From the NCBI GenBank assembly GCA_025403435.1, contig CM046330.1, positions 29,470,381 through 29,534,380 on the forward strand: DNA of 64,000 nucleotides, written 5' to 3'. Both the position numbers and the translations under genes were made by a program. Below the pieces are notes generated by a model. It was not told the origin of the DNA and did not search any database. It saw only the letters and a program-made list of their open reading frames with translations. This DNA comes from Artocarpus heterophyllus. Lineage: Eukaryota; Streptophyta; Magnoliopsida; Rosales; Moraceae. Below, in pieces: positions 1 to 64,000 of the stretch; positions within the stretch are counted from its first letter, which is position 1; the number at the start of each line of letters is the position of its first letter.

Positions 1-3000
1 CCGCTTTATCCACACCAGGAACTACCTCAAGATCCCCAAGGAACTTGCAGAGCCACACTGCTTCTTTCGAAGCATCACTAGCCGCCACATACTCGGCCTC
101 CATCGTTGAATCCGAAGTGCAATCTTGCTTCGCACTTCTCCAACTGATGGCACCGCCACCTAGAGTAAACACAAACCCTGAAGTCGATTTCCTAGAATCC
201 AGGCAGGATTGAAAATCCGAATCAGTGTATCCTAGAGGAGTTAAATCCTCACCCGAATACACAAGCATATACTCACGAGTCCTTCTCAGGTACTTGAAAA
301 TATGCTTTACCGCAACCCAATGGTTTGGTCCTGGATCCGCCTGAAATCGACTCACAATCCCGACCGCATAGCTAATATCCGGTCGAGTGCAAAGCATGGC
401 ATACATGAGACTACCCACTGCCGAAGCATAAGGTACCTTCTTCATGTATTCTCTTTCTTCATTAGACTTTGGAGAGTCTTTCTTAGAAAGAGTAATTCCA
501 GACCTAGATGGTTGCCCACCTTTCTTGGAATCCTGCATTGCAAACCTCCTGAGAATTTTATCTATGTACCCGGCCTGTGACAAAGCTATCATTTTGTTCT
601 TCCTATCCCGAAAGATCTGGATACCGAGAACAAAATTAGCCTCACCCAAGTCCTTCATGTGAAACTGCTTGGTCAACCATAATTTGACCGATGACAATGC
701 CCCAACGTCATTGCCAATTAGCAGAATGTCATCTACATAGAGTAGTAGAAAAACCACCTTCCCATTCTTAATGTGTTTGTAAACACATGGTTCATCCACA
801 TTTTGTGAGAACCCATAAGTCTTGATCACTTGATCAAATCTTATGTTCCAAGAACGAGAAGCCTGCTTAAGTCCATAAATAGACTTTAGCAACTTACAAA
901 CCTTACCCTCTTGACCCGTGACCTTGAACCCGTCTGGTTGTTCCATATAAATGGACTCATCAAGATAGCCATTCAGAAAAGCCGTCTTGACATCCATCTG
1001 CCAAATCTCGTAGTCGAGAGCGGCAGCTATGGACAAGAGAATCCGGATGGACTTTAGCATGGCTACAGGCGAAAAGGTTTCCTCATAATCGATTCCTTCC
1101 TTTTGCGTATAACCCTTAGCTACCAGTCTAGCCTTAAAGGTTTCGACCTTTCCATCCACTCCTCTTTTCCTCTTGTAGATCCACTTACACCCTATGGGTT
1201 TTACCCCTTCGGGAAGATCCACAAGTTCCCAGACCCGATTAGTCTCCATAGACTTCATCTCAATGTTCATGGCCTGTGTCCAGAGTCTTGAATCAACATC
1301 CTCCATAGCTTCTGCGTAAGTATAAGGATCCCTGTCATGTTCATCCGGTTCAGCCAAAAAGACCTCCCCATTGAACATATACCTCTCAGGTTGACGCCCG
1401 ATCCTCCCACTACGCCGAAGCCCCTGAGGTTGTTGTTCAGGTTTGTTTGGTTTTTCTACACCGATCGGAATGGTTTCGTTCGGAACCTCCGGAGTAAACG
1501 GATTACCCCTCAACTCCTCAAGCACCACTTTGCTTTGAGGTTTAAAGTCGTTCATGTAACTCTCCTCAAGGAAAGTTGCATTAGTTGAAACCACGACTTT
1601 ATTTTCCTTTGGGTTATAAAAATAACCCCCTTTAGTCCCTTTTGGATATCCTACAAACACGCAAACTTCTGAACGTGCTTCCAACTTATTCGGATCCTTA
1701 AACAGGACATGAGCTGGACATCCCCATATGCGAATATGGTTTAAGGATGTTTTCCGTCTTGTCCACAACTCGTGAGGAGTTTTAGGGACCGATTTTGAAG
1801 GCACATTGTTCAAAAGATAACATGCGGTTTGTAGTGCATATCCCCAAAAGGATAAAGGCAATGATGAATAACTCATCATGGACCGAATCATGTCCAACAA
1901 AGTCCTATTCCTTCTCTCTGCTACGCCATTCTGCTGCGGAGTGCCCGGCGCAGTCAAATGGGATAAAATCCCATTCTCTAACAAGTGTCCCAAGAACTCA
2001 TCAGAAAGGTATTCCCCACCTCGATCAGATCGAAGTGCCTTTATGGGTCTACCCAATTGCTTTTCCACTTCAGCCCGAAACTCCCTGAACTTATCATAAG
2101 TTTCGCTTTTGTGGTGCATTAGGTACACATACCCATATCTTGAGTAATCGTCAATAAAAGTAACGAAGTACTCATACCCTCCTCGTGCCCGGATGTTCAT
2201 CGGTCCGCAAACATCACTATGCACAAGTTCTAGAACCCCTTCGGCCCTATTGCCCTTAGACCCGTATGGTCTTTTGGTCATTTTACCCTCCAAACAAGAC
2301 TCACATTGAGGTATAGATTCCACCTTTAAGTGACTTAAAGGTCCATCCCTTACCAACCTTTGAATCCTATTCAGGTTAATATGGCCAAGGCGCAAATGCC
2401 AAAGATAAGTCTTATTAGAGTGAGAAGTTTTAAGTCTTTTTGAGTTATTATTATTTATCTCAGCATTAAGCAACAAGTCCATCTTAGGTTTGATAAAATA
2501 TAGATTATTTTGCATCCATCCAGAACAGATAAAGGATTTGTTTTTACGAATCACCACTTTTTCATTAAAAGATACCACGTAGGAGTCTTTAAATAAAGAA
2601 GATACAGAAATTAAATTCCTTTTAAATTTAGGAACATAAAAACAATCTCGCAAAATTAAACTCCTATAATTATCAAAATAAAGATGGACATCTCCCACTG
2701 CTTCCGCTGAGACCAAGGATCCATCGCCCATCCGAAGCGTTAAGTCTTCACGAAGTAGACTTCTCGTTTCTTTGAATCCCTGCAGAGAAACACAAACATG
2801 ATTAGTTGCACCAGAATCTATGACCCAAATGTCACTGGATTCCTCAACCAAACAAGTTTCTAAATATAGAAGATCACACCTACCTCCCTTGGAAAGGAAG
2901 TCCTTGCAATGCTTCTTTATATGCCCGACCTTACCACAAAAGAAGCACTTAAGCTTCTTTGGGTTCTTCTTCTTCTTCTTCTTGCTCTTGGTAGCAATAG

Positions 3001-3703
3001 GAATAGAAGACTTCCCACTCTTGGCCCGTTGTTTCTTTCCATTCCCAGAGTTAGGATTGGAACCAGAAGCAGCTACCAAATTGGCCTCTCCACCAGCAGG
3101 AGACTCCCTGATCAGCAGTTCAAACTCTTGTAACTGTTTCATCAGTTCTGTCAAGGTCATATCCCGTCTATTGCTTAGATTAAAAGTAGCTCTAAACGGA
3201 ATAAATTCCTTAGACAGAGTCTCAAAGACCATAGTCATCTGAGTTTCAGCATCGATGTCGGCTCCATTGGTTTGAGCCTCAGCGAGGTAACCCATGACCA
3301 ACATCATGTGCTCCTTTACAGATGTCCCCGGTCTCTGTCTACAGTTTAAGAGTTTCCGAAGCGCCCTTTGCCGCTTTGTTATGGCCTGGCCTCCAAACAT
3401 GTCCTCAAGATTATCCAAGATCTGCTTCGCAGTCTCATAATCCTGATGTTGAGCCTGTAGCACATTATTCATGCTAGCCATAACATAGCAGCGGGCCTGA
3501 TCATTAGCATCTTTCCAGCGTTCGTACGCTTGGAATTGCTCATTACTTGAGTCTCCCGTAGGTTCGGGAGGACAAGGAGTTGTCAGAACATATTTCAGTT
3601 TCTCAAAGGAAAGGACGATGTCCAGGTTCCGTTTCCAATCATTATAGTTCTCACCGGTCAATTGGTTTTTGTCAAGTATCGATGATAAAGCGTTTTTAGA
3701 CAT
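1..3703 (-). CDS. gag-pol polyprotein of copia copy A, uninterrupted, C-terminus beyond window
   Basis: I read codon by codon from ATG at 3703-3701 down to base 2 and found 1,234 sense codons and no stop. It would supply coat protein and the enzymes for cleavage, cDNA synthesis and integration. Gag covers roughly residues 1-250, with a lysine run (six K) before a zinc knuckle C253-X2-C256-X4-H261-X4-C266. The protease motif DSGA is at 296-299. The integrase has an HHCC finger (H436, H441, C467, C470) and catalytic D497, D560, E596, giving D-35-E. RT shows [11 protein letters not shown] (D904) and YVDD at 989-992. RNase H has D1161 and E1202. By comparison with other copies, about 90 residues of RNase H and the stop lie left of base 1. 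The start is the same MSKNALSS as in copies F and I. Confidence 0.95.
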
Positions 3704-4672
3704 TTTCAATCTACAATAAAGAATCATATACCAAACATAAGCAAACATATATAATAATTTAGTAAGTTAACACAATCATGTAAAATCATACAAATGTGTT
3801 TATGTGTCAAAACCTTGAAAATGTCACAACCTTACAACGATAATTCCCAACTCAGAATTCAACAAGCTCCTAGGGGAGTCATGCCAAATTCAATCAGGAA
3901 CACGGATCCCCTCCTGATTAATATATGCCATCCAGGACCCGTATGATCCAGCATATACTAATAATCGTTTCTTTGGCCATTAATTTTATTAACAGAGCTC
4001 CTAGGGGAGGTTAATAATAAAGTTAACGTGAGTGTATAACCACCGTTTTAATATTTTATCCATGATTTATAATCACCACCTAGGGGTGTGCAACCATAAA
4101 TCATACTAAAATACCTTATCCTTTCAGAGATCCAATCTGGTACATGATAGAAATCCCTTCCTAGGGGTTGGGACCATCATGTTCTTCCTATGGACCAACG
4201 ATGGAGGCCTTAGGTTCTCTCTTCGAAAACCTTCTCCCACTCAATCTTTTGAAGTTAAGGTTTTATTTTAAAATTATGCATGAACAATTTTAATATGAGC
4301 GGCACTCCCTATTCTATATGACATGTTATCAATATACATGGTAAATCATATTATAATGCAGACAAGCAAAGCAATCAAGCAAAGCTACAAGCATAATAAT
4401 AATAACCGTAATATTATGGTTCCACCCTAGAGAATAGAAAAAATAAGATTACAAGAGAATAATCGAGACATTTATCGATTCTTCATCCTTGAATCCTCAA
4501 GCTGTATCCTTCTTCATGTAATATCCATCTTCAAGTCCTCAATCCCGTATGAATCGAACACTTCATATTTTCGGTCATATCCAAATTTAATGTTTCTCAG
4601 AATCGTCCCAAAAATAAAATTAAAACTGCACTGAAAAAATCGCACCTTTTCTGGACACCTGGCAGCTCTCGG

Positions 4673-4854
4673 TCGGCAGGCCGATCTGGGTGATCGGTCT
4701 GCCGATCATGGTGGTTCGGCCTGCCGAACATGAAGGTTCGGCCTGCCGGCAGAGCACCAAAATTTCTGCCCCACTGTCGGTCTGCCGGACCATGCGTCCG
4801 GCCTGCCGATCTGTGACATTCGGCCTGCCGAACTGTGAGGTCCGGCATGCCGAC
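4673..4854 (-). promoter_or_regulatory. phased palindrome array in copy A leader
   Basis: Eight imperfect palindromes close to TTCGGCCTGCCGAA begin at 4673, 4693, 4715, 4737, 4776, 4796, 4819 and 4840. Steps are 20, 22, 22, 39, 20, 23 and 21 bp. Each could be a dimeric protein site in DNA, or in RNA a 5-bp stem with a 4-base loop. The region is GC-rich in AT-rich surroundings. Function is unknown; the array itself is directly visible. Confidence 0.85.
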
Positions 4855-5346
4855 CGAGCAGAAAACCCTCAATCCAGAAAATACAATTTTAATGCAATTC
4901 ATCAATTTTATTTTCAACAATTCAAAAACATAAAATTAGAGACTCAGGAAATACCTGGAGGCGCCATCATCTATCTTCAAGATCCGACTTCTCGTTCCGT
5001 CTTCTCCGAATAATTATTTAATTACAAAATTCTTACAAATTAAATAATAATTCCTAGACGGAGATGATAGTCCGCCATCTAATTACATAAAAAAAAATAT
5101 ATACACATTCTAACCTCTAAGGAACCATAACCGGTATTAATTAATTAATAAATAATTAAACAACAATTTAATCAACCATAATTAATTAATAAACATTCAC
5201 CATATAATCCATGATAACATATATATTATATAGAAACCTAGAGTGCCATCTCTCTATAAAATTTAATTCAAGCATTGGAGAGATTAAGATCACAAAATTT
5301 ATGCATATAACATGATCACAAACTTGCAAATTTATGTAAAAACCTC

Positions 5347-5360
5347 GGCTCTGATACCAA
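5347..5360 (-). other. primer-binding site of copy A (initiator Met tRNA)
   Basis: Minus strand reads TTGGTATCAGAGCC one base inside the LTR end. This is the standard plant copia site complementary to the initiator methionine tRNA 3' end, where minus-strand cDNA synthesis begins. Confidence 0.9.
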
Positions 5361-5361
5361 T

Positions 5362-6094
5362 TGTTGGAAACAAAGTGCGCAGCGGAATTTTAAAAATTTT
5401 TCATCAGAGTATTTTCCAAAACACAAGTTTGACATGTTATATGTATAAATTAAACAGATCTTACTAACCTCAGTGTGCTGAAGAACCTCCGCGACCTGTA
5501 TAGAGAAGTAACGTTCCAGAAGAGCCTCAACCAACTGGTCTTATGATGTGGGAGTCACCCATTGGTACATCAAAAGACACAAGTCGAGACAACGGGCCCA
5601 TTATTCATCTCAGGATTAAGATACAATACAAATGATTGTCTAAAGTGAATCGATTTGACAAGACAGAATTATTAATCCAAATCAATTCACTTTATGTCCC
5701 GATCCAACACATCGTCACCTATGACAATGCGCCAATGTTTCTATTCACGGAGTCCAACTCCGATGGCCAAGACAAACCATCTCCCAAAAGGGATATAGAC
5801 AACATAACAATCTTTACATGAATAAAGCGCCCAACTTTATTCCCTCGATTGCGGATCATATATTTTAGACCATCACCTTAAGAGTCGTGTCTACCGCATA
5901 ATCATCCCATCATATGCCCAACTCTTAAGGTTTAGACTGACAGTCTCAGACTACTGTTTGCTTATCATACATTCAACAAATATGAACGTAAAGAGGACAA
6001 TATTTGGTATATATAAATGAATAAATTCTTTATTGATAAAAATGTCTCCAAAAACGTATTACATTTTTACTCCTTAGAGCATACATGTCTAACA
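5362..6094 (-). repeat. 5' LTR of copy A, internally deleted (733 bp)
   Basis: Ends are TGTTAG (at 6094 reading leftward) and CCAACA (at 5362). Other LTRs of the family are 1.92-2.03 kb. Here the first ~550 bases of U3 (5543-6094) join directly to the last ~180 bases (5362-5542). The lost part, about 1.25 kb, includes the TATA box and the upstream palindromes. The U3 part is closest to fragment E: both share ATGGGTGACTCCCACATC-like sequence where other copies read AAAGGGTGACACCCACATC. Confidence 0.9.
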
Positions 6095-7434
6095 GTTTAT
6101 AGATATAGAATCCATAGCTCTTTTGTAGAGTTAATGATATTCTTTTGTAGGTATTATCTTGTAATTAGAAGACTAGAGTGCTCAACCATTTAGATAAATA
6201 GATGTAACCAAATGGTATACTATTTATAAATAGTAAGTCTTCCAATGGTTAGATAAAAGAACATAAGACAAAAGTAATCAGAAAGGTAAAATAGAATTTA
6301 TGCTTAAGCTGATTATTAATATCCTATAGGGATGTTACACATTATGATATGTCATGGATGATTAGCTTATTGGAGCTTTGTGATTTTATATAGTTCGAGG
6401 GTGTAGCTCTAAGCTTTTAGTAGAGTAGTGTTATAGTCGATAATTATAAAATATGTATCTAGGATATTTATTTTATAATTATAGGAGCTTAATCTATATA
6501 TGTCCATTGGGTCCCTTTTGCTAGCTAATAATAAATCTTGTAACAATATGACATGTTTTTCCTATATATTGATGGTTTTTGTTAATTATCATAATAAATT
6601 TCAAGTTGATTGGATTTAATAATTCATGATTGGTTTATTGATTGTATTAATTTTGTGAATTAATTCAAGATAAACATGTTGAATTATTTGAATATAATTT
6701 TTATTCGTATGCATTTATCCATATATGACTATTTTAATCAGGTAACTTTTCTATTGAGTTATTTGAATTAAAATTGAGGATCTACAAAGGATACCCTAAT
6801 CAAATTAGATAGGATTTATCCAATTGGTTGAGACTAAATTAATCAGATTAGCTTAAGGAGTTTAGGTTTGATTCGAACTCTTGGATTGTGATGGCGTGGT
6901 CTACCACGGCCTTGTATCACAGTCGACTGGGGATGGTAATAGAAAACACCTTCATGCATTTTTCAATTTAAAACTGATCCAAACTCAAATTTTAAAACCT
7001 AATCTGATAAGGACTAACCCTAGATCCGACCACTATAAAAGGGAACTAGTTTTCATTGTTATTCAGATCATTTGAGAAGCATAGAGTAAGTACTCTAGTG
7101 AAAGAAACTCTAAAACTCCCAAAGAACTATTGTTTAATAGCTGGAATCTTAGCTCTTGGTTTTCTCAAGTGGTTGGAAGAAAAGTCACTAGAGGAAAACT
7201 GTACGATATACGAACACCTGCACTATGATCATGGATAGAGAATAACAACAAAGATTAGTTAGTTGAAGCTCTTTTGGAATGCTATTCTCTTCTCTGTTTT
7301 CTATAGACTTCAATATGCAAAAGAGGTATGTAAGGTCTGTTATTACTTTATGTATTTAGCATGTCAGACTTGTTATTTAGAAAGGACTTTGATTTAAAAA
7401 TTTTTAAAATTCCATTGCATATCGTTTTCTAACA
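6095..7434 (+). repeat. 5' LTR of copy B (5' part cut off by copy A)
   Basis: Continues from the middle of U3 to the CTAACA end and matches 22980-24267 throughout. It lacks the palindrome motifs found upstream of the TATA box in the other LTRs and has an unrelated sequence there (around 6885-6930), so B belongs to a diverged subfamily. Confidence 0.9.
7033..7041 (+). promoter_or_regulatory. TATA box of copy B 5' LTR
   Basis: CTATAAAAG lies 394 bases before the LTR end, at the same place as CTATAAATA or CTATATAAAG in the other LTRs. The 3' LTR has the same box at 23865-23873. A 60-codon upstream frame starts 15-24 bases downstream in both LTRs. Confidence 0.75.
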
Positions 7435-8910
7435 ATTGACATTAGAGCTAGGTTTTTACGTTGATTTTATAGGTTTTGGATCATATTGTGGACATCAATT
7501 ATGTGATCTCAATTTCTCTTATGCTTGAATTTAATTTTTCAGATAGTTAGCAGTCTAGAGTTTATATATAATTAAATGCTATTATGAGATTATGTGGTGA
7601 ATATTTATTAATTAATTATGGTTAATTAAATTTCTATTTATTATTTTAATTAATAAATTTTGCTAGTAATGGTTCCTTAGATGTTAAAATATGTATCTAG
7701 TTTTTTCATGTAATTAAATGGCGATCGATCATTATCATTTAGGATTTATTATTTTGATTTTGGTTTGTAAAATTTGTATTAAAATAATTATTCAAAGTGA
7801 AGATGGATCTATGTTTTTTGGTGTTTATAAATTTTTTATGTTTTTGAATTGTTGAAAAATACAATTAGAAACTGCTTAAGATAATTTTTATAAAGTTTAA
7901 GAAACACTGGTTCAGTGTCGATCGGAAGGTTGGTTATCTAGCACCAGTAGGTCCATGGTCATAGATTGGTAGATCGGTAGGCCGGCAACAGGCAAAACCA
8001 TTTTCAAAAAACAATGCATTTTTCTACTGTAGTTTTTATTTTTTCTTAAGACAATTTTGAGAAACATGAAATTTTATGATAACTAGGAAATATTGATCTT
8101 TGTGAGATTGAAGAATTGAAGACGGATGCCGCATGAAGAAGGATATGACAAGAAGATATAAGATGAAGAATCAATTATATGTTTCGATTGATCTTTTGTA
8201 ATCTTTATTTTCTTTTCTCTAAGCTATTCATTATATTGCATGTTGCTTTGCTTGTTTGCATTATAATATGTTTTACCATATATGTTGATAACATGCCATG
8301 GAGAATAGGGAGTGCCGCTCATTAAAAATTGTTCATGCATGTTAACATAAAACGTTGACTTTTAAAATATTAAGTGGGAAAAGGTTTTCGAAGAGAGGAC
8401 CTAAGGCCTTCATCATTGGTCCATAGGTAACACATGGTGGTACCAACCCCTAGGAAGGGATTTCATCATGTACTGGGTTAGATCTTCGAAGAGATAATTT
8501 ATTTTATCATGATTTATTGTTATACACCCCTAGATAGCGATTATGGATCATGGATAAAATAGTTGAAATGATAGTTACACACTCAAGATTAATTTTGTTT
8601 TTAACCTCCCTTAAGAGCTCTATTAATGAAATTATTGGTCAAAGAAAATGATTGTTAGTATATGCTAGATCAGACGGGTCTTGGGTGGCATACATTAATC
8701 GAAGGGGATCTGTGTTTTAAATTGAATTTGGCAAGTCCTCCCTAGGTGGTTTGCTGAATTCTAAGTTGGGAATTATTGTTTCAAGGTTGCAAATTTTTCA
8801 AGGTTTTGGCACAAAAACACATTGTATGCTTACTTGTTTGTGTTATCTTACTAAAATTATTATGGAATGTTTGCCTATATTTGTTATATGAATCTTTATT
8901 GTAGATCTAA
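7435..8910 (+). other. leader of copy B with degraded primer-binding site
   Basis: The primer site at 7436-7449 reads TTGACATTAGAGCT, three changes from the canonical TTGGTATCAGAGCC. The palindrome region (about 7915-8000) is reduced to traces such as ATCGGTAGGCCGG. The rest aligns with the leaders of copies H and I. Confidence 0.75.
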
Positions 8911-11900
8911 ATGTCTACAAATGCTTTATCTTTGATACTCTATAAAAATATATTAACTAGCGAGAATTATAATGATTGGAGAGGGATTCCAAATATCATC
9001 ATTTCTTTTGAGAAACTAAAATTTGTGCTAACTACACCATGTCCAACTGAGCCTATCAATGAGAAAATCCAAACGTATGATCGCTAGAAGGATGCTAATG
9101 ATCAAACTCGTTGTTACATTAAGATTTGCATGAATAATGTGCTATAGGCTCAACATGAGAATTATGATGCTACGAGGTGGATCTTGAATAAACTAGAAGA
9201 CATGTTCGGAAGCCAAGCCCTAACAAAATGGCAAGGGGCTCTTTGAAAGCTCCTTAACTACAAACAAAACCAGGGCCTCTTGTGAAGGAGCATATGATGT
9301 TGGTCATGGCTTACCTCGCTGAGGCTCAAACCCATGGAGTCGACATAGATGTTGAGTCACAGATGACAATGGTCTTTGAGACTCTCTCTAAGGAGTTTAT
9401 CCCATTTACAGCTTCATATAAATTGAGCAATAGACAAGATATAACCCTAACTGAGCTGATGAGTAGTTACAACAGTTCGAGAATCTGATCAAGGAAACTC
9501 TTGTTTATGGGGCGGTAAACTTAGCAGCTACATCTGGTTCCAATCGTAATTCTAGGAATGGAAAAAAGCAAAGGGCTAAGAATAGGAAATCTTTTGTCTT
9601 GGTAAAAGGCAAGGATAAGCAAAAGAAAAAAAAGAACCCGAAGAAGCTAAAGTGCTTTTTCTATAGGAAGGTTGTGCACATCAACAAGAATTATAAGGAC
9701 TTTCTATCTCAAGGAGGTAAGTGCAAACTTCTAGTTATTGAATCTTGTTTAGTTGAGAAATCAAACAACACTTCGGTCCTAGATTCTGGAGTGACTAATC
9801 ATGTTTGTGTTTCTCTGTAGGGGTTCAAGGAAACAAGAAGTCTGCTACATGAGCACTTCATATTATGGATGGGCAATGGATCCTTAGTGTTGGTTGAAGT
9901 AGTGGGAGACATCCATCTTTACTTTGACAGTCATAGAACTTTAGTTTTGAGATATTGTTTTTATGTTCCTAAACTTGAAAGAAATTTAATTTCTTTTAAT
10001 AATAAAGTTGTGATTCATGAAAGCAAATCTTTTATCTGTAGTGGATGGATGTAAAACAAACTATGTTTTATCAAACTAAGATGGAATCAATGCTGAACAA
10101 AGAGGTTAATGATAATTCTAAAAGACTTAACACTTCTCATTCTGATAAGACTTACCTTTGGCACTTATGATTGGGTCATATTAGCCTGAATAGGATTTGG
10201 AGGTTGGTAAGGATGGACCTTTAAGTCGCTTAGAGATGAAATCTATATCACAATGTGAATCATGTTTAGAGGGCAAAATGACCAAAAGACCATTCGAGTG
10301 TAAGGGCAATCGAGCCAAAAGGGTCCTAGAACTGGTGCATAGTGATATTTATGGTCCCATTAACATCAAGGCACGAGGAGGGTACGAGTATTTTATCACT
10401 TTTATTGATGATTACATAAGATATGGGTATGTCTACCTAATGCATCATAAGAATAAAACTTTTGACAAGTTCAGGGAGTTTTGGGCTGAAGTAGAGAAGC
10501 AATTAGGTAAACTTATAAAGTCACTTCGATCCAATTGATGTGTAGAATACCTCTCTAATGAGTTCTTAAGACACTTATTAGAGAATGAAATTTTATCCTA
10601 TTTGACTATGCTAGGTACTTTGCAGTAGAATGGCATGGCTGAGAGAAGGAATAGGACTTTATTTGACATCGTTTAGGTCCATGATGAGTTGTTCGACGTT
10701 GCCTTTATTCTTTTGGGGTTATGCACTACAAATTGCATGTTATCTTTTGAATAATATGTCTTCAAAATTGATTCCAAAAACTTTCCATGAGTTCTAGATG
10801 AGCAAGAAGACATGCTTAAACCATATCTGCACATGGGACGTCTGGCTCATGTCTTGTACAAGGAAGCGAATAAGTTGAAAGCACATTCGCAAGTTTGTAT
10901 ATTTGTAGGATATCCAAAAGGGGTAAAAAGGGTTTGTTTTTATAACTAAAAAGAACATAAAGTCGTGGTTTAAACAAATACAACTTTCCCTGATGAAAGT
11001 TACATGAATGACTTTAAGCCTTGTAGTCAAGTGCTACTTGAGGAGTGAGCGAGAGATTCGATCACTCTGAGGGTTCCAATTGAAACCAATCCAATCAAGG
11101 TAGACAAAGCAACCAAACAACAAGTTACGGAGCTTGGGCGTCAACCCAAGAGGTATATGTTTAATGGTGAATCCTACTTGTCTGAACTAGTTGAACATAA
11201 CAAGATACCTTACACTTGCACAAAGACTATGGAGAATGTTGATTCAAAGCTCTAGATAGAAGCTATAAACACCGAGATGAAAGTTTATGGAGACTAATCA
11301 AGTCTAGGAGCTTATGGATCTTCATGAAAGGGTAAAACTCATAGGATGCAAGTGGATCTACAAGAGAAAGAAAGAAACAAATAGGAAAGTCAAAACCTAT
11401 AAGGCTAGACTGTCAACAAAGGGATACATGCAAAAGAAAGGAATCGATTACGAGGAAACCTTTTTATCTATAGCCATGCTTATGTCCATCTGCATTATCT
11501 TGTCTATAGCTACTACTCTCGACTACGAGATTTGGCAAATGAATGTCAAGATAGCCTTTCTGAATGGCTATCTTAATGAGACCAAACATATAGTGCAGCC
11601 AGTCAGGTTTAAAACTAAGGGCTAAAAGGGTAAGGTCTGTAAGCTTCCCGTTCTTGAAACATAAGGCTTGGTCAAGTGATCAAGACTTATGGGTTCAAAC
11701 AAAAGATAGACAAACCATGCGTTTATAAACACATTAAGGAAGAAAAAGTGGTTTTTCTACTACTCTATGTGGATGAAACTCTACTCAATGGGATTGATGT
11801 TGGCGCATCGTCATCTATCAAATTATGGTTGACCAAGCAATTTAACATGAAAGACTTGACTAAAGCTAATTGTGTTCTAGATATCCAAATCTTTCAAGAT

Positions 11901-12560
11901 AGAAAGAACAAAATAATAGTTTTATTCTGAGATATATATATAGATAAAATTCTTGAGAAGTATGCAGTGTAGAATTCTAAGAAAGGTGCCTTATGATTCG
12001 GCAGTGGGTGGTCTCATGTATGGGATGCTTTGCACACGATTGGACATTTGTCATGCAGTCAAGATAGTAAGTTGATTTCTGTCGGATCTAAGACCAAACC
12101 ATTGGGTTGCAGTCAAGCATATTTTCAAGTACCTGAGAAGGACTGGAGGTTATATGCTAGTGTATTCTGGTGAGGATATAACACCTCTTGGATACACTTA
12201 TTCAGATTTTCAATCCTGTTTGGATTTGACAAGATTTACTTCAAGTTCAGTGTTTACTCTGTGTAAAGGCACCATTGTTTGGAGAAATGTCAAGTAAGAT
12301 TGCACTTGGGATTAAACAATGGAGATTGAGTATGTGGTAGCTAGGGAAGCTTCAAAAGAAGCTATGTGGCTCTGCACGTTCCTTGGGGATCTTTAGGTAG
12401 TTCCTAGTATGGATAAGGCAGTATCACTGTATTATGATAACACTATAGTGATAGCTAATGCTAGACAACCAAGATTTCACAAGAAGTGTAAACATATACA
12501 TCAGAAGTATCATGTGATGAAGGACTTTATTGAGAGTGGGCATGTTGCAGTATGCAAGAT
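8911..12560 (+). pseudogene. gag-pol of copy B, 5' and middle part, heavily mutated
   Basis: Starts MSTNALSL and carries in order gag, zinc knuckle, protease, integrase, RT and most of RNase H, with many stops and frameshifts. An early gag stop replaces the W of YDRWKDAND (TGG to TAG); another replaces a Q (CAG to TAG). The knuckle reads CFFYRKVVHINKNY, with two of three cysteines changed to tyrosine. The protease motif is DSGVTNH instead of DSGATNH. Recognisable blocks are gag 9282-9488, protease about 9750-9820, integrase 10197-10538, and RT 11314-11625 and 11676-11930 with YVDE for YVDD. The frame ends where copy C is inserted in RNase H. Confidence 0.9.
12556..12560. repeat. target site duplication AAGAT, left of copy C
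   Basis: AAGAT directly before the LTR end; identical AAGAT at 22213-22217. A perfect 5-bp duplication is the integrase footprint and shows that C is an intact insertion. Confidence 0.93.
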
Positions 12561-14529
12561 TGTTGGAAAAACGGTGCGCAACAGATTTTTTTTAAAAAAA
12601 TTTATATCAGAGTAATTTCCAAAACACAAGTTTGACATGCTATGTGCATAAATTAACTAGATCTTACTAATCTTTGTGTACTGAAAAACCTTCGCAACCT
12701 GTGAAGAGAAGTAACCTTTGTCTTCTTTGCTATTCTCTATCCACAACCGGAGTGAGTGTGGGCTCACACGTATAGCTCTTCCACCGGTGACTCTCCTTCC
12801 AACCAATTGAGAGAACCCAAAGCTAGTGTTCGTGATTTGTGAACAAAAGCTCTCAGAGAGTTTTTAGATGCTCAGTAGCAGAGTATTAGTCTTAATCTCA
12901 CAATTGATCTGATTAACTCATAAGGCTTACTCCCTTTATATAGAGATTGGTCCGAGGGTTAGTCCTCATCAGATTAGGTCTCAAAATTCAGATCAGAGTC
13001 AAATTTAGATCTATATATGATAAGATCTGTATGAAAATGCGTAATCTTATCGCTCGTTGATCGGCAAGCCGAACAGCCTGATCGACAGGCCGAACTGCCG
13101 CGTAAATATCTCCGCGAATCTTTTATTTTCCACTCGAGATTCTATAGGATAAAGTCTTAGTTTTAATTCAAATAACCCAATAGAGAAGTTATCTGATCAA
13201 AACAACTTTATCTAGATAATCTCTAAGAAAATAAATCAATTCTCAATAATTCTACAAGTTTATCTTGATCTAATTTATCCAAAATTAAATCAACCGATAA
13301 ATAGACAAGAATTATCTGATCCCAATAATTTAACAAGTTTATCTTGAATTAATTTATTACAAAATTAATTCAATCGATAAACAAACATGAATTATTTGAT
13401 TCTTCCAAATTTCAACCAATCTGATAAATCTGACATAAGTCACCAATTATTGGAAAAGCACGCCGTGTCCTTACGGGATGTTGTGAGCTAGCAAAGGGGA
13501 CCAAATTGACCTATATAGTTCAAGCTCTTGATAATTATGAAACCCAATATCCCAGATATACATTTCATAATTATCAACTCCAACGCTGCTCCACTAAAAG
13601 CTTGGAGCTACACTCTCAAACTACATAGAATTACAAAGCTCGTATAGCGAAGCCTCCATGACATATCATAGTGTATCGTATCCCCATATGATAATCCATA
13701 ATCAGCTTAAGGACAAGTTCTGTCTTACCTTCCCAATTATTTTTATCTTACATTCTATTATCCCACAATTAGAAAACTTACTATCCAAAGACAGTATACT
13801 ATTCGATTACACCTATGTATCCAAATGGTTGAGCGCTCCAGTTTTCCAATTATAAGACAACGCATATAAGAGGATATCATTACTCCTAAAGAGGAGCTAT
13901 GGATTCCATATCTATGAATAACAAATCTATGCCATCAAGAGTCATGCCTCCAACGTACCGACATGCATACCACTATTAAGATGTGGGCGTCACCCTTTGG
14001 TACATCAAAAGACACAAGCCAAGACAACGGGCCCACTATCCATCTCAGGATTAAGATACAACACAAATGATTGTCTAAAGTAAATCAATTTGCCGAGACA
14101 GAATTATTAATCCAAATCAATTCACTTTATGTCCCGATCCAACACATTGTCACCTATGACAACATGTCAATGTTTCTATTCATGGAGTCCACCTCCGATG
14201 GTCAAGACAAACCATCTCGCAAAAGGGATATAGATAACATAACAATCTTTGCATGAATAAAGTGCCTAACTTTATTCCCTCGATTGCAGATCATATGATT
14301 TAGACTATCACCTTAAGAATCATGTCTTTCGCATAATCCGTCCATCATATGCACAATTCTTAAGGTTTAGATGACAGTCTTAGACTATTGTTTGCTTAAC
14401 ATACATTCAACAAATATGAACGTAAAGAGGGCAAGATTTGGTATATAAATAATGAACAAATTCTTTATTAATAAAAATGTCTCCAAAAACTTATTACATT
14501 TTTCCTCCTTAGGGCATACATGTCTAACA
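12561..14529 (-). repeat. 3' LTR of copy C (1,969 bp)
   Basis: Bounded by TGTTGG on the left and TCTAACA on the right. It is 65 bp shorter than the 5' LTR of the same element: a 21-bp gap near 12716 plus two fewer units (44 bp) of the 22-bp palindrome repeat near 13060-13096. TATA box on the minus strand at 12934-12944. Confidence 0.93.
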
Positions 14530-14543
14530 ATCTCCCACTTGCA
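14530..14543 (-). other. polypurine tract of copy C
   Basis: Minus strand reads TGCAAGTGGGAGAT directly before the 3' LTR, just beyond the expected pol stop. This is the usual plus-strand primer. The same tract is at 41265 (F), 48770 (G) and 57563 (H). Confidence 0.8.
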
Positions 14544-17500
14544 CTAAGTGAGTAAATATTATAAATCTCGCATCCCCATAGCTTCACATGCCTCTCGAAG
14601 ACTCTCCCAGTAAGTGTCTTCGTAAATGGATCAGCTAAATTGTCATCTGACGCGATCTTGCACACCGTGACATGCCTGCCCTCAACGAAGTCCTTTATCA
14701 CATGATACTTTCGATCAATATGCTTACTCTTCTTGTGAAATCATGGTTCCTTAGCATTAGCTACCGCCGCACTGTTATCACAATACAGTGATACCGCCTT
14801 ATCCATGGCAGGAACTACCTCAAGATCCCCAAGGAACTTGCAGAGCCACACTGCTTCTTTCGAAGCATCACTAGCTGCCACATACTCAGCCTCCATCATT
14901 GAATCCAAAGTGCAATCTTGCTTAGCAGTTCTCCAACTAATGGCACTGCCACCTAGAGTAAACACAAAACCTGAAGTCGATTTCCTAGAATTCAGATAGG
15001 ATTGAAAATCCAAATCAGTATATCCTAGAAGAGTCAGGTCCTTACTCGAATATACAAGCGTATGCCCTCGAGTCCTTCTCAGGTACTGAAAATTATGCTT
15101 TGCCACAACCCAATGGTTTGGTCTTGGATCCGCCTGAAATCGACTTACAATCCCAACTGCATAGCTAATATCCAGTCGTGTACAAAGCATGGCATACATG
15201 AGACTACCCACTGCTGAAGCATAAGGCACCTTCTTCATGTATTCTCTTTCTTCATAAGACTTTGGAGAGTCTTTCTTAGAAAGAGTAATTCTAGACCTAG
15301 ATGGTTGCCCATCTTTCTTGGAATCCTGCATTGCAAACCTCCTGAGAATTTTATCTCTGTAGCCAGCCTATGACAAAGCTATCATTTTGTTCTTCCTAAC
15401 TTGAAAGATCTGGATACCAAGAACAAAATTAGCCTCACCCAAGTCCTTCAAGTGAAACTGCTTGGTCAACCATAATTTGACTGATGACAATGCCCCTACG
15501 TCATTGCCAATTAGCAGAATGTCATCTACATAGAGCAGTAGAAAAACCACCTTTCCATCCTTAATGTGTTTATAAACACATGGTTCATCCACATTTTGTG
15601 AAAACCCATAAGTCTTGATCACCTGATCAAATCTTATGTTCCAAGAATGAGAAGCCTACTTAAGTCCATAAATTGACTTTAGCAGCTTACAAACCTTACC
15701 CTCTTGACTCGTGACCTTGAAACCGTCTAGCTGTCCATATAAATGGACTCATCAGGATAGCCATTTAGAAAAGCCGTCTTGACATCCATTTGCCTAATCT
15801 CGTAGTCGAAAGCGACAGCTATGGACAAGAGAATTTGGACGGACTTAAACATGGCTACAGGCGAAAAGGTTTCCTCATAATCGATTCCTTCCTTTTGCGT
15901 ATAACCCTTAGCTACTAGTCTAGCCTTAAAGGTTTCGACCTTTCCATCCACTCCTATTTTCCTCTTGTAGATCCACTTACACCCTATGGGTTTTACCCCT
16001 TTGGGAAGATCCACAAGCTCCCAGACATGATTAGTCTCCATAGACTTCATCTCAATGTTCATGGCCTCTGTCAAGAGTTTTGAATCAACATCCTCCATAG
16101 CTTCTGTGTAAGTATAAGGATCCTCATCATGTTCAGTCGGGTCAGCCAAGAAGACCTCCCCAATGAACATATACCTCTCAGGTTGACGCCTGATCCTCCC
16201 ACGAAGCAGCAGTCCCTGAGGTTGTTGAGGTTTGTTTGGTTTTTCTACACTGATCGGAATGATTTTGTTCGGAACCTCCGGAGTGATCGGATCACTCCTT
16301 AACTCCTTACGCACCACTTTGCTTTGACGTTTAAAGTCGTCCATGTAACTGTCCTCAAGGAAAGTTGCATTAGTTAAAACCATGACTTTATTTTCCTTTG
16401 GGTTATAAAAATAACCTCCTTTAGTCCCTTTCGGATATCCTACAAACACGCAAACTTCTGAACGTGCTTTCAACTTATTTGGATCCTTAAACAGGACATG
16501 AGCCGGACATCCCCATATGCGAATATGGTTTAAGGATGTCTTCCTACCTGTCCACAACTCGTGAGGAGTTTTAGGGACCGATTTTGAAGGCACATTGTTC
16601 AAAAGATAACATGCAGTTTGTAGTGCATATCCCCAAAAGGATAAAGGCAATGATGAATAACTCATCATGGACCTGATCATGTCCAACAAAGTCCTATTCC
16701 TTCTCTCCACTACGCCATTCAGCTGTAGAGTGCCCGGTGCAGTCAAATGGGATAAAATCCCATTCTCTAATAAGTGTTCCAAGAACTTATCAGAAAGGTA
16801 TTCCCAACCTCGATCTGATCGAAGTGCCTTTATGGGTCTACCTAATTGCTTTTCCACTTCAGCCCGAAACTCCCTGAACCTATCAAAAGATTCACTTTTG
16901 TGGTGCATTAGGTACACATACCCATATCTTGAGTAATCGTCAATAAATGTGATGAAGTACTCATACCCTCCTCATGCCCGGATGTTCATTGGTCTGCAAA
17001 CATCACTATGCACAAGTTCTAGAACCCCTTCGGCCCTATTGCCCTTAGACCCGAATGGTCTTTTAGTCATTTCACCCTCCAAACAAGATTCACATTGAGG
17101 TATAGATTCCACCTTTAAGTGACTTAAAGTTCCATCCCTTACCAACCTTTGAATCCTATTCAGGTTAATATGACCAAGGTGCAAATGGCAAAGATAAGTC
17201 TTATTAGGGTAAGAAGTTTTAAGTCTTTTAGAGTTATTATCATTCATCTCAGCATTAAGCAATAAGTCCATCTTAGGTTTGATAAAATATATATTATTTT
17301 GCATCCATCTAGAACCAATAAAAGATTTGTTTTGACGAATCACCACTTTTTCATTAAAAGAAACCAAGTAGGAGTCTTTAAATAAACAAGATACAGAAAT
17401 TAAATTCCTTTTAAATTTAGGAACATAAAAATAATCTTGCAAATATAAATTCCTATAGTTATCAAAGTGAAGATGGACGTCTCCCACTGCTTCCGCTAAG

Positions 17501-18501
17501 ACCAAGGATCCATCGCCCATCTGAAGTGTGAAGTCTTCATGTAGCAGACTTCTCGTTTCTTTGAACCCCTATAGAGAAACACAAACATGATTAGTTGCAC
17601 TGGAATCTATGACCCAAATGCCACTAGATTCCTCAACCAAACAAGTTTCTAAATATGGAAGATCACACCTACCTCCTTTGGAAAGGAAGTCCTTGCAATG
17701 CTTCTCAATATGCCCGACCTTTCCACAGAAGAAGCACTTAAGCTTCTTTGGGTTCTTCTTCTTCTTCTTCTTCTTCTTCTTGCTCTTGGTAGTAGCAGGA
17801 ATAGAAGACTTCTTATTCTTGGCCCGTTTCTTCTTTCCATTCCTAGAGTTAGGATTGGAACTAGAAGTAGTTACCATGTTGGCCTCACCACCCACAGGAG
17901 ACTCCCTGATCAACAGTTCAAACTCCTCTAACTGTTTCATCAGTTCTGTTTAGGTCATATCACATCTATTGCTTAAATTAAATGTAGCTCTAAACGAAAT
18001 AAATTCCTTAGACAGTGTCTCAAAGACCATAGTCAACTAAGTTTCAGCATCGATGTCGGCTCCATTGGTTTGAGCCTCAGCGAGGTAACCCATGACCAAC
18101 ATCATGTGCTCCTTTACAGATGTCCCCAGCCTCTGTCTACAGTTTAAGAGTTTTTGAAGCGCCCCTTGCTGCTTTGTTATGGCCTGGCCTCCAAACATAT
18201 CCTCAAGATTATCCAAGATCTACTTTGCAGTCTCATAATCCTGATGTTGAGCCTACAGCACATTATTTATGCTGGCCATAACATAGCAGCGGGCCTGATC
18301 ATTAGCATCTTTCCAGCGATCATACGCTTGGAATTGCTCATTACTTGAGTCTCCTGTAGGCTGGGGAGGACAAGGGGTTATCAGTACATATTTCAGTTTC
18401 TTAAAGGATAGGATGATATCGAAGTTCCATTTTCAATCATTATAGCTTTTACCGGTTAACAGGTTTTTGTCAAGTATCAATGATAAAGCATTTGTAGACA
18501 T
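14544..18501 (-). pseudogene. gag-pol of copy C, broken by stops and frameshifts
   Basis: Begins MSTNALSL at 18501. Gag has several stops, for example in NYNDW and in VLQAQ. From 17940 to 17569 runs the lysine-rich segment (nine CTT triplets on the plus strand) with an intact zinc knuckle [14 protein letters not shown] and a protease motif mutated to DSSATNH. Long open blocks follow for pre-integrase (17520-16972), integrase to early RT (16917-15727), RT with YVDD (15622-15368) and RNase H (15331-14741). A frameshift near 14600 changes the last residues. The enzyme domains are well preserved, so decay appears limited to scattered lesions. Confidence 0.93.
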
Positions 18502-20178
18502 TTTTAATCTACAATAAAGAATCATATACCAAATATAAGCAAACATATCATAATAATTTAGTAAGATAACACAATCATGTAAAATCATACAAATGTGTTT
18601 ATGTGTCAAAACCTTGAAAATCTCACAACCTTACAACGATAATTCCCAGCTTAGAATTCAACAAGCACCTAGGGGAGTCATGCTAAATTCAAACAGGAAC
18701 ATGGATCCCCTCCTGATTAATAAATGCCATCCAGGACTCGTATGATCTAGCATATATTAATAATCGTTTCTTTGGCCATTAATTTTATTAACAGAGCTCC
18801 TAGGGGAGGTTAATAATAAAATTTACATGAGTGTATAACCATCGTTTCAATATTTTATCCATGATTTATAATCACCACCTAGGGGTGTGCAACCATAAAT
18901 CATACTAAAATACCTTATCCTCTCAGAGATCCAATCTAATACATGATAGAAACCCTTCCTAGGGGTCGGGACCAGCATGTTCTGCCTATAGACCAACGAT
19001 GGAGGCCTTAGGTCCTCTCTTCGAAAACCTTCTCCCACTCAATCTTTTAAAATCAAGGCTTTACTTTAAGAATATGCATGAACAATTTTAATATGAGCGG
19101 CACTCCCTATTCTATATGACATGTTATCAATATACATGGCAAATTATATTATAATGCAGACAAGCAAAGCAATCAAGCAAAGCTACAAGCAAAATAATAG
19201 TAATAACCGTAATATTATGGCTCCACCCTAGAGAATAGAAAACTAAGATTACAAGAGAATAATAGAGACATATTATCAATTCTTCATCCTTAAATCCTCA
19301 AGCTGTATCCTTCTTCATGCAATGTCCATCTTCAAGTCTTCAATCCTGTATGAATTGAATACTTCATATTTCTGGTCATTTCCAAATTTAATGTTTCTCA
19401 GAATCGTCCCAAAAATAAAAATAAAACTGCACCGAAAAAATTGCATATTTTTTAGAAATTTTTTAGCTCTCGGTCGGCAGGCTGATCTAGGTGATCGGCC
19501 TACAAGTCATGTTCCATCGGCCTGCCGACCCATGAAAGTTAGGCCTGCCGAACTAGAACTTCAGCCTGCCAGCAGAGCCAGCCAATTTCTACCCCACTGA
19601 CGGCCTACCGAACCATACGTCTGGCCTGTCGATCTATGACTATCGGCCTGCCGAACTGAGGGTTCGGCATGTCTACCGAGCAGAAATCTCCCATTCCCGA
19701 AAATATAATTTTAATGCAATTCATCAATTTTATTTTCAACATTTCAAAAACATAAAATTAGAGACTCAGGAAAAACCTAAGTGCGCCATCATCCATCTTC
19801 TAGATTCGTCTTCTTTGAATAATTACTTAATTATAAAATTTTACAAATTTAAAATTAAACAATAATTCCTAGACAGAGATGATAGTCTGTCATCTAATTA
19901 TATGAAAAACTTAGATACAAATTCTAACCTCTAAGAAACCATAACCGGTATTAATTAATCAATTAATAAATAATTAAATAACCATTTAATCAACCATAAT
20001 TAATTAATGAACATTTACCATATAATCCACGACAACATATAATTATATAGAAACCTAGAGTGCCATCTCTCTATAAAAGTAAATTCAAGCATAGGAGAGA
20101 TTAAGATCACAAAATTTACGCATGCAACATGATCACAAACTCGTAAATTTATATAAAAACCATGGCTCTGATACCAAT
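18502..20178 (-). other. leader and primer-binding site of copy C
   Basis: Primer site at 20164-20177 is the perfect TTGGTATCAGAGCC on the minus strand, one base from the 5' LTR. The leader is about 1.68 kb without a gene and aligns with that of copy A. Confidence 0.85.
19473..19676 (-). promoter_or_regulatory. phased palindrome array in copy C leader
   Basis: Nine sites begin at 19473, 19494, 19516, 19539, 19560, 19598, 19619, 19642 and 19663. Steps are 21, 22, 23, 21, 38, 21, 23 and 21 bp. Several sites have mutated arms, but the spacing, including the long step, matches copies A, H and I. Confidence 0.8.
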
Positions 20179-22212
20179 TGTTAGAAAAACGGTGTGCAGT
20201 GAAATTTTAAAAGATAAATTTATATCAGAGTAATTTCCAAAACACAAGTTTGACATGCTATATGCATAAATTAACCAGATCTTACTAACCTTTGTGTACC
20301 GAAGAACCTCAGCAACCTGTGAAGAGAAGTAACGTTCCAGAAGAGCCTCAACCAACTGGTCTTCTTTGCTATTCTCTATCCACAATCGGAGTGAGTGTAG
20401 GCTCACATGTACAGCTCTTCCACTGGTGACTCTTCTTCCAACTAATTGAGAGAACCCAAAGCTACTGCTCGTGATTTGTGAACAAAAGCTCTCATGGAGT
20501 TTTCAAATGCTCAGTAGCAGAGTATCACTCTTAATCTCTCAATTGATCTGATTAACTCATAAGGCTTACTCCCTTTATATAGAGATTGGTCCTAGGGTCA
20601 GTCCTCATCAGATTGGGTCTCAAAATTCGGATCAAAATCAAATTCAGATCTATATCTGATAAGATCTGCATGAAAATGCGTAATCTTATCGCTCGCTGAT
20701 TGATAGGCCGAATAGCCTGATTGGTAGGCCGAACAGGCCCCATCGACAGGCCAAACACGTGTATCGACAGGCCAAACTGCCGCGTAAATATCTCCATGAA
20801 TCTTTGATTTTCCATCCGAGATTCTATAGGATAAAGTCTCAGTTTTAATTCAAATAACCCAATAGAAAAGTTATTTGATCAAAATAACTTTATCTAGATA
20901 ATCTCTAAGAAAATTAATCAATTCTCAATAATTTTACAAGTTTATCTCGATCTAATTAATCCAAAATTAAATCAACCGATAAACAGACAAGAATTATCTG
21001 ATCCCAATAATTCAACAAGTTTATCTTGAATTAATTTATTACAAAATTAATTCAACCGATAAACAAACATGAATTATTTGATTCTTCTAAATTTCAACCA
21101 ATCTGATAAATCCGACATAAGTTACCAATTATTGGAAAAGCATGCCGTGTCGTTACAGGATGTTGTGAGCTAGCAAAGGGGACCAAATGGACCTATATAG
21201 TTCAAGCTCTCAATAATTATAAAACCCAATATCCCAGATATATATTTTATAATTATCAACTCCAATGCTACTCCACTAAAAGCTTGGAGCTGCACCCTCG
21301 AACTACATAGAATTACGAAGCTCATATAGCTAAGTCTCCATGACATATCATAGTGTATCGTATCCCCATATGATAATCCATAATCAGCTTAAGTACAAAT
21401 TCTGTCTTACCTTCCTGATTATTTTTATCTTACATTCCATTATCTCACCATTAGAAAACTTACTATCCAAAGATAGTATACCATTTGGTTACACCTATGT
21501 ATCCAAATGGTTGAGCGCTCTAGTTTTCCAATTACAAGATAACGCATATACGAGGATATCATTACTCCTAAAGAGGAGCTATGGATTCTATATCTATGAA
21601 TAACAAGTCTACACCATCAAGAGTCATGCCTCCAATGTACCGGCATGCATACCGCTATTAAGCTATGGGTGTCACCCTTTGGTACATCAAAAGACACAAG
21701 CCAAGACAACGGGCCCACTATCCATCTCAGGATTAAGATGCAACACAAATGATTGTCTAAAGTAAATCAATTTGCCGAGACAGAATTATTAATCCCAATC
21801 AATTCACTTTATGTCCCGATCCAACACATTGTCACCTACGACAACATGCCAATGTTTCTATTCATGGAGTCCACCTCCGATGGTCAAGACAAACCATCTC
21901 CCAAAAGGGATATAGACAACATAACAATCTTTACATGAATAAAGTGCCTGACTTTATTCCCTCGATTGTGGATCATATGATTTAGACTATCACCTTAAGA
22001 ATCGTGTCTTTCGTATAATCCGTCCATCATATGCCCAATTCTTAAGGTTTAGACCGACAGTCTCAAACTATTGTTTGCTTAAGATACATTCAACAAACAT
22101 GAACGTAAAGAGGATAAGATTTGGTATATAAATAATGAACAAATTCTTTATTGATAAAAATGTCTCTAAAAACTTATTACATTTTTACTCCTTAGGCCAT
22201 ACATGTCTAACA
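20179..22212 (-). repeat. 5' LTR of copy C (2,034 bp)
   Basis: TGTTAG on its left edge (the U5 end, mutated from TGTTGG) and TCTAACA on its right. Four palindrome units at about 20697, 20720, 20742 and 20763 lie upstream of the TATA box. The transcribed part carries a short open frame also present in copies F and I. Confidence 0.93.
20573..20582 (-). promoter_or_regulatory. TATA box of copy C 5' LTR
   Basis: CTATATAAAG on the minus strand, about 395 bases before the LTR end, followed by AGTAAGCC as in the other LTRs. The palindrome units lie about 115-200 bases upstream. Confidence 0.75.
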
Positions 22213-22343
22213 AAGATCGCATCCGAGGACAATATACCTAATGCTTTCATGAAGACATTACCAATGAGGGTTTTTGAGAAGCTTGTAGAAGCTATGAGGA
22301 TCTAAGACATGTCATATTTACTCACTTAGGGCAAGTGGTAGAT
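22213..22343 (+). pseudogene. gag-pol of copy B, 3' end of RNase H and polypurine tract
   Basis: Starts with the duplicated AAGAT and continues the B frame with residues equivalent to KIASEDN, then a mutated end with a stop after AMRI. A degraded polypurine tract GCAAGTGGTAGAT (22331-22343) precedes the 3' LTR. It is separated from its other half only by copy C. Confidence 0.88.
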
Positions 22344-24267
22344 TGTTAGGCATGGTTTTCTAAGGATTAGATGATGTAATAAGTTTTTGGAGACATGTAA
22401 TCACTAATGAGTTCATTTATTATACATATACCAAATATTGTCCTCTTTATATTTCTTTCTGTTGAATGTATAAAAAGCAAATAAAAGTCTAAAATTGTTA
22501 GTCTAAACCTCTAAGACCCTGTATATGATGGACAAATTATGTAGAAGACATGAACTTTAAAGGTGATAGTCTAAACAACAAGGTCTGCAATCAAGGGAAT
22601 AAAGTTGGGTGCTTTATTTATGCTAAGATTGTTATGTTGTCTACATACCTAATGGGAGATGACTTGTCTTAGTCATTGGAGTGGGACTTCGAGAGTGAAA
22701 AAATTGGTATATTGTCATAGATGACGATATATTAAATCGAGACAAAAGTTGAATTGTTTTGATTAATAATTTCATTTGTTTAAATCAATTCATTTGACAA
22801 TTGCATATGTTATATCTTAATCTTGAAATGAACATTGTTTAAATCAATTCATTTGATAAGTACATATGTTATATCTTAATCTTGAAATGAACAGTGTGCT
22901 TGTATTCTTGACTTATGTCTTTTGATGTGCAAAAAGATGACATCTTGATTTGATGATGGTATGCATACCGATACATTGGAGACATGACTCTTGTTGACGT
23001 AGATCCATTGTTTTTGGATATAGAATCCATAGCTCTTTTGTAGAGTTAGTGATATTGTCTTATAGGCATTATCCTGTAATTGAAAGACTGGAGCGTTTAA
23101 CTATTCAAATACATAAGTGTAACCGAATGGTATACTATTTATAAATAGTAAGTATTCCAATAGTGAGATAATAGAATATAAGATAAAAATTATAAGGAAG
23201 AAAAAACAGAATTATCTTTAAGTTGATTATTAATATCCTATAGGGATGTTATACCTTATGATATGTCACGAACGATTAGCTTATTGGAGCTTTGTGATTT
23301 TTTATAGTTCGATGGTGTAGCTCTAAGCTTTTAGTGGAGTAGTATTGAAGTTGATAATTATAAATATGTATTTAAGATATGTTACTTTATAATTATAGGA
23401 GTATGATTTATATATGTCCATCGGATCCCCTTTGCTAGCTCATAATAAATCATGTAACGATATGGCATGTTTTTCTTACATATTAGTGACTTATGTTAAT
23501 TATTAAATTGGCTAAAATAGATTTAATAATTTTAATTGGCTTATTGCTTAAATTAATGTTGTGAAACAATTCAAGATAAACATGTTGAAAAAATATAGGA
23601 TTAAAATTGAGGCTTTATAAAGGTTATATGAGTCAAATAAGATAGGATTTATCCAATTGGTTCATATTGGATTAATCAAATCAACCTGAGGAGTTCGAGT
23701 TCTACTAGAACTCCTGAATTGTGATGACATAGCTGATGTAGCTTTGTATCGCGGTCAATCGCAGCTTGTAACAGAAAACATGATCACATGTTTTTCAAAC
23801 AAAAACTGATTCAAACTTGAATTTTGAAGCCTAATTCGTTAAGGAGTAACCCTAGATCCGACCACTATAAAAGGGGAGCTATTTTTCATTGTTATTCAAA
23901 TCATTTGAGAATCATAGAGTGAGTACTCTAGTGAGAGAAATTTTGAAACTCCCAAAGACCTATTGTTCAACATTTGGAACCTTTGTTTTTGGTTTTCTCA
24001 AGTGGTTGGATGGGGACTCCTCAGAGGAAGACTGTACAACGTGCGACCACCCACACTCCAATTGTGGATAGAGAATAGTAAAGAAGACTAGTTGGTTAAG
24101 GCTCTTCTAGAACATTCATCTTTTCTTAGTTTTCTGTAGACTTTAGTATACAAAAGAGGTATGTAAGATCTGTTATTAATTTATGTATTTAGCATGTCAA
24201 ACTTGCTACTTGGAAAGGACTTTGATTTAAAAATTTTTAAAATTACACTGTGTATCATTTTCAAACA
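22344..24267 (+). repeat. 3' LTR of copy B (1,924 bp)
   Basis: TGTTAGGCATGG start and TCAAACA end. TATA box at 23865-23873. Same subfamily as 6095-7434, including the divergent region upstream of the TATA box (23720-23775). A 60-codon frame (23889-24071) matches one at 7056-7238 in the other LTR. Confidence 0.92.
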
Positions 24268-24699
24268 TAATGTCAATCTTTAATTTCAATATCATATAAA
24301 TCAAATTTCATTCCCGAGTTATCACAAAATTTTGTTTGTTATTTTTTTCAAAATTGTTTTATAAAAGAAAAACATAAAAAAAAAACAAAAAATGGCTTTC
24401 CACCATTTAGCGGTCAACCGCCCCACGTATATGGCAGTCGACCATGCTATCACAGTCTAAAGCCGAGAAGGGTTTTCTTCATTTTTCTTGTAGTTTTAAT
24501 TTTAATATCAAGGCTTGAAAACTTAAAGAAATTTTAAACCTGATCAATCAATCTCGAACAGGTAGTTCCAAAGTACAAAATATAAGTGATCTAAGTGATT
24601 TCTAGAACCAATCAGTGAATATCTTGTGGTCAGATGAGAATACTATGTTTGACAGACCAGGCTCCAAGGAGAGAGAATTATCGACAGGATGACTGTGTA
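24268..24699. other. gene-free flank with traces of a copia-type leader
   Basis: AT-rich, no usable frame. Around 24340-24530 the order of features (A-rich run, GC-rich patch with GCGGTCAACCGC, then TTTTCTTGTAGTTTTAAT) resembles a copia leader around its palindrome region. Similarity is too weak to assign. Confidence 0.3.
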
Positions 24700-27600
24700 T
24701 GTAACACCCACCATTTTTCTTGTAACGGTTAATGATAGATATATAATGACGTTAAGTATTTTCTTTATGATATAATGTTACTGACCATTTATTTGAGAAT
24801 TTTGACAAGTGACAGTCATGTAGAATTGATGTGCTTAAGGTGTTCATGTCACTTATAATGTGTGTATGATAAATATTTAATGTTTTAATAGCATGTAATA
24901 TTGAATGTGGTACTTTGGTAGGCCGATCCTAAGTAATCGGCAAGTCGAAGGCTGCTGACAAGAAATCAGTAGATAATTCCTAAAATTACAACATTGATAA
25001 TTAATTTGTTGAGAAAATTCTAAATAATTGATATATATTATCTATTTCCTTGTCTATGATTAGGGAAGGTTTGACTTTTTAAAAGAAAAGATTTGATTTT
25101 TGTGATAAGGTTTCTTAATTTGAAAAGATAAGATTTGATAGTTAGAGCGAATCTTGGACTTTTTCCTTATCTTTCCCTATCCTAAAAGCATACCCCTAAT
25201 TTTTAAAGAAAATCCGCTTCAAATATAGAGAAGATCATTTTCTTTTCACATCATTCTCAATTTTCACGAATATATTTGTCTCTCTCAAAAATCATTTTCT
25301 CTCCTCCCTCTCTCTAAAATTTTCTCAGACATTCTCTTCCTATCCACATGTTTTTCTTCCCCTTCTCTCCCTTATTTTTCCTACAAATAATTGAATGAAA
25401 TCTTGGGTTTTCACTTAGTCAAATTTAAGGAAAGCTTGAGAAGAATTGTTTTGAGGTAAGAAACTCATTCTAGATTATTTCTTAAATTTTTGGGAACGTT
25501 TGTTTCATGCATTCTTTGAACTCAATGGACTCAAATTTGGATTCAAGTATCAACAATCCTTCAGATACGTGTCTGTATCCCTCAAAATCCAAATCATTTG
25601 AGTATCAAGAATCCAAGTTTTCAAAGTTTTCATCCCCCTTAAACTTTTGATACTCGGATATCTTTGTTACAGTAAAAACTAAAATTCTCTCTCCTATATT
25701 TGAGGAAAAAATTTATAACTTCTTCATTTGATATCCAATTGAGATGATTCTTTTTTCACTATGTTGCTAATGAAGAGAGGAATAAATCAAGATCCATATT
25801 GCATATTTTTTAAGATCATTAATATTAAGATTTTATAGATTTATTAATAAATCAAAAACTATCTTCACTACATCTCTAAACACAAATTTCAATTTTATTC
25901 CTTACTCAAATTAAAATTTAAATGCACATCCAAATATCAATTCAAAAAATAATTCAAATCACTAACTCAAATCCTAATTCAAATCACACTAACTCAAATT
26001 AAATCACTAATTCGAATCCATTTATCAAACAGACATGTATTCTCTCCTTAATTTGACCCCCATAACTTTGACTATGAATGTCCGTTTGCTGTGAAATTTT
26101 AGTATGATATTTATATATAGGTTATATGATATTCCTCAAAATTTTATACTATTTGGACTTTTCTATGCTGAGATATTGAATTTTTATTCTCTACCACTCT
26201 TGATCAAACTATTGCTGATCAATTAGGTTTTACAAAAATGTAGTCTATGTTCGAGGGGCAAACAAATTGTGATTTGAATGAAATTTGCAAAATATTCATA
26301 CATATGTTAGGTTATGATTTGAAAAATTTTGTGGTGATTTGATGAATATTTGATGAGTTCTTGAATTTTCTTTAAGATAGGTCTTTATGGCTGTTAAATC
26401 AATGATTGTAGACTTCTTGCTTATGGTCTTAGGTATTTAGGGTTTATTTTGTCCTTGAATTCTAATACACATTTTTAATTGTTGAAATTTTTTTTGAGGC
26501 TAATTTTTAGATATGTTGTAGTTTTAGTTGTCTATTACATGTAGGATTTTATGAGATTATTTTGTGACATAGATAATTTATCATATGATTATTTGTTAGG
26601 GTTGCTCATTGTTTTGTGGTTACTGGCAGTTTTTGTGTTGGCTGTTGTGTGACTTATTTTAATTGTCTAATGGAATTTTTATGGTTAATGAAAAATTAGG
26701 GTAATTTATATATATGTTAATTATGTCTCTACAAAGTTTCAAGCCTTATTTATGTATGAATGGTGAATAATTGAGTTGTGTATCTTTAAGGGTTAGGCAG
26801 GTTGTTATATCATAGATTTTGCACGAACAATTGTAAGATGGTAAAATGTACTTGTGTTCTTGTGTTTCTTGAGATGGAAGTATTAATGATGTCTTATAGT
26901 ATTGGATGATTTCATGAAAATAAAAATTAATTTTATTTGTATATGGATGTATGACATGAACACTCCAAGAAGTGAACACATTGAGACTGCAACAATGTCA
27001 CACATAAGGAACGAGATAATGAACGGCGAGAAAGAAAAGATCGAGGAATCATAATATGCATAGGGAAAATATAGAGGTGGACCATGAAGAGTTTCATTAG
27101 ATGACATTCCTCGAATTATGAATAGAACTATATGAGATGTAAAGAAGAAAGGAAGATGACGTATAGAACCTAAGGTTATCATGTTTAAGTAGTTTGTGTA
27201 AGTATACCCTCCACTGCCTCACTTCAACAATAGTTTGTTTAAAGCATGTTTTAAAGTTATGTATTTTATAATGATGAATATGTTTAAAGATGTATGATTC
27301 TTCATGAGTATGATGTGAACTCTCTTGTTGTCATGTACCAGTCACGTTATTCATATGTATATGGTCAAATCCTTGAGGAATAAGTAAGTTCTAAGATAGG
27401 GACCATTCATGTATGTATATTATGGGTTTTGGCTGCTTGAGATTAATGTTATACTACGGGCCCTAAAACCTAAAAATTATGTTTATGAAAAGTATTTTTT
27501 ATGTGGAACTACTATATGGTTTACTTACTAAGCTATGTGCTTGTATAGTTCTCGTGATGCAGGTGAACTTCAAAGCTAAGGATTCTAGATGATTGAGCAA

Positions 27601-27840
27601 AAAGGTCTGAGGTCTCATAACAAGTCTAAGATGCAAATTTAATTCTAGTGTTTCTTTGATGTAATTAGAGAACTAAGAACTAATGTTTAAGACATTTTTT
27701 ATGGGATTTTTCAATTGCATAAGATTTGTAATCTTAACATTATGCTACTAATGATATGATATATTCCACACTAAGGTTAAGTTAAGGCATTATTATTTTC
27801 CCATAGTTTTAGTCACACAAGACTAAACTAGCTTGTCATA
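24700..27840 (+). repeat. probable Del/Tekay-type gypsy LTR remnant, right end unclear
   Basis: Starts TGTAACACCC, a frequent start of chromovirus LTRs. A possible TATA near 25214 is followed by a pyrimidine-rich stretch (25260-25380) and GAGGTAAGAAACTC at about 25450. Near 27520-27620 it has TTTACTTACTAAGC and a GCAGGTGAACTTCAAAGCTAAGG block of a type I associate with such LTRs. The layout parallels the LTR of element D. I found no matching end or target duplication. Frames in this stretch are short and unconvincing. Confidence 0.4.
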
Positions 27841-29028
27841 TAGTAGGCTCGCATGAACAACGAACAACAAGGTGTGGTGGCTTCTCCTCCCGTCCTTCTA
27901 GAGGAGGGGGTAGTCGTTATGGGCTAAGCAATATGGAGTGGCTTGTTTAGCCTAGATCCTTAGTTTGGGGTAAGGGACTGCCCCCAATCAAGAGTTCCTA
28001 CATCTACTTGAAGGAATCGTTTCAATCTATCCATGATAGGGGAGGACGCTTACATCGGGGCAGTCATCGCAAGCACTTCCCTAGTGATTGGATAAGAGTG
28101 TGCTCGCTTGGTGGCCGAGCAAAGGCAGCCAGTCCAAGGAGGCAAAAGCCCCAAGGAGAAAGAGGCCATACCTATAGCTTTGGAGACTAGGGTCCAAGGA
28201 GCGGTATATCAAATGCACTGACCCGGCCAGACTTTGGCCACCAAATACAGGTCAGCAATGACCTAGGCCTAGTTGGACGCCCTTCGTTGGGAGTACCAAA
28301 TTCCCAATGATGTAGAACTGATTTTGCCTAGGTCTAGAGACTACCCCATTGAACTACTAGAGGGGGTGCATTACGCTTTGTGTGAAGTTCTTTCGAGTAA
28401 GACTCTGCCTTCCTCTGCACCTGTTTGTACGCTAAGCCTTCCACGACCTAAATGTGTGCCCTATGCAGTTGAATCTGAATTGCTATTGCTCACTCATCGG
28501 CATGTATGTGTTATGGATGTATAGCCATGCAACTGAGATGCTATGGGAGGCATTTAAACACATGTTCAAGATGAAGAAACTCTCATGGCAAGTTGGCTGG
28601 TACAACTTCACCATCTTTTTCAAGGATTTCATCCTTGGCAACCCTGATTCGGATAAACTTTGGAAGTTTAAATGGTTTTTCGCCAATGGAAGTTGGCTAT
28701 CCAGCTCAAGTAGAGGGCTCTTACCGACCAAACCATGCTGACAAGGTTCAGGTAGGGTCATTTATGGTTGAAAAGGCCATGGGCGCTGAGGTTGTTAACT
28801 TAGTTTGTCAAGGATTTGCTGAAAAAGCCTGATTATATCCGTCAGTAGAAGTTCTTGTTGAGTAAGACTAGCTTAGCAAATTATGGCTCATTTGGGGGTT
28901 CTAGTTCAACCAACCCCTGACATGACAATGTTTCGCTCGCCCGGGCGGCCAAGGAAGTCACAGTAGCCCATCCTGATGGCATTAACGTCTTGAGGCCAAG
29001 CTCTTTCCAATCAAGGAGTAGGCTAAGG
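27841..29028 (+). pseudogene. PF04195-like 'putative gypsy-type transposon' gene, N-terminal part
   Basis: Composition changes sharply to GC-rich at about 27841. From 28273, LRWEYQIPNDVELILPR resembles the N-terminus of the plant Transposase_28 (PF04195) domain. In another frame, AFKHMFKMKKLSWQVGWYNF, then GNPDSDKLWKFKWFFANGSW, matches its central part, so at least two frameshifts separate them. Family members occur as extra genes of plant gypsy elements; biochemical role unknown. Solo LTR J interrupts it at 29028. Family assignment is from memory of motif pattern. Confidence 0.6.
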
Positions 29029-30949
29029 TGTTAGACATGTATGCCCTAAGGAGTAAAATGTTGTAATATATTTTTGAAGATATTTTATCAATAAAGAATT
29101 TATTTATTGTTCATATACTAAATGTTGTCCTCTTTATATTCATATTTGTTGAATGTATATTAAGCAAACAAAAGTTTGAGACTCTCAATCTAAACCTTTA
29201 AGAATTTGGCATATAATGGACAGATTATGCAAAAGACATGATTCTAAAGATGATGGTCTAAATCATGAGATCCATAATCGAGAGAATAAAGTTAGGCGCT
29301 TCATTCATGCTAAGATTGTTATGTTGTCTACATCCCTGATGGGAGATGTCTTGTCTTAGCCATCGGAGTTGAACTCTGTGAATAGAAATATTAGTACATT
29401 GCCATAGATGACAATGTATTGAATTAGGACATAAAGTGGAATTGATTTGGATAAATAATTCTATTCGTACAAATTAATTCACTTTAGACAATTATATATG
29501 TTGCATCATAATCTTGAAATGACTAATAGACCCGTTATCTTGTTTTATGTCTCTTGATGTACCAAATGGTGATATCTTGACTTTGTGATGGTATGCATAT
29601 CGGTATGTTAGAGACATGACTCTTGATAGTGCAAACTTGTTATTCATAAATATGGAATCCATAGCTTTATTGGTGGAGTCAATGATATTTTCCTATATGC
29701 ATTATCATGTAATTGGAAAACTAGAGCGCTCAACCATTTGGATGCATATGTGTAACTAAATGATATACTGCCTTTAGATTGTAAGTTTTCCAATGGTGAG
29801 ATAATGGAGCATAAGATAAAAAATAATCAAGAAGGTAGGATGGAATTCATCCTCAGAACCAATTATGAATATCTTATGGGGATACGACACATTATGATAT
29901 GTCATGGACACTTAGCTAGTTAGGAACTTTGTAATTCTATATTGTTTAAAAGTATAGCGCTATGGTTTTATTGGAGCAATGTTAGAGTTGATAATTATAA
30001 AATATGTATCTAGGATATTATATTTAATAATTATTGGAACTTAAACTATATAGGTCTATCTGGTCCCCTCTACTAGCTCAATAAATCCTATAATGATATG
30101 GCGTGCTTTTCTAATAAATTAGTGACTTATATTAAACTATTAGATTGGCTAAAATTCAATAGGATTAGATAATTTATGTCTGCTTATTGGTATAATTAAT
30201 TTTGTAAATTAATTCAAGATAAACTTGCTGAGTTATCGAGAATATTTTATTTTCTACATGATTATCTAAATATGACTATTTTGATCAAATAATTTCTCTA
30301 TTGGGTTATTTGAATTAAAACTAAGGCCCTCTCTAAAGAATCTCATGTGGAAAATATAAGATTCTTAGGGATCATATTATCACAAGTTCGACAAGCCAAT
30401 TTGTTAGTTTAACCTGCCGATGGAGTAAGTTCGGAAGACCAATCTAACAATGTTAATCTAATTACATGTTTTTGACATGATTTTACCAAGAGTTCATCCA
30501 GATTTGAATTTGAGGCCTTATTTGATAATCAATAACCTTGGGTCTAACCTCTATAAATAGGGAGTGAGTTTTCTTAGTTGATAAGATAGTTGAGAGGTTT
30601 AGAGTGAGTAATCTATTGTGAAAAAACTCTAGAACTCCCTAAGAGCTATTGTTCACAATCACAAACCTTGGCTCTAGGTCTTCTTAATTGGTTGGAAGGA
30701 GAGTCACCGAGGAAGAGCTGTACGATGTGTGCCCACATATACTCTAATCATGGATAGAGAATAGCAAAAAAGACCAGTTGGTTGAGGCTCTTTTGGAATG
30801 TTCTTCTTTTCATTGATTATAAGAACTTTTTGGCATACAAAGGTTAGTAAGATCTAATTAATTTATGTATAGAGTATGTAAAACTTGTGCTTTGGAAAAT
30901 ACTCTAATTTAAAATTTTTAAAATTTTGCTCTGTACTAGCTTTCCAACA
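29029..30949 (+). repeat. solo LTR of the copia family (copy J)
   Basis: Complete 1,921-bp LTR from TGTTAGACATG to CCAACA with no primer site or polypurine tract beside it, so the internal region was lost by LTR-LTR recombination. TATA box CTATAAATAG at 30551-30560. Three degenerate palindrome units occur near 30388-30445. Flanking bases are TAAGG and AGGGG, only partly matching. Confidence 0.88.
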
Positions 30950-32322
30950 AGGGGAGCCATCATCATCGAGTTTCGAGGACTCTCATAGTGGTTCCTCTGG
31001 TCTAGGGCCGCCCATTGTCGACAAGGACCTCGAGGACTTGATTAGGCTACTCTACCCACCATGCCTACTCTGGATCGGAGGTTTGACTCAAGAACTAATC
31101 TCTTTTTTGCGTAGATGATTTTGCTGATCATCCTTTAACTTCTCCCATCTTCATAGATATGTCATCCCATCAACTCTTTAGCGAAGAAAGGATTCGATAG
31201 ATGATACAGCGTTGGAGTCAAGGCAAGGCCAAGGGCAAGGCTAGGCCAAGAGAAAAAGATTCAAGTGGCCTGTGTAACCTGTGGTCATTGCACCCCTTGA
31301 GCGCCCAGTATCTCAGACAAGCATCTCGTTAAGGGGCTTCGATGAGCCAAAGTAGGCCTTCACCTCCACCAGCAGTGATTCCTCTAACTGGCAGACCAAG
31401 GACATGTAAAATCTTTGCATGTTTGTCATGAGTGCTTTAGCAAGCCAGTACCCCTAGAGGACTTCTTTAGCTCCATTCGGCATAAGCCCTACCAAGAGTG
31501 CTATAAATCGGTCTTCCAATAGCTTGTTCAAGTGGGTTTTGTCTCTAACTTTGAGTTTCTATTCCTTTCATGGCTTTACTAATGTTAAACTTTATATACT
31601 TGTGTGTCCTTGGAAATCGTCGACTTCAAGACCAAGCAGCAGGTCAAGCTACAGTGCGAGGCGACCAACAAGGCTACTATGAAGGCTACTGAGGCCTAGG
31701 AGAAGCTAGAAGAGAGTGCTGTGAGCTGGCCTAGTCAGAGCTGAATTGGAAACAACCAGGGAGAAGGGCAACCAGGCCTGAGAAGAGGTTCAAAAGGTTC
31801 AGGCCAACCTCCTGGGTGCACAAGAAATGGCCCGGGTAGCAAGGGAGGAGCACCAGGGGTTCCTCGGGGAGATGCTACCAAGCAGGCTAACCTAAGCCAT
31901 GGAGGACTTCAAATGCACCAAGGAGTTCTCTGATAATTACTTCCTCAACATGAAGGATTTACAAGGCTACATCCTTTCAAAGATTCCAAGGCAGCCTCGC
32001 TTAATTGGTTGCTTGTCACCCTATGGAGGAGGAAGATGGAGGTGAAAAGGAGAACAAGGAGACCCCAGCCCCGACCAAGCAGGACAATGGTGGGCAGGAG
32101 CAGGAAGCAGCATAGGCTATTGTTGACTTGGACGCCAAGGATGCCGAGGACAACATCAAAGCTGACACTTAGGGTTCCAGTTCTCATCTTCTTTCGGTTT
32201 CGTTTCTCATCCTTTTTTTTGTTTATTTGTGCTTGAGTATGGGAGGTGTCTTATTTTACCTCCCCTAGACATTCATTTATGTAATATATTCAAATTTTTC
32301 CTAAGTATTGAGTGGCTCAAAC
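30950..32322 (+). pseudogene. PF04195-like gene, C-terminal part, decayed
   Basis: GC-rich sequence resumes after solo LTR J. A serine-rich, acidic stretch (30951-31118) is followed by a region rich in K, E, A and Q codons (31620-31900), compatible with a former coiled coil. A short conserved-looking piece reads EDFKCTKEFSDNYFLNMKDL (about 31900-31965). In-frame stops occur throughout. Similar coiled-coil tails follow PF04195 domains in plants. The CACTA terminus begins at about 32323. Confidence 0.5.
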
Positions 32323-32429
32323 CACTGCTACAAACTGTGGATTCCATGGTTTATAACCGTTGAGAAAAAATTTCACAACAGATAAAAAACCATTGTAAAA
32401 ACTTTAGTCGTGGTACAACATGGAGTTTT

Positions 32430-32658
32430 CACGATGATTTTTTACCATCGTGTAATAGGTAAATTGGCGCGAGAAGGGGGTAGAATGGGGTAATTTTCCA
32501 CGACGGTTTTTCAAGAAACCGTCGTGGAATCGCTAGTGTTCGACAATGGTTTTTCAAAAAACCATCGTGGAACACTAAGAATTCCACGATGGTTTTTTGA
32601 AAAACCATCGTGGAAAACTAAGGATTCCACGACAGTTTTTCAAGAAACCGTCGTGAAA
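32430..32658. repeat. CACTA subterminal hairpin repeats, outer group
   Basis: Palindromic units of about 34 bp with arms like CCACGACGG and CCGTCGTGG begin at 32496, 32538, 32582 and 32625 (steps 42-44 bp). A shorter one occupies 32430-32452. CACTA termini typically carry such repeats as binding sites for the element's accessory protein. Confidence 0.8.
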
Positions 32659-32661
32659 TCC
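32657..32661. repeat. target site duplication AATCC, left of gypsy D
   Basis: AATCC here and at 36339-36343, directly outside the two LTR ends of element D. Confidence 0.9.
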
Positions 32662-34846
32662 TGTCACGCCCCGGAGTACGGGAGGTGACGTGGTGGGTTA
32701 TTTAAATTAATTAAAGGAGAATTTAATTAAAACCAATGGTTTAAGGATCAAATTAAGTGAGAAATAAGAAGATTTCAACCACATTTTTACAAAAGAATTT
32801 ATAATATTAAGCAAATAATAAAAATTAATAAAGAACCGCGAGTATGGGTCCCAAAGACCCACAACTTGTGCACAGATGTGGTACTGACAATATCATAAAT
32901 ACAATCACAGTCCAGGGTACAAATAAAGTTAAATCTTACATGCCTTGATTAAATAACACAAAATATAAATCAATCCTCCTATTGCTCCTAAGTTCGGTCC
33001 GAAGAATCCTCTCCAAACCTAAATGGGAAACCACCTAGAGGGGAAATTTAAAACAAATAAAACGTGAGCGAAAGGCTCAGTAGGACTATGTTTTACAAAA
33101 TAATTTAATTTAAAGGAACATTTCATTATTCAGGAATTATTTAAAAGAAACCTTAAATAAATAAATAGATAAATAAATAAACAATTTTAAGTAAAACCAT
33201 TCTTACCCAGAATAGTTTACTTAGATAACTAGAAATATCATTTTCTTTTTCCTAGGCAAACCATAGTATCACCACCGTAGTGGCCCAGCTGGGTTTCGGG
33301 ACCTGCCCCCAAGGTCGATCGCTACATGACCCGATCTCTGATATGGCATCATGCCTATGTGTTTATTATCATCATCATTCAAAACCCAATTACCAAGTGT
33401 TGTCATTTACATTCATTATGAAGTTCATTTCAGATCACGGTATATTAAAATATAACCGATAAATTCATTTTCAAACAAACGTTGAAAACATTTTAATAGA
33501 AATCCTTTTCAAAGCCAAATCATTACAAAACCAGGCTACCAAAGAAATGAGGTAGAAGTCCTACCTCAATACTCGCGCCGGTATCCCACACCGTAATCCC
33601 GGTCCGCTATACGTTAGCTCCGCGAAACCACGAACAATCCTAGATACAAACTAAGTCGATTAATATCTAGTTCAAGACATCCTATGTTACTAAATCATTT
33701 CATGATGTCCTAGTGTGCCATTTGTACCTTTAAAATCATTCTATAAAGTTGGAATTTAAATCAGGGTTCAAAATAGTGAAAACAGGTGAAAATCACAAAA
33801 ATTTCCATGCCTCGGTCGGCCTACCGGACTTCCTGCTTCGGCCGGCCGAACTGCACAGTTCGGCCTGCCGGAAGCCAGGTCCGGTCGGCCGGTCATTTCC
33901 TTAGGTTCGGCCTGTCGGATGGAAGAACACCGGCCTGCCGATCCCTGTTTCGGCCTGCCGAACACGCAGTTCAGCCTGCTGAACTGGGAAAACCCAAAAA
34001 TTCCAGCCACGGGTTTCGATTTCCCCAAAACCCAAATCTTGATTCTAACCTATTTTTCTCAAATCCCAGGCATAGAAAATATTCATAGATGATAGAAAAA
34101 CATGTATAGACACTTTTGAACACATTTAAACGAGATTCAAACACAAAAATCCCAAAAATCCAAAAATAGGAAAAATTGAGGAAAAATGAAAAATCTTGAA
34201 TTCAATCTGTTTTTCTTCAATCTAAGCTTAGATTCTAGTTGTTCTAAGTTCATTTAACTCAAATCCATGGTTTTCTAAGCTTAAACAAACCTAGATTTCA
34301 AAAATGCACAAAATTGAAAATTTTGTAAAAAGTTTAGAAATTTCAAATCTAACCTCGAATCGAAGCTTCAATCCGCGTTCTCGGTTGCTAAATCATGTCC
34401 CCGAGCTTCCTCCTTGCTAACCTAAAGCTTGGATTCGAATTTGATTTCAAAAATTTTGAGAGAGATGTAGAGAGAGAGAGGGTTGCCGAGAGACCAAGAG
34501 AGAGAGAGTGAATGAAGAGAGAGAGAGAAACCGGAGAGAGTGAGGAGAGAGGAGGAAGAGAGAGAATAAATAGAGAAAATCGGTGGACGGTTTTACTGTG
34601 CAAAAACCATGTGCCGCCCACGGTTTTGTGAAACAGAGTATTTTTAACATTTTACAAATTGTTGTGTTTTAAAACTAAAAACATCATTTTAAAACAATAA
34701 GAAATCATTTGGATTCACCAAATTAACAAAACAACCAAAATTTCAAAATCCAACCCAATAATCAAATTTATGTTAAAACATTAGTTATGGCACACTAATT
34801 CATCATTTACGTTACATTAACATTAAATAAATTTTGGGGCGTTATA
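32662..34846 (-). repeat. 3' LTR of gypsy D (2,185 bp)
   Basis: Reading leftward it starts TATAACGCCCC (first G changed to A) and ends GGGGCGTGACA. It contains a palindrome array (33815-33983) and a long GA/CT-rich tract (34455-34572) just downstream of a possible TATTTAT box. The pyrimidine tract is probably transcribed leader. Confidence 0.9.
33815..33983. promoter_or_regulatory. phased palindrome array in gypsy D LTR
   Basis: Eight palindromes of the TTCGGCCTGCCGAA type begin at 33815, 33837, 33859, 33880, 33906, 33929, 33949 and 33970. Steps are 22, 22, 21, 26, 23, 20 and 21 bp. Same motif and pitch as in the copia leaders, although the surrounding element is unrelated. The sites at 33837 and 33949 have perfect 6-bp arms. 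Confidence 0.85.
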
Positions 34847-34859
34847 ACTCTCCACCCCT
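34847..34859 (-). other. polypurine tract of gypsy D
   Basis: Minus strand AGGGGTGGAGAGT directly before the 3' LTR, typical for plant gypsy elements. Confidence 0.8.
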
Positions 34860-34893
34860 AAAAGAAATTTCGCCCTCGAATTTACATCTCATT

Positions 34894-35872
34894 TCAAAAA
34901 CAAAACAAATGCGGATACAATTCCCGCATACTCGACTCTAGCTCCCAAGTGGCTTCATCAACCCCGTGATGCTGCCACACGACTTTTACCAACGGTATCT
35001 CACGACGATGCAAGCTAATCACTTTCTGGTCAATAATCTGAATCGGCACTTCTTCGTAAGTCGTATCCTCCTGAACCTGCACATCATGAAATGAAACTAT
35101 CTTACCTTGCTCAGGAGGACACTTCCTAAGCATCGACACATGAAACACATCGTGCACATGAGAAAGTTCGGATGGAAGATCAAGCCGATAAGCGACCACA
35201 CCAACACGCTGAGTGATCTCGAAAGGCCCAATATACCTCGGCGCGAGCTTCCCACTTATTCTGAACCGCATAGTTCCCTTACGAGGCGATACCCTCAAGA
35301 GAACGAAATCTCCAACCGCGAACTCTAAGGGTCTATGTCTTCTATCTACGTAGCTCTTCTGTCGACTCTGAGCTGCCCTCAATCGATCTCGAATCACCGC
35401 GACTTTCTCATTGCTATCATGAATCTCATCCAGCCCAAGAATAACCCTATCTTCCAGGTCGGCCCAACACACAGGTGACCGACACGGTCACCCATACAAC
35501 GCCTCAAACGGTGCCATACCAATACTCACCTGATAACTGTTGTTGTACGCGAACTCTGCCAAATGCAAACATTGCTTCCAATTTCCGCTGAAGTCCAACG
35601 CATAGGCACGCAACATATCCTCGAGAACCTAAATAACCCGCTCAGACTGCCCATCAGTCTGAGGATGAAATGCCATACTGAAGTTCAAATCCGTACCTAA
35701 AGCCTCCTGAAAACTCCTCCAGTACTTAGCATTAAACCTGGTGTCTCGATCAGAGGTGATGGACAAAGGAACCCCATGCAACCTCACAATATTCTGCAGA
35801 TACAACTCCCCGAGAACCTTCCTCGAACACATCGACCTAAACGGAATGAAATGCGTCGATTTCACAATATTC
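34894..35872 (-). pseudogene. gypsy D pol fragment: integrase core, C-terminus and chromodomain-like tail
   Basis: From 35865 leftward comes the integrase core (IVRLHGVP, SDRD, then AFHPQTDGQSERVI with the catalytic E). After it runs an integrase C-terminal stretch (RPLEFAVGDFVLLRVSP) and a chromodomain-like tail ending VDEATWELES and YPHLFCF (35472-34894 is open). Two stops break the frame, one after QSERVI (CAG to TAG) and one after EALYG (CGA to TGA). Both are C-to-T changes, as expected from decay of methylated DNA. The order integrase then chromodomain identifies a chromovirus. Confidence 0.9.
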
Positions 35873-36338
35873 TCGGTTGCTAAATCACGTCACCGAGCTT
35901 CCTCCTTGCTAACCCAAAGCTTGGATTCGAATTTGATTTCAAAAATTTTGAGAGAGATGTAGAGAGAGAGAGGGTTGCCGAGAGACCAAGAGAGAGAGAG
36001 TGAATGAAGAGAGAGAGAGAAACCGGAGAGAGTGAGGAGAGAGGAGGAAGAGTGAGAATAAATAGAGAAAATCGGTGGGCGGTTTTACTGTGCAAAAACC
36101 ATGTTCCGCCCATGGTTTTGTAAAACAGAGTATTTTTAACATTTTACAAATTGTTGTGTTTTAAAACTCAAAACATCATTTTAAAACAATAAGAAATCAT
36201 TTGGATTCACCAAATTAACAAAACAACCAAAATTTCAAAATCCAACCCAATAATCAAATTTATGTTAAAACATTAGTTATGGCACACTAATTCATCATTT
36301 ACATTACATTAACATTAAATAAATTTCGAGGTGTTACA
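35873..36338 (-). repeat. truncated 5' LTR of gypsy D
   Basis: Matches 34380-34846 of the 3' LTR almost base for base, including the GA-rich tract, then stops at TTCTCGGTTGC where integrase sequence begins. Start TGTAACACCTCG at the right edge. Confidence 0.9.
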
Positions 36339-36343
36339 AATCC

Positions 36344-36480
36344 TTACTGTTCCATGACCTTTTTTGAAAAACCATCATGTAACAGTAAGGATTCCACGAT
36401 GGTTTCTTAAAAAACCATCGTTGAAAATTTGTATTCCCCTAAAAATAAATCTCCAAAAATTTTTGATTTCCCGCAGGATG
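36344..36480. repeat. CACTA subterminal hairpin repeats, inner group
   Basis: Two more hairpin units at 36350-36384 and 36391-36426, with the same arms and spacing as 32496-32658. They continue the array interrupted by gypsy D. Confidence 0.78.
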
Positions 36481-36670
36481 GCCAGTCCCGTGTGTTATCT
36501 ATTACAGCAAGGCCCTAATTGCATACAAAAATTGGTGTATATTGAAATTACAAGGTATTTACCAGATCATTTACATTTGAGCTCTTTTGAGCAATTGCTT
36601 ATCTACTATCTCCATCTATCTATCTAAAGTGTACATACCTATTTACAAATTGTACCCACTCTAATTTAAC

Positions 36671-37250
36671 TTAATGTATATCCATATGTATGTAAAAATC
36701 TTTTTTTCCTAAGGCTTGTATATGACTTCTAATTATATCCTGTGTTAAACGTAGAATAAAAAAACCACATTCTACATTTCCTTGTTGTCTTGGACACTTC
36801 GTTTGGAATATAGTATTCCGCTCCGTCGGTGTGTGACATCGCTTCCCGCTTGAAGCTTCCAATCGTTAAGTGCCCTAACAATGTGTCATGTTTAAATGAA
36901 TTAATAGACGATACAATTATGTGGGACTAAAAATAGTTAATTTTACAAGAGAACATTAATACTTACAATCTCGTGATTGATACAAAATCCTCACGTGGTG
37001 GGTGTTTGAGGGGGTCAAACCAATATATTTGGTCCTCCCATGGCGAAATAAGTCCCAACATCTAATGTTCTTCAACATTGTACAGCAGGAAGAATAATTT
37101 TTCCCTCGGTGCTTGAGCTAATAGGTGGAGGAGTGATGTGGCGTGCTCTCTACGATCACATACTAGGTCACTTGTAGCACTTGAAACAATGGCCAGAGAT
37201 ATGAAGCTGAAATTTTGTGCCAACCCTTGGCAATTCATTGCCAATGACAT
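36671..37250 (-). pseudogene. Ulp1-type (C48) cysteine protease of CACTA element, broken
   Basis: Ulp1-type proteases cleave SUMO-like tags and are a common cargo of plant CACTA elements. The catalytic His is at 37065-37067 (NVEEH). The next codon, W in the family, is a stop (TGG to TAG). PWEDQIYWFDPLK carries the Asp region. An apparent intron with GTAAG donor at about 36967 follows. The last exon (36862-36671) has the Gln motif PRQQGN and catalytic Cys in VECGFF. Lies left of the DUF8039-like region in normal order. The premature stop makes it nonfunctional. Confidence 0.75.
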
Positions 37251-37443
37251 TTATCGGTATCGGGCACTAAATCATTGATCCATCGCGCATGAAAGAATGT
37301 GCTTATAAAGCCAACTGTATAAATTCTTGAGGTACTAAAGCGAAGTTAAATGCAGGCAGTTGATCATTAGCAACGATTTGTTCTTGTTCTTGTTCTACCT
37401 CAAGTTGTGATTCTCTTGCTTTTGTAGAGCTTTTCTTTTTTTG

Positions 37444-38085
37444 TCATTTCTTTCCGCTCAGATCTTGTGGAACATGGCTAGGCACTCGAATCGTCTTCTT
37501 CAATGCAATGACTTCAACTAACCTCTTTGGCCATGCTACGAAGCTTTCGGCTACTTCACCCATAGTTGTTGCTTCAGGTGTTGGAATAGGCAATTTAGCT
37601 ATTCTAACTCTGATGGTAGTGATGCTAACGCGCACATTCTCTTCCCCTAATAGTCTTCCATGAACTGTATCAATTGGAAGACTCTCCATCCACACCATCC
37701 CAAGTGCAAGAAGTGCACACCCACCATTAAATCTATCCTTAACGAAGAGCCTACATTGTTTGGGCTCTTGACGAGGAGGTGATAATTGGACTTCTAGAGC
37801 TTCTGCTCCATTATTGGGAGGGTTACAACTAGCTTTGAAGCTGTTGCGTTGTGAGATGCTATCATCCATCGACTTGGCACGTCCTTGGGAAATGAGCTAG
37901 CTTACAAGACCCTGCAGTTCTGCAATCTCCATCTGCATCTTCGACATTTGGGAATTCAATTTCAAAGTACCTGATTGGAGGTCGAAGTATTGAGACTGCT
38001 TTACATACTTCAATTGACCATGAACACATCTAGAATGTTTTGGTTTTCCTAGTGCCCTTATCAAAATGTCATCATTACTGACCAA
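37444..38085 (-). pseudogene. CACTA accessory region, DUF8039-like
   Basis: One piece (38085-37897) reads DDILIRALGKPKHSRCVHG, like the ALG-P-H-GRVRG motif of CACTA second proteins, and ends in a heptad-like stretch (MSKMQMEIAELQGL). The next (37869-37444) includes GEVAESFVAWPKRLVEV, with the AWP motif of the domain that normally precedes the Ulp1 protease. A stop separates the two pieces. Role unknown. Confidence 0.65.
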
Positions 38086-38216
38086 TTGGAAGCTCTCTTG
38101 ACTTTGTTACGTTGTGTATTCATCCTATAAAACAACAACACAACCATGTTATTCAAGAAATCCTTCATCTGGTATTAAATTACAAATTAATTGTTTGTGT
38201 TCAGTAAACTTACAGT

Positions 38217-38931
38217 CAAGTTCCCAATTTCTGCTACTTTTGGATTTTTAAATTGGCCATCAGGAGGTTGACATGATTTGACCCACAACTCCTCCCGTGT
38301 TGGTAGCACACCCGTCTTTGCAAACTATGTTACGCTATGTTAGTAACATAGTAATGATAGAATAGTTGATATATGTAATATGAGTAAAATATTAACATAC
38401 CAAGGATTGCTTAAGCTCTATATATCCGACTCGACCAACCATAGAGCAGTATTCATTTTTCCCTCTTATTTTACTTGCGTTTGATGATAGTAGTTGGAAT
38501 TCGATGAAACATCGATACCTCAAAAAAGCTTCCCAATCGTCATCGTTTATGGAGGGGTAATAGTGTACTACCGTAGGAGGCCGTTTATATACATTTTCAT
38601 CCTCCTTCAGAATGGAAAGGTATGGTTGTATGAAGGTAACGTAGAGGTCGGATCTAAACACCTTTGCTAATTTGTCACAAACCTTCAAAGCCCTTTTCCT
38701 ATACCAATCCTCGACTGTGAAAGCTTTATATATCTCTCTCTAAATCACATCTTTTACTTTATCTAAATCCTTAGACCTCCAAACTTGTGTCCATATCAGA
38801 ACGTGCTCTCGACTGAGGACTTTGATCCAACTGCTTAATTCATGGCTAGGTGCGCCTTTTGGTTGGACTTTTGAATCAAAAGTCACTTCAATTCTTAAAC
38901 CTTTCTTTCTCATCTGATGAATTTTTTTCAT
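38217..38931 (-). pseudogene. CACTA Transposase_24-like (Ptta/En/Spm) region
   Basis: The upstream piece (38931-38740) has VQPKGAPSHELSSWIKVLSR and REHVLIWTQVWR. Then 38688-38392 has DDDWEAFLRYRCFIEFQ and MVGRVGYIEL. After a probable intron, 38330-38217 reads LPTREELWVKSCQ. These match in order the plant En/Spm-associated family PF03004. Splicing signals are plausible but not provable here. Function in transposition is not established. Confidence 0.7.
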
Positions 38932-38984
38932 TAATATAGCCCTTCGCTCAAAGTCTACTTTCGGATCAAATTCGGTTCACCTTC

Positions 38985-39725
38985 GTGGCTTACTATGTTG
39001 GTTTTCCCTTGCTATATTGCGATGAAGATGGAGTGCAGTCTTTGTACTCGTCTTTGTACTGGTCACTATCGATCTCGCGAGACATTGCACCTGTGCAAAG
39101 TATTCAAAAACTAACACATACATACTACACAAATTTACAAACTACACATATTCACATCTTCACACATTCCACTTCATACGTTTTTACATAATTTCGCATA
39201 TTCATATAATTTCACATATTACACATATTCACAAATTTACAGTTTCAATTACATATATAATTTCACAAATTGCGCACATTCACATAATTTCACATATTAC
39301 ACATATTTACATAACCTCACATATACAAATATTCACAAATTTACAATTTCAATTACACATATTACACATATTCACATAATTGTACAAATTCACATCTTCA
39401 CATATTCACAAGTTTACAATTTCAATTTCCAAATTTCATATATTGACATAATTTCACGTATTCAAATCTTTACATATTCACAAGTTCAGAATTTCACATA
39501 TTCATATAATTTAACATATTACACATATTCACAAATTCACAATTTCAATTACATATATAATTTCACAAATTACACATATTCATATAATTTCACATATTGC
39601 ACATATTTACATATCCTTACATATTGCACATATGCACAAATTTACAACTTCAATTACTCAATTTCACATAATACACATATTCACAAATTTACAATTTCAA
39701 ATACATAATTTTGTAAAATACACAT
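38985..39725. repeat. AT-rich irregular minisatellite (CACATATTCACA-like units)
   Basis: From about 39100 the sequence is a run of variants of ACACATATTCACA, AATTTCACA and AATTTACAATTTCAATTACA, with no frame of note. Likely a local tandem expansion in the CACTA remnant. Confidence 0.7.
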
Positions 39726-40087
39726 GTGACGGATTAGGGCCTAGGGGGGGCTGTGGGTGGGGGCGAGGGGTGGAGGAGAAAGGGAAGAGGGGCGAGGGGG
39801 GTGGGTAGGGGCAAGGGGTGGAGGAGCGAGGGGCGAGGGGAGAGAGGGGAGGGGGTGGGTGAGGGTCGTGGGTGGGGACGAGGGGCGGGTGGGGGGCAAG
39901 GGGTGGGTGTGGGTTGGGGGGGCTAGGGAGAGGGGCGATGGGGGAGGGGGGAGGGGCAAGGGGGTGGGGGCGCTGGGGCGAGGGCCAAGGGGTGAAGGGG
40001 AGAGGGGGGAGGGGTGAGGGGGGTGGGGGCGAGGGGGTGAGGGGCGGGTGGGGATGTAGGGGGGCTGAGGCAAGGGGCAAGGGGGGA
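39726..40087. repeat. extremely G-rich minisatellite
   Basis: About 360 bp of GGGGCGAGGGG and GGGTGGGGG variants with almost no C or T on the plus strand. Many runs of four or more G could form quadruplexes on this strand. Open frames on both strands here are low-complexity artefacts. Confidence 0.85.
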
Positions 40088-40089
40088 AG

Positions 40090-40683
40090 TGTTAGACATG
40101 TATGCCCTAAGGAGTAAAAATGTAATACGTTTTTGGAGACATCTTTATCAATAAAGAATTTATTCATTTATCTATATACCAAATCTTGTCCTCTTTACGT
40201 TCATATTTGTTGAATGTATGATAAGCAAACAGTAGTCTGAGATTATCAGTCTAAACCTTAAGAATTGGGCATATGATGGGATGATTATGCGGTAGACATG
40301 ATTCTTAAGGTGACAGTCTAAAACGTATGATCCGCAATCGAGAGAATAAAGTTAGGCACTTTATTCATGTAAAGATTGTTATGTTGTCTATATCCCTTTT
40401 GGGAGATGGTTTGTCTTGGCCATCGGAGTTGGACTCCGTGAATAGAAACATTGGCACATTGTCATAGGTGACGATGTGTTAAATCGGGACATCAAGTGAA
40501 TTGATTTGGATTAATAATTCTGTCTTGGCAAATCGATTCACTTTAGACAGTCATTTGTATTGTATCTTAATTCTGAGATGAATAGTGGGCCCGTTATCTC
40601 GACTTGTGTCTTTTGATGTACCAATGGGTGACTCCCACATCTCTATAGTGGTATGCATACTGGTACATTGGAGGCATGACTCT
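40090..40683 (+). repeat. copia LTR fragment E (first ~594 bp of U3)
   Basis: Starts TGTTAGACATG right after the G-rich repeat and ends abruptly at GACTCTTG. It is most like the LTR of copy A (shared AATACGTTTTTGG, GATGGGATGATTATGCGGTAGAC). It forms an inverted repeat with the following fragment. Confidence 0.9.
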
Positions 40684-41264
40684 TGCCTCCAACGTACCGG
40701 CATGCATACCACTATTAAGATGTGGGTGTCACCCTTTGGTACATCGAAAGACACAAGCCAAGTCAATGGGCCCACTATTCATCTCAGGATTAAGATACAA
40801 CACAAAAGATTGTCTAAAGTGAATTGATTTGCCAAGACAGAATTATTAATCCAAATTAATTCACTTTATATCCCGATCCAAGACATCGTCACCTATGACA
40901 ACGTGCCAATGTTTCTATCTGCGAAGTCTACCTCCGATGGTCAAGACAAACCATCTCCCAAAAGGGATATAGACAACATAACAATCTTTGCATGAATAAA
41001 GCACCCATCTTTATTCCCTCGATTGTGGATCTTATGATTTAGACCATCACCTTAAGAATCGTGTCTTCGGCATAATCCGTCCATCATATGCCCAATACTT
41101 AAGGTTTAGACCGACAGTCTAAGACTTTTGTTTGCTTAACAAACATTCAACAAATATGAATGTAAAGAGGACATGATTTGGTACACAAATAATAAATTCT
41201 TTATTGATAAAAATGTCTCCAAAAACATATTATACTTTTACTCCTTAGGGCATACATGTCTACA
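40684..41264 (-). repeat. 3' LTR fragment of copy F (U3 end only)
   Basis: Minus-strand U3 from the 5' end inwards, stopping at CCTCCAACG where fragment E abuts. Only about 580 of 2,000 bp remain. The outer end reads TGTCTACA (one A lost from TCTAACA) and is followed by the polypurine tract of F. Confidence 0.88.
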
Positions 41265-41278
41265 ATCTCCCACTTGCA

Positions 41279-44200
41279 CTAAGTGAGTAAATATGACAAA
41301 TCTCACATCCCCATAGCTTCCACATGCCTCTCAAAGACTCTCCCAATAAGTGTCTTCGTAAATGGATCAGCTAGATTGTCCTCTGATGCAATCTTCCACA
41401 CCGTGACATGCCCACCCTCAACGAAGTCCTTTATCACATGATACTTCCTTTATCAACAAAGTCCTTAGCATTAGCTACCGCCGCACTTTTATCACAGTAT
41501 AGTGACACCGCCTTTTCCATACCAAGAACTACCTCAAGATCCCCAAGGAACCTACGAAGCCATACTGCTTCTTTCAAAGCATCACTAGTTGCCACATGTT
41601 CGGCATCCATCGTTGAATCCAAAGTGCAATCTTACTTAGCACTTCTCCAACTAATGGCACCACCGCCCAGAGTAAACACAAAACCCAAAGTCGATTTCCT
41701 AGATTCCAGACAGGATTGAAAATCTGAGTCAGTGTATCTTAGAAGATTCAAGTCCTCACCCAAATACACAAGCATATACCCTCGAGTCCTTCTCAGGTAC
41801 TTGAAAATATGCTTTACCGCAACCCAATGGTTCAGTCCTAGATCCGCCTGAAATCGACTTATAATCTCGACCGCATAACTAATATCCGGTCATGTGCAAA
41901 GCATGGTATACATGAGACTACCCATTGCTGAAGCATCAGGCACCTTCTTCATGTATTCTCTCTCTTCATAAGACTTTGGAGAGTCTTTCTTAGAAAGAGT
42001 AATTCTAGACCTAGATGGTTGCCCACCTTTCTTGGAATCCTACATTACAAACCTTCTGAGAATTTTATCTGTATACCTGGCCTGGGACAAAGCTATCATT
42101 TTGTTCTTCCTATCCTGAAAGATCTGGATACCAAGAACAAAATTAGCCTCACCTAAGTCTTTCATGTCAAAATGCTTGGTCAACCATAATTTGACCGTTG
42201 ACAATGCCCCAACGTCATTGCCAATTAACAGAATGTCATCTACATAGAGCAGTAGAAAAACCACCTTCCCATCCTTAATGTGTTTGTAAACACATGGCTC
42301 ATCCACATTTTGTGAGAGCCTATAAGTCTTAACCACCTAATCAAATCTTATGTTCCAAGAATGAGAAGCCTACTTAAGTCCATAAATTGACTTCAGCAGC
42401 TTACAAACCTTACCCTCTTGACCTGTGACCTTAAACCTGCCTGGTTGTTCCATGTAAATGGACTCATCAGGATAGCCATTCTGAAAAGCCATCTTGACAT
42501 CCATTTGCCAAATCTTGTAGTCGAGAGCGGTAACTATGGACAAGAGAATCCGGATGGACTTAAGCATGGCTACAGGCAAAAAGGTTTCCTCATAATCGAT
42601 TCCTTCTTTTTGCGTATAACCCTTAGCTACCAATCTAGCCTTAAAGGTTTCGACCGTTCCATCCACTCCTCTTTTCCTCTTGTAGATCCACTTACACCCT
42701 ATGGGTTTTACCCCTTCGGGAAGATCCATAAGCTCCCAGACCTGATTAATCTACATAGACTTCATCTTAATGTTCATGGCCTCTGTCTAGAGTTTTGAAT
42801 CAATATCCTCCATAGCTTCTGCATAAGTATAAGGATCCTTATCATATTCATCCGGTTCAGCCAAAAAGACCTCCCCATTGAACATATACCTCTCAGGTTG
42901 ACGCCCAATCCTCCCACTTCGCCGAAGCCCCTGAGGTTGTTGTTCAGGTTTGTTTGGTTTTTCTACACTGATTGGAACGGTTTCATTCAAAACCTCTAGA
43001 GTGATTGAATCACTCCTTAACTCCTCAAGCACCACTTTGCTTTGAGGTTTAAAGTCGTCCATGTAACTCTCCTCAAGGAAAGTTACATTAGCTAAAACCA
43101 CGACTTTATTTTCCTTTGGGTTATAAAAATAACCCCCTTTAGTCCCTTTTGGATTTCCTACAAACACGCAAACTTTCAAACGTGCTTCCAACTTATTCGG
43201 ATCCTTAAACAGGACATGAGCTGGACATCCCCATATGCGAATATGGTTTAAGGATGTCTTCCTACCCATCCACAACTGGTGAGAAGTTTTAGGGACCGAT
43301 TTTGAAGGCACATTGTTCAAAAGATAACATGCGGTTCGTAGTGCATATCCCCATAGGTATAAAGGCAATGATGACTAACTCATCATGGACCTAATCATGT
43401 CCAACAAAGTCCTATTTCTTCTCTCCTCTATGCCATTCTGCTACGGAGTGCCAGCGCAGTCAGATGGGATAAAATCCCATTCTCTAATAAGTGTTCCAAG
43501 AATTCATCAGAAAGATATTCCCCACCTCGATCCGATCGAAGTGCCTTTATGGGTCTACCCAATTGCTTTTTCACTTTAGCCCAAAACTCCCTGAACATGT
43601 CAAAAGTTTCACTTTTGTAGTGCATCAGGTACACATACTCATATCTTGAGTAATTGTCAATAAAAGTGACAAAGTACTCATACCCTCCTCATGCCCGGTT
43701 GTTCATCAATCCGTAAACATCACTATGCACAAGTTCTAGAACCCCTTCAGCCCTATTGCCCTTAGATCCAAACGGTCTTTTGGTCATCTTACCCTCCAAA
43801 CAAGATTCACATTGAGGTATAGACTCTACCTTTAAGTGACTTAAAGGTCCATCCCAAACCAACCTTTGAATCCTATTTAGGTTAATATGACCAAGGCGCA
43901 AATGCCAAAGATAAGTTTTATTAGAGTGTGAAGTTTTAAGTCTTTTAGAGTTATTATCATTCATCTCAGCATTAAGCAATAAGTCCATCATAGGTTTGAT
44001 AAAATATAGATTATTTTGCATCCATCTAGAACAGACAAAAGATTTGTTTTTACGAATCACCACTTTATCATTAAAAGAAACCAAGTAGGAGTCTTTAAAT
44101 AAACAAGATACAGAAATTAAATTCCTTTTAAATTTAGGAACATAAAAAAAATCTTGCAAAAATAAAATCCTATAATTATCAAAATAAAGATGGATGTCTC

Positions 44201-45209
44201 CCATTGCTTCCACTGAGACCATGGATCCATCGCCCACCCGAAGCGTGAAGTCCTCATGCAGTAGACTTCTCGTTTCTTTGAACCCCTGCATAGAAACACA
44301 AACATGATTAATTGCACCAGAATCTATGACCCAAATATCACTGGATTCCTTAACCAAACAAGTTTCTAAATGTAGAAGATCACACCTACCTCCTTCGGAA
44401 AGGAAGTCCTTACAATTCTTCTTGATATGCCCGACCTTCCCACAGAAGAAGCACTTAAGCTTCTTTGGGTTCTTCTTCTTCTTTTTCTTGCTCTTGGTAG
44501 TAGCAGGAATAGAAGACTTCCCATTATTGGCCCGTTGCTTCTTTCCATTCCCAGAGTTAGGTTTGGAACTAGAAGCAGCTACCATGTTGGCCTCACCACC
44601 CGTAGGAGAATCCCTGATCAGCAGTTTGAACTCCTATAACTGTTTCATCAGTTTAGTTAAGGTCATATCCTGTCTATTGCTTAAATTAAAAGTAGCTCTA
44701 AATGGAATAAATTCTTTAGACAGAGTCTCAAAGACCATAATCATCTGAGTTTCAACATCGATGTTGGCTCCATTGGTTTAAGCCTCAGCAAGGCAACCCA
44801 TGACCAACATGTTATGCTCCTTTACAGATGTCCCTGGCCTCTGTCTACAGTTTAGAAGTTTTCAAAGTGCCCCTTACCGCTTTGTTATGGCCTAGCCTCT
44901 AAACATATCCTCAAGATTATCCAAGATCTACTTTGCAGTCTCATAATCCTGATGTTGAGCCTGCAGCACATTATTCATGCTAGCCATAACATAGCAGCGG
45001 GCCTGATCATTAGCATCTTTCCAACGATCATACGCTTGGAATTGCTCATTAGTTGAGTCTCCCATAGGCTCGGGAGGACAAGGGGTTGTCAGTACATATT
45101 TCAGTTACTCAAAGGATAGGACGATATCTAGGCTCCGTTTTCAATCATTATAATTCTCTCCAGTTAATAGGTTTTTGTCAAGTATCATTGATAAAGCATT
45201 TTTAGACAT
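41279..45209 (-). pseudogene. gag-pol of copy F, broken
   Basis: Starts MSKNALS at 45209. Gag up to about 44590 has several stops. A long open block 44585-43689 holds the lysine run (five K), zinc knuckle [14 protein letters not shown], protease (DSGAINH) and pre-integrase HHCC. Integrase is 43634-43428 and 43368-42787; RT is 42729-42370 and 42336-42040 with YVDD. RNase H is interrupted near 41450, where about 20 codons are missing or scrambled. Domains are recognisable but not joined in frame. Confidence 0.9.
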
Positions 45210-46826
45210 TTTTAACCTACTATAAAGAATCATATACCAAACATAAGCAAATATATAATAATAATTTAGTAAGATAACACAATCATGTAAAAAATACAAA
45301 TGTGTTTATGTGTCAAAACCTTGAAAATATCACAACCTTACAACGATAAGTCCCAACGTAGAATTCAACAAGCTCCTAGGGGGGTCATGCCAAATTCAAT
45401 CAGGAACACAGATCTCCTCCTGATTAATATATGCCATCCAAGACCCGTATGATCCAACATATATTAATAATCGTTTCTTTGGCCATTAATTTTATTAACA
45501 GAGCTCCTAGGGGAGGTTAATAATAAAATTAACGTGAGTGTATGACCATCGTTTTAACATTTTATCCCTGATTTATAATCACCACCTAGGGGTGTGCAAC
45601 TATAAATCATGCTAAAATACTTTATCCCCTCAGAGATCCAATCTGGTACATGATAGAAATCCCTTCCTAAGGGTCGGGACCACCATGTTCTGCCTATGGA
45701 CCAACGATGGAGGCCTTAGGTTCTGTCTTCAAAAACCTTCTCCCACTCAATCTTTTGAAATTAAGGTTTTATTTTAAGGATATGCATGAACAATTTTAAT
45801 ATGAGTGGCACTCCCTATTCTATATGATATGTTATCAATATACATGGTAAATCATATTATAATGCAAACAAGCAAAGCAATCAAGCAAAGCTACAAGCAA
45901 AATAATAAATAACCGTAATATTATGGCTCCACCCTAGAGAATAGAAAACTAAGATTACAAGAGAATAATCGAGACATATTATCGATTCTTCATCCTTGAA
46001 TCCTCAAGCTGTATCCTTCTTCATGTAATTCCTATCTTCAAGTCTTCAATGCCGTGTGAATCGAAAACTTCATATTTTCGATCATATCCAAATTTAATGT
46101 TTCTTAGAATTGTCCCAAAAATAAAATTAAAACTACATCGAAAAAACTGCACCTTTTTTGGAAATTTTCTAACTCTCGGTCGGCAGGCCGATGCCAGTCA
46201 AGCTCCATCGGCCTGCCGACTCATGAAATTTTAGCCTACCGCCAGAGCCACCTGAATTCTACCCCACTAACGGCCTACCGAACTTCCAGTTTGGCCTGTC
46301 GATCTGCGACCATCGGCCTGCCGAACAAGAAGAAATCTTCATTCCAAAAAATACAATTTTTAATGCAATTCATCAATTTTATTTTCAACAATTCAAAAAC
46401 ATAAAATTAGAGACTCAAGAAATACTTGGGAGCATCATCATCAATCTTCTACATCTGTCTTCTCTGAATAATTATTTAATTACAAAATTCTTACAAATTT
46501 AAAATTAATAACAATTCCTAGACGGAGATGATAGTCCGTTATCTCATTACATGAAAAACCTAGATGCACATTCTAACCTCTAAGGAACCATAAACGGTAT
46601 TAATTAATTAATTAATAATTAATTAAATAACAGTTTAATCAACCATAATTAATTAATAAATATTCACCATATAATCCATGACAACATATATAATATATGG
46701 AAACCTAGAGTGCCAACTCTCTTTAAAATTAAATTCAAGTATATGAGAGATTAAGATCACAAAATTTATACATATAACACGATCACAAACTTCTAAATTT
46801 ATGCAAAACCTCGCTTTGATACCAAT
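45210..46826 (-). other. leader of copy F with mutated primer site
   Basis: The primer site at 46812-46825 reads TTGGTATCAAAGCG on the minus strand, two changes from the canonical sequence. Palindrome sites begin at about 46179, 46207, 46230, 46269, 46290 and 46312 and keep the 39-bp step, although units have been lost on the left. Confidence 0.8.
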
Positions 46827-48769
46827 TGTTGGAAAAATATGTGCAGTGAAATTTTAAAAATTTTACATTAGAGTATTTTTCAAAACATAAGTTTGACATG
46901 CTATATGCATAAATTAACCAGATCTTACTAACCTTTGTGTGTTGAAGAACCCTTGCAAAACATGAAGAGAAGTAACGTTCTAGAAGAGCCTCAACCAACT
47001 GGTCTTCTTTGCTATTCTCTATCCATGACTGAAGTGAGTGTGGGCTCATACATACAGTTCTTCCACTAGGTGACTTTCCTTCCAACCAACGAGAGAACCC
47101 AAAGCAAGTGTTCGTGATTTGTGAACAAAAGCTCTCAGAGAGTTTTCAGATTCTCACTAACAGAGTATCACTCTTAATCTCTCAATTGATATGAGTAACT
47201 CTTAAGACTTACTCCCTTTATATATAGATTGGTCCTGGGGTCAGTCCTTATCAGATTAGGTCTCAAAACATGAAATAGAATCAAGTTCAGATCAATATCT
47301 GATAAGATCTACGTGGAAACATGTGATCTTATCCTTCCCTGATTGGCAGGTCGAACCACTTGATCGGCAGGCCAAACAGGCCTCATCGACAGGCCGAACA
47401 CATCCATCGGTAGGCCAAACTGTCGAAAAAAATCTCGCAAATCTTTTATTTTCCACCAAAGATTCTATAGGATAAAGTCTTAGTTTTAATTCAAATAACC
47501 CAATAAAGAAGTTATCTAATAAAAACAACTTTATCTAGATAATCTCTAAGAAAATAAATCAATTCCCAATAATTCTACAAGTTTATATTTATCTAATTTA
47601 TCCAAAAATTAAATCAACTGATAAACAGACATGAATTATCTGATTCTTTCAAATTTTAACCAATCTGATAAATCTGACGTAAGTCATCAATTATTCGAAA
47701 AGCATGTCGTGTCGTTACAGGATGTTGTGAGCTAGCAAAAGGGACCAAATGGACCTATATAGTTCAAGTTTCTGATAATGACGAAACCCAATATCCCAGA
47801 TATACATTTCCCAATTATCAACTCCAACACTACAACACTAAAAGCTTGAAGTTGTACTCTCAAACTACATAGAATTATGAAGCTTGTATAGCTAAGTCTC
47901 CATGACTTATCGTAGTGTATCGTATCCCTATATGATAATCCATAATCGGCTTAAGGACTAGTTCTGTCTTACCTTCCTGATTATTTTTATCTTATGTTCC
48001 ATTATCTCACCATCAGAAAACTTACTATCCAATGATAGTATACCATTTGGTTATACCTATGTATCCAAATGGTTGAGCGCTCTAATTTTCCAATTACAGG
48101 ATAACACATATAAGATGATATTATTATTCCTAAAAAGGAGCTATGGATTCCATATCTATGAATAACAGGTCTACGCCATCAAGAGTCATGCCTCCAATGT
48201 ACTGGCATGCATACCACTATTAAGATGTGGGTGTCACCCTTTGGCACATCAAAAGACACAAGCCAAGACAACAGGCCCACTATTCATCTTAGGATTAAGA
48301 TACAACACAAATGATTGTCTAAAGTGAATTGATTTACCGAGACAAAATTATTAATCCAAATCAATTCACTTTATGTCCCGATCCAACAAATCGTCACCTA
48401 TGACAATGTGCCAATGTTTCTATTACGAAGTCCACCTTCGATGGTCAAGACAAACAATCTCCCAAAATGGATATAGACAACATAACAATCTTTGCATGAA
48501 TAAAGCGCCCAACTTCATTCCCTCAATTGCGGATCTTATGATTTAGACCATCACTTTAAGAATTGTGTCTTTTGCATAATCCGTCCATCATATACCCAAT
48601 TCTTAAGGTTCAGATCAATAGTCTCAGACTTTTGTTTGCTTAACATACATTCAACAAATATGAATGTAAAGAGGACAAGATTTGGTACATACATAATAAA
48701 TTCTTTATTGATAAAAATGTCTCCAAAAACTTATTACATTTTTACTCCTTAGGGCATACATGTCTAACA
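46827..48769 (-). repeat. LTR shared by copies F and G (1,943 bp)
   Basis: Acts as 5' LTR for F (primer site on its left) and as 3' LTR for G (polypurine tract TGCAAGTGGGAGAT on its right, at 48770-48783). TATA box on the minus strand at about 47215-47226; four palindrome units at about 47339-47420 upstream. Confidence 0.9.
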
Positions 48770-48783
48770 ATCTCCCACTTGCA

Positions 48784-49842
48784 CTAAGTGAGAAAATATG
48801 ACAAATCTCGTATCCTCATAGCTTCCACATGCCTCTCGAAGACTCTCCCAGTAAGTGTCTTTGTAAATGGATCAGCTAAATTATCCTCTGATGGGATCTT
48901 GCACACTGTGACATGCCCACCCTCAACGAAGTCCTTTATCACATGATACTTCCGATCAATATGCTTACTCTTCTTGTGAAATCTTAGTTCCTTAACATTA
49001 GCTTCCACTGCACTGTTATCATAGTACAAGTGATACCGCCTTTTCCATACCAAGAACTACCTCAAGATCCCCAAGGAACTTACGAAGCCATACTGCTTCT
49101 TTCAAAGCATCACTAGCTGCCACATACTCAGCCTCCATCATTGAATCCAAAATGTAATCTTTCTTAGCACTTCTCCAACTGATGGCACCACCGCCCAGAG
49201 TAAACACAAAACCCGAAGTCGAGTTCCTAGAATCCAAACTGGATTGAAAATCTGAGTCAATGTATCTTAGAGGAGTAAAGCCCTCACCCAAATACACAAG
49301 CATATACCCTCGAGTCCTTTTCAGGTACTTGAAAACATGCTTTACCGCAACCCAATAGTTTGGTCCTGGATCTACTTGAAATCGACTTACAATCTCGAGC
49401 GCATAACTAATATTTGGTTGTGTGCAAAACATGGCATACATGAGACTACCCACTGTCGAAGCATAAGGCACCCTCTTCATGTATTCTCTCTCTTCATAAG
49501 ACGTTGGAGAGTCTTTCTTAGAAAGAGTAATTCCAGACCTAGATGGTTGCCCACCTTTCTTAGAATCCTGTATTGCAAACCTTCTGAGAATTTTATCTAT
49601 GTACCCAGCCTAGGAGAAAGCTATCATTTCGTTCTTCCTATCCCGAAAGATCTGGATACCCCAACGTCATTGCCAATTAGCAAAATGTCATCTACATAGA
49701 GCAGTAGAAAAACCACCTTCCCATTCTTAATGTGTTTGTAAACACATGGCTCATCCACATTTTGTGAGAACCCATAAGTCTTAATCACCTAATCAAATCT
49801 TATGTTTCAAGAACAACAACCCTGCTTAAGTCCACAAATTGA
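48784..49842 (-). pseudogene. gag-pol of copy G, 3' part only (late RT and RNase H)
   Basis: From the pol stop to SICGLKQG in RT. RNase H pieces are 49480-49019 and 49053-48784, overlapping by a frameshift at the YYDNSA motif. Around 49660 about 75 bp of RT are deleted. Everything upstream (gag, protease, integrase, early RT, leader, 5' LTR) is missing. The break joins directly to CACTA sequence. Confidence 0.88.
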
Positions 49843-49989
49843 AGGGATGTCTGTGCAATCCTCGTCAACTTCTTCACCGTCCATAACTATTCTTGTCTTT
49901 GTTGGGACAACTAGGACAACTCCATGTCTTGGGGATCTGTAGTATAAAAAAACTTGGATTGCTTGTGATGCCATAATGAAGGGATCATT
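49843..49989 (-). pseudogene. CACTA DUF4216-like domain, downstream half
   Basis: Reads NDPFIMASQAIQVF, then RHGVVLVVPTKTRIVMDGEE. This is the ASQA-QVFY part of the DUF4216 domain that follows the transposase core in plant CACTA proteins. It continues the frame of 59576-59771, interrupted by copy H. The frame after the last acidic residues (EEVDEDCTDIP) runs by chance into copy G. Confidence 0.8.
49985..49989. repeat. target site duplication of copy H (TCATT / TTATT)
   Basis: TCATT before the 5' LTR and TTATT at 59576-59580 after the 3' LTR, four of five bases the same. Removing H and one copy restores a CACTA frame reading GYRNDPF. Confidence 0.8.
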
Positions 49990-52009
49990 TGTTAGACAAT
50001 TATGCCCTAAGGAGTAAAAATGTAATAAGTTTTTGGAGACATTTTTATCAATAAAGATTTTATTCATTGTTTATATACCAAATCTTGTCCTCTTTACATT
50101 CATATATGTTGAATGTATGTTAAGCAAACAATAGTTTAAGATTGTCAGTCTAAACCCTTAAGAATTGGACATATGATGGACAGATTATGCGAAAGACATG
50201 ATTCTTAAGGTGACAGTCGAAAACATAAGATCCACAATCAAGGGAACAAAGTTGGACGCTTTATTCATTCAAAGATTGTTATGTTGTCTGCATCCCTTTT
50301 TGGGAGATGGTTTGTCTTGACCATTGGAGGTGGACTCCGTGAATAGAAACATTGGCATGTTGTCATAGGTGACAATGTGTTGGATTGGGACATAAAGTGA
50401 ATTGATTTGGATTAATAATTTTGTCTTGGCAAATCAATTCATTTTGGACAATCATTTGTATTGTATCTTAATCTTGGGATATATAGTGGGCCCGTTGTCT
50501 TAACTCGTATCTTTTGATGTACCAAAGGGTGACACTGACATCTTAATAGTGGTATGCATACCGGTACATTGGAGGCATGACTCTTGATAGTGTAGACTTG
50601 TTATTCATACATATGGAATCCATAGCTCGTCTTTAGAAGTAATGATATCCTCTTATATGTCTTATCATGTAATTGAAAAAGTAGAGCGCTCAACCATTTG
50701 GATACATATGTGTAACCGAATGTTATACTGTCTTGGATAGTAAGTTTTCTGATGGTGAGATAATGGAACATAAGATAAAAATAATCAAAAAGGTTCGACA
50801 GAACTTGTCCTTAAGCCGATTATGGATTATCATATAGGGATACGATACACTATGATATGTCATGGAGACTTAGCTAAATGAGCTTCGTAATTCTATGTAG
50901 TTCGAGTGTGCAGCTCCAAGCTTTTAGTGGAGTAGCGTTGGAGTTGATAATTATGAAATGTATATCTAAGATATTGGGGTTCATAATTATCGGGAGCTTG
51001 AACTATATAGGTCCATTTGGTCCCCTTTGCTAACTCACAACATCCTGTAATAACATGACGTGCTTCTCCAATAATTGGTTACTTATGTCAGATTTATCAG
51101 ATTGGTTAAAATTTGAAAGAATCAAATAAGTCATGTCTGTTTATCAGTTGAATTAATTTTGTGATAAAATTAATTTAAGATAAACTTGTTGAATTATTGG
51201 GATTGGATAATTCTTGTTTGTTTATCAGTTGATTTAATTTTGGATAAATTAGATCAAGATAAACTTGTTGAATTATTGGGAATTGATTTATTTTCTTAGA
51301 GATTATCTAGATAAAGTTGTTTTGATCAGATAATTTCTCTATTGGGTTATTTGAATCAAAATTGAGACTTTATCCTATAGAATCGTGGGTGGAGAATAAA
51401 AGATTCACGGAGATATCTTACCAAGATCCATGTGTTCGACCTACTGATGGGGTCTGCTCGGCCTACCAATCAAGATGTTTGGCCTGCCGATGAGCGAAGG
51501 ATAAGATTACGCATTTTCACGCGGATCTTATCAAATATTGATCTGAACTTGATTCTGTTTCAAGTTTTTGAGACCTAATCTGATAAGGACTGACCCTAGG
51601 ACCAACCTCTATAAATAGGGAGTAAGTCTTAAGAGTTACTCATATCAATTGAGAGATTAAGAGTGATACTCTACTAGTGAGAATCTGAAAACTTGCTGAG
51701 AGCTTTTGTTCACAAATCACAAACACTAGCTTTGGGTTCTCTCGATTGGTTGGAAGGAGAGTCACCTTGGTGAAGAGCTGTGCGTGTGAGCCCATACTCA
51801 CTCTGATCATGGATAGAGAATAGCAAAGAAGACCAGTTGATTGAGGCTCTTTTGGAACAATACTTCTCTTCATGTTTTGCGAGGGTTCTTCGGCATACAA
51901 ATGTTAGTAAGATTTGGTTAATTTATGCATATAGCATGTCAAACTTGTGTTTTAGAAAATACTCTGATGTAAAATTTTAAAAATTTCACTACATACTATT
52001 TTTTCAACA
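49990..52009 (+). repeat. 5' LTR of copy H (2,020 bp)
   Basis: TGTTAGACAAT start, TTCAACA end. TATA box CTATAAATA at 51609-51617. Palindrome units at about 51433, 51457 and 51477. Confidence 0.92.
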
Positions 52010-53685
52010 ATTAGTATCAGAGCTATGGTTTTTACATAAATTTACGAGTTTGTGATCATGTTATATGTATAAATTTTGCGATCTTAATCTCTCCTATGCT
52101 TGAATTTGATTTTATAGAGAGTTGGCACTCTAAGTTTATATATAATATATATGTTGTCATGGATTATATGGTCAATGTTTATTAATTAATTATGGTTGAT
52201 TAAATTATTATTTATTTATTTATACCAGTTATGGTTCCTTAGAGGTTAGAATGTGTATCTAGGTTTTTCATGTAATTAGATAGCGAACTATCATCTCCGT
52301 CTAGGAATTGTTATTTAATTTTAAATTTGTAAGAATTTTGTAATTAAATAATCATTCAGAGAAGATGGATCTAGAAGGCAGATATGGAAGATGGATGATG
52401 GCGCACCTAGGTATTTCCTGAGTCCCTAATTTTTGTTTTTGAATTGTTGAAAATAAAACTAAAGAATTGCATTAAAAAATTATATTTTCCAGAATGAAAA
52501 TTTATGCTCGGTCAGCATGCCGAGCCTCATAGTTCGGCAGGCCGATGGTCACAAACCGACAGGCCGGACGTGAGGTTCGGCAGGCCATCAGTGGGGCAAA
52601 AATCAGGCAGCTCTGGCGGCAGGTCAAACTTTCATGTGTCGACAGGCTGATCATCCAGATCGACAGGCCGATGGAGCATGACCGGCAGGTTGATCGTCTA
52701 GATCGGCCTGCTGACCGAGAGCTGGAAAATTTCCAAAAAAGGTGTAGTTTTTTCGATGCAATTTTAGTTTAATTTTTGGGATAATTTTAAGAGACATTAA
52801 ATTTGGATATGACTGAAAATATGAAGTATTCGATTCATATGGGATTGAAGACTTGAAGATGGGTATTACATGAAGAAGGATACAGCTTGAGGATTCAAGG
52901 ATGAAGAATCAATTAAATGTTTCGATTATTCTCTTGTAATCTTAATTTTCTATTCTCTAGAGTGGAGCCATAATATTACGATTATTTATTATTTTGCTTG
53001 TAACTTTGCTTGATTGCTTTGCTTGTCTGCATTATAATATAATTTGCCATGTATATTGATAACATGTCATATAGAATAGGGAGTGCCGCTCATATTAAAA
53101 TTGTTCATGCATATTTTTAAAATAAAACATTGATTTCAAAAGATTGAGTGGGAGAAGGTTTTCGAAGAGAGAACTTAAGGCCTCCATTGTTGGTCCATAT
53201 GTAGAACATGGTGGTCTCGACCCATAGGAAGGGATTTCAATCATGTACCAAATTGGATCTCTAAGAGGATAAGGTATTTTAGCATGATTTATGGTTGGAC
53301 ACCCCTAGGTGGTGATTGTAGATCATGGATAAAATATTGAAACGATGTTTATACACTCACGTTAATTTTATTATTAACCTCCCCTAGGAGCTCTGTTAAT
53401 AAAATTAATGGCCAAAGAAATGATTATTAATATATGCTGGATCATACGGGTCCTGGATAGCATATATTAATCAGGAGGGGATCCGTGTTCCTGATTGAAT
53501 TGAGCATGACTCTCCTAGGAGCTTGTTGAATTCTAAATTGGGAATTATTGTTGTAAGGATGTGACATTTTCTAGGTTTTGACTCATAAACACATTTGTAT
53601 GTTTTTACATGATTGTGTTATCTTACTAAATTATTATCATATGTTTGCTTATGTTTGGTATATGATTCTTTATTGTAGATTAAAA
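52010..53685 (+). other. leader of copy H with palindrome array
   Basis: Primer site 52011-52024 is TTAGTATCAGAGCT (two changes). Nine palindrome sites begin at 52511, 52533, 52555, 52576, 52615, 52638, 52659, 52681 and 52702. Steps are 22, 22, 21, 39, 23, 21, 22 and 21 bp. Individual arms are eroded, but the spacing is intact. Confidence 0.82.
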
Positions 53686-56600
53686 ATGTCTAAAAACACT
53701 TTATCATCGAAACTTGACAAAAGCCTATTAACCGGTTAGAACTATAATGATTGGAAACAGAACCTGGATATCGTCCTATCCTTTGAGAAACTGAAATATG
53801 TACTGACAATCGCTTGTCCTCCTGAGCCTAGGGAGACTCAACTAATGAGCAATTCCAAGTGTATGATCGCTAGAAGATGCTAATGATTAGGCCCACTGCT
53901 ATGTAATGGCTAGCATAAATAATGTGTTGCAGTCTCAACATTAGGATTATAAAACTACGAAGCAGATCTTGGATAATCTTGAGGATATGTTTGGAGGCTA
54001 GGCCATAAAAAAGCAGCAAAGGGCGCTTCAGAAACTTCTAAACTGTAGATAAAGGCCAGAGACAACTGTAAAGGAGCATATGATGTTGGTCATGGGTTAC
54101 CTCGCTGAGGCTTAAACCAATGGAGCCGACATCAATGCTGAAACTCAGATGACTATGGTCTTTGAGACTCTGTGAAAGGAATTTATTCTGTTTAGAGTTA
54201 CATTTAATTTGAGCAATAGATGAGATATGACCTTGATGGAATTGATGAAACAATTACAGGAGTTCGAACTGTTGATCAAGGAGTCTACTGTAGGTGGAGA
54301 GGCCAACATGGTAGCTGCTTCTAGTTCCAATCCTTACTCTGGGAATGGAAAGAAGCAACGGACCAAAAACAGGAAGTCTTCTATTCCTACTAGCACCAAG
54401 AGCGAGAAGAAGAAGAAGAACCCAAAGAAGCTTAAGTGCTTCTTCTGTGTAAAGGTCGGGCATATCAAGAAGCATTGTAAGGACTTCCTTTCCAAAGGAG
54501 GTAGGTGTGATCTTCTATATTTAGAAACTTGTTTGGTTGAGGAATCTAGTGACATTTGGGTCATAGATTCTAGTGCAACTAATCATATTTGTGTTTCTCT
54601 ATAGGGGTTCAAAGAAACGAGAAGTCTGCTACATAAGGACTTCACGCTTCGAATGGGCGATGGATCCTTGGTCTCAGCGGAAGCAGTGGGAGACGTCCAT
54701 CTTTATTTTGATAATTATAGGAATTTATTTTTACAAGATTGTTTTTATGTTTCTAAATTTAAAAGGAATTTAATTTCTCTATCTTGTTTATTTAAAGACT
54801 CCTGCTTGGTTTCCTTTAATGGTAAAGTAGTGATTCGTAAAAATAAATCTTTTATCTGTTTTGGATGGATGTAAAATAATCTATATTTTATCAAACCTAA
54901 GATAGACTTATTGGTTAATGTTGAGATGAATGATAATAACTCTAAAAGACTTAAAACTTCTCACTCTAATAAGACTCACCTTTGGCATTTGTTTCTTGGT
55001 CGTATTAACCGAAATAGGATTCAAAGGTTAGTAAGGGATGGACCTTTAAGTCACTTAAATATGGAATCTATACTTCAATGTGAATCTTGTTTGGAGGGTA
55101 AAATGACCAAAAGACCATTCGGGTCTAAGGACAATAGGGCTGAAGGGGTTCTAGAACTTGTGCATAGTGATGTTTGCAGACCAATGAACAACTGGGCATG
55201 AGGAGGGTATGAGTACTTCGTCCCTTTTATTGACAATTACTCAAGGTATGGGTATGTGTACCTGATGCACCATAAAAGCAAAACTTTTGTCAAGTTCAAG
55301 GAGTTTTGGGCTGAAGTGGAAAAGCAATTGGGTAGACCCATAAAGGCACTTCGATCCAATCGAGGTGGAGAATACCTTTCTAATGAGTTTTTGGGACACT
55401 TATTAGAGAATGGAATTTATCCCATCTGACTACGCCGGACACTCCGCAGTAGAATGGCATAGTGGAGAGAAGAAATAGGACTTTGTTGGACATGGTTAGC
55501 TCCATGATGAGCTATTCATCATTACCTTTATCCTTTTGGGGATACGCACTACAAACCGTATGTTATCTTTTGAACAATGTGCCTTCAAAATCGGTCCCTA
55601 AAACTCCTCATGAGTTGTGGACAGATAGGATGACATCCTTAAACCATATTTGCATATGGAGATGTCCAGCTTATGTCCTGTTTAAGGATTTGAATAAGTT
55701 GGAAGCATGTTTGGAAGTTTGCGTGCCTGTACGATATCCAAAAGGGACTAAAGGAGGTTATTTTTATAACCCAAAGGAAAATAAAGTCGTGGTTTCAACT
55801 AATGCAACTTTTCTTGAGGAAAGTTACGTGGACAACTTTAAACATCGAAGCAAAGTGGTGCTTGAGGAGTTAAGGAGTGATCTGATCACTCTGGAGGTTC
55901 TGAATGAAACTATTCCGATCAGTGTAGAAAGACCAAACAAACCTAAACAACAACCTCAGGGGTTTCGGCATAGTGGGAGGAACAAGCGTCAACCTAAGAG
56001 GTATATGATCAATGGGGAAGTCTTCTTGGCTGAACTGGATGAACATGACAGGGATCCTTATACTTAGGTAGAAGCTATGGAGGATGTTGATTCAAAACTC
56101 TGGATAGAGGCCATGAACATAGAGATGAAGTCTATGGAGACTAATCATGTCTAGAAGCTTGTGGATCTTCCTGAAGGGGTAAAACCCATAGGGTATAAAT
56201 GGATCTACAAGAGGAAAAGAGGAGTGGATGGAAAGGTCGAAACCTTTAAGGCTAGACTAGTAGCTAAGGGTTATACACAAAAGGAAGGAATCGATTATGA
56301 GGAACCTTTTCGCCTGTAGGCATGCTTAAGTCCATTTGGATTCTCTTGTCCATAACTGCCGCTCACGACTATGAGATTTGATAGATGGATATCAAGATAG
56401 CTTTTCTAAATGGCTATCTTGATGAGTCTATTTATATGGAACACTCAGACGGGTTTAAGGTCACAGGTCAAGAGGGTAAGGTTTGTAAGCTACTAAAGTC
56501 AATTTATGGACTTATGCAGGCTTCCCATTCTTGGAACATAAGAATTGATCTGGTGATCAAGACTTATGGGTTCTCATAAAATGTGGATGATCCATCTGTT

Positions 56601-57562
56601 TACAAACACATAACGGATGGGAAAGTGGTTTTTCTACTTCTCTACGTAGATGACATTCTGCTAATTGGCAATGACATTAGGGCATTATCATTGATCAAAT
56701 TATGATTAACCAAGCAGTTTGACATGAAGGACTTGGGTGAGGCTAATTTTATTCTCGGTATCCAGATCTTTCGGGATAGGAAGAACAAAATGATAGCTTT
56801 GTCCCAGGCCGATTACATAGATAAAATTCTCAAGAGGTTTGCAATGCAGGATTCCAAGAAAGGTGGGCAACCATCTAGGCCTGGAATTACTCTTTCTAAG
56901 AAAGACTCTCTAAATTCTTATAAAGAAGGAGAATCCATGAAAAAGGTGCCTTATGCTTTGGCAGTGAGTAGTCTCATGTATGCCATGCTTTGCACACGAT
57001 CGGATACTAGTCATGCGGTCGGATTGTAAGTCGATTTCAGGTGGATCCAGGACCAAACCATTAGGTTGTGGTAAAGCATATTTTCAAGTACCTGAGATGG
57101 ACTCGAGGGTATATGCTTGTATATTTGGGTGAGGACTTAACTCCTTTAGGATATACTGACTCAAATTTTCAATCCTCTCTAGATTCTAGAAAATCGACTT
57201 CAGGTTTTGTGTTTACTCTGGGCGGCGGTGCCATCAGTTGGAGAAGTGCTAAGCAAAATTACACTTTGGATTCAACGATGGAGGCCTAGTATGTGGTAGC
57301 TAGTGATGCTTCGAAAGAAGCAGTATGGCTCCGTAAGTTCTTTGGGGATCTTGAGGTAGTTTCTAGTATGGATAAAGCGCTATCACTAGACTATGATAAC
57401 AGTACGGTGGTAGCTAATGCTAAGGAACCAAGATTTAACAAGAAGAGTAAGCATATTGATCCAAAGTATCATGTGACAAAGGACTTCGTTGAGGGCGGAC
57501 AAGTCATTGAGAGGCATGTGGAAGCTATAGGTATGTGAGATTTGTCATATTTACTCACTTAG
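53686..57562 (+). pseudogene. gag-pol of copy H, broken
   Basis: Starts MSKNTLSS; an early stop follows LLTG and a frameshift near 53830 ends gag. Open blocks are the knuckle and protease (54227-54604, knuckle [14 protein letters not shown], protease DSSATNH), pre-integrase (54653-55201), integrase (about 55205-56067, third catalytic E in VERRNRT), RT (56385-57029 in pieces, YVDD near 56645) and RNase H (57068-57538). Near 57500 about 75 bp are deleted, so VEGGQ joins VIERHVEA. The lesions include W-to-stop and Q-to-stop changes. Confidence 0.92.
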
Positions 57563-57576
57563 TGCAAGTGGGAGAT

Positions 57577-59575
57577 TGTTAAACATGTATGCCGTAAGGA
57601 GTAAAAACGTAATAAGGTTTTGGAGACACTTTTATCAATAAAGAATTTATTTATTGTTTATATACCAAATATGAGACACTTTATGTTCATATTTGTTGAA
57701 TATGTGTTAAGCAAACAATAGTCTGAGACTATCGGTCTAAACCTTTAAGAATTGGGCATATGATGGACAAATTATGTGAAAGACACGATTCTTAAGGTGA
57801 CGGTCTAAAACATAAGATCCACAATCAAGGGAATAAAGTTGGGCGCTTTATTCATGCAAAGATTGTTATGTTGTCTATATCCCTTTTTGGGAGATGGTTT
57901 GTCTTGACCATTGGAGGTGGACTCCATAAATAGAAACATTGGCACGTTGTCATAGGTGATGATGTGTTGGATTGGGACATAAAGTGAATTGATTTGGATT
58001 AATAATTCTGTCTCGGCAAATCGATTCACTTTAGACAATCATTTGTGTTGTATCTTAATCTTGAGATGAATAGTGGGCCCATTGTCTTGACTTGTGTCTT
58101 TTGATGTACCAAAGGGTGACACCCACATCTTAATAGTGGTATGCATGCCGGTACGTTGGAGGCATGACTCTTGATAGCATGGACTTGTTATTCATAGATA
58201 TGGAATCCATAGCTCCTCTTTATGAGTAATGATATCCTCTTATGTGTGTTATCCTGTAATTGAAAAACTGAAGCACTCAACCATTTGGATACATAGGTGT
58301 AACCGAATGATATACTATCTCAGATAGTAAGTTTTCTGATGGTGAGATAATGGAACGTAAGATAAAAATAATCTGGAAGGTAAGAGAGAACTTGTCCTTA
58401 AGCCGATTATGGATTATCATATGGGGATACGACACACTATGATATGTCATGGAGACTTAGTTAAACAAGCTTCGTAATTCTATGTAGTTCGAGAGTGTAG
58501 CTCCAAGCTTTTAGTGGAGTAGCATTGGAGTTGATAAATATTAAATGTATATTTGGGATATTGTGTTTCATAATTATCGGGAGCTTGAACTATATAGGTC
58601 CATTTGGTCCCCTTTGCTAACTCACAACATCCTATAATAACATGACATGCTTTTCCAATAATTGGTGACTTATGTCAGATTTATCAGATTGGTTAAAATT
58701 TGAAAGAATCAAATAATTCATGTCTATTTATCAGTTGAATTAATTTTGTGGTAAAATTAATTTAAGATAAACTTGTTGAATTATTGGGATTGGATAATTC
58801 TTGTTTGTTTATCGGTTGATTTAATTTTGGATAAATTAGATCAAGATAAACTTATAGAATTATTGAGAATTCATTTAATTTCTTAGAGATTATCTAGATA
58901 AAATTGTTTTGATCTGGTAAATTCTCTATTGGGTTATTTGAATTAAAACTGAGACTTTATCCTATAGAATCTCGGGTGGTAAATAAAAGATTAACAGAGA
59001 TATCTTTTCGGCAGTTCGGCATGCTGATCCACATGTTCGGCTTGCCGATGAAGATGTTTGGCCTACCGATGAGCGAAGGATAAGATTAAGCTTTTTCACA
59101 TGGATCTTATCAGATATTGAGCCAAACTTGATTCTGTTTCGAGTTTTTAAGACCTAATCTGATAAGGACTGACCCTAAGACCAACCTCTATAAATAGGGA
59201 GTAAGTCTTAAGGGTTATTCAGATCAATTGAGAGATTAAGAGTGATACTCTGCTAGTGAGAATCTGAAAACTCCCTAAGAGCTTTTGTTCACAAATCATG
59301 AACACTAGCTTTGGGTTCTCTTGATTGACTGGAAGGAGAGTCACCTTGGTGTAGAGCTGTATGTGTGAGCCCACACTCACTCCAGTCGTGGATAGAGAAT
59401 AGCAAAGAAGACCAGTTGGTTGAGGCTCTTTTGGAACGTTACTTGTCCTCACGTTTTGCAAGGGTTCTTCGATGTGCAAAGGTTAGTAAGATTTGGTTAG
59501 CATATCAAACTTGTGTTTTGGAAAATACTCTAACGTAAAATTATTAAAATTCCGCTACGTACTATTTTTTCAACA
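57577..59575 (+). repeat. 3' LTR of copy H (1,999 bp)
   Basis: TGTTAAACATG start, TTCAACA end. TATA box 59188-59196. Three palindrome units at about 59008-59070. A 16-bp inverted repeat (57981-57996 and 58017-58032, arms AAAGTGAATTGATTTG) is conserved in U3 of the family. Confidence 0.92.
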
Positions 59576-59771
59576 TTATTCCTATATCCCAATCTTCTAA
59601 AGTTAACCACTGTTTTGTCGTCATCGTCGTTCTTCACATAGTTATTGTCGGCCCACTTGCACTTAAAAGTGCTATGTGTAATCACCCATAATCAAGTTCC
59701 CAAATATCTTCAATGAAACCAAAGTAGTTCATGGTCCCATATACTGGATTCTTGTCCTTGGCCGAGGCAAT
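59576..59771 (-). pseudogene. CACTA DUF4216-like domain, upstream half
   Basis: Reads ASAKDKNPVYGTMNYFGFI, then EDIWELDY. After one frameshift it continues FKCKWADNNYVKNDDDDKTV, then NFRRLGYRN. Together with 49989-49843 this is a typical DUF4216 segment of CACTA transposase proteins. Bounded on the right by copy I. Confidence 0.82.
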
Positions 59772-61764
59772 TGTTAGACATGTATGCCCTAAGGAGTAAA
59801 AATGTAATATGCTTTTGGAGACATTTTTATCAATAAAGAATTTATTCTTTTATATATTCTAAATCTTGTCCTCTTTACATTCATATTTGTTGAATGTATG
59901 ATAAGCAAACAGTAGTCTGAGACTGTCAGTCTAAACCTTAAGAATTTGGCATATGATGGACTGATTATGCGGAAGACACGATTCTTAAGGTGACTATCTA
60001 AAACATATGATCCGCAATTGAGGGAATAAAGTTGGGCGCTTTATTCATGTAAAGATTGTTATGTTGTCTATATCCCTTTTGGGAGATGGTTTGTCTTGGC
60101 CATCGGAGTTGGACTCCGTGAATAGAAACATTGGCGCGTTGTCATAGGTGACGACGTGTTGGATCGGGACATAAAGTGAATTGATTTGGATTAATAATTC
60201 TGTCTCAGCAAACCGATTCACTTTAGACAGTCATTTGTATTGTATCTCAATCCTGAGATGAATAATGGGCCCGTTGACTCGACTTGTGTCTTTTGATGTG
60301 CCAAAGGGTGATACCCACATCTCAATAGTGGTATGCATACTGGTACGTTGGAGGCATGACTCTTGGTAGCGTAGACTTGTTATTTATAGATATGGAATCT
60401 ATAGCTCCTCTTTAGGAGTAATGATATCCTCTTATATGCGTTGTCCTATAATTGGAAAACTAGAGCACTCAACCATTTGGATATATAGGTGTAACCGAAT
60501 GGTATACTATCTTTGGATGGTAAGTTTTCTAATGGTGAGACAATGGAACGTAAGATAAAAATAATCGGGAAGGTAAGACATAACTTATCCTTAAGCTGAT
60601 TATGGATTATCATATGGGGATACGATACACTTTGATATGTCATGGAGACTTAGCTACACGAGCTTCATAATTCTATAAAGTTTGAGAGTGTAGCTCCAAG
60701 ATTTTAGTGGAGTAGCGTTGGAGTTGATAATTGTGAAATGTATATCTGGGATATTGGGTTTCATAATTATCATGAGCCTGAACTTTATAGGTCCATTTTG
60801 GTCCCCTTTGCTAGCTCACAAAGTCCTGTAATGACACGGCGTGCTTTTCCAATAATTGGTGACTTATGTCGGATTTATCAGATTGGTTTAAAATTTGTAA
60901 GAATCAAAAAATTCATGTTTATTTATCGGTTGAATTAATTTTGTAAGAAATTAGTTCAAGATAAACTTGTTGAATTATTGCGATCAGATAATTCTTATCT
61001 GTTTATCGATTGTTTTAATTTTGGACAAATTAGAACAAGATAAACTTGTAGAATTATTGTAATTGATTTATTTTCTTAGAGATTATCTTGATAAAGTTTG
61101 TTTTGATCAGATATCTTCTCTATTGGGTTATTTGAATCAAAACTGAGACTTTATCCTTTAGAATCTCGGGTGAAAAATAAAAGATTCACGGAGATTTTTT
61201 GTCGGGAGTTCGGCTTGTCGATCAGAATGTTTGGCCTGTCGATCAGCGGGAGATAAGATTACGCATTTTCACACGGATCTTATCAGATATTGATCCGAAC
61301 TTGATTCTGTTTCAAGTTTTTTAGACATAATCTGATACGGACTGACCCCAAGACCAATAGCTATATAAAGGGAGTGAGTCTCATGATTTACTTAGATCAA
61401 TTTGAGAGATTAAGAGCGATACTCTTCTAGTGAGCATCTAAAAACTCCCTGAGAGCTTTTGTTCACAAATCACAAACACTAGCTTTGGGTTCTCTCTATT
61501 GGTTGGAAGGAGAGTCACCGGTGGAAGAGCTATACGTGTGAGCCCACACTCACTCCGGTTGTGGATAGAGAATAGCAAAGAAGAACAGTTGGTTGAGGCT
61601 CTTCTGGAACGTTACTTCTCTACACAGGTTGCGGAGGTTTTTCGGTACACTGAGGTTAGTAAGATCTGTTTAATTTATACATATAACGTGTCAAACTTAT
61701 GTTTTGGAAATTACTCTGATGGAAAATTTTAAAAAAAATTCTACTGTGCACTTTGTTTCCAACA
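59772..61764 (+). repeat. 5' LTR of copy I (1,993 bp)
   Basis: TGTTAGACATG start, TTTCCAACA end. TATA box CTATATAAAG at 61361-61370. Two to three palindrome units at about 61206-61245. It gives the best picture of the full LTR from which the LTR of copy A was shortened. Confidence 0.93.
61499..61732 (+). other. short frame in the transcribed part of LTR I, shared with other copies
   Basis: A 77-codon frame with SLRLWIENSKEEQLVEALLE and RYFSTQVAEV. Closely similar frames lie on the sense strand of LTR C (20406-20149) and LTR F (47085-46783), and partly in A and H. It precedes the gag start, so it would be an upstream reading frame. No known domain; shared ancestry alone may explain the similarity. 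Confidence 0.3.
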
Positions 61765-61765
61765 A

Positions 61766-61779
61766 TTGGTATCAGAGCC
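61766..61779 (+). other. primer-binding site of copy I
   Basis: TTGGTATCAGAGCC one base after the LTR, canonical. Confidence 0.9.
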
Positions 61780-63426
61780 GAGGTTTTTACATAAATTTGC
61801 AAGTTTGTGATTATGTTATATGCATAAATTTTGTGATCTTAATCTCTCCTATGCTTGAATTGAATTTTATAGACAGATGGCACTCTAGGTTTCTATATAA
61901 TATATTTGTTGTCATGGATTATGTGGTGAATATTTATTAATTAATTATGATTGATTAAATCATTGTTTAATTATTTATTAATTAATTAATACCGATTATG
62001 GTTCCTTAAAGGTTAGAATGTGTATCTAGGTTTTTCATGTAATTAGATGGCGGACTATCATCTCTGTCTAGGAATTGTTATTTAATTTTTAATTTGTAAG
62101 AATTTTATAATTAAATAATTATTCGAAGAAGACGGAACAAGAAGTCGGATCTTAAAGATTGATGATGGCGCCTCCAGGTATTTCTTGAGTCTCTAATTTT
62201 ATGTTTTTAAATTGTTGAAAATAAAATTGATTGATTGCATTAAAATTGTATTTTCTGGAATGAGGATTTTCTGCTCGGTCGGCATGCCGGACCTCATAGT
62301 TCGGCAAGCTGAAGGTCACAGATCGGCAGGCCGGACGTGTGGTCCGGCAGGCCGACAGTGGGGTAGAATTTTTGGTGCTCTGCCGGCAGGCCAAACTTTC
62401 AGTTATGCAGGCCGAACCTTCATGATCGGAAGGCCGATCACCCAGATCGGCCTGCCGACCGAGAGCTGCCAAGTGTCCAGAAAAGGTGCAATTTTTTCGA
62501 TGCAGTTTTAATTTTATTTTTGGGACGATTATGAGAAACATTAAATTTAGATATGACCGGAAATATGAAGTATTCAATTCATGCGGGATTGAAGACTTGA
62601 AGATGGATATTACATGAAGAAGGATACCGCTTAAGGATTCAAGGATGAAGAATCGATATATGTCTCGATTATTCTCTTGTAATCTTAGTATTCTATTCTC
62701 TAGGGTGGAACCATAATATTACGGTTATTATTATTTTGCTTGTAGCTTTGCTTGATTACTTTGCTTGTCTACATTATAATATGATTTACCATGTATATTG
62801 ATAACATGTCATATAGGATAGGGAGTGCCGGTCATATTAAAATTGTTCATGCATAATTTTAAAATAAAACCTTGACTTCAAAAGATTGAGTGGGAGAAGG
62901 TTTTCGAAGAGAGGACCTAAGGCCTCCATCGTTGGTCCATAGGAAGAACATGGTGGTCCCAACCCCTAGGAAGGGATTTCTATCATGTACCAGATTGGAT
63001 CTCTGAAAGGATAAGGTATTTTAGTATGATTTATGGTTGCACACCCCTAGGTGGTGATTATAAATCATGAATAAAATATTGAAACGGTGGTTATACACTC
63101 ACGTTAATTTTATTATTAACCTCCCCTAGGAGCTCTGTTAATAAAATTAATGGCCAAAGAAACAATTATTAGTATATGCTGGATTATACGGGTCCTGGAT
63201 GGCATATATTAATCAAGAGGGGATCTGTGTTCCTGATCGAATTTAGCATGACTCCCCTAGGAGCTTGTTGAATTCTGAGTTGGGAATTATCGTTGTAAGG
63301 TTGTGATATTTTCAAGGTTTTGACACATGAACACATTTGTATGATTTTACATGATTGTGTTATCTTACTAAATTATTATATATGTTTGCTTATGTTTGGT
63401 ATATGATTCTTTATTGTAGATTGAAA
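61780..63426 (+). other. leader of copy I
   Basis: No gene. Contains the palindrome array at 62278-62459 and repeated CCCCTAGG stretches near 62960, 63045, 63125 and 63255, matching those in copy A. Confidence 0.8.
62278..62459 (+). promoter_or_regulatory. phased palindrome array in copy I leader
   Basis: Eight sites begin at about 62278, 62300, 62322, 62343, 62382, 62404, 62425 and 62446. Steps are 22, 22, 21, 39, 22, 21 and 21 bp. It mirrors copy A on the opposite strand. Confidence 0.85.
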
Positions 63427-64000
63427 ATGTCTAAAAACGCTTTATCATCGACACTTGACAAAAACCAATTAACTGGTGAGAATTATAACGATTGGAAATG
63501 AAACCTGGACATCGTCCTATCCTTTGAGAAACTGAAATATGTACTGACAACTCTTTGTCCTCCCGAGCCTACAGGAGACTCAAGTAATGAGCAATTCTAA
63601 GCATATGATCGCTGAAAAGATGCTAATGATTAGGCCCGCTGCTATGTTATGGCTAGCATGAACAACGCATTGCAGACTCAACATCAGGATTATGAGATTG
63701 TGAAGCAAATCTTGGATAATCTTGAGGACATGTTTGGAGGCCAGGCCATAACAAAGCGGCAAGGGGTGCTTCAAAAACTCTTAAACTGTAGACAGAGACC
63801 GAGGACATCTATAAAGGAGCACATGATGTTGGTCATGGGTTACCTCGCTAAGGCTCAAACCAAAGGAGCCGACATCGATGCTAAAACTCAGATGACTATG
63901 GTCTTTAAGACTCTATCTATGGAATTTATTCTCTTTAGAGCTACTTTTAATTTAAGCAATAGACGAGATATGACCTTGACAGAACTGATGAAACATTATA
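63427..64000 (+). pseudogene. gag of copy I, partial and with stops
   Basis: Starts [17 protein letters not shown]. The W after NYNDWK-like sequence region is followed by a stop (TGA at about 63499), and further stops replace Q and W codons near 63597-63640. The remaining gag ([43 protein letters not shown]) is well conserved up to the window end. Confidence 0.85.

Follow-up and report, generated by a model that had tools for sequence, protein, structure and literature searches.

A palindrome array shared by a copia family and two chromovirus-like families of Artocarpus heterophyllus, with features suggesting binding sites for a host factor

Introduction

The closest known system to the arrays described here is the set of repeated motifs (RM) of Sireviruses, CGG-CCG palindromes that lie in many copies upstream of the TATA box (PMC2829016). 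That account describes RM as Sirevirus specific and absent from classic copia elements; the palindromes differ in most of its 13 Sirevirus elements, several of which have a second cluster outside the LTR, and a semi-conserved motif at the PBS junction is reported there for some classic elements as well. A supply of small RNAs has been argued for the palindromes of maize Sireviruses (2016 work cited by PMC10760457 and PMC5311732). For anti-silencing arrays, the model is provided by the VANC targets, repeats found in VANDAL elements of Arabidopsis (PMC5735166, PMC10398659).

The window analyzed here is a 64,000-nt stretch of A. heterophyllus contig CM046330.1, a nest of plant LTR retrotransposons. 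An original prediction held that the LTR of a gypsy element in it, element D, carries the palindrome array of unrelated copia leaders at the same pitch, through either exchange between superfamilies or parallel evolution. In the collection searched, the strings of the exact 12-mer palindrome matched a T-cell paper and a delta-proteobacteria paper and no plant or transposon paper, and searches on LTR palindromes common to copia and gypsy, cis-regulatory, or of Tekay listed no such title or abstract opening. We find the same 12-bp palindrome at similar pitch in numerous copies of three families, one copia and two chromovirus-like, and we propose, at roughly even odds (probability about 0.5), that the array is a cis-regulatory module of sites for a putative dimeric host DNA-binding factor.

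Results

Element D lies on the minus strand and is a gypsy copy that has lost part of its interior but retains a 5' LTR fragment, the integrase end, and a complete 3' LTR (Table 1), and it is flanked by a 5-bp target duplication, AATCC on the plus strand, at 32657-32661 and 36339-36343. The copy is fairly young, since its two LTR pieces differ at just 15 aligned bases. Its integrase end matches Pfam SH3_Tf2-1 strongly (E = 8e-27), with a chromodomain match (E = 0.15) below Pfam's cut-off, and PF00385 is present in some of the 120 listed relatives. A TATA-like TATTTATT with a CT-rich stretch stands at LTR position 277, about 590 bp upstream of the array, and the box at position 272-277 is kept by four of five D-family LTR copies; computations used 32661-34848 as the D LTR, which is 1 to 2 bases too wide at each end. 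The target DNA of D, at 32500-32660 and 36350-36440, contains repeated cacgatggttttt..aaaaaccatcgtg hairpins and is possibly the end of another element. Unassigned protein-like sequence lies on the minus strand at 37444-38900, between D and tandem repeats, and the one open frame searched there, 37444-37896, has no Pfam match; A/T-rich tandem repeats of the cacatattcacaaattta type, then a long G-rich stretch, occupy 39115-40080.

Table 1 Features of the window discussed in the text
Feature	Position	Strand	Remarks
3' LTR of D	32662..34846	-	About 2185 bp; TGT..ACA type, start mutated
D-LTR palindrome array, eight sites	33812..33982	-	Sense TCGGCAGGCCGA type, 20-25 bp steps
Imperfect 21-24 bp direct repeat, one D array edge	33788..33811	+	Flank shuffles
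Partner of that direct repeat, opposite D array edge	33988..34008	+	Flank shuffles
D integrase C-terminus	34894..35487	-	SH3_Tf2-1; weak chromodomain
Truncated 5' LTR of D	35870..36338	-	15/473 aligned bases (35870-36342) differ from 3' LTR side
Copia leader array, copy A	4673..4853	-	4 sites, 39-bp step, 4 sites
Copia leader array, copy B	19474..19675	-	
Copia leader array, copy C, shortened	46180..46324	-	
Copia leader array, copy D52	52512..52714	+	
Copia leader array, copy E62	62279..62458	+	
Copia LTR (U3) array, two sites seen	13061..13093	-	
Copia LTR (U3) array	20700..20775	-	119-194 bp upstream of CTATATAAAGG; centre CT in sense
Copia LTR (U3) array, second copy	47343..47418	-	
Copia LTR (U3) array	51436..51490	+	
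Copia LTR (U3) array	59016..59069	+	
Copia LTR (U3) array, two sites seen	61210..61242	+	
Two sites 22 bp apart, old G2-family LTR	24915..24948	+	0/1500 shuffles with such a pair

Within the 3' LTR, at position 867-1037 counted from 34848, TCGGCNNGCCGA-type sites start on the plus strand at 33816, 33838, 33860, 33885, 33907, 33930, 33950, and 33971. Seven have at most two mismatches and the site at 33885 has three. Dinucleotide shuffles of the array held at most three sites at the two-mismatch threshold, with 0 of 2,000 reaching seven, and shuffles of the whole LTR (n = 500) likewise held at most three; since shuffles never reach seven sites, a chance origin is excluded. The eight same-motif sites of the D LTR were thereby confirmed, and the equation of their pitch with that of the copia leaders is right. 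In sense orientation the centre is AG in six of the eight sites, and likewise in 19 of 25 copia leader sites (three copies). The array is 64% GC, compared with 34% in the remainder of the LTR. Ten core positions agree between units at 0.76 and positions 3 to 5 bp outside at 0.23 (0.26 expected), and a plain minisatellite or tandem repeat is ruled out by these spacers at background similarity. For the imperfect direct repeats at the array edges, 0, 1, and 6 of 5,000 shuffles were as good with flanks of 30, 40, and 60, and 3 of 388 LTR position pairs (a count that may include this pair) score as well; such repeats might be the trace that an inserted module could leave.

The copia family has LTRs of about 2.04 kb and many copies in the window, and its pol matches the RVT_2, rve, and GAG-pre-integrase models. 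Four U3 sites lie 119 to 194 bp upstream of a good TATA box, and the fuller leaders carry eight to nine sites, with a 39-bp step after the fourth site in leaders A, D52, and E62. The idea that the U3 arrays are copies of the leader arrays is not supported. At 7900-8010, a copia relative whose body is about 76% identical retains no more than a decayed array at the corresponding leader position, aligning at 26 to 33 and so hardly above shuffles (at most 31). In the copia leaders (e.g., 4625-4895; five aligned copies) a non-palindromic outer stem seems to enclose the array as one RNA domain. The Sirevirus PPT, a AGGGGGAG octamer in several copies 10 bp before the 3' LTR, is absent from the one copia copy examined, where one AAGTGGGAG alone stands a few bases ahead of the 3' LTR. 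The copia PBS junction ctaaca/attgg/tatcagagcc (about 20184-20164) fits the Sirevirus CA/ATTGG/TATCAGAGC and is not decisive, because the semi-conserved motif also occurs in some classic elements (PMC2829016).

G2, a second chromovirus-like family, has LTRs of about 2.9 kb and matches RVT_1 (8e-34), RT_RNaseH, Integrase_H2C2, and SH3_Tf2-1, while its Chromo match (E = 2.7e-4, 21.2 bits) is under the 25.1 cut-off. Its first array (four to six sites in four copies) lies near the LTR start, at LTR position 237-362 in copy L026, with no clear TATA near it seen by eye. The second, of six to eight sites near the LTR end, has a mid step of 50 to 51 bp and a 4+4 split in three of seven copies. The pitch is looser (steps of 18 to 27 bp). 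The old G2 LTR in the window begins at 24700 (match at 24700-24949, 70%). Relative to TATA, the position that the original prediction had singled out for comparison thus varies: upstream for the copia U3 array, downstream for the D array, and not clear for G2. The second, upstream array present in copia and G2 LTRs does not figure in that prediction. Copia, and probably G2, have one array ahead of the promoter and another, with up to eight sites, beyond the predicted start; the only array of D lies in this latter place.

Carriers were listed in 200 kb made up of 20 stretches of 10 kb (13 picked for their nearness to listed sites and 7, L036-L042, arbitrarily), with an array defined as three or more sites with at most two mismatches and neighbors within 60 bp. 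All 30 arrays fall in three families, copia, D, and additionally G2: 4 in D, 10 in copia (one, L033 8947, placed by proximity), and 16 in G2 (split halves counted). The seven arbitrary regions contributed five (three copia U3, one copia leader, one D). Among palindromes built from 1,024 half-sites, TCGGC ranks first across the 200 kb (40) and within the window (14) and shares fifth place (4), behind A/T-rich ones, in the seven arbitrary regions alone; 70 of 102 neighbor spacings up to 120 bp are 18 to 24 bp. Genome-wide (985 Mb, 334 contigs) exact sites number 78,652 for the motif and 221 for the reversed motif, which serves as control; exact pairs at a 19- to 24-bp pitch number 10,642 and 3, respectively. 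Rfam and tRNA searches gave no match. Scans of viral contigs and bacterial genomes yielded GC-rich loci (59-73%), prokaryotic or phage-like, and no plant relative. A minisatellite in an uncultured delta-proteobacterium MAG (L010:4990-5253) has 12 nearly identical 22-bp units containing TCGGCAGGCCGA; its spacers are nearly identical, which makes it a different thing, probably a coincidence.

BLAST against the same 20 stretches recovered four further full-length D-family LTRs, 87% (L036), 87% (L025), 82% (L029), and 69% (L024) identical, and three other D-LTR matches: one covers a 71-bp LTR end, and two, in G2, are confined to the array. The array occupies the same LTR position in all four; in L024 it is decayed, with just three neighboring sites at two or fewer mismatches and eight traceable at up to four. 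Capture of a copia fragment by the single D copy, named beforehand as the alternative to a family-wide array, is therefore ruled out. CpG retention in the array versus the rest of the LTR was 1.00/0.90, 0.96/0.86, 0.85/0.69, and 0.71/0.58, higher in the array in each of the four comparisons, and pooled values were 88/100 aligned positions in the array core versus 285/373 elsewhere, all four comparisons sharing the window copy. Overall conservation of core versus LTR was 0.94/0.91 (L036), 0.84/0.90 (L025), 0.81/0.86 (L029), and 0.75/0.76 (L024); the core shows no clear excess over the LTR, an argument against strong selection.

That lack of a clear difference would suit arrays without function, leftovers that template switching or gene conversion carried from family to family and that persist only through copy number, as would the imperfect direct repeats at the D array edges and a cross-family similarity that is weak and mostly inverted in D. 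We consider this explanation very unlikely, given that the array persists with its pitch kept in D-family LTRs down to 69% identity, that CpGs are better retained in the D array, and that two families have separate U3 arrays without cross-family spacer similarity.

Base changes bear on another explanation, in which the array would be a silencing or desilencing platform, read by a silencing or anti-silencing factor or feeding small RNAs through a hairpin RNA. The motif is dense in CG and CHG sites, and the D array is high in GC. C>T/G>A changes account for 15 of 15 departures from the motif across two copia U3 arrays, for 11 of 16 in copia leader D52, and for 6 of 11 in D, a methylation-like pattern; in copia leaders A and E62, however, they are just 2 of 6 and 2 of 9. 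The literature offers parallels (PMC10760457, PMC5735166, PMC10398659), although the VANC targets described there belong to elements with VANC proteins. We regard such a platform as improbable.

An array of up to eight sites lies in the presumed transcribed part of all three families, with the 4+4 split of copia leader A and three of seven G2 copies, so that leader arrays might act as RNA, a GC-rich hairpin chain in the genomic RNA serving packaging, dimerization, or translation, and only the U3 arrays would be DNA sites. Against dinucleotide shuffles, fold z was -8.4 for copia leader A and -4.3 for D. With motifs fixed and spacers shuffled, z was -2.5 to -3.8 for copia leaders and -1.5 to -2.9 for D, compared with 0.15 and 1.1 for two copia U3 arrays. 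Across five copia leaders, double changes occur in 6 of 97 between-site pairs and 1 of 32 within-site pairs (cells paired, 0.88 and 0.81). When two flanking bases were also fixed, in a test that omits copia C and L031, the effect shrank, with values of -1.3 to -2.1 for copia (4 copies), -0.7 to -3.1 for the D family (5), and -2.4 to +1.9 for G2 second arrays (6), and one of five U3 arrays reached -4.5. Permuting motif order did not weaken the copia fold (z of -0.5, 0.4, and -0.8), and the RNAalifold covariation term was unfavorable (+5.5). Folding beyond the palindromes is thus clear under the loose null and small under the strict one, a real but shrinking support, and stems need neither identical bases across unrelated families nor a 21- to 22-bp pitch; we regard action of the leader arrays as RNA as unlikely. 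The copies used in the order, fold, and shuffle tests are related, and their counts are not independent.

The statement in the original prediction that no other similarity between the elements is apparent holds: with arrays masked, the best local match between D and copia is an A/T-rich low-complexity stretch (score 35; at most 30 in 30 shuffles), and BLAST matches at E < 0.001 among D, G2, and copia, one reference stretch each, are confined to the arrays. Within the arrays, D sites 5 to 8 match sites 4 to 1 of copia leader A reversed, gapless, at 61 of 81 bases (spacers, 26/38). No shuffle of the outer spacers (0/900) equaled this block, and reorderings did so in 4 of 900 cases, or in 2 of 865 when only those breaking the block are counted. 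Over all pairs tested, D-copia reversed has a mean z of 1.42 (2/20 above 3); G2-copia has 1.51 in sense (4/28 above 3) and 1.10 reversed (0/28); and D-G2 reversed has 1.04 (3/35 above 3). In this comparison, which omits copia leader C, reference values are 0.5 to 0.8 for arrays against their own family's reverse and 6.5 to 10.7 within families. Four G2 arrays match a copia leader in sense with z above 3 and D matches G2 reversed, and therefore the orientations agree with D-copia reversed. The order permutation test (0.69, against 0 to 0.015 in positive controls) gives no support to a sense-collinear origin from the copia leaders of the window, and the inverted order test gave 0.001 summed (A, 0.0005; E, 0/2000; D52, 0.0125; C, 0.076; B, 0.38). 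The copia leader profile scores 41.0 and 40.8 bits on the two strands of D, and 6 of 200 controls do equally well. By BLAST, D and copia match best in sense, at D LTR 870-921; orientation is hard to read because the blocks are roughly self-complementary.

Sharing between superfamilies is thus real, family-wide, and extends beyond D, while on exchange versus parallel evolution there is evidence both ways. The faint similarity, with D mostly inverted relative to copia, hints at an old exchange without proving it, and we hold old exchange and parallel growth to be about equally likely.

Discussion

The occurrence of one array in the control regions of unrelated families points either to a single cell factor that they all exploit or to transfer of the array from one to another. 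Under the host-factor reading, a dimeric, sequence-specific host protein would bind some eight palindromic sites in a row, about two helical turns apart, in the LTRs or leaders of several retrotransposon families that are not related. The array would act on transcription, as proposed for the Sirevirus repeated motifs, and the D array would have come by old exchange with a copia-type array. This reading draws on the constant 12-bp palindrome, its two-turn pitch, and the upstream arrays of copia and G2; on three families alike in motif and pitch and in nothing else at BLAST E < 0.001; on the genome-wide excess of sites and pairs over the reversed motif; and on the rank of the TCGGC palindrome and the predominance of 18- to 24-bp spacings. 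It is further favored by the D core agreeing between units while spacers are at background, by the better-kept CpGs of the D array, and by a copia U3 array upstream of TATA, as in Sireviruses. Several observations count against it: the D array lies downstream of the predicted TATA, unlike in Sireviruses; the core overall is not clearly better conserved, and the CpG comparisons share one sequence; the G2 pitch is loose; and some leader arrays fold as RNA beyond what palindromes alone explain. A LOB-domain protein was considered as the factor, but the literature listed gave no support and it is not claimed.

A wider scenario is more tentative: a palindromic control module may have crossed between copia and gypsy, inverted into D, and may now be a shared docking array in several LTR families of one plant genome, with sites that number in the tens of thousands and could either titrate one host factor or respond to it. 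Because exact sites exceed 78,000, transposons could dominate the binding landscape of such a factor, and the question is now directly testable as nuclear protein binding to TCGGCNNGCCGA. That a copia family whose examined copy lacks the Sirevirus PPT shares one palindrome, at similar pitch, with two gypsy families makes what looked like a peculiarity of one lineage a matter of host factors, and it is a possible case of regulatory module exchange between retrotransposon superfamilies.

Among described systems, the VANC targets resemble these arrays as fast-changing tandem repeats in noncoding transposon DNA, but their motifs are targets of a transposon-encoded protein (PMC5735166, PMC10398659). 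Like the present motif, the maize CACCGGACNNNGTCCGGTG palindromes are reported as common to two transposon classes of one genome and are discussed with small RNAs, but they join copia with Helitrons and have another sequence, whereas the families here are copia and gypsy (PMC10760457). The likeness to Sirevirus RM, as set out in PMC2829016, is broader: the palindromes here are CGG-N4-CCG, GC rich, and present in at least eight copies per element (D, 8; copia, 4 in U3 plus 8 to 9 in the leader; G2, 4 to 6 plus 6 to 8), the copia U3 array lies shortly upstream of TATA, and there is a second cluster outside the LTR. Unlike RM as described in that account, an identical palindrome is common to a copia and two gypsy families of one genome, and the D array lies downstream of its predicted TATA.
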